64,000 nucleotides of DNA from Leptobrachium leishanense. Taxonomy: Eukaryota; Chordata; Amphibia; Anura; Megophryidae. The position numbers and the translations under genes are program-made. This document shows positions 1 to 64,000 of this stretch, piece after piece; positions within the stretch are counted from its first letter, which is position 1, and each line of letters begins with the position of its first letter. The notes beneath the pieces were generated by a model. It saw only the letters and a program-made list of their open reading frames with translations, was not told where the DNA came from and made no database searches. The stretch is from positions 51,449,422 through 51,513,421 of the forward strand of contig CM019069.1 in assembly GCA_009667805.1 (NCBI GenBank), given 5' to 3'.

Positions 1-55
1 GCACCTTCTATGCTTTTTCAACATAAAATGCCGATAAATGCATCAACCCCTTATT

Positions 56-261
56 ATAAAATAAATCTGCTGACTCCTTGTTCCTTGTATCTTTTGAATC
101 AAAGGTGGATTTACTCCTCGTCGGGGGAAAAAAGGACAACGTTTCGACCCTAGTGGGTCTTTGGAAAGTCCACTAGGGTCGAAACGTTGTCCTTTTTTCC
201 ACTGGGAAATAAAAACCCACCTTTGATTCAAATATACAAGGAGTCAGCATATTTATTTTAT
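56..261. mobile_element. Small palindromic (foldback) element
   Basis: The two halves, 56-160 and about 161-261, are imperfect reverse complements. The outermost arms read ATAAAATAAAT and ATTTATTTTAT. The innermost arms, near 138-160 and 172-195, are an exact inverted pair that contains TCGAAACGTTGTCC. No coding frame lies inside. GAAACGTTG is a common end motif in amphibian and fish foldback or Penelope-like repeats, and related motifs occur in the palindromic elements near 18.4, 27.6 and 39.2 kb here. The class is therefore inferred, not proven. No clear target duplication is visible because the arms run into A/T-rich flanks. Confidence 0.6.
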
Positions 262-1913
262 GGAGGATGTGTGAAGTGGATCCACGCTGACTGGTCGGTG
301 AAGAAATTGGTTGTTGCTATTGCTGTTTTTGTGACATTGTTCGTCCCCTTATTACACGATAGAGTAAAAGAAGGTAAACATGAGTCCTAGAAGTACATCG
401 AAGGACTGAAGAATAGAGCATTATTAATTTATTATTCATTAGTAATGCACCAACATATTCTGCAGCGCAGTTCTAATTTCATTAACAAAAAAAATCTAGC
501 CAAAGCAGTCCTGTCTGAAAATGAAATGGTGAAGGTTTTTGCGTGGAAATATTAAGAGGTGGAGGTGTAGATGCTTATCATAGCTCTCCATTGGAGGTAG
601 TAAATCTGACATTAAGTATATCAGGAATGTGTGAGATGGATGTAAAGTTATCGAGAGTAATAAATAAGTGAAATCGGTCTGATATTTTGTTACGGACAGT
701 CACAGGTCATTTGGATTGCAATCAGCTTTATAGTTTTGTTATTAATAAGAACAACCCCCCCCCCCCCCCTTCTTCTAAAAATTGCTCTTGTGCTAGACGA
801 ATTGTTTGGAAATAATCATTCCTTTTATAAAACTTGCCCTGTAATTATTTTGCTGCATGCTTTGTATCATTGATGGGAACCTGGTGAATAAAACAAACGT
901 CAAAAAGTATGCTTTCTTTCCAAATATCTTTTTAATATGTTCATTAAAAGCGTCCTCTATTTAACTGCTGTCGAGTATAGAAGGGAGGAGGAAGAATCTG
1001 GAATGAAAGAGCGACTTAATCAAATCAAGCAAGGGTTTGTCCCAAACCTAGAGGAGTCTTTAGCTTATGTTCTAGTGGGTGTTACTGATTCCACTCCATC
1101 TATGTGTCTGTTGAACATACGAAGACTTCTAAAGTCTTAAATGTACATTTAATTTAAAAAAATTTAAGTTCATGTATACTCAATGAGTTCAGATGAACAA
1201 TATATTCAAAATACTAAAATAAGTTAAATATTGTACAATATAAAATGTAAGTATTTGTGCTGTTATGATGGAAAATGTCAGCTTTTTTTTCTTGCTAGAA
1301 TTGTCGCGAAGCATTTCATAGTGGTCACCCATGGTGACCCAAAAATATCCAAACGATATCTGCCCTCGTTCCACGGTGCTTGAAGCATGTTGGGTGTAAC
1401 TAGTCACAGCTTCCATTGTGCGGGCCTTTTGGTACTGAAGGTCAGTGACCTTGATCTGGCAGACAAAGTTTTTGACATATACCTACAAGAAAAAAAATCC
1501 ATCTGGGCCGACTATGGTGACAGAGAAGGAAAATCCATTGGTCTACGTCTGCTGATCCGTCTCGCGATCCAGGTGATTCCCCAACGATGCGGCTGAAATG
1601 TGAGCTTGTCTGCAGACACTAGCTTATTCATGCATGTGAGCGGCATGGAAAAAAGTTAGATTCCCTTTGTGTGATGGTGTGAAACCAAAGGTGTATATAA
1701 TAAAGAAGTGTATCATGGAAAGTATTTATTTTGGATACCCTTCATCCACACACCATGTGTTTATGTTCTATACAGAAACCGGACAAGGGGGATTCGATCA
1801 ACCTAAGGATGTATCACTTTAACAGCTTTTTAAGGTTTAAAGTGTTTTGTGGACGCTCCTGAGATATTAACACCCTTTTCCAGGATTGCCTTTCTCTTGG
1901 GGCTCTCTGCAGT
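262..1913. other. Stretch without assignable features
   Basis: No gene or repeat family is recognised here. A run of about 14 C residues lies near 755-768. Two short open frames, 937-1140 and 1387-1596 on the plus strand, have no recognisable motif and are within chance length. Confidence 0.5.
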
Positions 1914-2352
1914 TTAAGGCCTGTGTCAGACGAACGCAGTGATCACGTCCGTGTTGCCGCACATTTTAACGTCCGTCATAGCATAAAATTATGATCAATA
2001 GAGACCCACACACAAAGTACGTCTGCACAGAAGTGTGGACGCACAACGCACGTGGCACCGGATGCAATTTAGGCAAGAATGTCAAACCGCTAGGATGGAC
2101 GCACAGAGTGCGCCACATCCGCGTAGCTTTGTGTGTGCGTGATGGAACGTAGTCAGACGGACTGCATTTTCGATGGGCAAAATGGTTTTTCATATCATGT
2201 ATCAATTTTGTTCATTTTACATATTTTATTTCCCATCTACATCAGTCAAAAAAAACCAGACCTTGTGGTGTCTACAGTATCATCAGTCAGTACGTCAGTT
2301 GTGCACGGACGCAGTGTGTGCTCAGAATGCGTTCGTCTGACATTAGCCTTAA
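1914..2352. mobile_element. TTAA-target MITE, subfamily A (copy 1)
   Basis: A 439-bp non-autonomous DNA transposon flanked by TTAA on both sides (1914-1917 and 2349-2352). Its inverted ends match GGCTMGGGTCAGACGAACGCA, here slightly degraded on the left. The interior is rich in short CGT/ACG words and lacks coding capacity. It is one of eight related copies in the window. TTAA targets are used by Kolobok (including the frog T2 family) and piggyBac; the TIR alone does not decide between them. Confidence 0.8.
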
Positions 2353-2641
2353 GTAGATCTGTGCGGACATAAATTCTCACACTCGGCTGGTCAAGTACTT
2401 GAGGATGCATGAGTATTAGCCAGCAATTGTGAATCTGTTCCATTATCAACTTCTTTAGATCTATGCGGTATCAAGGCGTGGGTGATATGGGTGGAGTTGA
2501 TCAAGAATTGCTGCTAATCTAGGTTGCTTGATACTGCTGATCAATAGGCCTTGGACACTGGTGGATACATTCTTTCAAAGCTTGGACTGGATTCAGAATA
2601 GTAAACACACTGAATCTTAATTATCTGTCACCCAAACTTGA

Positions 2642-3068
2642 GGCTCGGGTCAGACGAGCGCACTGTTCACGTCCGTGTTGCTGCATATTTTAACATCCGT
2701 GATAGCATATAATTATGATCAATAGAGACCCACACACGAAGTACGTCCGCACAGAAGTGCGGACGCACAACGGACGCGGCAAACAGAAGCAAGTTAGGCA
2801 AGAACGTAAAACCGCTAGAACGGACGCACAGAGTGCGCCGCGTCCGCAACGTCCTCATAGCTTTGTGTGTGAGTGATGGGACGTAGTCAGTCGGACTGCA
2901 TTTTTGATATCCTAAATGGTTTTGCATATTAATTTTATTTCCCTTCTACATCAGTCAAAAAAAAAATGTCAGTCACAGAAACGGACCGTGTGGCCACTAC
3001 CTTGTCGTCAGTCAGAAAGTACGTCTGTTGATCACGGACACACAGAATGCGTTCGTCTGTCCCTAGCC
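2642..3068. mobile_element. TTAA-type MITE, subfamily A (copy 2)
   Basis: Same orientation and interior as copy 1, about 290 bp further on. The left end reads GGCTCGGGTCAGACGAGCGC and the right end mirrors it (GTCTGTCCCTAGCC). The flanks TTGA and TTAT are probably decayed TTAA targets. It is non-coding. Confidence 0.8.
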
Positions 3069-3329
3069 TTATAGGTTTGTAGCTCATCATATTCCATGTT
3101 TGCCATTCGCACAAGCCTATTCTAGGTTACTTACAACCCCTTATAATATTGTCCATCCTAAAAGACCTACATGTAACTGTTTCGCATTGTGTGTAAAAAC
3201 CACGTACAAGCTTATTTACGGAGCCCTTTTGTAGAGCTTGATTTTTATATATTTGAAAGCAAAATTTATTTTCTCCACCCCCCCCCCCCCCAGGCAATAC
3301 TAAGTGCTACAAATAACATTTTGATTTGA

Positions 3330-3761
3330 TTAAGGCTAGGGTCAGACGAACGCATTTTTATGTTGTCTGTGAAAAAGTGCGTTCGAACGAATGGACGCAT
3401 TTTTTCACAGAATACGTGATAGTGGTCATACGATGCGCATTTTCGTCCGTGATTTTGTACGGATCGTCAATAAAACTCTTTTTGTGTCTGGACGTTATGT
3501 TGGCCGGACATTAGCAGCGTCTGACGTCTCCTAATCACACACACACGCCGCTAGTGGACGCAGCGCACTCTGTACGTCAGTACCTGCGTTTCACGTTCTC
3601 GAAAAAATGCGTTCATTTTCCACTTGCGTTGCGCAGCCGGACTTTTGTGCGACCGTACTTCGTATATTGGCCGTCATTGCCCGGCATCTGCTGCTAGCAC
3701 GGCCGTGATTAAGTGCGCCAGAACGCGCGTTCGCACTGCCTCAGTCTGACCCTAGCCTTAA
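3330..3761. mobile_element. TTAA-target MITE, subfamily B (copy 1)
   Basis: A 432-bp element with perfect TTAA flanks at 3330-3333 and 3758-3761. The ends are GGCTAGGGTCAGACGAACGC on the left and the mirrored TCTGACCCTAGCC on the right. It shares TIRs with subfamily A but has a different interior (a strand beginning with AAAAAGTGCGTTCG-like words and a GTCATACGATGCGCATTTTCG block). No coding frame. Confidence 0.85.
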
Positions 3762-4536
3762 AGCAGTGTAGCAATACACAACCTGTTTATAAACAGAAGA
3801 AACGGCATTTACAAGTTTTCATTTATAATAAAGAACAAACACAGTTGATTTTATTGAAACTAATTTATAAAAAAAATTAAGCTTGCATGTATCGCTTTAA
3901 AAAAAATAGATACTATATAAATATATTACAGGTTGGAGTTTAATGAACAGCAATTTGTCTCCACCTTTAAAAAGGACAAACTGTTCTTGCAGATAGTTAA
4001 GGCTCGGCGTAGTGAAGAACAGATTACCTCTGATGTATAAATGGGGAGCGTTGCAGAGATGAGCTTAATGAGGCCTCTTAGGATCAGCTGGACGGCTCAA
4101 AAAACGCTTCATTTCCTGTGGATTTCTTTCCTTAAAACCAGTACACAGCTCCCACGGCTCTCGCTACAATTATCATGCTCTTGTGCTGCAGGTTTCGAAG
4201 TTTTTTTGAATTAGTCAGGTTTGGAAATTCACGGTATTAATCATCAGTAAAGTTATTATTCATCACCTGCTGGGAGAGGAATAATTTTTTGGCACTAGTG
4301 GGCAGCGGGCTAGAGATGCTAGCATTTAGATATTAAAATCAACTCTTAGTGAAATAACTATTATTCCATGTATAATTTGTCATTAATATGGGATCTGAGT
4401 AAACCTTTTTGTAAGATGTTCTATTGAATGCTTAAATCTCTGAGTATCTCAACATTGCACCTGACATCCTTTTAGAGGTTTGAGATATGTATTTCTTTAC
4501 GTGGAGAGTAGACATTGATTTATAAATCCAAGACAC
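3762..4536. other. Stretch without assignable features
   Basis: A/T-rich sequence between two MITEs. I see no gene, RNA gene or recognisable repeat. Confidence 0.5.
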
Positions 4537-5337
4537 AAAGGGTTATTTGAAACTTTTCGGTGACTTTTCGTTCTCTTCAATTCGGTGCGATTTGGCGACC
4601 CTGCGGTGTATTCAGCAAGTGCCACAGGGCCGCCGTAATGCAGGGAAAAGACACCGCAAACTCGACGAACACTCCCCGCAAAACCCGGCGAAGGCACACC
4701 GAAACCTGCAAAAACATCTGGATTAACCCCGCCGAACACGCTGGAGAAACCCGAGCACAGAGCAGCCGCTGGAAAAAGCCGACACCGCAGACGAATAGAG
4801 TGAGCCAAAAAAAAAACGTACGCTTGAATGTTTGAAAAGTGAAACGCTGTTTGCAAAGAAACTACAGAATGAAAATATGTAAGAATGAATGATAATAAAA
4901 ACGGCTGTTATTTAAAAAAAAAAAAGATTTTTTTTCGCAAAACAAATACCGAAAAATGCCTAAAAAAATCTATAAAACTTTTTACTGCAGAATATTATAA
5001 TCAACAGTTTATTAGATATTGAATTAAAAAGGGGAATATTTTTAACATTGAAGCCTATGGTATTCACCTGAATAAATCTGCCGCATGAAACCACCGAACA
5101 GCAGGGCAATTTGGCAACTTTTCACTGCTGGTTTTTGTTCTCTGAATAGACGAAGCATTGCTTCTCTATGGGGATTTCACTGCCCTTGAACAGGCACCGT
5201 ATGTGCAGGCAATCCGCCAACATTTGGCGAACTGCCTGCTCTCTGAATAGCCTAATGGCCAGGAAAGGTAACCATATGCTGAGTTTCACTGTTTGGTTAC
5301 CTTTTGGTGACAATTCGGATCTCTTTGAATAACCCTG
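4537..5337. mobile_element. MITE of the CAGGGTTATTCAAAGAGATCCGAAT family (copy 1, inverted)
   Basis: An 800-bp non-autonomous element. The right end reads CGGATCTCTTTGAATAACCCTG and the left end is a degraded mirror (GGGTTATTTGAAACTTTTCGG). The interior matches the copies at 24206-25103 and 39450-40508 in opposite orientation, including the block near 4580-4760 with the words ACCCTGCGGTGTATTC and AACATCTGGATTAACCC. Overlapping frames on both strands here (to 119 codons) are by-products of this GC-richer block and are not conserved as protein between copies. Target duplication is unclear, so the superfamily is unassigned. Confidence 0.75.
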
Positions 5338-5638
5338 ACACTTTTATTATCCCTTGTTTATGTCTACTGAGGAGTAAACTACTCGCTCTCAGTTCAGCCG
5401 TCCTCATAGCTGTTTTATGAGACCTGGGCAGGTGAGGCAGCCCAATTTCCTCTTTTTTTTTCCCACCAATTCTTGCTGCTTTTTTTCCCCAGCTCACCAA
5501 CTCGATTTGGGGTTGGGAGACCTGGTGTTACAGGTGAAGGTAAAACATAGATTTCTGAAGCAGAGCATTTATCTACCAGTTCCATAGCCACGCACAGTAT
5601 CCAGCTATTTCCATATCTGCCTACAGTATCTACCCACC

Positions 5639-5885
5639 CAGGGGTCAAGTTGAGGGGGAACGTGCAGGAACACCATTCCACCACTACCTTTGCAGAAGGA
5701 ACTCCGTTCCCATACACTATAAATCTTGTATTCAGGTGTTCAATCATATCTTCCCCTATTAAGTCTCATAGTTATATATTTTTGTTAAAAATCAACCTAT
5801 ACATGTATCAGATTTGAGTGTGTGTTTACGTTGAGTGTGAGATAATTTCTAATTGGGAGAGAGAGAAATCTTGGTGAGTTCCCAC
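5639..5885 (-). mobile_element. hAT-like MITE fragment (CAGGGGTCAAGT family, inverted)
   Basis: Starts with CAGGGGTCAAGTTGAGGGGGAAC and carries the GGAACTCCGTTCCC block. It is the reverse complement of the family represented at 20706-20998, 35525-36198 and 59430-61318. The distal end near 5870 (TCTTGGTGAGTTCCCAC) matches the start of those copies but lacks a complete TIR. Confidence 0.6.
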
Positions 5886-5915
5886 ACTTTCATTATTATG
5901 ATTTATAGAAACATA

Positions 5916-6082
5916 CAGGGTTATTCAAAGAGAGGTGAAAAGCACGAGAATGGCTGGTAGAATGGAAAATTCTAGGTCAAAATAGCCAATTCAGAAACAT
6001 TCTCCCATTTATCTCACTTTCCAAATCGGCTATTTTGACCTAGAATTTTCCATTCTCAATTCGTTCTCCTGCTTTTCACCTA
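5916..6082. mobile_element. Short foldback MITE (CAGGGTTATTC, about 180 bp family), right end lost
   Basis: Left end CAGGGTTATTCAAAGAGAGGTG. The interior is a hairpin built from AATGGAAAATTCTAGGTCAAAATAGCC and its mirror near 6025-6055. It matches the complete copies at 37659-37839 and 51086-51267. The right TIR is missing: sequence passes from TTTTCACCT directly into the CR1 fragment at about 6086. Confidence 0.75.
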
Positions 6083-6085
6083 TCT

Positions 6086-6312
6086 GCTGACATATTCTTT
6101 CAGCCCATCTAGTCTGCTCAATTCTATGGATACTTTCCCTGGATTTATCTTTTGTTTAGGATAGCCTTATGCCTATCCCATGGCTGCTTAAATTCAATTA
6201 CTGTTTTGGCCTCTACCACTTCTACTGGAAGGCTGTTCCATGTATCCACCACCCTCTCCGTAAAATAATGCTTCCTGTTGTTACTTTTAAACCTTTGCCC
6301 CCTGTATCCACC
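6086..6312 (-). mobile_element. CR1-clade LINE, 3' end fragment
   Basis: Closely matches the 3' part of the CR1 copy at 19101-20692: the CAGCCCATCTAGTCTGC block, the TTTGTTTAGGATAGCCTTA block, and on the minus strand the last coding residues (VVEAKTVIEFKQPWDRHKAI...). Only the C-terminal 60 or so codons and the short 3' UTR remain. A classic 5'-truncated dead copy. Confidence 0.85.
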
Positions 6313-6659
6313 GTTTTCCATATACAGTATCCACCTGATTCCATATCTGCATACAGTATCCATTGATCTCCATTTCCCTCTAGTAAGTCTCGATTAAACA
6401 GTGGTTAATTTTTTTCACCATATTCTTCTCCTCTTCCCAATGATTTCAGTGTTGCTTTCAGCATCATAGATCTTGACTGATATGCGATGACAGCAGTTGT
6501 AAGGGGTGAGAAAGTATAGATCCCCTCGTGATGTCTTTCTGGGCAGTACTGTTGGCAAGTATAGTTAGTATTATTTCTAGCAATTTTGCAAAAGCATAAA
6601 CAGCGATGCAGGACAGGATAGCTCGATGTTGGGTTTCTTGTCGCTATTTGTAATAAGTA

Positions 6660-7497
6660 CCGTATATACTCGGGTATAAGCCGATCCGTGTATAAGCCGA
6701 CCCCCCCCCCTACTTTTTCCCAAAAAACCTGTGAAGACTTATTGACTCGGGTATAAGCCTAAGTGGGATATTGCCCCAGCTCACACATGGATTTTCCCCA
6801 GCTCACACATGGATATTGCCCCAGCTCACACATGGATATTGCCCCAGCTCACACATGAATTTGCTCCAGCTCATGGATTTGCCCCAGCTCATGGATATGC
6901 CCCAGTTCATGGATTTGCCCCAGTTCATGGATTTGCCCCAGCTCATGGATTTGCCCCAGCTCATGGATATGCCCCAGCTCATGGATTTGCCCCAGCTCAT
7001 GGATTTGCCCCAGCTCATGGATTTGCCCCAGCTCATGGATATGCCCCAGCTCATGGATATGCCCCAGCTCATGGATTTGCCCCAACTAATGGATTTACCC
7101 CAGCTCATGGATTTGCCCCAGCTCATGGATTTGCCCCAACTCATGGATTTGCCCCAGCTCATGGATATGCCCCAGCTCATGGATTTGCCCCAGCTCTCAC
7201 CTGGATATTGCCTCAGCGGCAGCCAGCTCTCACATGGATACAGGGGTCCGTCCGTGTTGAAGGGGATGCGGCTGCATGCGTGCGCAGGTCACGCGGTCCG
7301 GCCAGTCAGGTGGTACAGAGACTCAGTACCACCTGATTAGCCGGACCACGTGACCGGCTGCGCCTGCACGCAGCCGCATCCCCTTCAACACGGACGGACT
7401 CCGTGTTCAGGAACCTTGTCTCGGGTATAAGCCGAATCGCGGTTTTTTGACTCAAAATCTGAGTCAAAAAACTCGGCTTATACCCGAGTATATATGG
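6660..7497. mobile_element. TA-flanked non-autonomous DNA transposon with internal minisatellite
   Basis: The ends are CCGTATATACTCGGGTATAAG and the mirrored CTTATACCCGAGTATATATGG, bounded by TA at 6658-6659 and 7498-7499. TA targets suggest a Tc1/mariner-type origin. The interior has three parts: a minisatellite (6771-7205), a long hairpin (about 7228-7405, arms mirrored around 7316), and a small hairpin near 7443-7472. There is no transposase. The long frames seen here on both strands are produced by the 18-bp repeat period. Confidence 0.8.
6771..7205. repeat. Minisatellite, 18-24 bp unit (GCCCCAGCTCATGGATAT)
   Basis: About two dozen head-to-tail copies. The first few units are about 23-24 bp and contain CTCACACATGG; the rest are an 18-bp version with CTCATGG, a 6-bp shortening. 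Because 18 is a multiple of three, several frames stay open on both strands. The unit is the reverse complement of the unit in the 1.7-kb array at 45270-46925. Confidence 0.9.
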
Positions 7498-7726
7498 TAC
7501 GTATGTTTTGTACAGATGTGTAAAATGTCTTTCACAAAGGACTATATCCCTCTGTCACTTCTCAATGTATATATTTTTCGAGCACAATAAAAAATACTGT
7601 ATCGATACAACCCTTTTGATTTCCATTGCATCAATAGCCGTTGATTCCTTGAATGTATTGTTGTCCTGATTTGCATTGGGATTGATTTGACCCTGTCAAC
7701 CCAACTGATTTAGTGCTGGGAGTCGG

Positions 7727-7861
7727 CAACCTTTGCCCTCCAGATGTTTTGGAACTACATTTCCCATGAGGGCTCAGCCAAACTAATTGGTTGGTTGAAT
7801 AGTTGGGCATCACGGGAGATGTATTTCTCAAATCTGGAAGGCCAAGGTTGCTGATCCCTGA
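7727..7861. mobile_element. hAT-like MITE (GGGTCGGCAACCTTTGCC family)
   Basis: Left end CTGGGAGTCGGCAACCTTTG, right end AAGGTTGCTGATCCCTG. The interior has CCTCCAGATGTTTTGGAACTAC and a mirrored arm. Related copies lie at 13924-14073 and 14272-14405. Flanking octamers agree only partly (ATTTAGTG and ATTTACAA), so it is an old copy. Confidence 0.65.
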
Positions 7862-7967
7862 TTTACAAGATGTGGCCCATACTATACGCTCTGTCAAGGC
7901 CGGTTCAGACAAATTTAGGGTCAGTGCACACTGTCCGATAGATATCCTTTTTTAAAAAAAAATCTTT

Positions 7968-8510
7968 TTAACCTCCCTGGCGGTCTAATTTTTGCAAAAG
8001 TTTGTGTCTAAAAGCGATAACACATTTCCTTTCCAAAAAAAAATGTAGTTTTATATAGTAAGCCTGTATTCTGTAGGAATAACTCACTGAAATCCGTGCA
8101 AGCTAGAGTCTAGTAAACACACGCAGTCAGAGAAGGTTTGAAACACAAAATAGTAATTTATTATCCCAAAAATAATTATCCAAATAATGGAAATAAATTA
8201 TATTCAATAATATAATCAAACCAAATACTCTTTCCTCTGGGTGCTGGGATTCCTGTGCAGATGTACACTCCTTTGCCAAAGTAATACAGGACACGGGGTA
8301 CCAAAAAAAAAAAAGAGTATTCTCAAAGCTTTACAGAAATAAAATAATTTCTAAAACGTAATAACGCTTTGCAATACACGTTTCGCTGGTGCTTGCCCAG
8401 ATCCAACTGTAATCGACCCATTCACTCCATTCTATGGCCAAAGCCACACCGATTACCGATCGCGTAATTTAACCCCAAATCACACTCGGGAATACCGCCA
8501 GGCAGGTTAA
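7968..8510. mobile_element. TTAA-target MITE (TTAACCTCCCTGGCGG family)
   Basis: TTAA at 7968-7971 and 8507-8510, with inverted ends ACCTCCCTGGCGGT and ACCGCCAGGCAGGT. The 543-bp interior has no coding frame. It is unrelated in sequence to the GGCTAGGGTCAGAC MITEs although it uses the same target. Confidence 0.8.
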
Positions 8511-10706
8511 TGTCTTGCCAGATTGTTGAATGTGATCTTAATATGAACTTCTAAGATAGACAATGCAGACTGTACGATTTAATTCTTGCCCAAGACAACT
8601 AGCCACAGTTGGCATATGTCTATAACAACAGTCCATAATGGGTGTCACACTAGGATGGTGATCTAAAATTCTGACCCTACCAGAAGAGAGTTGGCCGTGC
8701 AAAGCCAAAGATGCGCCGCCTGTAAACGTGTCACACATGGAGAGAGAAAAGACCCACGATTTTGCCCTACGACTACAGAAATCGTTTAGGAACCCAGAAA
8801 TTTGTCTCTGGCTGAAAAATCGAGGACGTAATCTTAAAATGTGAACTGACCTTTAGCCTGCATCGCTCTCCCCCGTTTCTTCAAAGAGTAAAACCATCTT
8901 TAATCCACTTGAGTCTTAGAGGTTCTTGCCACCTCTTCTTCATCGTGATCGTCTTCTTACTGCTAATCTAACTTAATCATGATGACGTAAAACGTTGGAA
9001 CACCAATCAAATACAGTTCAACAGACACATTTGGAAAAGACAAACTCTTACAATTTGACATCATAAAAAAATTTTTGGTGTCGACTTCTGTGACCTCCTA
9101 AAGACTTTCCATTTTAAAACGTAGCGTTCTTCCTCAATGATGTTTGAATCTAGACTGCACACTTATATTACTACATTTTATGTCGTTCCGTTATTTGGAA
9201 GCTTATTCTGAAAAACCTGGAGCTTTGTGAGAATAGAGTTCAAATTAAGTTGTCGTCTATAACAATAATTGAAATACTGAATATATATATATATATATAT
9301 ATTTACACAACTATAAATTTAGGGTCATTATATTAATAAATTCATATTTTATTTCTCTCCTCTTTTAATCAATTTTGCTTTTCAAATGTTTTTTTCCCCC
9401 CCACTCCCTCGTCTTGCATCAGAAAGTCATTACCCATACTAATTCCTGCAGGTTGAAACATGACCCTAATCTTCGAGGGAGCTCCAGTCAAATATTCACA
9501 CTGGTGAATGCTTTTTTCCATACTGCGTGTCAGAAGCCATCTTCCCGTCAATGTTTCATGCACCTCAGAGTGTAGCTTGTGGAACTGATGAGGTGAGGAG
9601 CATTGCACGACAGCTCTGTGTTGGTAATCACGGGACTGAAGAAACACATATATCATCTGCCACATAGGTTGGCATTTCTAGTAAAAACCTTCACATTGTG
9701 TAAGATGTTGGACAAATGATGGCCCATATGCATGTTCATCTCACTGCAGATGGCTCTGCCTTCTCGGCTCGGGGAAAAGCTGAGCTAGGCTTTTTTTTCC
9801 TGCAGACACAATTTAATATCAGTGACACAGTTTATGTCCTCTGCAAAAACAATAATGGTAGATAAGGTGACATAAATTATTTGCAAATCAGTTGACATAT
9901 GCCGGGTATTGTCCGTGCAATAATCGTTGGGAGTCTGTCAGTTTAAGATATGAAGCGAGCCAGCACAGTTTTAGATCATTTTCTTAAAGCTTTCACGCGG
10001 TGTAATTTTAAATTTAGTCTATCGAGAATCAGAAACAAAACAAATCATGTTTCATTATATTTTCTGGGCCTGCTGCGCCAACGTGGAGACGTTCGGGAAC
10101 AGAAACTGGGCTAAATGGCGCAGGACGCTTCATTGGTTTATAAGTCGTGTTTTGTTGCGCTTGTGTTTTAAGATTTACTTTCTAAAATGCAATTATTTTT
10201 TTATTTTTTTTATGAAGTTAGTGTTGGCTGGATAAAGAAACTATGAGAGATCTCTTTTCTGCCTGTTAATGACATCCGTCTCTGGCTACAGTCTGAGAAA
10301 AGGGACAATGAATCATCAATAAATGTTCTTTTACTTGCAGTAGAATGAGCCGAATTGATGGCAATACAACACTCGGCACATCTAGAGTTCTTCTATTGTT
10401 TAAAAATAAAACCAGAATATTCTAGGGTAAACAAAGACTGTATCAACCACCAATATTTTCAAGGCTCTGTCAAGATGTTCCATTGCTTTCTGTGCGCAAA
10501 TGCTCACACTTGGCTGTTCATTATGCTCCAGACTGAGCAAGCTTTAAATTCCCTTCTGTAAATCTGTTTTAAGATTTATCTTCTTCTGGGTAACCGCACA
10601 CTGTGAAGCATTCTCCAATCTGAGCCTGATGCCCTGGATTATGGTTTTACCCGTAAAAAGAAGCTATTTCCATATTTTATTGTGTAAAGTCTTGATAAAG
10701 TTTTGC
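8511..10706. other. About 2.2 kb mostly single-copy sequence
   Basis: No transposon ends or recognised gene. An (AT)n microsatellite lies near 9281-9302. A 98-codon open frame at 9369-9665 on the minus strand has no recognisable domain and no splice or start context that I trust, so it is not called. Confidence 0.5.
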
Positions 10707-11150
10707 TTAAGGCTCGGGTCAGACGAGCGCAGTGTTCACGCCCGTGTTGCCGCACATTTTATCGTCCGTGGTAGCATACAATTATGATCAATAGAGACCC
10801 ACACACGAAGTACGTCCGCACAGAAGTGCAGACGCACAACGGATGCGGCAAACGGACGCAAGTTAGGCAAGAACGTAAATCCGCGAGAACGGACGCACAG
10901 AGTGCGCTGCGTCCTCAACGTCCGCATAGCTTTGTGTGTGAGTGATGGAAATGTAGTCAGACAAATTGCATTTGTGCGTCCAGCATTTTTGACGGACAAA
11001 ATGGTTTTCATATTAATTTATTTTCCCATCTACATCAGTCAAAATAAAATGTCGTCATAAAAACGGACCGTGTGGCCACTACCTTGTCGTCAGTCAGAAA
11101 GTACATCCGTTGTGCACGGACGCACAGAATGCGCTCGTCTGACACGAACC
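10707..11150. mobile_element. TTAA-target MITE, subfamily A (copy 3)
   Basis: TTAA at 10707-10710 followed by GGCTCGGGTCAGACGAGCGC. The right end is degraded (GTCTGACACGAACC) and abuts the next MITE directly at 11151. Interior as in copies 1 and 2. Non-coding. Confidence 0.8.
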
Positions 11151-11494
11151 TAAGGCTGCGGTCACACGAGCGCACTGAGTGCGTCCGTGTGACCGCAGTT
11201 CCCTGCGTCTGCCGCAGCTTTGTGACAGATCGACTGGAAGAGCCACACGGGGTAGCGCACGCACAAATTGCGCGCGTTACCACCGTACGTCGAAAAGCTC
11301 TCCCCGTCAAAAAGCTGCAACTGATGCTGACGGGACTACAAAGCGCGATCCTCCATAGGAGGCTCGAGCTTTGAAATGCTGAGCGCACTAACTGCGCTCA
11401 GTGAGGTGGCCACAGGGCGTTAGAGTGAAAGGACCGTCCACTCTCACAGACGTTCCTTCCGCTCTGAAAAACGCTCATGTGACCCCGACCTAAG
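11151..11494. mobile_element. MITE with GCTGCGGTCACACGAGCG ends
   Basis: Left end GGCTGCGGTCACACGAGCGC; right end mirrored as CGCTCATGTGACCCCGAC. Both sides carry TAAG (11151-11154 and 11491-11494), a 4-bp duplication close to TTAA. The design resembles the GGCTAGGGTCAGAC family but the sequence differs. A 100-117 codon frame on each strand crosses it; both are CpG-rich repeat by-products. Confidence 0.65.
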
Positions 11495-12248
11495 ATGAAA
11501 CATGGTGAGCAGTTTGCCACGCTCATACATCCTGTGTCCCAATTGAAGTGCTTTCTGGTCACCGTCATGGCTTCCGTACACGATACTGCTTCAAGAAGTC
11601 TAGAACACCCGCAAAGGAAGAAGCTGTGACCTGGTGGTAAATTACCAAACCTATTTCACAACGCGACTTGTAAGTTTAATGTTTGCTGAGCAGGACTTTG
11701 GAGGATATTAAATGTAAAAGGAACATTGTGTACCCGTTGTGTCGACTGTTTTGTGGCTTCGTCCACTTTTTGTTTAATGTGTATTAAATGGTATTACACT
11801 GTTAGTTGGCATTTTATTTCTGGATTTTCTTATAACACATATATAGATATGTATCCATTGATGTTATTATAAAGGAGTACCATTTGCCTTCCTGATTTTT
11901 CTTTTCTTCTATCACTGGTGTCTCCCTTATATTTACATATTACACCATATACTACACTTGGGTTTTGAAAAAGCCACTATTTTATTATATTTTATCACAT
12001 TATGCTACTTTTTTGTATGGTTTATCTTCGATGGTTTGGGTTCTCTCTAGGTGTAGTGAAAAATGATACAACATACGTATACAAATCACCCAAAAAATAC
12101 CAGAATTCCAAGCATTTCAAGACCTCCCAGCAACAGCTTGAGTATCAAACAGAAGAGCCAGTCACTCCATGGTGCAATAAAATGAGACCGGATTTATTCT
12201 AGCAAAGTGCAACGTTTCAGTTCCTCTTCAAACCTTTATCAAGCACTG
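11495..12248. other. Mostly unassigned, with a GAAACGTTGC repeat remnant
   Basis: No gene seen. Around 12196-12245, read on the minus strand, CTTGATAAAGG...GAACTGAAACGTTGC resembles the end motif of foldback or Penelope-like repeats. It is not delimited well enough to call an element. Confidence 0.45.
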
Positions 12249-12282
12249 TAGGTTCTGACTCGGCTGACTTCTTGGTATACTG
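12249..12282 (+). repeat. 34-bp direct repeat, left copy
   Basis: Begins TAGGTTCTGACTCGGC and ends TTGGTATACTG. It is identical to 13829-13862, 1.58 kb away in the same orientation, and lies immediately after the GAAACGTTGC remnant. Confidence 0.85.
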
Positions 12283-12382
12283 TTAAACATAACAAGGAAA
12301 AAAAATGTGTCATCTGCGCTTATTCCCATTATACCGTGTGAAACAAAACGCAATTAGAGGCTTTGGTTTCTATTAATGGCCA

Positions 12383-13620
12383 TTAACCCCTTAGTGACCG
12401 GGCGGTTTTACACAAATCCATCTTTTAGTGACCGCTGCTGTTTTTACGTTTCTGCGCTGTTAGTGTTTAGGTCAAATTTTCCTCTTACTCGTTTATTCAA
12501 CCCACACATATTATACACCCTTTTTCCCGCCATTAAATGGACTTTCTAGAAATACCATTATTTCCATCATATCGAATAATTTACTATAAAAAAAAAAATG
12601 AAATATGAGGAAAAAAATGGTAAAAACACACTTTTTTGTAATTTAATCCCCAAAATCTACAACCACCCAAAACGACCCAGGCTAAATAGGTTCAAAATTT
12701 TGTCCCGAGACTAGAAATACCCAATTTTTACATGCGTTTGCTTTTTAACCACTTCACTGCTGAGACAGTTCACCTATGTGCCCTGCGCTCATTCTGACCA
12801 TTTTGTGCTAATTATTTTTAGATGACAGCCTAGGTCCTATTTAATTAAACCCCCCCCAGACAAAAAAACTTAAAAAAAAAACCATTTTTTATTTTATTTT
12901 ATTTAATTTTTTTATTATTTTTTTTTCTTTAATTTTTTTTCTTTAATTTTTTTTAAAACCAAACCTGGTCATGTTTGGTATCATTTGAAAGGCCATAATC
13001 GGGCCTTTCAAATGATGGCAAATATGACCATCTAGCTGCCATGGATCGGGAGATAAAGGGATCCTTAGGATCCCCTTATCTCTACATGGCAGCTAGAGGG
13101 TTAACTGGCCCACTGACATCCTCACACATATGGTGAGGTTGTCAGTGGGTGGAGGGGGGACCTGGAGGCTTGGCTGACATCCAAGATGTCAGCCCCCCTC
13201 CCGGTTTGAATCGCGTTTTGGCGCCAATTGGCGCCGCAACGTGATCCGGCGGCGAAACGGTTAATGCCATACACCGCTGGAAAGGGGAGGCTCTCCCCTC
13301 TCCAGCGGTGGAAACGGCATCTCCCTAGCTTCAATGGTTGAGGAGATAGAAGGAGCCCCCCCCTCCCCTCCATTGAAATCCATGGGGACGCCTGCTGATG
13401 ACGTCACCACGCAGCGTGGCGACGTCATCAGCCTCGCCTGCCCATGTAAATCACATGGGCAGGCTTCCTCCCTGCCAGATCGCCGTGGGATCCGGCGAGG
13501 GAGGTGAGTATCGGGCGGGAGGGGGATTAGGCGCCGCTGACGTACCCTGTACGTCCGCGGGTCTAAGGGAGACCCGAGGACAGGATGTACAGGGTACGTC
13601 AGCGGCCCTTAAGGGGTTAA
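12383..13620. mobile_element. Composite of TTAA-target elements (TTAACCCCTTAGTGACC / TTAACCACTTCACTGCTGA)
   Basis: An outer start at 12383 reads TTAACCCCTTAGTGACCGGG. A second start at 12745 reads TTAACCACTTCACTGCTGAG. One right end is seen at 13617-13620 (CCCTTAAGGGGTTAA). The 12745-13620 part matches, in parts, the TTAA elements at 28264-30653 and about 56430-57288: the TTTGGTATCATTTGAAAGGCC hairpin, the GGGAGATAAAGGGATCC block and the GACGTCATCAG region. The outer element therefore appears broken by, or fused with, the inner one. No transposase is present. Confidence 0.65.
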
Positions 13621-13828
13621 GAGTGTAAGCTCACCGCCACGTCAAGGCACCTCTATTGAGGGTGAGTCCTAACCAAAAAATGAAGCCACAGGCTGCTGTG
13701 TAGCCAACCATAACTTGCCCATGCTGCTTGTCAGTCATGAGGTAGACTGGTGGGCTTTTATTTAAGCTCCCCCAGAAACAAAATCCCCTTTGGGATCAAA
13801 GACACGGAGCGCAATCATGCTGCAGTGA

Positions 13829-13862
13829 TAGGTTCTGACTCGGCTGACTTCTTGGTATACTG
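13829..13862 (+). repeat. 34-bp direct repeat, right copy
   Basis: Exact second copy of 12249-12282. The enclosed 1,546 bp hold the composite TTAA element. Confidence 0.85.
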
Positions 13863-13923
13863 GGTTGTTCACTTCTATATACACATTTTATTTCTGGTTC
13901 TTTTGATCTGTGTATCCTATAGT

Positions 13924-14073
13924 TCAGAGATCACCAACCTTTGCCCAATATATGTCTTGAAACTACGTCTCCCATGATTCTCAGGTACTGATTCGATTGA
14001 CTGACTGTGCCTTATGAGAAATGTAGTTTAATCACATTTGGTGGGGGGGGGGCAATGTTGCCGACCCCTGCTA
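13924..14073. mobile_element. hAT-like MITE (GGGTCGGCAACC family)
   Basis: Degraded left end CAGAGATCACCAACCTTTGCC; intact right end TTGCCGACCCCTG. Flanking octamers CTATAGTT and CTATAGTG match at 7 of 8 positions, as expected for hAT. Contains an internal G run near 14041-14051. Confidence 0.7.
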
Positions 14074-14271
14074 TAGTGCTTTCTCCTGCAGGTTCAGTGG
14101 AAAAAATTATCCCATACCTTTTTTCAAATTTTTTTTATAACGCATCATCTTTTTAATATAATAATGCAATTCCGGAAGAGTTCACTGTAATAAGAATAGT
14201 CCGGAGCAATGTGTTTTTTTTTACTGTGATTAGGGCATGATTTGTTTCCACTTTTCTAAGTCATATGTTCC

Positions 14272-14405
14272 AGCCAGGGGTCCGCAACCTTGGCCCTCCA
14301 GATGTTTTGGAACTACTGATAATAGTCAACCTTGTTAGTGGCTGAGCATTATGGGACATGTAGTTCCTAGACATTTCAAGGGTCAAGTATGCTGACTTTG
14401 CTCAA
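14272..14405. mobile_element. hAT-like MITE remnant (GGGTCGGCAACC family)
   Basis: CAGGGGTCCGCAACCTTGGCCCTCC at the left and CATTATGGGACATGTAG in the mirrored arm. The right TIR is decayed. Confidence 0.6.
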
Positions 14406-14489
14406 TCCTTTCTCTAATCCATGTAATACAGTATACTGCCTTCAAAAGGCCATGTGCTACACTGAACTTATTTGTCTCCATTCACTTCC

Positions 14490-14985
14490 CTTTAGATTGT
14501 AAGCTCTTTGGGGGACCTCATGTCTCGATCTGTCTTGCCCTAATTTATTGTAACCCCTGTACCGCACAGCAGAATATGTTGGCACTAGGGATGTGCATGG
14601 CTGAAAAATTTGTTTCATTTCGTTTAGCTACGTTTTTAAATAATTTCGTTTCGTATTTCGTTTCGATTTGAAAGGTCAAATCGATTTCAAATTCGATAGT
14701 TGATATCCATTTGTTAGTTCATTTCAAATTCGAGTTGATATCAATTTGATAGTTCATTTCAAATTCAATAGTTTATCAATTATTCAAATTTTCTTTTATG
14801 ATGATGACACAGTGTAAAACTAAATAAATTTGTTATATACCGTTTCGTTCCGAATAACGAATCGATACGATACGAATTCGAAAGTACTTCCGAAATACGA
14901 ATTATCAAATTTCGTTCCAAATTCAGAATTTTTTCCTAAACTAATGCACATCTCTAGTTGGCACAATACAAAGCATAACAATCAT
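14490..14985 (+). mobile_element. L2-like 3' end or L2-mobilised SINE tail, split by a hAT MITE
   Basis: AGATTGTAAGCTCTTTGGGGG is followed by CCCTGTACCGCACAGCAGAATATGTTGGC, a tail widely shared by L2-type LINEs and their SINEs. The hAT MITE at 14586-14956 sits in the tail, which resumes as GTTGGCACAATACAAAG. Confidence 0.5.
14586..14956. mobile_element. hAT MITE with perfect 8-bp TSD
   Basis: Ends TAGGGATGTGCATGG and mirrored AATGCACATCTCTA. TSD GTTGGCAC is exact at 14578-14585 and 14957-14964. The 371-bp interior is dominated by TTTCGTTTCG and mirrored CGAATACGAA words, the same subterminal vocabulary as the 4,974-bp element at 52949-57922. It looks like a deletion derivative of a related element. 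Confidence 0.9.
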
Positions 14986-15050
14986 TTCAGCACAGTATTA
15001 AATGGAGAAACTGAAATGGAGATGGAATTTTCACACAATTCAAAAGCTTC

Positions 15051-15503
15051 TGTCAGGGATCAGTACCTGTATGTGCGCAAGACCCTTCTCTGCATGTATG
15101 CATACTTGAAAAGTGCTGCCTCAGACCTGTCCAGCACTGATAGGGGTTAAACCAAAGTGAAACACCAAACACACACCACACCCTCTTGTCTGTCTGTCAA
15201 TAAGAGAAACTCCCTCCTGTGCAACTTGGCTTTGCATTGACAAGTCAACCCCTGTGATATTCAGACCTGCCTTTCTGTTTATGCTGACCACCGTGTACCA
15301 GACCCTGCTATACCAACTGACCTTGTTTCCTTGCCGCCAGCCCCTGATCTACAGACCGTCCTGACTACGCTTTCTCTTCACCCCTTTGTACCACGCCATG
15401 GACTCATACCTGCATCAGCCAGCCTCTCGTAAGGTACAACCTGCATATCCCTGCCTAAAGGGCTCTAACCCCTCGAACTTGGGTCCCACCACGGCGTATG
15501 CCA
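15051..15503 (+). repeat. 5' LTR
   Basis: 453 bp. It shares CATTGACAAGTCAACCCCTG, CAGACCGTCCTGACTACGC and the 3' GGCGTATGCCA with the 3' LTR. It is followed directly by TTGGTGCGG, which may be a remnant of a tRNA primer-binding site (usual TGG start), but the LTR terminus is deleted there. Confidence 0.8.
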
Positions 15504-15965
15504 TTGGTGCGGAAGGAAGATCTGGCACGATTTGAGGAGGCTCTGTACATCAGGCAAGCTGCAATATTGCCCAAGACCGCACAGTTAACACTGACAGTGA
15601 CTCCCATCACTCCCAGCCAGCAAGTATCTCCATCTCCCTGGCAATGTTTCCCACAAGACCCCGAGTCAGAGGACTGGGACACTGTGGACTCAGATGGGGA
15701 GCCTCAGCTGCAGACCACTCGGCGCTCCAGGGGATCCCTGGGTCAACGCACTACGTATGTGGGGGCGCTCACCACTCTTCCCCAGAAGAAACCCGGGCAG
15801 AACTGCATACAGCTCAGTGACTCCTCCTGTGATGAAAAGCCTGAAGAAACTGAAGTTCCTGCAGTAGTGCCACCTCATCGTGTGGGCACTGTTTTGACGG
15901 ACGATTTTACTGTCAGAACACCCTGGAGGGCGAGACCTGTAACGCTTCCAAAGCCAGAACTCTAA
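15498..15965 (+). CDS. Unidentified 155-residue ORF inside the LTR element
   Basis: The single open frame between the LTRs, starting at ATG 15498, which overlaps the last bases of the 5' LTR. Residues 1-20 (MPLVRKEDLARFEEALYIRQ) look helical and charged. The middle is rich in S, P, T, D and E (for example PESEDWDTVDSDGEP, about 54-68). The C-terminal third is proline-rich with basic patches. I see no zinc knuckle, protease, RT or integrase motif. Directly downstream another frame encodes a basic RRQRKKR stretch (about 15970-15990), so a frameshift may have cut off a basic tail. Possible explanations are a degenerate gag or a captured sequence. Function unknown. Confidence 0.4.
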   Translation: MPLVRKEDLARFEEALYIRQAAILPKTAQLTLTVTPITPSQQVSPSPWQCFPQDPESEDWDTVDSDGEPQLQTTRRSRGSLGQRTTYVGALTTLPQKKPGQNCIQLSDSSCDEKPEETEVPAVVPPHRVGTVLTDDFTVRTPWRARPVTLPKPEL

Positions 15966-16309
15966 GACGCCAGCGGAAGAAACGTATTCAGTCTCACAAT
16001 ACAAGATCCCTGGCTGGAGAGTCTGAAGACATGGTACAGGTTGCCCCTCTGCCTACGTGAGCACAATGTATTCTGGTGCCCTTGACCCCTATCTGTGCCC
16101 ATCTGTTTCCAGGTCTCTCCGTGATTTTGACAGTTCTACGTGTTCAGACCCTCTACATGAAGAACCATGACCCTATACAGTCCAGGGATCCTTTGTCTTC
16201 CCCACCTGGGACCAGGTAGCAGCGAAATAGACTTATTCCTCTTGCCCGCAGGTGCCCAGCTTCGAGTCAAGTTAGGATCGTCCTGACGCCTCTCCTTTGG
16301 GGGGGATTC

Positions 16310-16767
16310 TGTAAGGGATCAGTACCTGTATGTGCGAAAGAACCTGCTCTGCATGTATGCATACTTGAAAAGTGCTGCCTCAGACCTGTCCAGCACTCAT
16401 AGGGGTTAAACCAAAGTGAAACACCAAACACACACCACACCCTCCTGTCTGTCAATAAAAGAGAAACTCCCCCCTGTGCAACTTGGCTTTGTATTGACAA
16501 GTCAACCCCTGTGATATTCAGACCTGCCTTTCTGTTTATGCTGACCAGCATGTACCAGACCCTGCTATACCAACTGATCTTGCCGCCAGCCCCTGATCTA
16601 CAGACCGTCCTGACTACGCTTTCTCTTCACTCCTTTGTACCACGCCATAGACTCATACCTGCATCAGCCAGCCTCTCCAAAGGTACAACCTGCATATCCC
16701 TGCCTAAAGGGCTCTACCCCCTTGAATTTGAGTCCCTCCGCGGCGTATGCCAGATGCCACCCTGACA
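16310..16767 (+). repeat. 3' LTR
   Basis: 458 bp, TGTAAGGG...CCACCCTGACA. Its last 20 bp (TGCCAGATGCCACCCTGACA) are found, inverted, at the start of the solo LTR at 35746. The two LTR families therefore share a terminus. Confidence 0.8.
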
Positions 16768-17882
16768 CTTATTTGTTTGTTCAGTTTCTAGAGATGCAGC
16801 CGCACGAGTCCTGTTGGCGATGCTCTGTTTAGGCAATGGAAAGGATTGTGTTTTGCGAGACAGCTTTCAAGGTGACAGCAAGAACGTGGAAGGATAACAG
16901 ACGTGATGATGTTTCGACAAGATGTGGCTTGATATTCCACCAAGTCCTAAATCGATACTCCAGTTTTCTGTAGTATTTTGCTTATTTCCATACGACACAG
17001 TTACTTGGTCTAACAAATAATATGTATTATACCATTCAGTCAAGTGAAGGAAAATAATCAAAGCCGGCATAAGAGTAAGCTGCAATCCACCAGCAGATAA
17101 ATTACACCCAACGCCGGTCTACACGCGCTCATAGCAAATGTAATTTCATGTTAATCTGGGGGGAAAAAAAGATATAATGGTAGAAAGTCCCATCAGCCCT
17201 TCAGGGACTTCACAAGACAGCTTTGCTCTCATGGTTTAATAGGAGACTTACAGACACAATGGAAGTGAGCGGCGAGTGGCGTCCCATGAGGCAAGGTGCA
17301 CATGCAGTCAATTATGCAAGCAAGTGGAATTTAAGAATACATTTCTTGTATGAGGTGAGATCTCCCCTGGGAATTAGGGTCTCGCCTCCAGATGCCCTTC
17401 ATTTTGCTGCAGGAGAATTCCAGGTTCGCCTTCCAGATATCTGACCTACACGGCAAAGTCAGAAGCAATGCTACCTTTTAAACAATGCCCCTAAAATGTA
17501 TGCGTCAGAAGAAAGGACCTTTATTTTCTAGCTGAGCTGGTTAACCTTTGGCACACCATTGTTTGTGGGATTCTTCTCGTGATGCTCTGCCAATCATATG
17601 AAGCGCTAGAGAACCACAGATTAGCCATCACTGTCATGTATCTGTTTAGGCTTTAGATAAAATAAAATAAAAATGAAAATGTGTTAAAAAAATATCTGTC
17701 AGAAGACAGCATACCGCTTCTGCACTTTTTTTGTGCTGCTTTATAGATGAGTAACGGTAGATGTCAATGCTCAGACAAGATCTATAGTCCATGTAAATGA
17801 TGCTTTATTCCCACAACAATCATTTTTTATGTAACAGATATTTGTGCTTTGAAGCTAGATTATCATTCAATTTTATATTAAA
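16768..17882. other. Stretch without assignable features
   Basis: No gene or transposon ends recognised. Short open frames only. Confidence 0.5.
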
Positions 17883-17897
17883 TATATATATTAAATA

Positions 17898-18892
17898 CCT
17901 CAATTGAAAAAATGGTAAGTGCCCACGGTATGCACCACCACCGGAATCCCCTAGCTAGGCCAGATGGTTAGTGGTTTCCCCTAAACCAAAAAAATTATAA
18001 ATATATACGTATCTGGTCAGCGGGAATCACAACGCTTCGGGGTTCAGATGGCTCCCATAATAACATCATCCATATGGGTACATATAAGAAGCAAGACAAA
18101 ATAGCATTTATTGTTGTAGTGTGTCACATTCTGTATGTAGAGTCTAATTGCATGTCATAGATCCACTCACAAAATTAGAGCCCTATCACTGGCTCTGAGT
18201 GGACCAACGCATCTGGGTATGTTTTCAGGAATCTTCTCGCGTAACCCACACGTTATGGATCTCTCGCCTCAACAATATGTGTAAGGAAGATGGAAAACAA
18301 AAGATCTCCTTGTGCAGATCCAATATTACACAATTTATAAATTGATCATATAGTGATTTTCCACTCACTTTTGTTGGAGCTTCCAGGTCTGAGGAAGAGA
18401 GGTCACACTCTCGAAAACTTGTCTTTTAAATAGAAAGTCCCTGCATGCTTGGTGGTTTTTTGGATTTGGCCAGAAACAAATCCATATGCGCTTCACCTCG
18501 AGCTTGGATAAGCTCCAACAAAAGTGAGTGGAAAATCGCTATATGACCAATTTCTAAATTGTGTAATATTAGATCTGCACAAGGAGATCTTTTGTTTTCC
18601 ATCTTCCTTACAAATATTGTCGCGGCGAGAGATCTATAAGGTGTGGATTACCTGAGAAGATTCCTGAAAACATACCCAGATGCGTTGGTCCACTCAGAAC
18701 CAGTGATAGGGCTCTAATTTTGTGAGTGGATCTATGACATGCAATTAGACTCTATATACTGAATGTGACATGCTACACCAATATATGCTATTTTGTCTTG
18801 CTTCTTATATGTACCCATATGGATGATGTTATTACGGGAGCCATCTGAACCCCGAAGCGTTGTGATTCGCGCCTACCAGATACGTATATATT
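17898..18892. mobile_element. Palindromic retroelement, family P1 (copy 1), 15-bp TSD
   Basis: An exact 15-bp duplication, TATATATATTAAATA, lies at 17883-17897 and 18893-18907. The insert has an asymmetric left tail (17898-17990, with GGTTAGTGGTTTCCCC). Then come two arms of about 390 bp that are near-perfect reverse complements: about 17994-18382, ending CTCACTTTTGTTGGAGCTT, and about 18510-18892. The 127-nt loop holds a hammerhead-like motif at 18389-18416. No open frame is long enough for a protein. Tail and arm sequence recur in the element at 29429-30246. A TSD this long indicates target-primed retroposition, not a cut-and-paste DNA transposon. A Penelope-like origin (inverted pseudo-LTRs) is inferred. 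Confidence 0.75.
18389..18416 (+). ncRNA. Hammerhead-ribozyme-like motif
   Basis: CTGAGGA, one A, then a 5-bp stem GAGAG/CTCTC with a GTCACA loop, then GAAA, followed by ACTTGTC. This has the conserved hammerhead order CUGANGA-stem II-GAAA. The extra A before stem II and a weak stem III (GAAAACTTGTC) depart from the consensus. It may be a decayed ribozyme or only a resemblance. Confidence 0.35.
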
Positions 18893-18984
18893 TATATATA
18901 TTAAATATTCTGTTTACCTTTAGAATTACCAAAGATGTAGAATTGTAAGGCATGCTTATTATTTCTTCATCCATCTAGGTCCTC

Positions 18985-19075
18985 CTAACAGGCCAGGTTT
19001 ACCAGAAATCTGAAGCACTGCACCGGTGAAATGATTTGCTGCTCAGTGATTGCAATATTCAGTCTGCAATTCACC
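18985..19075. mobile_element. hAT MITE remnant (related to 26528-26712)
   Basis: CCAGGTTTACCAGAAATCTG followed by TGATTTGCTGCTCAGTGATTG matches the interior of the hAT MITE at 26528-26712. The TIRs are lost. Confidence 0.55.
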
Positions 19076-19100
19076 AAAGTACTCTATAAATGTGGCCTCT

Positions 19101-20692
19101 TAGAAACATAGAAACATAGAAAAATGTCGGCAGATAAGAACCTTTCGGCCCATCTAGTCTGCCCAATTACATGGATACTTTACCTGGATTTATCTTTTGT
19201 TTAGGATAGCCTTATTCCTATCCCATGCTTGCTTAAATTCAATTACTGTTTTGGCCTCTACCACTTCTACTGGAAGACTGTTCCATGTATCCACCACCCG
19301 CTCAGTAAAATAATGCTTCCTGATGTTACTTTTAAACCTTTTCCCCTCTAATCTAAGACTATGTCCTCTTGTTTTGCTATTTTGTTTCCTTTTAAATATA
19401 CTCCCTTCCTCTACCTTGTGGATTCCCTTTACGTATTTAAATGTTTCTATCATATCTCCTCTGTCTCGTCTTTTTTCCAAGCTGTACATGTTAAGATCAT
19501 TAAGCCTTTCCTGGTAACTTTTCTCCTTCAAGCCGTACACCATTTTAGTAGCCCTTCTCTGAACTCTCTCTAAGATGTCTATATCCTTCTGGAGATACGG
19601 TCTCCAGTACTGCACACAGTACTCCAAGTGAGGTCTCACCAGTGCTCTGTACAGTGGCATGAGCACTTCCCTTTTCCTACTGCTAATACCTCTCCCTACA
19701 CAACCAAGCATTCTGCTAGCATTTCCTGCTGCTCTATTACATTGACTACTTACCCTTAGATCCTCTGAAATAATGACCCCTAAATCCCTTTCCTCAGATG
19801 TTGAGGTTAGGACTGTATCAAATAGTCTATATTCAGCCCTTGGGTTTTTACGTCCCAGGTGCATTATCTTGCACTTATCCACATTAAAACTCAATTGCCA
19901 CAACTCCGACCATTTTTTTAGCTTACCTAAATCATTTGTCATTTGGCTGATCCCTCCAGGAACGTCAACCCTGTTGCAAATCTTTGTGTCATCAGCAAAA
20001 AGACATACTTTTCCATTAATACCTTCTGCAATATCACTAATAAAAATATTAAATAGAATGGGTCCAAGTACTGACCCCTGAGGTACCCCACTGGTAACAA
20101 GACCTTGCGCCGAATAAACTCCATTTACCACAACCCTCTGTTGTCTGTCACTCAGCCACTGCCTAATCCATTCAACAATATTGGAATCCAAACTCAAAGA
20201 TTGCAATTTATTGATAAGCCTTCTATGCGGAACAGTATCAAAAGCCTTACTGAAATCTAAATAAGCAATGTCTACTGCACCACCTGTGTCTATTATTTTT
20301 GTTACCCAATCAAAAAAATCAATAAGATTAGTTTGGCATGATCTCCCTGAGGTAAACCCATGTTGTTTCTGATCCTGTAATGTATGTGTTTTTAGATGTT
20401 CAACAATCCTTTCCTTTAACATGGTTTCCATTAATTTCCCTACTACTGACGTAAGACTAACTGGCCTATAGTTCCCTGATTCCTCCCTACTACCCTTCTT
20501 GTAAATAGGCACAACATTTGCTAATTTCCAGTCTTCTGGGACGACTCCTGTTAACAAGGATTGGTTAAATAAATCTGTTAACGGTTTTGCTATTACATCA
20601 CTGAGCTCTTTTAATAATTTAGGGTGGATCCCATCAGGCCCCATTGACTTATTTGTCTTTACTTTAGACAGCTGCTTTAGACCAGTCCAGGG
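19101..20692 (-). mobile_element. CR1-clade LINE, 5'-truncated
   Basis: On the minus strand it runs from within ORF2 near 20692 to a short 3' UTR. The UTR has CAGACTAGATGGGCCGAAAG and ends in repeated CTATGTTT units at about 19101-19125, typical of CR1 3' tails. The endonuclease half of ORF2 and the 5' UTR are missing. A second 3' fragment of the same family lies at 6086-6312. Confidence 0.9.
19190..20644 (-). CDS. CR1 ORF2 fragment: reverse transcriptase and C-terminal region
   Basis: 484 uninterrupted codons counted from an internal Met; the frame stays open upstream to about 20690 (reading ...LSKVKTNKSMGPDG). It copies element RNA into DNA at a nicked target in the nucleus. Visible RT landmarks in order are MGPDGIHPKLLKE (about 1-13), GNYRPVSLTS (about 57-66), AYLDFSKAFDTVPH (about 127-140), SGVPQGSVLGPILFN (about 185-199) and the catalytic FADD (about 217-220). 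The CR1-like C-terminus has ERVVDTWNSLPVEVVEAKTV. The N-terminal APE endonuclease is absent through 5' truncation, so this copy cannot move by itself. The lack of stops suggests a young insertion. Confidence 0.9.
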   Translation of the reverse strand: MGPDGIHPKLLKELSDVIAKPLTDLFNQSLLTGVVPEDWKLANVVPIYKKGSREESGNYRPVSLTSVVGKLMETMLKERIVEHLKTHTLQDQKQHGFTSGRSCQTNLIDFFDWVTKIIDTGGAVDIAYLDFSKAFDTVPHRRLINKLQSLSLDSNIVEWIRQWLSDRQQRVVVNGVYSAQGLVTSGVPQGSVLGPILFNIFISDIAEGINGKVCLFADDTKICNRVDVPGGISQMTNDLGKLKKWSELWQLSFNVDKCKIMHLGRKNPRAEYRLFDTVLTSTSEERDLGVIISEDLRVSSQCNRAAGNASRMLGCVGRGISSRKREVLMPLYRALVRPHLEYCVQYWRPYLQKDIDILERVQRRATKMVYGLKEKSYQERLNDLNMYSLEKRRDRGDMIETFKYVKGIHKVEEGSIFKRKQNSKTRGHSLRLEGKRFKSNIRKHYFTERVVDTWNSLPVEVVEAKTVIEFKQAWDRNKAILNKR

Positions 20693-20705
20693 TTAGAAAC
20701 ATAGG

Positions 20706-20998
20706 TCAAGTCCTAGAAAAAGAACTGTGGGAACTCACAAAGATGTCTGTCTCCAGTTAGCAATTATCATCTCACACTTAGCACAAACCCACTCAATCCT
20801 GATATATTTATGTATATATGTGGATTTGAGAAAAAATATGATAAATTCTATATTTATTGTGACTTAACGGGGAAATATATGATTGTACACTGGAATACAA
20901 GCTTTATAATATGTGAGACCAACAGGAACTCCGTTCCCTCTGTAAAAATAGTGGCGGAACTGTGTTCCCACGAGTTCCCCCTCGACTTGTCCCCTGTA
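20706..20998 (+). mobile_element. hAT-like MITE (CAGGGGTCAAGT family, copy 2)
   Basis: GGTCAAGTCCTAGAAAAAG at the left, ATATGTGGATTTGAGAAAAAAT and AACTCCGTTCCC internally, GACTTGTCCCCTG at the right. It matches the copies at 35525-36198 and 59430-61318, without their inserts. The left tip is degraded next to the CR1 5' end. Confidence 0.65.
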
Positions 20999-21894
20999 GG
21001 AACCACTGATCTAGGCAATATGCAATACATACACATATTCTCGATAAAAGGGCATATGTGTAAATTACATTTACCGAACCCGGCACAACCTAACCAGATG
21101 GAACTGGATTGAATGCCTTCATTTTACTAGAGTGATTACCTAAAGTGCATTTTCATCTCACAAAGTGGTATTTGTGGAGAATGCACTGGGGATTTGCAGC
21201 TTTTAGGCCATAATGTGTGGAGCAAGAACATTTTTAACCTTACTGTAGGTGTTATGCAAAGACCACTGAAATTTTGGTGCTCTTTCGTTTGGCGCACTTC
21301 AGTGTGATTCGGCAATTCAAGTTCGCCGACCCTGCCGTGAATTCGGCATTCACTGTGGGGTCCCTGAAGTGCACCGTATGGATCCGCCGAATGCCACCGA
21401 TGGGCCGCCAAACGCCTCCGATCAGCCTTTGGAGAAAGCTGACACGCCGCTGAAAAAAGCCGACTAGCAGGTAAAAAAAAAAACATGCAATTTTTAAAAG
21501 GCGTTTTAAATGAAAATAATGCATGGAAATAAAATACAGTCCGGTCCAGAAATATTGGGACATCGACACAATTCTAACATCTTTGGCTCTATACACCACC
21601 ACAATGGAGTTGCAATGAAACAAACACAATGCGCTTTAACTGCAAACTGTCAGCTTTAATTTGAGGGTATGTACATCCAACTCAGGTGAACGGTGTAGGA
21701 TTTACAGCAGTTTGCAGATGTGCCTCCCACTTGTTAAGGGACCAATGGTAATGGGACAATTGGCTTCTCAGCTGTTCCATGGCCAGGTGTGTGATATTCC
21801 CTCATTACCCCAATTACAATGTGCAGATAAAAGGCCCAGAGTTCATTTCAAGTGTGCTATTTGCATTTGGAATCTGTTGCTGTCAACTCTCAAG

Positions 21895-22929
21895 ATGAGA
21901 TCCAAAGAGCTTTCACGATCAGTGAAGCAAGCCATCATTAGGCTGAAGAAACAAAACAAACCCATCAGAGAGATAGCAAGAACATTAGGCGTGGCCAAAA
22001 CTGTTTGGAACATTCTCAAAAAGAAAGAATGCACCGGTGAGCTCACCAACACTAAAATACCCGGGAGACCACGGAAAACAACTGTGGTGGATGACCGAAG
22101 AATTCTTTCCCTGGTGAAGAAAACACCCTTCACAATAGTTGGCCAGATCAAGAACACTCTCCAGGAGGTAGGTGTATGTGTGTCAAAGTAAACAATCAAG
22201 AGAAGACTTCACCAGAGTGAATACAAAGAGTTCACCACAAGATGTAAACCATTGGTGAGCCTCAAAAACAGGAAGGCCAGATTAGAGTTTGCCAAACAAC
22301 ACCTAACAAAGCCTTCACAGTTCTGGAACAAGATCATATGGACAGATGAGACCAAGATCAACTTGTACCAGAGTGATGGGAAGAGAAGAGTATGGAGAAG
22401 GAAAGGAACTGCTCATGATCCTAAGCATACCACCTCATCAGTGAAGCATGGTGGTGGTAGTGTCATGGCTTGGGCATGTATGGCTGCCAATGGAACTGGT
22501 TCTCTTGTATTTATTGATGATGTGACTGCTGACAAAAGCGGCAGGATGAATTCTGAAGTGTTTCGGGCAATATTATCTGCTCACATTCAGCCACATGCTG
22601 CAGAACTCATTGGACGGCTCTTCACAGTGCAGATGGACAATGACCCAAAGCATATTGCAAAAGTAACAAGAGTTTTTGAAGGGACAGAAGTGGAATGTTA
22701 TGCAATGGCCAAGTCAATCACCTGACCTGAATCCCATTGAGCATGCATTTCACTTGCTGAAGACAAAACTGAAAGGAAAATACCCCAAGAACAAGCAGGA
22801 ACTGAAGACAGTTGCAGTAGAGGCCTGGCAGAACATCACCAGGGATGAAACCCAGCGGCTGGTGATGTCTATGCATTCCAGACTTCAGGCTGTGATTGAC
22901 TGCAAAGGATTTGCAACCAAGTATTGCAA
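21895..22929 (+). pseudogene. Tc1-like DD34E transposase, broken
   Basis: It would cut and paste the element at TA sites. The start ATG at 21895 gives MRSKELSRSVKQAIIRLKK, the first helix-turn-helix of the paired-type DNA-binding region. GRPRKTTVV follows, then the catalytic core: first Asp in WTDETK (about 22340), second in MDNDPKH (about 22635), Glu in NPIEHAF (about 22740). Lesions seen: a TAA at 22189-22191 where the sister copy indicates CAA; a 1-nt loss near 22670 that shifts the frame; and the insert at 22925, which falls in the last codons (ATKY-stop) and removes the natural stop. Full length would be about 345 residues. Confidence 0.9.
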
Positions 22930-23498
22930 TGGACAATGGAGTACGTCCTCGGATGCCAGTTTCTGTTCTAATTCGGTGGAGAAATCAGATAGCTGTGCGC
23001 ATAAAGAAATCACACAGACAACGAATACGTCTATGTGGCTTCCAAGCCAATGACTTCTCTGTCTTTATTCGACAATTTACAAGGCTTTTTATGCTACTTC
23101 GCATGTAACGATAACAGGCTGTTGCCCAAAATTCTATTCGTCATTAATATTGTGAAATTATAGACCTTGTTTAATAACAGTTAAAGAAAATAAACCACAG
23201 TGTCTCCGGATGTCCCTTTAGCCGTCAAGGACGTTGGTTACAGGACGTTCTGAGATGTTCCAAAACATTCTCCAAGATGATCTCCAAGATGTTCCAAAAC
23301 ATTCTCTTCTTGATACTTGGAAAAGAAACTACATGTGCGTACAAAAACAATCAGCTAAGATAGCGTTTAAAGAATAATATGCATTAGATTCATAAATCTT
23401 GATTAACCATTTAAACTACTCAAATGAGCATTTTTCTAGGCCTCCTTCTAAGCCTTTGAATATTATAAAAGAGAATATATACATTTCTGTCCACAACA
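22925..23498. mobile_element. Solo-LTR-like insert in the Tc1 transposase
   Basis: Comparison with 59549-61133 defines the insert exactly: the sister reads CAAGTATTAAGAAGG without interruption. The insert begins TGCAATGGACA and ends TGTCCACAACA, so the tips are inverted (TGNNNTGGACA). Flanks GTAT and ATAT may be a 4-bp TSD. It contains AATAAA (about 23188) and no coding frame. A solo LTR fits best. Reading the duplication as TATT would instead give a small DNA element. Confidence 0.45.
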
Positions 23499-24205
23499 AT
23501 ATTAAGAAGGGAAAGTTTGATTTATGATTATTATTCTGTCCCATTACTTTTGGTCCCTTAACAAGTGGGAGGCACATCTGCAAACTGCTGTAAGTCCTAC
23601 ACCGTGCACCTGAGTTGGATGTACATACCCTCAAATTAAAGCTGACAGTCTGCAGTTAAAGCACATTGTGTTTGTTTCATTCCAACTCCATTGTGGTGGT
23701 GTATAGAGCCAAAGATGTTAGAATTGTGTCGATGTCCCAATATTTCTGGACCTGACTGTATAAGGTCCTATGAATAACAGTAAATAGGTCTGTTACAGAA
23801 TAAAAAAAAACTGCCATTTAAAAAGAGAAAAAAATCGGAATCAAACATTTTGCTGAAAAATGCCTAAAAATTCTAAAAAATAAATGAATAAAAAGACTTT
23901 GCTGCAAATGAAAAGAATAAGCGGTTGAATAAAAAATTAATAAAAGCAGGGATTTCTTTTTCATTGCAACAGGATCCGTCTGTTTAAACCTGTCGAACGA
24001 AAGCACTGAAAATCAGGACATTTTGCCAACTTTTCGGTGCTGTTTGGCGGTCCCTAAATAAATGAACCATTACTTCTCTATGGGGAATTTCACTGTCGCC
24101 GAATTGCACCATATTTTGCTGGCAAATCGGCAAATATTGGCGAATTGCCACGAAATTGCACCGTACAGTGAAATAACCCCTTATGTCTCAAGATCAGTCG
24201 TCTTA

Positions 24206-25103
24206 CAGGGTAATTCAAACAGATCCGAATGGCTGGAGAAAGGTAGCCGAATGCTGAAAATCAGCATTTGGTTACCTTTCTTGGCCATTCGGCTATCCAG
24301 AGAGCAGGCAATTCGCCAAATCTTGGCGAATTGCCTGCACATACGGTGCCTGTTCGAGGGCAGTGAATCCCCCATAAAAAAGCAATGCTTCGGCTATTCA
24401 GAGAACACAAACCAGCAGTGAAAGGTTCCCGGAATGCCCTGCCATTCGGTGGTTTCAAGCGGCAGATTTATTCAGGCGAATCCCATAGGCTTCAATGTTA
24501 AAAATATTCCCGTTTTAATTCAATATGTAATAAACCATTCATTCTAAAATTCTGCAGTAAAGAGTCTCTTTATTTATAGAATTTTTTTAGGATATTTTAA
24601 GCATTTTTCTGGATTTAAATTTTTTTTAAAAACAAAATCAGATTTTTTTTTTTAAAAGTTTACTTATTTTTTCCGTAACAGCCCTTTTTATTATCATTCC
24701 CTGGACCTCATATGTAAATTTCAGACATTTTCGCTGAGTAGTTTCTTTGCAAACAGCGTTTCACTTATCAAACATTCAAGCCAACGGTTTTGCTAATTTA
24801 TTCACTTCACTCGTCTGCGGTCTCGGCTTTCTCCGGAGTCTTCGCTGTGTGTGATCGGCTCCTGCTCGGGTATTTCCGGAGTTTTCGGTCGGTTAATCCA
24901 GATGTTTTTGTGGGTTTTCGGCGTGCATTCGCTGGGTTTTGCGGTTAGTTTGCGGCGGCCTTTCCCTGCAATTCGGGGACCCTGTGGTGTTTGCTGAATA
25001 CACCGCAGGGTCACCGAAATGAGATCGGCAACACGAACCGAATTGAAGAGAATGAAAAGTCACTGAACATGCTGTGACTTTCGATTCTCTTTGAATTACC
25101 CTG
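24206..25103. mobile_element. MITE of the CAGGGTTATTCAAAGAGATCCGAAT family (copy 2)
   Basis: Left end CAGGGTAATTCAAACAGATCCG; right end TCGATTCTCTTTGAATTACCCTG. About 900 bp, essentially uninterrupted. It provides the empty-site reference for the L2 insertion in copy 3. The long frames near 24802-25144 on the minus strand are not protein genes. It starts only 23 bp after the end of the nested MITE to its left. Confidence 0.8.
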
Positions 25104-26519
25104 CTAGTCTTTGAAGAAAATCTTAATTTCATTGCACTGTCCACAATTCATGGTTTAGTAAATAACTCCCATTTACTCTTGCTCTCTCCGCCTATTCCAA
25201 ACCAACGTCGGGGGTGATCTGCCTTTTATAAGCACTGTGGAGATGCCTTGTGGAAAGTGCTTGGCTTTTTTTTCCCCCTGTAGAAAACATGGTCCAGATT
25301 CAGACTTTTATAAATGTATTCACTTCTCAATGGAAAATGAAATGATATTCAGAGCTCCTCTGAGAAGCCTTTGTCATGGAAGAGTTACAGTATCTGCTCA
25401 TAAATCGCGAGATGTTTCACCGTAATGTGTTCGGAATCAGCTGGACGTAAGATGTATCCTTGGGATGAATGGCCAGCGATGCCTGGATTTGTTACAATGT
25501 TATGGAACCATTATTAGTCTGAAAATGACTTTAAGGAGACGGAAGATTCAGTAAAACACAAACACTACATTCTATATCTCTGTGTGTCTGTCTGTGTTAA
25601 TGCAACGATCATTTGTATATACTGTATATGTGTATTTGTACGGGTTTTACAGCAATCTTACAAAGAACAGGTGATTTATTGTTCTTCAGTCAAAAAGCAG
25701 CCTTATCTTTCTCATTTGAAAGGACCACATTGTGGGTGAAAAAATGACCTACACAAGATCTCTCAATCTACTGCCTTGAGTGAATGGAAATTCAGATGTT
25801 GTAAGGACACTTTAAACTGAGTTGTGAATTGCAAAACATTGCTTTATATAGGTGAAAGTCTCCAGGCTGTAAATAAAGTATCAAAACTGGAGAATCTCCC
25901 CTCTCCAACTCTGTCACCAAAATTCCCTAATTATATTGATTTCTCATACCCACTGTGCTGCTCAGGACATCCAGCCATGGGCAGTTTGGGGAGATCAAGC
26001 AGGCATTATGGCTACATGGGCCTCTAGAGATATCAAAATATTCCCCAGACTGGCCCTTTGGCCACCTTCTGTCTTGGTTGGCGGAACTGAGGTAGGACCT
26101 ACTAGTCACACCCCACCTGTCCACACGGATAAGAACCTAGTCTGCCATTGGTGTAATGTGGTCACTATGGAAGATGCCCCATGTATGTTTATGTCTCAGA
26201 TGGTTATAGACTTACGTGTTATTAATTATTTCTCTATAAAGGTTCCACATTTCTGGACAATTGGGGGCAGGGCCATATTGAAGAGGAGCGAGTGGACATG
26301 TTATAGTAACTATAGTATTTCTTTTTCTAAAGCTCAACAGTTATCTGGAACAGCTGTCATGATATGTGTACAATGCTTTATGAACGTTCGTTTCATTATT
26401 ATTGCATATTTGACAGTTATTGCCTTGTCTAGGTTTTGCCTGATCTCTTTATCCAGTCCATCTTCCTTCCAAGGTAGAAAGGACCATCTGACTGTGACCA
26501 TGAGATCCTGAGAACCATA
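25104..26519. other. About 1.4 kb without assignable features
   Basis: No transposon ends and no convincing exon. The longest frame, 25936-26511 on the plus strand (191 codons), has no domain I recognise and no conserved composition. I treat it as chance. Confidence 0.45.
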
Positions 26520-26527
26520 GTCTACAG

Positions 26528-26712
26528 CAGTGGTTCTCAACCCTGTCCTCAAGTACCCCTCAGAGGCCAGATTTTAAGGATCACCTTGGGGAAATGCAGA
26601 CTGAATCCTGCAATCACTGAGCAGCAAATCATATCACCTGTGCTGTACTTCAGAAACCTGGCAAACCTGGCCTGTTGTGGGTACAAGAGAGGACCTGGGT
26701 TGAGAACCACTG
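26528..26712. mobile_element. hAT MITE, 185 bp, perfect 8-bp TSD
   Basis: Ends CAGTGGTTCTCAACCCTG and mirrored GGGTTGAGAACCACTG. TSD GTCTACAG is exact at 26520-26527 and 26713-26720. CAGNGGTTCTCAACC ends are typical of several vertebrate hAT families. Confidence 0.92.
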
Positions 26713-26762
26713 GTCTACAGCACTTGGAAGGCCAAAGGTTAACTATCAGCGGGACCCGCTGA

Positions 26763-26903
26763 CACGCCAGGTTTGCCAGATATCTGAAGCACAGCACAGC
26801 ACAGGTGATATGATTTGCTGCTCAGTGATTGCATTTCCCCAAGGTGATCTGCAAAATTTGGCCTGGTTGAGGGTCCTGAGGACAGGTTTGTGAAACACTG
26901 CTT
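26763..26903. mobile_element. hAT MITE remnant, second copy
   Basis: Repeats the right two-thirds of 26528-26712 (GCCAGGTTTGCCAGATATCTG, TTTGCTGCTCAGTGATTG, CCTGAGGACAGGTTTGTGAAACACTG). The left end is missing. It lies about 50 bp from the intact copy. Confidence 0.65.
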
Positions 26904-27008
26904 TAGGATGAGAAGCTGAAAGTAAGTAGGATCAGAGGTCACACACAGACACATATACCAGTGCGGAAAGCAGCGGAGGCCAGAAAGCACCCTAATACTT
27001 CACCCTAA

Positions 27009-27449
27009 GGCTCGTGTCAGACGATCGCAGTGTTCACGTCCGTGTTACGTCACATAAGTACGTTCGTGGTAGCATATAATTGTGTTAAATAGAGCCCCAC
27101 ACACGAAGTACGGACGCACAGAAGTGCGGAGGCATGACAGACGCGGCAAACAGACGAAGGTTAGGCAAGAACGTAATACTGCACAAACAGACGTGCGGAG
27201 TGCGCCACGTCCGCATAGCTTTGTGTGTGAGTGATGGAACCTGGTCAGACGGACTGCATTTATACGTCCATCATTTTTGACGGATAAAATGTTTTTTTCA
27301 TTTTAATTTATTTTCTCTCTTACATCCGTCAAAAATAACGTCAGTCACAAAAACGGACTGTGTGGCCACTACTGCATCTTCCGTCAAAAAGTGCGTCCAT
27401 ACTGCATGGGTGCACAGTCTGTAGAAAACGCGCTCGTCTGACCCTAGCC
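27009..27449. mobile_element. TTAA-type MITE, subfamily A (copy 4)
   Basis: Left GGCTCGTGTCAGACGATCGC, right TCGTCTGACCCTAGCC. Flanks CTAA and TGAC are decayed from TTAA. Interior as in copies 1-3. Confidence 0.8.
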
Positions 27450-27495
27450 TGACTGAATGCACTGGGGTCCACAGGCAGCCAGCCAACTGGATCCA

Positions 27496-27712
27496 CCTAT
27501 AGAAAAGAATAATCTGGTCACCTCAGGCAGGATATGAAGTAAACAGGAGCAGGATTTCTTGCAAAAAGCACAAAGTTTTGGTCCTCTCCAAGGACCTTTT
27601 TCAAGTTTACTGTATAAAGGCCCTTGAACTGAAACATTGCGCTTTTCCCTATAGTCTCTGTTCCTGTTTACTGCATACCCTGGCTGAAGTGACCATTTCC
27701 TTCTTTTCTATA
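27496..27712. mobile_element. Small palindromic element with GAAAC-type motifs
   Basis: The arms mirror each other: GGTCACCTCAGGCAGG...GTAAACAGGAGCAG on the left, CTGTTCCTGTTTAC...GGCTGAAGTGACC on the right. Near the centre, the minus strand reads CTTGAAAAAGG-TCC...GGACC-AAAAC and the plus strand CCTTGAACTGAAACATTGCG. These look like decayed versions of the stem plus GAAA motif in the P1 and P2 palindromic elements. Confidence 0.6.
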
Positions 27713-28549
27713 TATACATACACCAGTGATGTCTGATCATTGAATCCTGTGACTGTGAAGGTCATGGCCATAGCCTGGCAGTCGTCCCTTTCTTGATGAG
27801 GCAATAGGCAGCTGAATGGGAAATCCATCCCTGCTTCTTCTGTTTCTCAACTTGGGATGAGCCGAACACCCGAGTTTGGTTCGCATTCGAACTCGAACTT
27901 TTCAAACACAAACTCAATACAAGTCAATGGGACTCAAAGTTCGATTTTTAGAGTGCCCTCCAAGAGCTAGATATTTGCCATAAAAGGTGTATGGGGGTCC
28001 GGGTAGTGCCCTGGGGGACAGGAAACCAGGACAAAAAGTAAAAAAAAAAAGTTTTTAAAGGGACAGGGAGTTTTCCATGAAATAAGGGTTAAAAATAAAA
28101 ACCAAAAATTCCTTCAAATATCGTGCCTAGGAGGTCCCCATAACCTGCCCGTGAAGTGGCGGATTTCTAGGATGTATAGAAACATTTAAAAACAATGTCC
28201 GGGTCCGGGTAGTGCCCTGGGAGACAGGAAACAAGGACAAAAAGTTTTTTAAAACATACATTTTTAACCCCTTCACTGCTGATGACGTGTGGCACACGTC
28301 CTCAGTTACTCCCGCTATATGCTGAGGAGGACATGTCCCACACGTCATCAGCTTTGCGGGACCACCGGCGGAGATACTCCCCTCTCTATCCGGGGTCCCG
28401 CGGCGTTCTGACTTCAGCGTCCTCAGACGCTGAAGTCAAGCTCCTCCCGACGTAAATGACATCATCACGCCATGCCGGGAGATCGCCTGGAAGGGAGGGG
28501 GGGATCCGTTCGGATCTCTTTCCCTCCCGATCGGGAGGTCCCACAAAAA

Positions 28550-28603
28550 AAGCCAGGCACCGCTTAAAAGGGGAGAGTCTCCCCTTTTAAGCGGTGCCTG
28601 GCT
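28550..28603. repeat. Perfect hairpin
   Basis: AAGCCAGGCACCGCTTAAAA and its exact mirror flank GGGGAGAGTCTCCCC, giving about 25 bp per arm. It sits immediately left of the MITE insertion at 28604. Confidence 0.85.
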
Positions 28604-29016
28604 TTAAGGCTAAGGTCAGACTAACGCAGTATTAACGTGCGTTTAGCCGCACTAAATCACGGCCGTGCTAGCAGCAAATTATGTCCAATGCCGGGCAGCA
28701 TACGAAGAACGGCCGCACAAAAGTGCAGCCGCACAACGCAATGGCAAACTAACGCATTTTTTCGAGAACGTCAAACCGCTAGTACTGACGTACAGAGTGC
28801 GCTGCGTCCGCTAGCTGCATGTGTGCGTGATTAGGAGACGTTAGACGCTGCTAATGTCCGGCCAACATCACGTCCAGACGCAAAAAGTGTTTTATTGATA
28901 ACCGTACAAAATCACGGCCGAAAATGCGCATTGTATGACCGCTATCGCGTATTCCGTGAAAAAATGCATCCATTCGTTCGAATGCACTTTTTCACGGACA
29001 GCGCGAAAATTGCGTT
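28604..29016. mobile_element. TTAA-target MITE, subfamily B (copy 2), right end lost
   Basis: TTAA 28604-28607, then GGCTAAGGTCAGACTAACGC. The interior is the reverse complement of the copy at 3330-3761. Sequence stops matching at about GTTAGGC (29014-29020), before the right TIR. Confidence 0.75.
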
Positions 29017-29427
29017 AGGCATCGGGTCGCACTTCGGCACCTTGTGGCGCCGAAGTGCGGTCTAACTCCGGTGGGGGCCGCCATCTTGGATGGCGGCTCC
29101 ACCCCCGGGTCCCCCCTCACTGCCTGACGTCCTCACGCTTAGTGTGATGACGTCAGATAGCCGGGGAACCCCTAGCTGCCCGGAATCCCCTGGTGGAGAT
29201 ATCGGAGTTCAAATGAACCCCCTATCTCCAGAACCGTGGCAGCTAGGGGGTCATGGAGGGTGTCAATCGAAAGGCCCGAGCACGGCCTTTCGAATGATAC
29301 CCAACATGACCAGGTATAAAGTAAAAAAATAAAAATAAAAAAACATGTATTTTTTTTGTGTGTTATTTTTATTAATGCAGCAATATTGTTCACATTTCAA
29401 TTATAATGTGAACAATGATGCTGCACT

Positions 29428-30143
29428 ATAACGAAATCAATAACCTGGATCGGCGCAAATACTGCTCTCTGGGGTCCTGGAGTCTCGTATATATATATAA
29501 TAAAGAGAGAGACAATAATAGTGCAACACTGTTATATACAATGTACTATGAATATATGTGGTGTAGACCCCACTTACAAGTGTAGAGCCGTACACTGGCT
29601 CTAAGTGGGTCCAGGCATGCGGGTAATTATCTTCAATTTCTTAGGTGACCCCACCTTGCAGCAAAGTTTTTCCTTTTTCTTTATCCGAAGTTTAAATGGT
29701 AGAAAGGAAAACAGGAAGAGAAATCCTTGTGTAGATCCACAAATTAAGGTCACAATATTATGTACAGTTGGAGTTGTACTCACATTCTGAGTACAACTCC
29801 AACTGTACATAATATTGTGACCTTAATTTGTGGATCTACACAAGGATTTCTCTTCCTGTTTTCCTTTCTACCGTTTAAACTTCGGATAAAGAAAAAGGAA
29901 AAACTTTGCTGCAAGGTGGGGGTCACCTAAGAAATTGAAGATAATTACCCGCATGCCTGGACCCACTTAGAGCCAGTGTACGGCTCTACACTTGTAAGTG
30001 GGGTCTACACCACATATATTCATAGTACATTGTATATAACAGTGTTGCACTATTATTGTCTCTCTCTTTATTATATATATATACGAGACTCCAGGACCCC
30101 AGAGAGCAGTATTTGCGCCGATCCAGGTTATTGATTTCGTTAT
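29428..30143. repeat. Near-perfect 716-bp palindrome
   Basis: Arms 29428-29782 and 29788-30143 (355 and 356 nt) with a 5-nt loop, CATTC. I see only about two differences between the arms (one G/C-run length difference near 29650 and 29920, one substitution near 29699). Confidence 0.9.
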
Positions 30144-30246
30144 TGTGTGCAATGGTATAGGGGAAACCACTATATCCTGAGATTGGCTATCTGGGCACCC
30201 CGGTGGTGGATGCATGTTGTGTGGCGCTGCACCATTCGTTGTTTAT
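29429..30246. mobile_element. Palindromic retroelement, family P1 (copy 2), 15-bp TSD
   Basis: Exact 15-bp duplication AATGATGCTGCACTA at 29414-29428 and 30247-30261. The related TTAA element near 56834 shows the uninterrupted target. Most of the insert is a near-perfect palindrome (29428-30143). It is followed by an asymmetric tail of about 100 bp (GGTATAGGGGAAACCAC..., ending GTTGTTTAT) that matches, inverted, the tail of copy 1. Motifs shared with copy 1 include AGAGCCGTACACTGGCTC. No protein frame. The loop of copy 1 with its hammerhead-like motif is absent here. Confidence 0.8.
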
Positions 30247-31201
30247 AATGATGCTGCACTAATGATTTTTTTCTATGGTGTGCGTTTGCTAAAAATCTCA
30301 TAATTCCCCCCCAAAAAATTTAATAAGTCCCCATTTTTAATTTTTTTACAAGCGCACCCATAGAAAATATAACCGCAAATGTTCATGTGATAAAAGGTGA
30401 AAAAAACACTTTACACGCTGCAGATGATTAAAAATTCAAGTTTTATTGCATTTTTTGTTATAATATACAGGCAGAACATGACGTATACATATAAAAATGA
30501 TATATTATGAATCTGCCGAAAAAGAACGATATATAATATGTCTGGGTCGTATAATAAAATGTGGCTTCAAATCGCGTTTAAACATGATGAGCGAAAGCGG
30601 TAAAAATTAGCTCAGCACACAGCGGTGAAATGCCTCAGCAGTGAAAGGGTTAAAGAAACAGTGAGTTTTCCATAAAATAAGGGTTAAAAATAAAAACGAA
30701 AAATGCCTTCAAATATCGTGCCTAGGAGGTCCCCATAACCTGCCTGTGAAGTGGCGGATTTGTAGGATGTATGGAAACATCGCCATCACAGACCCACACA
30801 CGACACCTGGCACTCCCAGTCTGCATACAATGTATCAAATTCATGAGATCTGACTAATTAGAAGCACATGTTATTTCCAAACACTAATTAAACACCTGTT
30901 TACGCCGTTTGAGAGCACAGGTCATTTAGAGGTGAGAATCTTTGCACCTAGGCATTTAGACATTAGTTTTTAATTCAATATCTAATAAACCGTTGCTTAT
31001 AATATTCTGCAGTAAAGATCCTCTTTATTTCTAGATTTTTTAGTATTTTTTAATCATTTTTTATACTTTTTTTAAAAAAAAATAATTTCCGAACTCGAAC
31101 CGAACACGCCAAAAAGTTCGAAGTTCGCGAACTTGCGAACGGCCAAAGTTCGAATCGAACTCCAAACTGATCGAACTGAACAGCTCATCCCTATTCTCAA
31201 C

Positions 31202-32719
31202 CCGTTAAGGATTCATTGTTATTTATTTGCTGTCTGTCATGTAAGAATACAACATTTCTCCTCCGCTATATGCAAGATGTCCAAAGGTTAAGGACGGCAT
31301 CTTTATTTTTATGTGTTTTACTAATTGTCATATAACATTGTTCTTGGAGCTGGGCCTATAGAGTGTAACAAAACCATATGCTTTCAAAATGACATTCCCA
31401 TTTAAGCTATCGAAAAAGGAATTTAGGCAAACCAGGAGAACATAAATATGGATTTGGAGATCCATTAGTACTTATCTGTGCTTTATCCAGGTGCTGAATA
31501 TGTGGAACGTCTGGGGAGACAGTAATTCTGTTGGAATGCCCTGATGATATATTTCTTTTAAAATAACAAATGAGTATTTGATCAACTAATCGTAACAGGT
31601 TTTTTCAATTTTCTAACAGAGTGCAATACTCTATTCAAATGTCATCTTAATACAGAATGGACCTCTAGAAGTATAAACTAGTAATGTTTCCCAGGTGTTG
31701 TACAGCATATATAGCATACTCCTCAGCTGAGTCTATACAAATAATTGTCCTCCTTTCAAAGCTAGAGAACTCTGCTTTTAGTACATTTGTACATTTTATT
31801 GATGTATCGCCTGGAAAATGTATCCGTTTCACATGGTTATTTTTTTCTCCTTAGACCTGCTGAACAGATTAAATATTAATCAAACTGTGACACATAAGCT
31901 GCATTTTTTAAATATAAAAACCGATCAATTGGACAAGACTATAAAATGTGTAGTTATTCGCTTCGACTTGAATAAATAGGTGACAGATTTCTTTTTGTTA
32001 AGGTACAGCTGCCGGATTCTTGGACTAAGAGACAGGATGTCGTAGAATTATATTATACCTTTGCAGGATTTTTAAATGTCTTTGATGACAACAATGATCC
32101 TCTTATAAGTAGTCTTTTTTCTGGTAAGATGGTTGTTCTTTTCAAGATCGGAACTTTGTTGTTGTTGTGATGCTACAAAGTCCAGTCAGTCCAGCATATT
32201 GAGCAGAGTCAGATCCAGAGTCGTCAGCAGGGCTTACTGTCAGAAAACGATGCCGCGATCGAGAAGTCAGTAATGCCATCTGTGTTCTCACAGTAAACTG
32301 TTAAAGAAAAAAACTTTATTTTCTGCCAACATGGAGATATTATCATATTTTTGCTTCACGATACTGCAGACTTCAGCTGTATGATCCATCTCTTCCATGG
32401 TCACAGACTAGTAATGGAAGGGATTCTCTGTCCCTGTACAGAATCTTGAGGAGGAGTTGACTGAGATTGAATATCAGTTTACAGCGAAAGAAGGTGGCGG
32501 GGAATAAGCTTAAACCGCATGATATTATATCAAAGAAGTAATATATGTTGGTAGTGTTGAAATGAGAAGGATACAGGAGGCTTTATTCCATCTGTATCTG
32601 ATCCAGACTGTTGTAAACTTCCCAGAGCCATAATTGTCTATGGAGGGGCCTTGTTTACAAAAGTTCTAGCTAAGTTTACACCAGGGTTGGAATAGAGCCC
32701 ATGAGTTTTAAACCATCTA
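31202..32719. other. About 1.5 kb without assignable features
   Basis: A/T-rich sequence. No exon, RNA gene or transposon ends recognised. Confidence 0.5.
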
Positions 32720-33092
32720 GGGCTCTATTACATTCTTCGCGCAAACGTTAACACGCGCGCAAAAGCACATTAACGCGAGGGGCAAAACCCTTTGCGCAGA
32801 ACGTCGTATTACAATGTCCGCGCAAAAAATGTATGTTAACGTCTACCGCGGGTGGACCTGCACGAACCCTTCGCGAGCGTAATGTACTTTGCGCGTCCTA
32901 TACTTAACATTGTGAGCGGAAATGCGTTCGTGCGCTGGTGCGCGCATGGTATTACAATCTTAGCGCAAAATTTAACAGACAACGTTTGCGCGCATAATTT
33001 TAACATCTTTTAAAAGCTGGTGTTAAAGGCAAATCTGAATGTCCTGGCCGAAACCAAATACACCAGCCCAAAAAAAAAAATACAGCAACGTA

Positions 33093-34701
<1,609 letters not shown>

Positions 34702-35524
34702 TATAGTTACACATTCTACACATACCCAAACAATAAAATTGATAAGTTGTGTGTGTTTTTATTATTGCTGCAGCATATATACTCAGATTGATTTTGACAG
34801 GCGCAAAAACCTAACGGGAGACAATTGTGGTTCTTAATTCAGATTGGCTGAATCACATGAAAAAAACAGTCCGTCCACCGATTTCTGCACGCAGCGTTAA
34901 TGTGCGCGAGTTTTTGCATGTCTTTTTTAGGTGCGTTATTTTTTGACGGATGAAAAAATGCGCTTGGATTGTAATACCAGCGTTAATTTACACGCGGTAA
35001 CATTTAACGCTGCGCACAAAAAAAAAATAGCGCTGCGCAAACCTTTTTGTGTGAAGAATGTAATAGAGCCCCTAGTGTGTAACAGGAGGAGTAAAAGCCA
35101 GAAAGAATGAAAATACCTCAAATAGAAAATAAGATAAATTGAAACGTTTACATTCCAAATCGACTCTCAAACAGTTATTCCTGTTGACCAAATCCTGCAT
35201 CGTTCGTTCAATGGGACATTTACTGTATGGATATGGATCCCAATAGTCTAGACCACATTTATTTAGAGCCAATGGATAAGCCATTCAGGGTGTCCATGTG
35301 ATTTACTGACAATTACACACATTGGGAAAGAAAATATTACAGACACAGTAAAGAATCAATGAGCTTTTCATCACTAATGCCTGTGGAGTACATGTGATAA
35401 ATGTCACCTATAGAAATACTAGATAAAGAACATCTAACTGAATTTCATTATAAATGACATTGACCATTTTCTACCCTAAACTAAGAGCCCATGGCTTCCT
35501 GGCCTTAGGATTTGCTAAGCCAGA

Positions 35525-36198
35525 CAGGGGTCAAGTACTAAAAAAAAAAGAAAAGAAGGGTGGGAACTCACTAAGATTTCTGTCAACCAATTAACAATTA
35601 TCATCTCATACTTAACACAAACACATGATTGATATGTGTATAAATATATGTAATATATATATGTGGATTTTAGCAAAAAATATAGGATAAATCCCATATC
35701 TATTGTGACTTAACAGGGAAAGATATGATTGAACAAATGAATACGTGTCAGGGTGGCATCTGGCATGATCCTTGGTTGGATCCCCAGGACGTGACATGGT
35801 AACCCTTTAGCTGAGGACACACAGATACAGGGGCTGTGAGAGTTTATTGTACAGCAGCTGGGTAGCACAGGAAGCAGGCTGGCTGCACAATATCAGGGCG
35901 AGATGGGAAGCAGGCTGGGCACACAGTAGCTGGGCGAGAGGATAGCAGGCCTTGAGTACAGCAGTAGCTGGACGAGAAGGGAAGCAGGCTGGACACACAG
36001 TAGCTGGGTGAGACAGGAACTAGGCTGGGCACACTGCAGGCTTGGAGCACAAGGCAATACGGGATTTCCCAGGACTCCCGTGATGTTCAGGGCTGGAATC
36101 CTGACAATACAAGGTTTATTGTGTTGGAGACCAAAAGGAACTCCTCTTCCTCCGCATAAATAGTTTAGGAACTGCATCCCCTCTCAACTTTAACCCTG
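35525..36198 (+). mobile_element. hAT-like MITE (CAGGGGTCAAGT family, copy 3) split by a solo LTR
   Basis: CAGGGGTCAAGTACTAAAAA at the left, ATATGTGGATTTTAGCAAAAAAT inside, CAACTTTAACCCTG at the right. The halves 35525-35745 and 36107-36198 join to match the copies at 20706-20998 and 59430-61318. Confidence 0.7.
35746..36106 (-). mobile_element. Solo LTR, 361 bp, TGTCAGG...CCTGACA
   Basis: TGTCAGGGTGGCATCTGGCAT at one end, GGAATCCTGACA at the other. Flanks ATACG and ATACA are a 5-bp TSD with one mismatch. In minus orientation its last 20 bp equal the end of the LTR at 16310-16767. The middle holds degenerate repeats of about 40 bp around GGAAGCAGGCTGG and CAGTAGCTGGGCGAG. No coding sequence. 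Confidence 0.7.
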
Positions 36199-37658
36199 CC
36201 TACAGATATATTAATCCATTATGATATGAAGAAAATAATCATCAATGGGTTAAATTCCGCTACTTAAAATGATAATTCAACAGAGATTCTACATTTTACA
36301 GAGATTGCTTTGAAAAAAATTTTTTCGAGCTTTTTCACAAACTACCCGATGTAAAGCCATCCAGGATTGCTATCTGCTCCAATATCCAACACGGCTTACT
36401 GGAATCTCTTTTAGCATTTGAAAACATGGAAGTACCAATCCTGCTTACCTAGAGGCATAGAGGCAGGTGAGTGCAAGGAATTGCATTGCTGATGTCATGA
36501 CTATTTTTGTAGAATTTAACTAGTAGAAAGTATGATGGACACAGCTATGCTGTCATCGAATTGCTTTCCAGAGTCATCATATCAACTGATAAGAACTATT
36601 CTAAATATTTATTAAATTCACTTCTTATGAGTCGGACACTGCATAAAAATAAAAGTATAGCTTTTACAGCAGGGTCTTCTAACTGTGGGCTTTGGTGAAA
36701 GATGTTTATCTTTAACCAACACAAAATAGCAATTTTATCAACCATGCAAGAATGAAATACTGAGCCGACCCAACTGCTAAGTAGTAAGAAACCTTGAGAT
36801 ACGGAGAGACGCTACATTTGGTGCATTGATCAACGAATACCAGAATATTTTGTAGAATATCATGGGGAGTGTGAAGAGCAAACATACTGTAACGGTAGCT
36901 ATATCGCTTCCCCAAGAGTAGCGGAGTTAAGATCCTTAAGGGCAACAATATTTTCTTGATTAACACAGAAATTGCATAAAATACAGGTTGTAATTCAAGA
37001 ACCTGGGGACTCAAAGGACTAGCTGAATTACCTCTAGGCTCCGAGGGTTTTGAGACAGACAGAAAGCCTAGGACACGCTCAGAAACTGGCCTGCATACAG
37101 GATTGTTATTGCTAATATGTACAGAGATGCGATTAGAAATAACATTAAACAGAAATAAACAATCGTTTGTTATCGTGGTCTTTGCAAAAACATTAACATG
37201 AGTAGTAGCCTGGGTTAAGGGACCCCGGAGGGTTACAAACGATACCCCTAAACATGATGGGACAGAACCCAAACAGTGAGCGATTAAACCAGCAACCAGC
37301 ATGGGGTTAAATCACTAAAACACGCAAACAGTGTAATATACACGATAGAGAGAGAGTGGTCAAAGCCAAGCCGGGTCAAATAACAGGAGCAGGATTCTCA
37401 TACAAAGCAGGGTCGTCAACAGTAAATTCAATCAGATACAGGAAGTAGTGGTGCGTGAAACAAACTTAACAACAGGGCGATGAGGCAACTCCTCGAGCCC
37501 TGTCTTAAAGCCGGCGGCTCCTGGTAACCATACCTGACCCCACCCCCTCAGATGCCGATCTGCCAGCAGAAAGTGCTGGCACCCGGCCAGCCATCAGTCC
37601 CCCTTATTGCCCAGACCCCCCAGGGGGCACAGTGGGGGACTGAGGATGTAACACATAC
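36199..37658. other. About 1.5 kb without assignable features
   Basis: Contains a 196-codon open frame at 36712-37302 on the minus strand. It has no recognisable domain, no splice context and unremarkable composition, so I do not call a gene. No transposon ends recognised. Confidence 0.4.
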
Positions 37659-37839
37659 AGGGTTATTCAGAGAAAGGTGAAAACCAGGAGCACTGGCAGG
37701 AGAAGAGAACAATCTAGACCAAATAGCAGATTTGGAAAGTGAGCTAAATGGGAGCATTGTTCTGGTTTGGCTATTTTGACCTAGAATTTTCACTTCTCCG
37801 GTCATTCTCCTGGTTTTCACTTCTCTCTGAATAACCCTG
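37659..37839. mobile_element. Foldback MITE, 181 bp (CAGGGTTATTCAGAGAAAGGTG)
   Basis: Complete inverted ends CAGGGTTATTCAGAGAAAGGTG and mirrored TCTCTCTGAATAACCCTG. The interior is a hairpin with GGCTATTTTGACCTAGAATTTTC. Same family as 5916-6082 and 51086-51267. Confidence 0.85.
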
Positions 37840-38540
37840 GTAGACTTGCCAACATTGGCGGTATACATAAATGAACCATCTTGAAAATATACACCGTGGT
37901 GATGGGATTGGGGTAATAACCCTGGTTCTTATGGGTCAAACATTGTTATTATTATAATCATAATCTTGTATATGACACCTACATTTTTTGGAGAATTTTG
38001 CAATATAACATGAAAAATAGAAAAACACTATTTCAATGACAAACAACATTTTAGATGATTGAAATGAGATGAAGAGGGTCCTGCTCGGATCACCTTATCA
38101 TCTAAAATAAGACTTTTGTACCATAGTATTATAAACCAGAAAATAACTTATTAGTGTTAGAAAAGAATTCTATGAAAATGTTTAAAAGTTTTAATTATAT
38201 CAGAAACACAATAGTGAATGTACTTGTAAAGCTGTAATAATACATTGTTATAAAACCGTCTTGATAATGGAAGCTGAATAATGCTGATGATTGAGTTTCC
38301 TTCCTTCTCTAGTGTCCCTAAATAAGATTGAGGTTTATGATGAGTAAGAGATACCTTGTTTCTATCTTTGCGTTTGTATTTTATCTGGGTCATTAATGCT
38401 TAATCAATGAAGAACAAATGAGTATCTAATGTGTTTCAGATTAAGACAAAACAGATGGAACTAATCTTTCAATAAATAATTGTATTCACTGCTGCCAGAG
38501 CACTCATACTTCTGAAATGATGCTTCTTCTGGGATCAGCT

Positions 38541-38583
<43 letters not shown>

Positions 38584-38587
38584 ATAT

Positions 38588-39375
38588 CACGAGTATAGCA
38601 GTCTGTAGTGATACCTTTTTTATTGGACTAACGTTACATTTAAAATACAAGCTTTCGAGAGTGATCCTCCCTTCGTCAGGTCTGGAAGCTTACTGATCAG
38701 AATCATAGAATTATACATTGGGACATTAATCGGGCACACGGTTGGGGGTGTTAGATGTTGTGAATCGCCAAATGGCATGGTCAGAGTGGGGGGAAAAAAA
38801 AACCAAAAAACAGCAAAAAAAACATTAAGGTGTCTCAACTACATCAAAGGGAAAGTGAAAGGCCAAAAAAAAAACGAGAAAGAAAACCAAGCCCCAACCA
38901 GTATTATGAATATTATGTGGCGTTATTATAATGGGTTAAAAACCCGAATCTACATTAAGTCCTTTTTTAACCCATTATAATAACGCCACATAATATTCAT
39001 AATTCTGGTTGGGGCTTGGTTTTCTTTCTTGTGTTTTTTTTTTTTTTTTTTATCTTATCTTTCACTTTCCCTTTGATGTAGTTGAGACACCTTAATGGGT
39101 TTTTTTGCTGTTTTTTTGGTTTTTTTCTTTTCTTTTCCCCCACTCTGACCATGCCATTTGGCGATTCACAACATCTAAAACCCCCAACCGTGTGCCCGAT
39201 TAATGTCCCAATGTTTAATTCTATGATTCTGATCAGTAAGCTTCCAGACCTGACGAAGGGAGGATCACTCTCGAAAGCTTGTATTTTAAATGTAACGTTA
39301 GTCCAATAAAAAAGGTATCGCTACAGACTGCTATACTCGTGATTTTAGCATCCGGACTAACACGGCCTACCGAAT
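38588..39375. mobile_element. Palindromic retroelement, family P2, in an (AT)n target
   Basis: Two arms of about 355-380 bp (38588-38942 and 38963-39341) mirror each other across a 20-nt centre. An asymmetric tail follows (GATTTTAGCATCCGGACTAACACGG). The flanks carry ATATATAAACTATATAT and ATATATAACTATATAT, a probable long target duplication within a microsatellite. Each arm carries a hammerhead-like motif. No protein frame of note. Confidence 0.75.
39250..39276 (+). ncRNA. Hammerhead-ribozyme-like motif (mirrored copy at about 38653-38679, minus strand)
   Basis: CTGACGA, one extra A, a 5-bp stem GGGAG/CTCTC (one G-T pair) with a GATCA loop, then GAAA followed by GCTTGTA. Same layout and same extra A as the motif at 18389-18416, although the surrounding sequence differs. 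Confidence 0.35.
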
Positions 39376-39449
39376 AATATATATAACTATATATATATAT
39401 ATATATATATATAACTATGTACTTTTGAACATGTCTATTCAAATGCTAG

Positions 39450-40508
39450 CAGGGTTATTCAAAAAGATCCGAATGGCTGGAGAAAGGTAACCGAACACTG
39501 AAATTCAGTGTACGGTTACCTTTCCTGGCCATTCGGCTATTCAGAAAGCAGGCAATTCGCCAAATAAATAAATAAATAAATATGCACATACGGTGCCTGT
39601 TCGGTGCCTGTTCGAGGGGTTTAGGATATTTTAAGCATTTTTCGGGATTTATTTTTTTTTTTTAATTTTTTTTTTAACTTTACGTATTTTTTCTGTAACA
39701 GCCCTTTTTATTATCATTCATTGGACCTCATATGTAAAAATCAGACATTTTCGCTCAGTAGTTTCTTTGCAATACCACAATACAAAAAGACAGTGGCTCG
39801 GTCCTCATTTTCCTACAGAGCACCACAATTATGGAATAACCTCCCAGGCACCATCAAATCTTCCTCCAGTCTTAAGTCACTCAAGAGCTCCTTACTAACA
39901 TACCTCAATACAGAATGCACCTGTAAACATGTAACCTAGTGACTATATTTCCTACATATTTATTTTCTGTTAATCTGTATATTTGTGTTGTTTTTATTAA
40001 TATCTTGCATTTTATTACTTTGTATTTCTGTAACTGTAACACTTCAATGTTCTTGAACCCAGGACATACTTGAAAACGAGAGAAATCTCAATGTATCCTT
40101 CCTGGTAAAATACTTTATAAATAAATAAATAAATAAACAGCGTTTCACTTTTCAAACATTCAAGCAAACAGTTTTTTTAATTTATTCACTCCATTCGTCT
40201 GCGGTGTCGACTTTTTCCGGCGTCTGCGCTGCGTGTTATCGGCTCCTGCTCGGGTTTTTCCGGCGTTTTCGGCGGGTTAATCCAGATGTTTTTGAGGGTT
40301 TCGGTGTGCGTTCGCCCTCGTTTTGCGGTGTGTTTTAGGCGGGTTTGTGGCGACTTTTCCCTGCACTACGACAGCCCTGTGGTGCTTGCTGAATTTGGTC
40401 TGAATTTGGCATGGTCGCCGAAATGGGATCACCAAATTGTACCGAATTGAAGAGAACGAAAAGTCACCGAACGTGCGGTGGCTTTTCGATTCTCTTTGAA
40501 TAACGCTG
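39450..40508. mobile_element. MITE of the CAGGGTTATTCAAAGAGATCCGAAT family (copy 3), with L2 insert
   Basis: Left CAGGGTTATTCAAAAAGATCCG; right TCGATTCTCTTTGAATAACGCTG. It has a short AAAT expansion near 39560-39582 and an L2 insertion at 39773-40137. Otherwise it parallels 24206-25103. Confidence 0.8.
39773..40137 (+). mobile_element. L2-like LINE 3' fragment inserted in the MITE
   Basis: Encodes the L2-type C-terminus (ARSSFSYRAPQLWNNLPG then SSLKSLKSSLLTYL), followed by a 3' UTR and a tail of AAAT repeats. The MITE copy at 24206-25103 reads TTTGCAAACAGCGTTTC through the site, so both junctions are visible. 5'-truncated and dead. Confidence 0.8.
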
Positions 40509-41783
40509 AAGTTCTTCAACTATTACTGGGCTACAACTCGCATGGTTCTTTGCAAGCTGAGGAAGTTGAAAGCTGTAGATCATTAGCCGTTGGAATTCTA
40601 ATGTTTCCCAGTCTCAATGATATTTGAAATGATGTTTCAGAGGAAAATCAATCATCGAAAGCAAATGATCCCATGACCTGTGGTTAACCAGCGAACTGAA
40701 TGTGTGCACCACTCAAATTGCTACTTGTCGCAAACAGCCAATGACCTGCTCAGCTTGGTGGGATTTGCATTTCACATTGGCCTTGTTATTCCTGATAATT
40801 TCTGGCAACATTTTGGGAGAGTTGGAACATTAAATGTTGCAGATTTTAAGTCTTTCGGGGACATAATCAAATGACGCAAATGACATACATAACCTAGATG
40901 TACGTATGACCCAGATCTCCAGAAGAAAGTACCACATACAGATGCACAAATCTTTACTGAGCACTTTGCTCCTCATATTTAGGCTTAATTTGGGTAAAAG
41001 TGTAACAAACCATCTTCTGCTCTCACCTACCTATGCTATCATATATTTATATATATGTTTATTATTGCAGAAGCCACTTGCACATCACAGCAATTCAAAG
41101 AATTGCATCCCAGAGCTCCTGTGCCACATTCCCCATATGCAGCAAGGAATTCTGGGTAGGATATGCAAATGACCTCTGTCTCACTTTTATGCATCCTGGG
41201 TCTGTTATTACACATAACCAAGAAATCAATGTATGCCATATGGCTTTTTAGCAGAGATAAGGTTTATAGGAACAGAACTGATCTAACCACTGTCCTGCCT
41301 GTCTGTGTATCTCTTCTTTGTTCTGGTATACACTGGTTACTTCTGCAGAGATGATCGACACTTTGTAATTCATTGTTATCATTTAGGACGTCTCGGGGTT
41401 CATGTCTGGGTTAAACGCCATGAGTACCGGTCGTTTGCGTCACACACGGTCTCATTATTTCATTAAGTCTAGTTCCGATGCCCTCGCTGCCCACTCTAAT
41501 ACTATTTATGGAAAGGTTTTATTGTCTTTTCTTTTCCTGTGTCCTGTCCTTTGCGCAAAGAAGTCATATCCGTCCACGAGTTGTTATTAACCAGACAGTG
41601 CTTTTAGATCCTTCTTTTTTTCTTTCTATACATTTATCTTTGGGACTGATCTTGATTAATTTAATATTTGGATTCTACCTAAAATCGTATCCATTCCAAT
41701 ACGGAAAATGAAAACGTCTGATTCAGAACTTTGCATTGAAATAATGTTTCATCAGCTCTCGTTGACCATTGTGTATTGGCTAG
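40509..41783. other. About 1.3 kb without assignable features
   Basis: No transposon ends. Short frames near 41402-41711 have no recognisable domain. Confidence 0.45.
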
Positions 41784-41793
41784 AATGTCTTAC

Positions 41794-42114
41794 GCCTGGC
41801 CACAGGTCTCCCGGCTCAGTGGCCTCTACCATGACCCCCGGTTTTCTTCGGGATACCGGGGTGAGTCGGGTATGCTGCAACTCTTGGGCAGTCCCATACC
41901 TTTCACTCCCCTCCCCCCTTTTTTTTCCCCCTCATCTCGCACTGGACTGGTTTCCCGATTCATGCATGTTTTGTACTATTCCCTCATTTATTCCTACTCA
42001 CCCCCTTCTGTTGTATGTTTCTGTGCATATCTCTGCTGAGCATTATATGGCCATTGGCTAATAGATGTTATTGTTTATTGCATGCACACTTTTACAATAA
42101 ATATTAAAAAAAAT
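41794..42114 (+). mobile_element. 5'-truncated retroposon with perfect 10-bp TSD
   Basis: Flanked by AATGTCTTAC at 41784-41793 and 42115-42124. The insert ends ACAATAAATATTAAAAAAAAT, with a polyadenylation signal and short A tail. The 3' UTR-like body has no complete ORF. It is probably the 3' end of an L1-type LINE, but I recognise it only by structure. Confidence 0.7.
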
Positions 42115-42681
42115 AATGTCTTACCCCTTGATCAAAGAGCTTATCTACATCCATCCATTGCATATTGTTGTATGCGCGCAGGAAGAATTGTTAGATTCAT
42201 AGCTGTCCCAAATTGTGCAAACAGCTGCAGATTTTGGGATCTATGAGCTGAGAGAGGCACAGGGGATCAGCCAATACAAAAATGATGTGCGGTTGTCAAA
42301 GCGTCTTTTTTTTTACGCTGTGCGCTACTTAACAGCATGAAGGATCAAAATAAGAATTACTGACAATGCCCAGGCTTCGTAATCTTGCATTGTATTAGGA
42401 TATGAAGTTATGATGCCGGGTTAGTATACATGCCATCATTGCAATTTATCATATTTGGGTTTTCGAGATCAAGCTTCATCAATAACCAAACAGCTTGTCG
42501 CGTCTGCATAGGATGTGATAATGACAATATTTTACTATTCCTGGCCTACTCTCATAGGCTAGCTATATCTGGCTGACCTGACATGAGCACCAGGAATCTG
42601 AGACTGCTTAAAAAGCTGGAGGTTTTTCATGTTTTTTTTTTTAACAGACTCCTTGTATCATAAGGTGCTTATAGTCTTCCT

Positions 42682-43375
42682 TTAAAGTGCACCAGTACTG
42701 AGCTCAGGTTGAGGTTCACCTTCCCTGCAATATCATATGATGGGGTGGTTATTGCATTGGTGTTAAAGATCGAAGTGATATCTCATCCAATGATAAGATA
42801 TCGCCGCTGTTACTTGCCCCGCTGCAGCGTCGAGTGCCATCATGTTTGGGTTCTCTGGACAGAGCTCAAAGAGGACTGTTGCGCTGTGCCACGTGATGGC
42901 CCATTAGAAGTGACGTTGGTGCGCTAACCTCTCATTTAATGCGCTGGCATGCTATTGGATGAGTGGTGTGCGCATCCTGTAGGAGGCTCTTCCATTCACA
43001 GCTGTCACTCAACCCAGCGGCATGCCATTAGAAGTGAATGACGTTAATTTTTTTGATAGCGAATATCAATTGTTTTTTAACCATTTCCTGCCATGGGACG
43101 CGTCATGCCGTTCTTGCAGCGGATGGGTCTAAACTGCAGGCCGTCATAGCATGTCCCGCTTGCTCCCTATACCCGCCTACACCCTGCCCCCACCCCCTGT
43201 GTGCGTGACATTGGCTGCTGTGAGACTGCCTGAAATCCCTCAGCTTTGAGGACTGGTTTGCCCCCGGTGGCTAGGGGTTAATATATTTTTATCAGATGAA
43301 TGCTAACAAATATATAGTGAGTGATTCCCTATTAAATGAGCCCAACTTAATGTAGGTATAGCAGGTGCACTTTAA
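42682..43375. mobile_element. TTAA-target MITE (TTAAAGTGCACC), T2/Kolobok-like
   Basis: TTAA at 42682-42685 and 43372-43375 with inverted tips AGTGCACC and GGTGCACT. The TTAAAG start resembles the frog T2 family. A second TTAA element is nested at 43077-43281. Confidence 0.7.
43077..43281. mobile_element. Nested TTAA-target element (TTAACCATTTCCTGCC)
   Basis: TTAA at 43077-43080 and 43278-43281. The start CCATTTCCTGCCATGGG and the end GGCTAGGGG are only weakly mirrored. The resemblance to the TTAACC families in this window is in the tips only. Confidence 0.5.
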
Positions 43376-43434
43376 TATATTCTCAGATACATTACATTGT
43401 ATTGGAATAATAGGTGAATGTTGTTTTTTTGTTT

Positions 43435-43890
43435 TGTTATTTATTTTATAAAGTATTTTACCAGGAAGGATACATTGAGATTTCTCTCATTTCAAGTATG
43501 TCCTGGGTTCAAGAGCATTGAAATGTTACGGTAGGTACAGACATACAAAGTAATAAAATGCAAGATATTAAAAAACAGCACAAATATACAGATTAACACA
43601 GAAATAAATATGTAGGAAATATATTCACTATATTACATGTTTACAGGTGCATTCTGTATTGAGGTATATTAGTAGAGCTCTCTGGTGTGACTTTAGACTG
43701 GGGGAAGATTTGAGGTTATTCCATAACTGCGGTGCTCTGTAGGAAAATGAGGATCGAGCCACTTTCTTTTTGTATTGTGATATTGTAAGTAAGGTGCTGA
43801 TCCTGGATCGGAGGTTATAGGATGAGGGAACTGCTGGGGGAAGCAGCCTATTCAGGTAGGGTGGTAGATTGATGGGAAACATTCATTTTG
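43435..43890 (-). mobile_element. L2-like LINE 3' fragment
   Basis: Minus-strand copy of the family at 39773-40137. It encodes NLPPYLNRLLPPAVPSSYN...ARSSFSYRAPQLWNN, then the same 3' UTR (CCAGGACATACTTGAAA) and an AAATA-type tail. 5'-truncated. Confidence 0.8.
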
Positions 43891-45075
43891 ACTGCAAATT
43901 ATTGGTCTTTGATAAAGGTACATTGTTGCATGTATTGATATTATATTATTGCTAACAGTAGTGATATTATTACATTTCTATTGTCACGTAAGGGAAAAAC
44001 AAAGGGTATGACACCTTTTATTTCTTCTAGTATTAGTAGAATCCACAGTACACTCTTATAATAACAAGGTACATTTTACAAATGTACTGGACGTCAAGGT
44101 TTTGGGAATTACCCTTGGAATATTTTCATGTAAAGGACAATATATTTATGTAAGACTAACTTTGATATTCAGAAGAACATCGCATGTTTCTCAGAAACCA
44201 CCTGCTCTTCCCTCAAATGTCAGTTTTTGCCAGAATTTCTTGCTATGCATATGTTTCTGATGAAAATACGATGAAGATTAATATTTGATAATGTTTTCTA
44301 AACCACTGGGCTTCTTTCTTCTGTTTATGTATTTTTGCCCTGGCTCATAACTAGTACTGTAGGTGTAAAATAATAATTAATCATGATTTCCTGCTTGAAC
44401 ATACAGTAGCTGATTTAAATAAAGTTATTAAATCATCTTAAAAAAATCCCCAAAAATAAAGAAGTTGTAAAACAATAATATATATATATATATATTAATA
44501 TAAACATTTCTGTTTTGTCTGTTTTTTATATCTTCTAGTTCCATGTTTTCTCACCCTTTACCTTATGCGCTGATACAAATTGCTCAATTGAAACTGTAAT
44601 GAGCTGAACCATTAAAAAAAGGTAATTAGTAGAAAATAATAACATATGTATATATGCATATGCACATATATATGGGATGTTTAGAAAAACCTTTGAAAAT
44701 AAACCCATCAGTCCTTTTCTTGAACCTGTGACTTTGCCCATATATTGGAAACTGTTGCCTTTATTCCAGTCCTTTATCCATGAATTACCATGTTCTTGTT
44801 CAGTGGATCTGAAGACGCCAAGGTCTTGGATCTTAATAGGAAATTATCTAAATGTTAAACAGGTTAATGTAGCAACCTTGGGAAATGTGCTAGGTTTCTT
44901 GACAGATCATGGATTCAACAGAATTGGAAAGATAATGAATACGTAATGATATCATTAGCATAATGGAACATTCTGCCATCTTCTTCTGCTCTTCTTTAAA
45001 CAGAATCATAAGGTCTAATCTAAGCTATAGTTGCTCAACATATACAGCTGTTAAATAGTTTTTACAAGTCCTAGT
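43891..45075. other. About 1.2 kb A/T-rich sequence without assignable features
   Basis: (AT)n near 44477-44495. No gene or transposon ends recognised. Confidence 0.5.
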
Positions 45076-45120
45076 ATATATGAAGCGCCAACAAGTTTCG
45101 TAGCGCTGTACAATGGGTAG
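45076..45120 (-). mobile_element. L2/SINE-tail remnant
   Basis: GAAGCGCCAACAAG then GTAGCGCTGTACAATGGG, a frequent amphibian repeat tail. Similar short remnants lie at about 50993-51070 and 53816-53872. Confidence 0.4.
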
Positions 45121-45269
45121 GACAAAACAAGAAAATTAACAAACCAGTTAAACACACCTGGTCAGGTGTTTCCCGGCGAACGGCCAAGCTACATCATGCC
45201 AGCAGCCGCTCGCCTCATAGGGAGATGAGAAGAACACCGGCGGAGCCTGGGGCCAGCAGAGGATGTGAG

Positions 45270-46925
45270 AGCTGGGGGCAATATATACCGATGTGAGCTG
45301 GGAGCAATACATACCCATGTGAGCTGGGGCAAATATTCCTATGTGAGATGGGGGCAATATATACTCATGTGAGCTGGGGCAAATATACCCATGTGAGCTG
45401 GGGGCAAATATACCCATGTGAGCTGGGGCAAATATACCCATTTGAGCTGGGGCAAATATATCCATGTGAGCTGGGGGCAAATATATCCATGTGAGCTGGG
45501 GCAAATATATCTATGTGAGCTGGGGGCAAATATATACTTATGTGAGCTGGGGCAAATATACCCATGTAAGCTGGGGCAAATATATCCATGTGAGCTGGGG
45601 GCAAATATACCCATGTGAGCTGGGGGAAAATATACCCATGTGAGCTGGGGGCAATATATATCCATGTGAGCTGGGGCAAATATACCCATGTGTGAGCTGG
45701 GGGCAAATATATACTTATGTGAGCTGGGGCAAATATACCCATGTAAGCTGGGGGCAAATATACCCATGTGAGCTGGGGGCAAATATACCCATGTGAGCTG
45801 GGGGCAAATATATCCATGTGAGCTGGGGAAAATATATCTGTGAGCTGGGGGCAATATATCAATATGAGCTGCGGGCAAATATACCCATGTGAGCTGGGGC
45901 AATATATATATCCATGTGAGCTGGGGGCCAATATATATCCATGTGAGCTGGGGGCAAATATACCCATGTGAGCTGTGGGCAAATATATCCATGTGTGCTG
46001 GGGCAAATATATCCATGTGAGCTGGGGGCAAATATATCCATGTGAGCTGGGGCAATATATATATCCATGTGAGCTGGGGGCAAATATATCCAGTGAGCTG
46101 GGGCAATATATCAATGTGAGCTGGGAGCCAATATATATATCCATGTGAGCTGGGGGCAATATATCAATATGAGCTGGGGGCATATATACCCATGTGAGCT
46201 GGGGGCATATATACCCATGTGAGCTGGGGCAAATATACCCATTTGAGCTGGGGCAAATATATCAATGTGAGCTGGGGGCAAATATATCCATGTGAGCTGG
46301 GGCAAATATACCCATGTGAGCTGGTGGGCAAATATACCCATGTGAGCTGGGGCAAATATACCCATTTGAGCTGGGGCAAATATATCCATGTGAGCTGGGG
46401 GCAAATATATCCATGTGAGCTGGGGCAATATATATATCCATGTGAGCTGGGGGCAAATATATCCAGTGAGCTGGGGCAATATCAATGTGATCTGGGAGCC
46501 AATATATATATCTATGTGAGCTGGGGGCAATATATCAATATGAGCTGCAGGCATATATACCCATGTGAGCTGGGGGCAATATATATATATATCCATGTGA
46601 GCTGGGGGCCAATATATACTCATGTGAGCTGGGGCAAATATACCCATATGAGCTGGTGGGCAAATATACCCATGTGAGCTGGTGGGCAAATATACCCATT
46701 TGAGCTGGGGCAAATATATCCATGTGATCTGGGGGCAATATATCAATATAAGCTGTGGGCAAATATACCCATGTGAGCTGGGGCAATATATATATCCATG
46801 TGAGCTGGGGCCAATATATATCCATGTGAGCTGGGGCAAATATACCCATGTGTGAGCTGGGGGCAAATATACCCATGTGAGCTGTGGGCAAATATACCCA
46901 TGTGTGCTGGGGCAAATATATCCAC
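45270..46925. repeat. 1.7-kb minisatellite, unit about 22-26 bp
   Basis: Roughly 70 imperfect units around GTGAGCTGGGGCAAATAT, with common variants GAGCTGGGGGCAA and ATATATATCC. The reverse complement, GCCCCAGCTCACATGG, is the unit that starts the minisatellite at 6771. Several frames on both strands stay open for up to 322 codons because of the repetition; they are not genes. Higher-order structure exists: blocks near 45430-45600 and 46225-46420 repeat the same succession of unit variants. Confidence 0.92.
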
Positions 46926-47940
46926 CTGTCACTGCAAACCCAACACCAGCTCTTGGCCAAAACTGGTAGAGTGCCCCCCCAAAACCTGTGTCTGGATCCG
47001 CCCCCAACTGAGAACAATGGGAAAAGTGAACCCTGCTCAAGAGCTTGCAATCTAAGACTGGTATATGATTATTGATCAAAAATAAAGTCTATTAAAGTTC
47101 ATGAACCTCCCATAAAGCTGAGTGCCCCAAAGGCTGCCCTGTACCTAGACACAGGCTGAAGAATCCCCCCACGCGCACTCACATTTTTCTTTTTCTCCTC
47201 CTTTCCATGTTCTATTCTGTCTCCCCTCTTCATATCTCAATAATTCCTCTTTTTTGTTGTAATTGTTCCGACGGCTCCGAGCCCAATTCCAACTGAGGCT
47301 CAAACAGGGAGACCCTAACGGGTAGAATCTGTGTGGGCAGATATCCATTACCGTCTCCCTGATATCGATGCTATTCCCACTATGGTATGTGTGTCTGGTC
47401 ATAGAATAATTCTGAGCCGCAGGTTAATACTTGCAGTGGCGCAAAGCACCGCTGCGAGTATCAGCTCCTGAAGTCCATAGGACTCCACAGAGCCCTGTGC
47501 GTCCCTACGCAAACTCGAATGTGTAGGGGCCGTGGGAACTATTGGTTTCCATTCTCACGCTGTTCGCGGCCAGAGGAAGTGTCTGTTCGCGCCACACTCT
47601 GCACAGCCGGATCACAGGTCAATATGGGATTTTTGGGGGTTAAATTAAGGTATTAAGTGATTTTGCAAAATCACTTAACACAAGGGTTTCAGAGTTAGTA
47701 GCAGTCACTGAATACCTTCTTGTTTAGAGGAGAACAGGGTAGGTTGTAATAGCTCATTCTCCTCTAGGGAAGCGCAAATTCACTTCTCCAAAACAAAGTA
47801 TAGGAGATGTGAATTGACTGTAAGCAATTGCAACAATCAAGGTACAAGCAGGGCTGTGATAGCTCAGGGCGATTTTAAGCTAATGTCTGGGTTGATTTTA
47901 ATCACCACTCCAGACATTAGCTTAACGTCCCGGTGAGAAT
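46926..47940. other. Mostly unassigned; hairpins near 47640-47935
   Basis: Several short hairpins are seen, for example AAGTGATTTTGCAAAATCACTT (47656-47677) and GCTAATGTCTGG with its mirror at 47878-47925. The sequence GATTCTCACCGGGACG (read on the minus strand near 47930) resembles a MITE end, but I found no matching left end. No gene. Confidence 0.4.
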
Positions 47941-49044
47941 CGGGCCCTCAGTTTTTTCCACAACACTATACTTTTCTGTGTTGTACCAGCAGATGGCATA
48001 CTGCGAACCCGCCTTATTAATGACTGATTTAACAGGTGCCATGTTGCCTTCTCATCTCTGTAACTGCTTTGCATATTCTTCTGTGTGTTGATTGATCCAT
48101 CCTCTGGCAAATTGGACGTTGTGCTACATTTATGTCTTGATGCTACAAAATTCAAAGTAAAGAATTCTTAAAAAAGTTAAATTGTTATGGCTATTTTCTA
48201 GAAAAAGTGAAAAAATAGTCCCACACAGTACATTAACTTTTGGCAGTAACTGGATCGATTGCCCCCAGTCCCATATAGCTGCATACTCACAAATTATGTA
48301 TAGGTGTTTGGTGCTCTTACACCACAGCCACTTCCCCTTTTCATTGGCTATTACCTGCTCAGTTTGCTAAGCTTGACGCTGGTGTGTCCCATCACTGCTA
48401 CCCCATCTAAGTCGCACCCCCATACTGACTGCCACCATTCTCTTTCCATACCTTTTTAACCTAGGTACTCCTATATTTTCTTTTTTTCCGTGACATCCTG
48501 TGCTTTATATTTTATTCTTTGTGTTTACAAATGACACATGACTTACATCACTAAGAATGTCTCCTACAGATAAACCAATGTTTCCAGTAATGTCGAATGA
48601 AAGCACAGAACCTGAAAGAAAATGATATCTACCATGAAATCTAAAATATATAAACAGGCTCTGCCTGTCCAAAAGGACAGGGGAACCCACATATAGCTAA
48701 CAAATCATCCAATAAAGACAGTTTATTTATTTTCTTATGTGCTTTACCAGAAAGATGTAATGGCAATATCCTTTATTTTGAAACGCTCCTTTAACATGTA
48801 CAAATACTATGCTGTACATGTAACATGAGATCTATACAGTGCAACAATAAGGATTGCAGCTGCTTCATGATTGATGATGGACGGGGGCAGATGTTTACAG
48901 TGTTTTTAGGTTGGTGGTGTATTGGGGAGTTATGTTGTGCAATAGTGTTTGACCACTCCTAATACTTGTAGTGAAGGATGGGAAGTGAAGCAGTGTAAGT
49001 CATGGCAAGTCGCTTGGAAGGGTAAAACAACCTGAGTGAAACAT
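47941..49044. other. About 1.1 kb without assignable features
   Basis: No exon, RNA gene or transposon ends recognised. Confidence 0.5.
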
Positions 49045-49800
49045 TAGGGGTTATTCAAAGAGAGTCGAATTTGCCACCGAATTGCACCGAACGGTGAATT
49101 TTCCCGTACAGTGCAATATCATGGCAATTCAGAAAGCTGACAATTCATTAAATATTGGCGAATTGCCAGCGAAATACGGTGCAATTTAGCAGCAGTGAAA
49201 ATCCTTATGGAAAAGTAATGGTTAATCTATTCAGAGAACGCCGAACAGCCCCAAAAAGATATGTCCAGATTTTCGGTATTTTCATTCGACATGTGTAAAC
49301 TGGAGAATCCCATAGGTTATAATGTAAAAAGAATTCACTTATTTATTAATTATATTAATAAAAATACATTTTGCTGCAAATGACAAGAATAGAGGGTTGA
49401 ATATAATTTTTCTGAAATTTTGGACATTTTTGAATTTTTTCCAGCAAATTTTTGATGCCGATTTTTTTTTTTTTTTAATGGAGTTTTTCTTTTTATTCTG
49501 TAACATACCTTTTTAATGTTATTCACAGGACCTTATTTATTATTTCCAGGCATTTTCATGCATTATTTCAGTTTAAAACGCCTTTTTAAAACAAATGAGT
49601 TTTTTTATACCTGTTTGGCAGCTGATGGTCTTTTTTGACGGCGTTCGGCAGTTTATCTGCCGCATTCGGGGGGTTTATCAGCAGACCCATTCAGCGCACT
49701 TCGGGGACCCTGCGGTGAATGCTGAATCCACCGCAGGGTCGGCAAATTGAACTCGCCAAAGGGCGCCGAACAATAGAGCACCAAAATTTCAACGTAATTA
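49045..49800. mobile_element. MITE of the TAGGGGTTATTCAAAG family, right tip lost
   Basis: Starts TAGGGGTTATTCAAAGAGAG. The interior matches, inverted, both halves of the nested element 21246-24182. Ends near AGCACCAAAATTTCAACG without a TIR. Confidence 0.7.
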
Positions 49801-49938
49801 TGTATGTGCATCCTGAGAAGTGGTTATGAACCAGGCAAAAAAGTTAAAGAATGTCGTAATTACACTAAGAGCTAGCTTAGATCTTTTAACATATCATCAA
49901 TGTCCTCCTACTGGACAATGCAGTAACTTGACGACTTA

Positions 49939-50384
49939 GGCTAGGGTCAGACGAACACATTTTTCACGTCTACTTTCAAAAAGTGCGTCCATGCGTCCGG
50001 ACGCACTTTTTCACGGAAGACGCGATAGCGGTCATACGGTGCGCCATTACAGCCGTGATTTTTGACGGAGCTAGAAAAAAAAGAGAAATCTGAGTAACCA
50101 AAGTTTGCGTCTCTGGACGTGATGTTGGCCGGACATTAGCAGCATCTGACGTCTCCTAATCACACACACACGCCGCTATGCCGACGCAGCACACTCTGTG
50201 CGTCAGTACTAGCGGTTCGACATTCTCGAAAAAATGCGTTTGTTTGCCGCTTGCGTTGCACGGCCGAACTTTCGTGCGGCCGCACTTCGTATATTGGCCG
50301 TCATTGGACGTCATTTACTGCTACTACGGCCGTAATAAAGTGCGGCTGAATGCACGTTCGCTCTGCGTTCGTCTGACCCCAGCC
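49939..50384. mobile_element. TTAA-type MITE, subfamily B (copy 3)
   Basis: GGCTAGGGTCAGACGAACAC at the left, TCGTCTGACCCCAGCC at the right. Flanks CTTA and TAAT are decayed. Same orientation as 3330-3761. Confidence 0.82.
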
Positions 50385-51085
50385 TAATACAAAGCTTTAC
50401 ATTCGCAGAGATTTGTAGCACAGACACATGTGACACCTTATCACGTTCCATAGCTATATCTGTAAACATCTGGTGCATGATCTGTTGGCTTTGGTGATGC
50501 AAACAAGATTTGTTCAGTAGAGAGCGTAAAGTTTGCCTAAATATTTGGTTGTTAGTCGTCGAATACATGAGTCAAATTGCGATCATGACCTGCCAAGACA
50601 TTTAAAGAACTGACAGTGGTCAAGTAACAGCTTGACCTCATTTCTATACTTGGTTGGGGATTAATTACATAACTGTTTCTTTTTAGTGATGTTACTTGCA
50701 ACTGTTATGTCAGCGTTTGAGGGAAGCCGGGGTTTTTTGGTGATCCATCTGTCAACCTTTAAGACATGATCCTGTAACACAACCTCAAGCTGTGATCATT
50801 TTTGTTTTTTTGCACAGATCGGGGTGTTATATGAACACATGTGCACAGCTGAAACTTTTGAAACGGTGGGGAGATTTGCTAATACTACTAAAGAGGCTTG
50901 GAATTAACCCTTCTGGGTACTCCACGTCTATTTCTAAGTGACCAAAACCTGAGGGGCTGCACTCACTTAGTAATAATAATAATTATAAAATGTATGTTTA
51001 TTATCACCGTGTATATAGCCCCAACAGTTTCTGAAGAGCTTTGCAATAACCAATGGGAATGAGACAAAATTAAAACAAACATACA
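50385..51085. other. Unassigned, with an L2/SINE-tail remnant at about 50993-51070
   Basis: TATATAGCCCCAACAGTTTC followed by GAGACAAAATTAAAACAAAC resembles the remnant at 45076. Nothing else recognised. Confidence 0.4.
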
Positions 51086-51267
51086 CAGGGTTATTCAGAG
51101 AAAGGTGGAACTCTGGAGAACTTTTGGAGAAGTGAAAATTCTAGGTGAAAATAGCTGATTTGGAAAGTGAGATAAATGGGAGAATTTTTTTGGTTTGGCT
51201 ATTTTGACCTAGAATTTTCACTTCTCCAAAGGTTCTCCAGAGTTTCCCCTTTCTCAGAATAACCCTA
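51086..51267. mobile_element. Foldback MITE, 182 bp (CAGGGTTATTCAGAGAAAGGTG)
   Basis: Same family and size as 37659-37839. Right end TTTCTCAGAATAACCCTA. Interior GGCTATTTTGACCTAGAATTTTC hairpin. Confidence 0.85.
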
Positions 51268-51448
51268 TTAGACTCAGAAACAAGATGTGTAGAGGGTGTT
51301 TTTGAGTGACCAGTGGGTACGACAAACAAAATATAGAAAATTCAGAGCCCACCGATACAATATAAGCAAAAGATGTTAAAAACACCTAACTTGGTGTAAC
51401 AAATGATGAAGATTTAGTTACAAAATGTGATCACAGATTTATTTATCT

Positions 51449-51508
51449 GTAAAGTATTTTACCAGGAAGGATACATTGAGATTTCTCTCATTTTCAAGTA
51501 TGTCCATA
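51449..51508 (-). mobile_element. L2-like LINE 3'-UTR scrap
   Basis: AAAGTATTTTACCAGGAAGG to CAAGTATGTCC, as at the start of 43435-43890. Only about 60 bp survive. Confidence 0.65.
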
Positions 51509-52159
51509 TTGCAATAGCCTGCTACAGTGCCAATGTACCCCATCGTCGGCAGGTCCTACTCTATGCCAACCTAAAGTCTGCTCTTTTGCAATATACCCAC
51601 TTACTTGGAACATGCATCCCATTGGGGCTTCTGGCAGATCAATAGAACCTGCAACAAGACACGTGTGACAGGGAGGCGTGCAAAGCCAAAGAGGGATGGA
51701 CAATATCATGGAACCAGATTCCTTATTTGTTTTCCACCTATGTTTTTACTTAAAATGGATTAGTCCACTCTCCCTGTCTAACTCACATTGTTTGGTCCAG
51801 CCTCATCTCCTGCTTCTGCAAGCTGCCAATCCCCCAGTCTACCATAGAGGCATGTGAGTAAAGATCCTGTTCTGTACTGGGTGATTGCATCCTGATTTTA
51901 CCTCCCACCCCCATGCCAGAGCACACCAAGAAAAGTCCTCTCTTCCCACAATGCACCTTTTATTTGCTGTTACTTTCCCAATAAAGTGAAGAAAATACAA
52001 AGGACTTTGTGGGCTTTCAAAAGCGGATGAGTTAAGCTATCTGACTTCAATCATATCCTGCATGTGACATTCACTTCTTGCATATGACCCTGGGATTCCA
52101 GAATAGACAAAGACGTCGGCTAATCAGGGTCGTCCACTGGAAGCGTCTGTGGTTGGCCC
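51509..52159. other. Stretch without assignable features
   Basis: No gene or transposon ends recognised. Confidence 0.5.
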
Positions 52160-52680
52160 AGGTTAGCCAATGGACAGGCCACCAAACAAAAAAAAAAAGC
52201 AAAACCCTGTTGTGGGGGAAATAAAACCCACTGGGCAGAGAGTAAAACCCTGTCCTTGGTGCTGAAATGGGGTTTCAGCACCAAGGACAGTCCTGTCCAG
52301 CGCAGCCAAAGCTGAAAAAATAAAAACCTCGTCGAAGGCTGAAGGGGGATTAACCCCTGTCCCTGGTGCTGAAATAGATTTCAGCACCAAGGACAGCAAC
52401 GCAGAAGGCAGCATGACTGAAGAAGAAATACTGCGTTTGACGAGGGGAAAAAAGCCTCGTCTTTTTTTTATAAAAAAAAGTGGGAACCCAAAATTTTGCC
52501 TAAAAAAATCCAGAAAAATACCTAGAAAAAACAATAACTAAAAATCCTCTTTTGCTGTGGATGAAAAGAATAAACAGGTGAATAAAAACGAAAATATAAT
52601 TTTACATTGATATCCTATGGGCTGTCGAACTGAATCACTTCTCTATGGGCATATTTCCCTGTGGTTTAACTATACAATTC
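52160..52680. mobile_element. Probable MITE remnant with two nested hairpins
   Basis: The block TGCTGTGGATGAAAAGAATA...CTTCTCTATGGGCATATTTCCC matches the interior of the 21246-24182 and 49045-49800 family. The left part contains the hairpins TCCTTGGTGCTGAAA/TTTCAGCACCAAGGA (about 52252-52290) and a second version near 52362-52400. Ends not identified. Confidence 0.5.
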
Positions 52681-52948
52681 ATCTTTTTCTTGTAAATGGT
52701 ACCAGATCGTGCCTGCATCGTCCGATAAATCCAGTTGAGATTGGAAAGATCGCCAGTCTGTTGTAGTCGCAAAAAATCTGAAGTCGCACGATGGTGGTCG
52801 GATGCAGTGCAAGATGGCTGATACACATCCATGTTGTGGGATTGGTCGGACGACAACAGACGATATCGGATGATCTCACTATCGCACGAATATGGACCTC
52901 GAGGTCGCCCAGCTGTATACTCAGTTTTAACAATCTTTTAGTAGTCGG

Positions 52949-53350
52949 TAGGGATATGCGTTTCGGGTTTCGGAATCTCGGAATTTTCACTAAATTTCCC
53001 GATTCGTGTCTTCGGATTCGACCGATTTTCCGAATCGGATCGGACCCGAAAACCGACAGATCCGAAAAGGTTTCCGAGCCGAAACGAAAAATTTTTGGAG
53101 TTTTCGAATGGACTTGAAATGTGTCAATTCTAAATTTATTTTTGCTCTATTCATGATTTCGGTTCCATTCGTGATTTCGGTTCCATTTCGGTAATTCTGG
53201 ACATTGTATATTTAACTATTATCGGTTATATCGCTGATTCTGTAAATTTTGTATTTGTAAATGCGTATCACTTGTTTCTTGTTTCCAATGATCCGATAAT
53301 TCTGTCGATACGATAATTCCTTGGTAATCGGGTCGGATCCGATTCGTCCG
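52949..53350 (+). repeat. Left long inverted end of the 4,974-bp element
   Basis: About 400 bp with repeated TTCGGATTCG, CCGAATCGGATCGG and TTTCGGTTCCATTCG words. Mirrored at about 57530-57922. Such dense subterminal repeats usually bind the mobilising proteins. Confidence 0.7.
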
Positions 53351-53457
53351 CGGGTCGCGCATGCCATGCGCGCGCGTGCGGATGTCATAACTTTATTGAG
53401 CCAGTTTTGACAACTTTTTTGACAGGCCAAAAAAATTGAAATTATTTATAATTTAAC

Positions 53458-55895
53458 ATGGCTGAAAGACAAGACAGAGAGTCCCATTCGGACACCTCCT
53501 CATCTGCTTCCACCCCAGAGACACCACCCAGGAAGAAGCGGGCCAGCAACATGGCATTTGAGGAGATGTTGGAGCTGGTCCGCATCTTTGATAAAAAAGA
53601 TTATGACTGCCGTAAGGGCCCTTACGGCAGGAAGAATAACACCCGCAAGGACCGTATCTTTGACAAGCTCCGAACCTCCATCCTGGAGTTGTTCGGGAAA
53701 GACCGGACGAAGGATGAGCTTCGAAAACGCTGGTCCGATCTGAAGGCACGCGAGCAGGAGCAGCTGAGGCACATCCGTCGCGTCATAGCCAAACGTAAGT
53801 GTCATGTTCTATTGTAAAGCGCTGCGCAGACTGTTGGCGGCGCTATATAAATCCTGTATAATAATAATAATGTGCTTGCATGTGCTAATGTGCACAGAAA
53901 TACGTTAATTAAGGCTGGGGTCAGACTAACGCACTTTTAACGTGCGTTCTGGCGCACTTAATTACGGCCGCACTAGCAGCAAATGACGGGCAATGACGGC
54001 CAATATACGAAGTACGGTCGCACGAAAGTCCGGCCGCGCAACGCAAGTGGAAAATGAACGCATTTTTTTTCGAGAACGCAGAACCGCTAGTACGGACGTA
54101 CAGAGTGCGCTGCGTCCGCTAGCGGTGTGTGTGTGTGATTAGGAGACGTCAGACGCTGCTCATGTCCGGCCAACATAACGTCCAGACGCAAAATGTTTCC
54201 TGGTTTGGATCCGTAAAAAACACGCACGAAAATGCGCATCGTATGACCGTTTTCGCGAATTCCGTGAAAAAATCCGTCAATGCGTTCAGACGCACTTTTT
54301 TACGTTCGCGTGTAAAAATGCTTTCGTTTGACCCTAGCCTTAACTAGTCCTTTTTTCATGCAATGTGATTGTGTATAGCTTTGCGTTTTCACGACTCGTC
54401 TTACATGCATTTTTGCCATAGCTCTTCTTTTTTGGGATTTTACGTATTCGTGAAAATTGTGATATTTGATGTATGTAGATGAAGTTACAATGCTGGATTT
54501 CTTTTGGCACTGTGTGTACTGTAGTGTGCTGGGGGGGGTTGTTGTGATTGAGTGATGCATACGAGATGACCCACAGCTTGCCCAATATTGGCTCCCACCT
54601 GCGCATCAACAAAAATCTCTGCATCTCTGCTAAGTGGTAGGATGGGACATGTAGTTCTTCTGAAAGTGCATCCAAACAGAGCCGCGTTCAATACATCCTA
54701 AGCAGCTGCTGAATTGATGCAGCGCAGCAATTCAGTTTGCTACAGCAGTGTCATTGAACGCTTTAGATGCAAATTTCAAAACAAAATGGCGGATTTCTGT
54801 TGTTTCTGCTATATCCACAGTTTTATTAGCAGAAACTGAAAGTGAAACTGAGGCTGAGGCCATCTATAAAATAACTAAAAGCAGTCAGCACAATGCGTTT
54901 TGTATGCACACAACACAAATAATAGTTTTTAGTGAATAAACGTAATGTTTACTTCTGAAAAAAATATATAATTGAACGGTAATATATGTCTATGTGCAGG
55001 GGAAATAAATAAATAAATATTTTGTGACTAGAACTATGAGATGGGAGTAGTGGTGGGTCAAGCTGGTAGTGCTAGTGGGTAGTGGAGGGGTGTCGCAATA
55101 CTTTCGGCAATATATTGTATAGATATACTATTTTTTCCAGTCTGCATTATTTACGTGTTATTTTTTTGGATTTGGCAGAAGACAGGAAGGCAAAGGCAGC
55201 ATCTGCCCCGGCGGGCACCAGTGCCCCAGTGGAGGAGGAGGAGGGGGAGCCACGGGCGACCACCAGCGCTGGTATATACTGTTTTATTTTGCAACGACTT
55301 TTGGTCAAAAACAGAAACATTTTTTGTTTACTGTATTTTCATTTAATTTTTTTATGTATAGCACAAGAGGAGCAGGAGGAGGAAGAGGAGGAGCCGGAGG
55401 AGGAAGAGGAGGAGCAGGGCGATGGAGAGAGGGAGCCGGAGCCGCAGCAGGAGGCCGCGAGTCCAGGTTTTTTTTTTACTGTTGTATTTTGCATCAACTT
55501 TTGTTAAAAAATAAATCAGTTTTGTTGTTTACTGTATTTTTTATTTCTTTAATTTCTTAGATATAGCACCGGATGAGATGCTGACGGTGGTGGTGGAGGA
55601 GGAGGAGTCGGAGGAGGAGTCGGAGCTTCAGGAGGCCGCCAGCACTGGTATATACTACTGTTATATTTTTTCAAGACTTTCAGTCAAAAATAGAAACCTG
55701 TAAAAAAGTATTTTCCTTCTTTCATTTATTGGATATATAGAAGGAGAAGCCAGACCGGACACTGACAGGTCCAGCGTCAGGATGGCGATCGGCGAGCTAC
55801 GCCTGGCTGGCGCAAACTGCGATGCCATCCAGGAGTTGCTGCAGGAGTTCAGGCAGCATATTAATAACGCCATTGACATCCTGGAGCGGCAGTAG
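53458..55895 (+). CDS. Myb/SANT-like DNA-binding protein, five exons, 258 residues (transposon-borne)
   Basis: Inferred exons: 53458-53794, 55179-55271, 55362-55466, 55561-55647, 55741-55895. Donors include a canonical GTAAGT (intron 1), then GTATAT, GTTTTT and GTATAT; all acceptors are AG. Every intron is phase 1 and the joined frame (777 nt) is open to TAG. Residues 23-28 (PPRKKR) are a likely nuclear signal. About 31-105 form a Myb/SANT-like trihelix domain with FEEMLELVRIF and the signature RKRWSDLK (89-96), as in PIF/Harbinger accessory proteins and MSANTD/TSNARE1-type proteins. 125-205 is very acidic (runs of E). About 220-257 is an amphipathic, leucine-rich helix likely to pair subunits. 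AATAAA signals lie at 55973 and 56033. Expected role: nuclear DNA-binding partner of a transposase. The homology is inferred by eye. Confidence 0.75.
53909..54343. mobile_element. TTAA-target MITE, subfamily B (copy 4), in intron 1
   Basis: TTAA at 53909-53912 and 54340-54343, ends GGCTGGGGTCAGACTAACGC and TTGACCCTAGCC. Opposite orientation to 3330-3761. Being intronic, it leaves the reading frame of the Myb-like gene untouched. Confidence 0.87.
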
Positions 55896-55972
55896 AGACC
55901 AGCCTCCTCCTCCCCTATGAGTATGTTTGTGCCCCTGTTGGGCAGTTTGCCAATGCCATGTGGCATGTTGTA

Positions 55973-56038
55973 AATAAATTTTATATTTTTTCTATATTTT
56001 TTCCTGTTTGTGTGCGTTGCTTTTCCTTACTTAATAAA
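55973..56038 (+). terminator. Polyadenylation signals of the Myb-like gene
   Basis: AATAAA at 55973-55978 and 56033-56038, 78 and 138 nt after the TAG stop. Either could define the transcript end. Confidence 0.5.
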
Positions 56039-56429
56039 TTAATATGTATTGCTTGGTTTCTTTTCCACACTGTTAACATTATATGTACATAAATGTATTG
56101 ACATTTCTATGGACCCTTTGTCATAAATTTGTCAACATATTTGTGGCCATGAATGTGACTGTGCACATTCTACACTTCCTGCCTGGCCAAAAAATGTCAC
56201 ACACTAACACAACCTTGTTGTGCTGCCTTAAGATTTGATTACCGACGTGGCCTGCTTTTGTTAAGCTTAGGCGATGTCACAACAACACAGATTTTTGTCC
56301 ACAGTCACATTCATTGTATAACCAAGAATTTATCAAAAAATATTGATGGCAGCACAGCGTGAAGTCTTCTCCGACACAACCCAACGATCCTCAGTGCGGC
56401 TCAGGTCTAGTTTATTTGTCCCTATTTGC

Positions 56430-57288
56430 AGCTTCACGCAACACCTCCTCCCAGCTATGAGCTCTCTCTCTCCCACCGCTGCCCGCTAAGACGCTGCCCG
56501 CCAACATGGTCACGTCTTTGCAGGAAGACAACAGCGTGGGGGAACGACAGCTGCCGACAGTCCCAAGACCTCGTCACAATGACGTCAGTTCTGGAGTTAA
56601 CCCTAACTGCGACCAATGGTAGAGATAGGGGTTCATTGGAACCCCCTATCTCCCGATCCGCGGCAGCTATCGGTTAATGTTTGGTATCTTTGGATTGACC
56701 AGAGCATGGCCTTTCCAACAATACCAAACATGACAATGTTAAAAATTATAAAAAATTAAAATATAAAAAAAAATAAACAGGTTTTTTGTTTTGTTTTGTT
56801 AATGCAACAATATTGTTCCCATTTCAATTATAATGTGAACAATGATGCTGCACTAAAGATTTTTGTATGGGGTGCGTTTGTTACAAATAGTGTAATTTTC
56901 ACCCAAAAAAATAAGTCCCCATTTCAATTTTTTTTAACAAACGCAACTCATAAAATATAACCGCAAACACTCGCATGTTAAAATGTGGAAAAAAACACTT
57001 TACACTTTGTAAAACAAACATTGAAAATTCTAATTTTATTGCATTTTTTGTTATAATATACAGACAGGACATGACGCATACATATGATAATAATATATTA
57101 TGAATCATCTGCCGAGTCTGCCGGAAAGAACGATATATAACATGTCTGAGTCATATTATAAAAGAAGGCTTCAAAACGCGTTTAAACAAGAGGAGCGAAA
57201 CTGTTAAAAATTAGCTCAGCAGCAGACCGCAGTGCCGCACACAGGCGTGAAGGGAAGCTGCGAAATGCCTCAGCAGCAAAAGGGTTAA
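56430..57288. mobile_element. TTAA element nested in the 4,974-bp hAT-type element
   Basis: The right end CAGCAGCAAAAGGGTTAA (TTAA 57285-57288) and interior blocks (GGTTCATTGGAACCCCCTATCTCC, CAATATTGTTCCCATTTCAATT, TTATAATATACAG) match 28264-30653. The left boundary is uncertain: TTAACCCTAACTGC at 56597 is a candidate, but homology near GACGTCAG (56580) suggests a start further left. It shows the uninterrupted target of the palindrome at 29429. Confidence 0.65.
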
Positions 57289-57930
57289 TTTTTTTTTCTG
57301 TTTTAAATCATTTTATTTGTTGTTTTTTTTTTCGTTTCAGATAATTTTGATCAACAATTTTTCCGTTTTAAAGTCAGACCATTCGGGTCAGTTTAGCATT
57401 TTTTAAATCGTTTTGTTCATTTTTTTTTGTTCCTTGGCTTTCATACCATTTTTTTAATGTGATTAAATAAAGTTGTGAAATGTATATTCATAAGAAAAAA
57501 AGGATCTTTATTTAATAAAAAAAAAATAACGATAGAATCGCCAGAATTATCGTATCGACAGAATGAATTATCGGATCCGAAAAACAAACCAAAAATTTAT
57601 TATAAAAAAATATATAAAGTATAAAAAAAGTAAACCATAGTAGTTTACGTCAAAACGAATAGAGTTAGACACTTTGAAACGAGGAGAACAGACGTTCCGA
57701 AAAAAACGAAAATTTCCGAAATCACGAAAAGTCGATATAAAAAAAGAGCAAAGTGACCCGAAAACACGAAAAATGGTCGATATTCCGAAAAAAAATTTAC
57801 ACGAAAAACGAACCGAACCGAAACGAAACAAAAATCCGTCGAAACGAGCCGAATCGAAAATTTTAAACATCTGAACATATCGAACCGAATCGAACCGAAA
57901 AAAAAATCGGTGCACAAGCCTAGTAGTCGG

Positions 57931-58570
57931 TCAGACTTTATTTGTGATGTCATTCTTCGGCATTGCTCAGTGAGATATCATTGCTTTCGTTTTCTTTAGC
58001 TCATTGAGTGCAGCGATGCCCCCTCATCTCTCTGCTATATCTCCTCTGTTCTAAATCATTCACAGCATCTCATTTCTTTTGGCCCCTAGCTTTCCAAAAG
58101 AGAAGGAACATTTAGTTTGTCTTTTGGGAAATCTTGTTCTGTGCATTTGATATGCACTTTGAAATAAATGTAATGTTTGCAATATGCCCTTCAAAATGTA
58201 TTTCTGCTTTTTACTCACGGTGATATGGCAATGCTCATTCTCAGGGATCTGAAATTAATATTAAGGTGCATAATGTGCACATTGGAGACTGAAACATAAT
58301 GTATATTCACAAACCAAGGTCCATAGTGCCAATATTTGATAGATATGGATTCACATTGCATATGGTTTTGGGTTTATTTTATATTTATTTGGGTTACTGC
58401 TTTTACTTTGTGCCAGTTATGCTATTGTCATTCGTTAAGCGCCCCCCCATTAAAACCATAAAGCAGGACAATTATCACTTTAATGGACTTTATTATTTTA
58501 CAAAAGATATTAATCAAGTAGCCATGGGTACCAGTCACTTCGGCAGACATTAATCACTTGTAAAGTCTTA
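57931..58570. other. Stretch without assignable features
   Basis: No gene or transposon ends recognised. Confidence 0.5.
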
Positions 58571-59241
58571 GGCCCCTATTACATTCTTCGCACAATTTAG
58601 TTCGCGCAGCTGAAAAATGTTTTGCGCGCATCGTCCGGCGTTATCACGCAAAAACTTAACGGAGTATTCCGATCCGAACGCATTTTCTCATCCGTCCAAA
58701 AATAACATTCATAAAAACGACGCGCAAAGCGAAGAGTAATACGCGCGCAGTAACGTAGCGCACGTAAATCAGTGTGCGGACTGTTTTTTTCACCGGATTC
58801 AGCCAATCAGAATTAAGAACCTTAATTTACATCAATTCACCTTAATTGACTCACTTAAGTTTTTGCGCCTGTCAAAGTAAATCTGAGTATACATGCTGTA
58901 GCAATAAAAAAAATATGCACGAATTCACAATTTTTTGATTTGGGTATGTGTAGAATGTGTAACTATACTGTGCTGTATTTTTTTTTTCCGGCTGATGTTT
59001 TTCGTTTCGGCCAGAACGTTCAGATTTGCAGTTATTACCAGCTTTTCAAAGACGTTAAAATTATGTGCGCAAACGTCGTTCGTAAAAAGATGCGCATCGA
59101 TTGTAATACCATCCGCATACCAGTGCACGAACGCATTCACGCTCACAATGTTAAGGTCACACTCGCGCAGGTCCATCCGTGTTAAATGATAACGCGCATC
59201 GTTTGCACGAACGAAAATGCGCGAGGAATGTAATAGGGGCT
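58571..59241. mobile_element. MITE (GGCCCCTATTACATTCTTCGC family)
   Basis: Ends GGCCCCTATTACATTCTTCGC and mirrored GAATGTAATAGGGGC. The CGCG-rich interior is related to 32720-35071; for example CAAAGTAAATCTGAGTATACATGCTG matches, mirrored, the right half there. Frames of about 80 codons on both strands are by-products. Confidence 0.75.
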
Positions 59242-59292
59242 ATAATTTAGTGCAAAACTGAGAGCAGGAATCCACTATACAGAAGTGGCTCT

Positions 59293-59372
59293 CCACGATT
59301 ATTTATTTATTTATAAAGTATTTTACCAGGAAGAATACATTGGAATTTCTCTCGTTTTCAAGTATGTTCTGG
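59293..59372 (-). mobile_element. L2-like LINE 3'-UTR scrap
   Basis: TTATTTATTTATAAAGTATTTTACCAGG to CAAGTATGTTCTGG, the 3' end of the family at 43435-43890. Confidence 0.65.
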
Positions 59373-59548
59373 TTTGTCTCTTAACAGTGTTTTGAGAGGA
59401 CTTGAGTGCTTTGAACACATTCTTTTGCCCAGGGGTCAAATCTCAAAAAAAGAAATGGGGAAAACCCACCAAGGTTTCTGTCCCCTAATTAGCACGTATC
59501 ATCTCACATGTAGCACAAGCACACACTCAAGTCTGATATATTTATCTA

Positions 59549-61133
59549 CAGTCAGGTCCAGAAATATTGGGACATCGAAACAATTCTAACATCTTTGGCT
59601 CTATACACCACCACAATGGAGTTGGAATGTAACAAACACAATGTGCTTTAACTGCAGACTGTCAGCTTTAATTTGAGGGTATGTACATCCAACTCAGGTG
59701 AACGGTGTAGGACTCACAGCAGTTTGCAGATGTGCCTCCCACTTGTTAAGGGACCAAAGGTAATGGGACAGAATAATAATCATAAATCAAACTTTCCCTT
59801 CTTAATACTTGGTTGCAAATCCTTTGCAGTCAATCACAGCCTGAAGTCTGGAACGCATAGACATCACCAGACGCTGGGTTTCATCCCTGGTGATGCTCTG
59901 CCAGGCCTCTACTGCAACTGTCTTCAGTTCCTGCTTGTTCTTGGGGCATTTTCCCTTCAGTTTTGTCTTCAGCAAGTGAAATGCATGCTCAATGGGATTC
60001 AGGTCAGGTGATTGACTTGGCCATTGCATAACATTCCACTTCTGTCCCTTCAAAAACGCTTTGGTTGCTTTTGCAGTATGCTTTGGGTCATTGTCCATCT
60101 GCACTGTGAAGCGCCGTCCAATGAGTTCTGCAGCATTTGGCTGAATGTGAGCAGATAATATTGCCCGAAACACTTCAGAATTCATCCTGCTGCTTTTGTC
60201 AGCAGTCACATCATCAATAAATACAAGAGAACCAGTTCCATTGGCAGCTATACATGTCCACGCCATGACACTACCATCACCATGCTTCACTGATGAGGTG
60301 GTTTGCTTAGGATCATGAGCAGTTCCTTTCCTTCTCCATACTCTTTTCCCATCACTCTGGTACAAGTTGATCTTGGTCTCATCTGTCCATAGGATCTTGT
60401 TCCAAAACTGTGAAGGCTTTGTTAGGTGTTGTTTGGCAAACTCTAATCTGGCCTTCCTGTTTTTGAGGCTCACCAATGGTTTACATCTTGTGGTGAACCC
60501 TTTGTATTCACTCTGGTGAAGTCTTCTCTTGATTTGACACACATACACCTACCTCCTGGAGAGTGTTCTTGATCTGGCCAACTGTTGTGAAGGGTGTTTT
60601 CTTCACCAGGGAAAGAATTCTTCGGTCATCCACCACAGTTGTTTTCCGTGGTCTCCCAGGTCTTTTGGTGTTGCTGAGCTCACCGGTGCGTTCCTTATTT
60701 TTGAGAATGTTCCAAACAGTTGTTTTGGCCACGCCTGATGTTCTTGGTATCTCTCTGATGGGTTTGTTTTGTTTCTTCAGCCTAATGATGACTTCCTTCA
60801 CTGATAGTGACAGCTCTTTGGATCTCATCTTGAGAGTTGACAGCAACAGATTCAAAATGCAAATAGCACACTTGAAATGAACTCTGGGCCTTTTTTCTGC
60901 ACATTGTAATTGGGGTAATGAGGGAATATCACACACCTGGCCATGGAACAACTGAGAAGCCAATTGTCCCATTACCTTTGGTCCCTTAACATGTGGGAGG
61001 CACATCTGCAAACTGCTGTAAGTCCTACACCATTCCCCTGAATTGGATGTACATACCCTCAAATTAAAGCTGACAGTCTGCAGCCAAAGATGTTAGAATT
61101 GTGTCGATGTCCCAATATTTCTGGACCTGACTG
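59549..61133 (-). mobile_element. Tc1-like transposon, family T1 (copy 2)
   Basis: TA at 59547-59548 and 61134-61135. Ends CAGTCAGGTCCAGAAATATT and mirrored AATATTTCTGGACCTGACTG. 1,585 bp, nearly collinear with 21537-23758 after removing its insert. Confidence 0.93.
59802..60828 (-). pseudogene. Tc1-like DD34E transposase, one frameshift
   Basis: Start at 60828 (MRSKELSLSVKEVIIRLKK). The helix-turn-helix region and GRPRKTTVVDDRRI are intact. The frame breaks near 60530-60540, where comparison with 21537-23758 suggests loss of about 8 nt around GTGTGTCAAATCAAG. Downstream the core is complete: WTDETK, MDNDPKH, NPIEHAFHLLK (D, D34, E), ending FATKY and TAA at 59802-59804. Apart from this break the gene looks intact, and its lesion differs from those of the sister copy. 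Confidence 0.92.
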
Positions 61134-61500
61134 TATATATGTGGATTTTAGAAAAAATATATGATAAATTCTATATTTATTGTGCTTTATCAGGGAAGCA
61201 GATCTTTGAACTCATGAAAAAAGCTTTATAGTGTATGGGACCAATAGGAACTCAGTTCCCCCTGCAAAAATAGTGGAGGAACTGCATTCCCACAAGTTCC
61301 CCCTCGATTTGACCCCTGCTTTTGGCATATGTAGAGTCAACAGCTGGTTATTAGAGGTTATGTGAATCTTATTAAAGAGTGTAGTCATTTATGCTGAATG
61401 TACCTAATAAATGATCATATTGCAACTAACACTACTTTAGCAGGATTAAAAAAAAAGCAAAAAAAATCACTTATAATGAAACAAAGATAAAACAACTTTA

Positions 61501-62113
61501 GGGCTCTATCACCTCCTTAACGCTAGCGGTCACATATGTGAGCTTTAGCGCTAGGTTAAAAGAGGTTAACGCAGACCGTCCAAATTACATCCCGAACGAT
61601 AACAGGTTAAAAAATGCATCAGCGCCTCGGTAATAGCCTTTTCTACCTCGAGCTTACTGTGCTTTGTGCTCCCTATGCTTAACATGGGGAGCGCAAAGAG
61701 TAATTAGCATTAGGATCACAAAGTCCTAACGCTAATTATTACCGCACTGCTGCGGCTAACTGAAAGTTAACCACAACTCCGAGCTGGTGCTGATTCTGCA
61801 GAATCAGTCAGCACCAGCTGAAACCCCCCCCCCAAAAATCAGATATTCATCTCTCACGCCGCGGCGCGAACGGAGGCCCGATCCGCCGCTTCTGGCCGCC
61901 TGGAGCAGAGTGAGACTGGGAAAAAATAGTCCCCAGTCTCCCTCCATGATCACTCCGCAGAGAGTGAGATCGTGCAGGTCACATGGCCTGGAAGCACAAG
62001 CCTCCATGGAGTCCTATGGACTCCAGGAGGGGATACTCGTGGATCCTGGGAAACAGGCGCAGATTTTTCCCGTTAGCGTCCCCGTTTTAGCTCAAGGCGC
62101 ATGAAAGTGCTCT
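61501..62113. mobile_element. MITE related to the GGGCTCTATTACATTC family
   Basis: Starts GGGCTCTATCACCTCCTTAACG. The interior has CTAACGCTAATTA and the palindromic CAGCACCAGCTG/GAGCTGGTGCTGATTCTGCAGAATCAG centre. The right end is weak (AAAGTGCTCTTA). Confidence 0.5.
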
Positions 62114-62921
62114 TATTTTGCAAGATCATGGTGTGGTAGTAAAAGACAATTTCTAAGTTGTGTTGGGTCACACAATAAAGCTAGCTGTGCATCTCTTCTC
62201 ACTCACTGAAATTAATAGTCAACCTTTTATTAGTTTCTTGAAGATTAATGCATCATGATTTTATTTTATATATATATATTGTGTATACAGTATCTAGACA
62301 CACCATACAATATATTAATGCAGTAAAATGTTCTTGCAGATAGTAGAGACTGTCCAGGTATATCTGCTGTAAATACAGTATAGTACATCCTGCCTTTCCC
62401 CTCCCCCTATAGCAATGTCCTGTGCTTTCTGCACAACCGTGACTCTGATTTTTTTATGTGATTCTTTTAAATATCCCCATTTAGCACTAAATACACTGGG
62501 TTTATGGGTCTGAGCATTTTTGTCATAATATTTGAATCGCTTGATAAATTGCAAACACGAATATGCTACAATGTTACATTTCATTGTTGCCAGTAATCTT
62601 ATGTTAACAAAATGCGCCAACTAGTGGTCACCTTCAGATTGCAGCCCAGGACTGTTCCATAGTCTTCTGTATTGAAATACAATATACATAATAGAAATAA
62701 TGAAATTCTTCTGAGAAACGCACCTTCAGCACCCCCAGCTAGCAGTCACCAATTACAATCTCTGCCATCCTCTGAAGCTGCAAGTAACCGGCTGCAGGAC
62801 ATGTGACTCTTGGTGCAGCAATGTCTTATTTTCACTTATTTCAAGATAACTGTGATGTATATTTCCAGTGCATTAATCTTTGAAGTACGTCACTGATATA
62901 CTGTGCTAGCTAAAAGGTTAA
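62114..62921. other. Stretch without assignable features
   Basis: (TA)n near 62270-62279. Nothing else recognised. Includes the region just downstream of the candidate exon; no canonical AATAAA was seen on the minus strand close to its stop. Confidence 0.45.
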
Positions 62922-63254
62922 TTAAATTGCATATTTGCAGACACGCTGCCGATCACATGTTTCCTTGACATCCTCTTGCAGCTTTCTGATGTACATGTTC
63001 ATCCTGGGCATTGGTGTCTGCACTTGTGGGCAGTCTGCAACAGCAAAATCACTCAGCAGCACCAGGGTCTCTGCGCCAGTATACATTTCTATGATGAAAA
63101 TAGTCATAAACCAGGGAATAGCTTGCCAGCCTGCCGCTGAGGTGATGTTAATGGTTCCTAAACAAAGTATAGCAGCAATTAATTTACCGTAAGCAGCGAC
63201 AACATCTGAGCCAACAGCAAAATAGCGCTTTGAGCCATTCGTGTAATGGTACAG
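62922..63254 (-). CDS. Candidate terminal exon of an unidentified membrane protein
   Basis: On the minus strand an acceptor-like CCTATTCCAG precedes 63254. From there 110 codons are open to TAA at 62922. The peptide starts LYHYTNGSKRYFAVGSDVV, has two hydrophobic stretches (about 18-34, LIAAILCLG; about 45-57, IPWFMTIFII), and ends in a charged Cys-containing tail (KLQEDVKETCDRQRVCKYAI). The composition looks more like protein than the chance frames nearby and it lies outside any recognised repeat. Against this: I cannot name a family, a shorter frame is also open on the plus strand, and upstream exons would lie beyond the window. Confidence 0.35.
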   Translation of the reverse strand: MYHYTNGSKRYFAVGSDVVAAYGKLIAAILCLGTINITSAAGWQAIPWFMTIFIIEMYTGAETLVLLSDFAVADCPQVQTPMPRMNMYIRKLQEDVKETCDRQRVCKYAI

Positions 63255-63442
63255 CTGGAATAGGCCTCAGTATCCATTTAATCCAGCCATTCATTATATG
63301 AACTGATCAGATGTCCCCATAAAGGGGAATATTTTAGTGAAGGTGGTGCCTTATCACACTCATTTTGACAAGAATTCATAATTGTCCTGACTATGATAAC
63401 TCTGTATTTTTATGGCTGACAGTTGTAAATATTCCTTCTTAC

Positions 63443-63889
63443 GGCTCTATTCCCTAGTTAACGTTAGCATCTGGATAAGTGTGTTTAACGCATGCCACCC
63501 ATATTACATTCCTGACGCTACACCCGTTAGCGCAACGGTTTTTTTTTGCGCTAAGGTCTGGGAGTTTACTGTATTTTGCGCATCCTATATTTAACATGGG
63601 GAGCACAATCAGCAATTAGTGTTTTGATAAGTAAGGAATTACAAAGTGCTAGCGCGAATTACCGCAGGGACGAGCAAGGCAAAAGTTTAGCATCTTCTAA
63701 AAGCTGGTGCTAAATGATTCTGCAAATGCAAAATCGTTTATCGCCCCCTAAACCGCCCCAATAAATCCGATACTCTCCTCTCATGAGCAGATTGCGCAGG
63801 GCTCAGGCACAGACACGCAAACCCTCCATGGAGTCCTATTTTCCCCGTTAACGACCCATGTTAGCACGAAAAAGGGATTAGGGCTCTTA
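63443..63889. mobile_element. MITE related to the GGGCTCTATTACATTC family
   Basis: Left CGGCTCTATTCCCTAGTTAACG; right GGGATTAGGGCTCTTA. The interior has AACATGGGGAGCACAATCAGC and GGAGTCCTA words shared with 61501-62113. Confidence 0.55.
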
Positions 63890-63899
63890 GTTTCCAATA

Positions 63900-64000
63900 T
63901 TTATTACAAAAAAACTTACTTATCGAAATGCTAATTAATGATTGTGCTCCCCATGTTAAGCATAGGATGCTCAAAGTACAGTAAGAACTTAGCGCAAAAA
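63900..64000 (-). repeat. Inverted partial copy of the preceding MITE, cut by the window edge
   Basis: GATTGTGCTCCCCATGTTAAGCATAGGATGC mirrors 63575-63620 (GCGCATCCTATATTTAACATGGGGAGCACAATC). The region may therefore be one larger foldback that continues past 64000. Confidence 0.6.

Follow-up and report, generated by a model that had tools for sequence, protein, structure and literature searches.

Our analysis revealed that a hAT-type unit with an intron-bearing Myb/SANT-like gene, predicted from a 64-kb stretch of Leptobrachium leishanense DNA (hereafter the window), belongs to a family of mobile elements; the observation of a hAT-type unit with a Myb-type gene was confirmed. We consider it somewhat better than even, with a probability of roughly 0.55, that this is a non-autonomous Ac-like hAT family that receives its transposase in trans and encodes its own DNA-binding helper. 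The unit would be mobilised by a hAT transposase whose gene lies at another place in the genome, and its own gene would give rise to a DNA-binding protein of the Myb/SANT kind in which an acidic linker is followed by a C-terminal helix. This protein may bind sequence in the ends or subterminal regions of the element itself, while its C-terminal helix may dimerise or engage the transposase, most likely in an accessory role. Signs that the Myb gene stayed functional during the family's spread make it look like a helper built into the element and not a chance passenger.

Accessory genes of the Myb/SANT kind are familiar from PIF/Harbinger-type elements, where they accompany the transposase; here, one is found in a hAT-type family, probably constrained and with no recognised transposase. 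A non-autonomous element may thus be able to live on a gene for an accessory DNA-binding protein. The reason for which a “parasite of a parasite” would retain a gene becomes a testable question, and the family offers many young copies for such tests.

Anatomy of the element

The hAT-type anatomy of the unit was observed directly (Table 1). As had been claimed, an exact 8-bp target site duplication (TSD), GTAGTCGG, lies on both sides and occurs just twice in the window, and the ends read TAGGGATATGCG... on the left and ...GTGCACAAGCCTA on the right. The window was scanned for exact 8-mers flanking hAT-like ends, with 20 first-order shuffles as controls. Among the 46 pairs found, the element matched at 8/12 end bases and ranked second, tied with three pairs from a tandem array at 45269-46924; the first rank was held by a 371-bp element at 14586-14956 with 11/12 end bases matching. 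At least 8 end matches arose 11 times in total over the shuffles, about 0.5 per shuffle. On the window evidence alone, the hAT-type unit is suggestive, not decisive. Decisive support is provided by the other copies, since 24 of the 27 loci with both ends measurable carry the exact 8-bp TSD expected of a hAT element, all of them different. Likeness of an end to TAGGGATGTGCA was rejected as evidence by itself; the window has ten sites that match it with at most 2 mismatches, four of which are the ends of two units.

Table 1. Positions of the features of the element in the window
Feature	Position	Strand	Remark
hAT-type element, whole	52949..57922	+	one member of multi-copy family
Left TSD copy GTAGTCGG	52941..52948	.	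sequence
Right TSD copy GTAGTCGG	57923..57930	.	sequence
Left terminal inverted repeat TAGGGATATGCG	52949..52960	+	family's commonest form TAGGGATGTGCG
Right terminal inverted repeat TAGGCTTGTGCA, as read on minus strand	57911..57922	-	
Left subterminal region, TTCGG motif-rich	52949..53348	.	CpG observed/expected 2.2
Right subterminal region, CCGAA motif-rich	57523..57922	.	CpG observed/expected 3.1
Inner inverted repeat, left arm	53299..53319	.	21 nt, perfect
Inner inverted repeat, right arm	57544..57564	.	21 nt, perfect
Predicted exon 1	53458..53794	+	ATG, serine-rich N-terminus, Myb/SANT-like domain
Predicted exon 2	55179..55271	+	93 nt, phase 1-1
Predicted exon 3	55362..55466	+	acidic, 105 nt, phase 1-1
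Predicted exon 4	55567..55647	+	acidic, 81 nt, phase 1-1
Predicted exon 5	55741..55895	+	single long C-terminal helix (model pLDDT 92.1) and stop codon
Polyadenylation-type signal 3' of stop codon	55973..55978	+	second at 56033
MITE in intron 1	53913..54339	.	TTAA both sides, 53909-53912 and 54340-54343
TTAA-bounded repeat in 3' part	56597..57288	.	present in other copies covering it

Subterminal repeats of the hAT kind are located close to both ends, TTCG on the left and CGAA on the right. The left 400 nt contain 27.5 TTCG and 15 CGAA per kb and the right 400 nt 52.5 CGAA and 0 TTCG, as against about 2.5 per kb in the window. When the two arms were aligned locally, the inner 21-nt pair and its surroundings scored best, at 49, a value that was reached in at least one of 300 shuffles (shuffle maximum 51); the outer parts of the arms alone aligned no better than shuffles (score reached in 60/300). 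The inverted feature of the arms is a strong motif bias; the inverted subterminal regions of about 400 bp described in the original prediction are not supported as continuous inverted repeats by these alignments, whose score lies within the shuffle range.

The family in the genome

A further 38 copies were obtained from the Leptobrachium leishanense genome, giving 39 with the window copy. The commonest 16-base ends were TAGGGATGTGCGTTTC and TAGGCTTGTGCACCGA (20 rows each), and the end pair of the family can be written TAGGGATGTGCGTTTCGG / TAGGCTTGTGCACCGA. These ends are short terminal inverted repeats (TIRs) of the hAT pattern (T/C)A(G/A)(G/A)G, except that position 5 of the right end is C instead of G. 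The TSD form nnnTAnnn, that of Buster elements, was not enriched among the TSDs (15/48), whereas T at position 2/A at position 7 was enriched (22/48, p=0.009). The available excerpt of PMC8961557 gives nTnnnnAn as the TSD consensus of the hAT Ac family; our family follows it as a tendency, not strictly, the window copy having T2 without A7.

In noncoding, non-CpG sequence, 39/39 copies diverge from the majority sequence by 0.8-2.1%. The family is abundant, fairly young and recently amplified. The position of the Myb gene is constant among copies with different TSDs; the gene moves together with the hAT-type unit, and the whole unit has transposed to many loci.

The Myb/SANT-like gene and its variation among copies

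The gene was predicted from the sequence to consist of five exons separated by four introns, all of phase 1, with a weak exon-3 donor on splice-site inspection. The spliced frame of the window copy is fully open without an internal stop, as the original prediction stated, although it counts 257 codons including the stop (256 aa) and not 258. The 3' part of exon 4 and the next intron resemble their counterparts at exons 2 and 3. The protein matched Myb_DNA-bind_5 (PF13873) in a Pfam search (E=1.4e-5, 25.3 bits vs cut-off 21.7), which identifies a Myb/SANT-like gene of the kind found in Harbinger elements and agrees with the description of this five-exon gene as the only one detectable in the element. 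The trihelix call rests on this match and on predicted helices, because the structure search gave nothing significant: the exon-1 model has three helices at low confidence (mean pLDDT 62.5), and its only match in a structure library was not significant (E=4.9). The best match among solved structures was not significant either (E=0.069). No relatives were found in viral and prokaryote collections, as expected, and Rfam gave 0 matches in the window at the gathering score. The open frame by itself was rejected as evidence; frames of 110 aa or longer occur 51 times in the window.

Apart from Myb, no Pfam domain was detected at E<=0.05 in the six frames of the window copy, neither the RNase-H fold and C-terminal dimerisation domain (PF05699) of a hAT transposase nor a HARBI1-like DDE transposase. 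This agrees with the earlier statement that no transposase is visible, and it leaves the window copy no status other than that of a non-autonomous member or a hAT-like unit.

Exon 1 was tallied for openness in 34 measurable copies, being open in 21 and broken in 13, and variants were sorted into those private to one copy and those common to several. In exon 1, private variants look neutral (N/S 1.03), whereas N/S was 0.24 for variants common to at least 3 copies (p=0.0055; p=0.094 at a threshold of at least 2 copies and 0.0076 at 4). The corresponding values for exons 1 and 5 together were p=0.10, 0.040 and 0.040 at thresholds of 2, 3 and 4 copies, and exon 5 alone showed no deficit of amino-acid changes (p 0.42-0.55). 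In exons 2-4, variants common to copies were richer, not poorer, in amino-acid changes (p=0.29 vs private).

Indels showed a similar bias in length, being multiples of three in 61/90 exon events vs 85/441 outside exons (p=8e-19) and in 14/24 events of exon 1 alone (p=5e-5). For exon-1 indels common to copies, the figure was 6/6 vs 20/126 outside exons (p=4e-5). Across all exons, however, 7/32 indel events common to copies break the frame by their length. These include, each in 11 copies, the loss of 1 nt at the stop codon and, in exon 5, a 1-nt gain with a 1-nt loss close by. In these alignments, shared exon-1 variants are short of both amino-acid changes and frame-breaking indels, and for this reason the Myb part was probably under selection while the family amplified. 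This signal speaks for a component that works and against a dead passenger, but it depends on the sharing threshold. Against the helper reading stand this dependence, the lack of the signal in exon 5, the shared indels that break the frame and the 13 copies with a broken exon 1. Compared with intron 1 and the 3' part, exons 1 and 5 hold about 2-4 times as much shared variation. The sharing of variants may partly reflect gene conversion.

Known systems and alternative readings

The family resembles the hAT Ac family and its Ds-like derivatives in its 8-bp TSD that tends towards nTnnnnAn, its short TIRs of the TAGGG type, its clusters of subterminal repeats and its mobile ends-only derivative. 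It differs in that this unit has no recognised BED/hAT transposase and carries a four-intron Myb/SANT gene in its place. Encoding a Myb/SANT-like DNA-binding protein is shared with the PIF/Harbinger and NuwaI/II (PHIS) two-gene transposons; in contrast to their 3-bp TSD and DDE transposase, the TSD here is 8 bp, the ends are of the hAT type and there is no DDE gene. The Harbinger Myb/SANT-like protein is reported to bind TIRs and to enter the nucleus with the transposase (PMC9179366), and the function of extra ORFs is called unknown in PMC4482050; the excerpts of both sources are in line with the earlier statement that such proteins are usual partners of PIF/Harbinger transposases. In fungal transposons, TET/JBP likewise represents one accessory gene type in hAT, Harbinger and other elements, but those hAT families are classified by their encoded transposases in the portion of the paper available (PMC12730594), and none was found here.

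It is possible, though we put this forward only tentatively, that the family represents an undescribed kind of hAT in which the element's own Myb/SANT protein would recognise the ends or deliver the transposase. A non-autonomous element could then outcompete its mates by bringing an accessory factor, and exon-centred gene conversion or diversifying selection would mix Myb domains and C-terminal helices between copies. In the open-licence literature, no title or opening of an abstract described a hAT element with a Myb gene, which does not prove its absence in print, and matches to the end sequence as text concerned, on the same basis, other subjects.

We regard it as rather unlikely that the family is a deletion derivative of an autonomous two-gene hAT, from which the transposase was lost and the Myb gene kept. 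The signs that the Myb exon was constrained as the family amplified and the precedent of two-gene Harbinger elements argue for such an origin. In addition, the clustering of shared variation around exons 1 and 5 suggests exchange with more diverged related genes, a pool that could sit in an autonomous two-gene element. However, no transposase-bearing member was recognised among the 39 copies (the window copy by Pfam scan, the others by alignment to it), nor was an additional gene recognised in any of the 38 other copies by the flanks and repeat ends of their inserts; most segments between matching blocks have either short duplications at their flanks or the termini of other repeats. In a genome search with Myb exon 1, the best 150 of 7294 candidates scored were all 90-100% identical, with no more distant class among them, and 133 of these 150 were without a stop. 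Two Myb loci read to 8 kb (L042 and L043) were ordinary full-length members. Since the transposase-carrying mate was not found, a two-gene lineage is not demonstrated; of the possibilities raised in the original prediction, this one and a captured gene both keep some probability.

It appears quite improbable that the Myb gene was picked up by a hAT MITE, whether from a Harbinger or from the host, and simply multiplied along with it. In favour of this reading, the gene's introns are kept, as expected for capture at the DNA level, exons 2-5 have no selection signal, and the capture and amplification of a non-transposase host gene by hATs is known for histone H3 in fungi (PMC6710886, in excerpt). 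Moreover, the copy L039 bears in its exon 2 an inserted element of about 430 bp built from the family's two ends; hence these ends can move without the Myb gene, which shows that the gene is not needed in cis. A pure passenger should nevertheless decay neutrally, and the shared variants and indels point to constraint on the Myb exon during the spread of the family, unlike the fungal case, in which the same excerpt describes all amplified copies as inactivated except the original gene.

For the preferred reading of a non-autonomous family mobilised in trans, hAT dimerisation-domain genes are plentiful; among the 150 scored of 23420 candidates, several have open frames >600 aa. Against it, no transposase gene with exactly the family's ends was found among the copies and loci read. 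Downstream DNA was read for two hAT genes, the second of which (L045) has no end of the kind found at the first. In L044, an end TAGGGATGCACCGAT with TATCGGT repeats is located within 700 nt downstream of the hAT dimerisation domain. Over its first eight bases it is identical to the commonest left end of the family, and GCACCGAT is also present at the family right end, two bases further in.

P and KDZ are other superfamilies with 8-bp duplications, and it is very improbable that the unit belongs to one of these or to Merlin and not to hAT. A hAT is defined by its transposase, which is not present here, and TSDs of 8-9 bp are given for Merlin also in the excerpted PMC4482050; however, the TAGGG...CCTA-type ends, the TTCGG subterminal repeats and the TSD bias are those of an Ac-type hAT, and elsewhere in this genome the DNA beside a hAT dimerisation domain terminates in TAGGGATG.

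Insertion of a Harbinger, or of the Myb gene from one, into this hAT copy has hardly any probability and was rejected as a nested unit: although Harbinger elements typically carry Myb/SANT genes, the top-scoring inverted pair with TWA flanks on either side of the gene (10/14) was reached or exceeded in 11/40 shuffles, the duplications are of 8 bp and not 3-bp TWA, with no nested TWA unit above the shuffle range, and the gene position is the same in copies with different TSDs. The original interpretation stands for the hAT-type ends and TSD, the open Myb/SANT gene and the lack of a visible transposase, and falls for the nested insertion.

Two further repeats are nested in the window copy. The MITE in intron 1 is private to this copy among the measurable copies and lies outside the family's make-up, and the TTAA-bounded repeat in the 3' part is an older insertion.

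Boundaries of the element and its gene

Our analysis showed that the 4974-bp unit is bounded on both sides by the exact 8-bp duplication GTAGTCGG and ends in TAGGGATATGCG on the left and TAGGCTTGTGCA (minus strand) on the right, confirming the target-site duplication and hAT-like ends of the original prediction. A 371-bp element in the window has the left end TAGGGATGTGCA, to which each end of the unit matches except at two positions; since sequences within two mismatches of this 12-mer also occur at six further places in the window, the likeness of the ends has weight only in combination with the duplications. TTCG/CGAA motifs are abundant in both 400-bp subterminal regions, largely in inverted orientation, and a 21-nt perfect inverted pair lies approximately 350 nt inward from either end. 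Continuous homology of the 400-nt arms was unsupported, as the outer-arm score was matched in 60 of 300 shuffles and the whole-arm alignment score (49) was below the shuffle maximum (51). Thus, the proposed 400-bp inverted subterminal regions hold at the level of motifs, but not as continuous inverted homology.

The predicted five-exon Myb/SANT-like gene was likewise found intact: its 256 codons and stop codon are open across the joined exons, and its four introns are all in phase 1. With scores built on splice-site frequencies, donor 1 was the best of the element's 278 GTs; donors 2 and 4 reached the 95th percentile, donor 3 reached the 74th, and among 273 AGs the acceptors ranged from the 92nd to the 99th. 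A polyadenylation-type signal lies 78 nt past the stop codon. Pfam Myb_DNA-bind_5 exceeded its cut-off in exon 1 (E=1.4e-5), which was modeled as three helices with low confidence (62.5); exon 5 was confidently modeled as one single helix (92.1). Exons 2–4 resemble one another at their 3' ends, and so do the introns that come after them, the pattern that tandem duplication of an exon–intron unit would leave. The six-frame Pfam scan of this copy at E≤0.05 revealed no domain besides the Myb one, bearing out the claim that no transposase is visible in it. Because the defining transposase is missing by this strict test, we class the element and its relatives as a hAT-type non-autonomous family; the element works like a non-autonomous hAT.

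The family and probable selection on the Myb gene

The element search of the 3.54-Gb assembly (4632 contigs) scored 39 of 21588 candidates, namely this copy and 38 others, all of which were retrieved. Most align to this copy nearly end to end, interrupted only by deletions and nested insertions; in a few, one end is missing or retrieval was partial, and exon 1 was outside coverage in copies L004, L031, and L032. The MITE in intron 1 is absent, with its flanks adjacent, in 33 of the 38 other copies, and in the remaining five its site is deleted, uncovered, or filled by an intervening stretch (L036). The TTAA-bounded repeat was found in all copies covering that part. A protein search with Myb exon 1 scored 150 of 7294 candidates, all at 90–100% identity, and 133 of these best-scoring matches were stop-free. 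Two loci from this search, L042 and L043, were read out to 8 kb and proved to be ordinary full-length members.

Both ends were measurable at 27 loci (25 of the 39 copies, L042, and L043), 24 of which carry exact 8-bp duplications, all different; the others match at 6/8 (L010 and L035) or 3/8 positions (L034). The duplications are enriched for T at position 2 and A at position 7 (22/48, p=0.009) and for G/C at positions 1 and 8 (38/48, p=2e-7). In the account of hobo in PMC8961557, the consensus nTnnnnAn places that element in the Ac family. Noncoding divergence from the majority sequence at non-CpG sites is 0.8–2.1% in 39/39 copies, indicating a fairly recent amplification burst.

If inserted copies do nothing but decay, private changes should appear neutral and shared changes should mirror selection on the amplifying lineage. 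With CpG-type changes removed, N/S in exon 1 was 1.03 for private variants and 0.50, 0.24, and 0.19 for variants common to at least 2, 3, and 4 copies (Fisher p=0.094, 0.0055, and 0.0076, shared versus private); a weaker CpG filter gave p=0.052 for the two-copy comparison. Exon 5 showed no significant difference (private 1.4, shared 0.81–0.90; p 0.42–0.55), and pooling exons 1 and 5 gave p values of 0.10, 0.040, and 0.040 at the same three thresholds. Exons 2–4 showed no deficit, amino-acid changes being commoner among shared than private variants (p=0.29).

Indels divisible by three made up 61/90 exon events versus 85/441 outside exons. Because GAG repeats occur in exons 2–4, exon 1 alone is a fair test, and there 14/24 indels were multiples of three (p=5e-5). 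The exon-1 indels common to copies were all multiples of three (6/6 versus 20/126 outside exons, p=4e-5), although these six are not fully independent, some being adjacent placements of possibly one 6-nt change. Pointing the other way, 7 of the 32 shared indels counted over all exons had lengths not divisible by three; one of these, the loss of 1 nt at the stop codon, occurs in 11 copies. Of the 34 copies in which exon 1 could be measured, 21 keep it open and 13 have it broken, and five copies lacked coverage. We interpret these results as constraint on the Myb part while the family amplified, with decay afterwards. The Myb gene is an integral component of the family and is probably functional.

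Variation centered on exons 1 and 5

Mean pairwise divergence, CpG included, was 2.7% in intron 1 and 2.6% past the stop codon. It rose to 5.8% in exon 1 and 10.1% in exon 5, with maxima of 16.6 and 22.2, respectively. When divided into 40-nt bins, exon 5 ranged from 8 to 11%, falling to 1.8% directly past the stop codon, and exon 1 was at 4.7–10.4% across most of the Myb domain (53578–53777) and 1.7–1.9% at 53498–53577. The final 40 nt of intron 4 (7.1%) and the 40 nt upstream of the ATG (7.6%) were likewise elevated; thus, the excess is exon-centered, not strictly exon-confined. Among the 39 copies compared, L001–L039, the regions around exons 1 and 5 carried approximately 2–4 times as much shared variation as intron 1 and the 3' part.

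Shared synonymous changes per site in exon 1 reached 0.24 versus 0.036–0.111 in noncoding segments (CpG-type changes removed), so selection on the protein alone does not account for the excess. The shared variation looks mosaic, as if gene conversion had been centered on these exons. Exchange by conversion with related genes from a more diverged pool would account for the excess, with diversifying selection perhaps contributing in exon 5.

Probable source of mobility and other repeats

In the genome search with PF05699, 150 of 23420 candidates were scored, and several of these have open frames >600 aa; judged from these matches, hAT genes are plentiful in the genome. DNA downstream of hAT domains was read at two loci, 700 nt each. 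The first, adjoining a domain in a 186-aa frame, has the terminus TAGGGATGCACCGAT preceded by TATCGGT repeats. This terminus and the commonest left end of the family both contain TAGGGATG; with the family's right end it has GCACCGAT in common, two bases offset. The subterminal repeats at this locus are unlike those of the family. It shows a candidate for the type of end, not the family's mate. No end of that kind was found in the 700 nt at the second locus. In copy L039, an element of approximately 430 bp built from the family's two ends sits in exon 2, flanked on both sides by GAAGGCAG, showing that the machinery can operate without the gene in cis.

In the Hermes (hAT) complex described in PMC10368747, the transposase's own BED domains bind the left-end subterminal repeats, and the right-end repeats lie outside the complex. 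The Harbinger Myb protein is reported in PMC9179366 as TIR-binding and as entering the nucleus together with the transposase. We propose that the family's Myb protein has a similar role at a hAT-type end. The original prediction stands as an observation, and its interpretation is partly supported. The family may be derived from a two-gene hAT, or it may have obtained the Myb gene by capture.

Coordinates of the element and of other features in the window
Feature	Position	Strand	Description
hAT-type element	52949–57922	+	five-exon Myb/SANT-like gene
Exon 1	53458–53794	+	ATG, Myb/SANT-like domain
Exon 5	55741–55895	+	C-terminal helix, stop codon
Intron-1 MITE	53913–54339		TTAA-flanked, GGCTGGGGTCAGAC end; private to this copy among measurable ones
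Copy of intron-1 repeat	3330–3761
Copy of intron-1 repeat	28604–28996
Copy of intron-1 repeat	49938–50385
TTAA-bounded repeat	56597–57288
Insertion	29429–30246		reads as long palindrome; splits second copy of the TTAA-bounded repeat
hAT-type MITE	14586–14956		371 bp, TAGGGATGTGCA ends, exact 8-bp duplication GTTGGCAC, TTTCG-rich subterminal DNA
hAT-like terminus	31100–31193	−	TAGGGATGAGCTGTTCAGTTCG
Presumably Tc1-like element	21534–23761		long open transposase-like frame
Presumably Tc1-like element	59547–61139		long open transposase-like frame
Open frame	19193–20692	−	500 residues; presumably resembles LINE-type reverse transcriptase
Tandem array	6786–7196		unit CATGGATTTGCCCCAGCT (18 bp)
Tandem array	45269–46924		unit GAGCTGGGGGCAAATATACCCATGT (25 bp)

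For the hAT-like terminus at 31100–31193, no partner was recognised in 20000–31190 (same 8-bp flank with ≤2 mismatches and a matching start). The four copies of the intron-1 repeat are 79–86% alike. The Tc1-type and LINE-type frames appear to be of a vertebrate, probably amphibian, kind. The two presumed Tc1-like elements lie in opposite orientation and share stretches 95–98% identical, and the units of the two tandem arrays match each other at approximately 67–72%.
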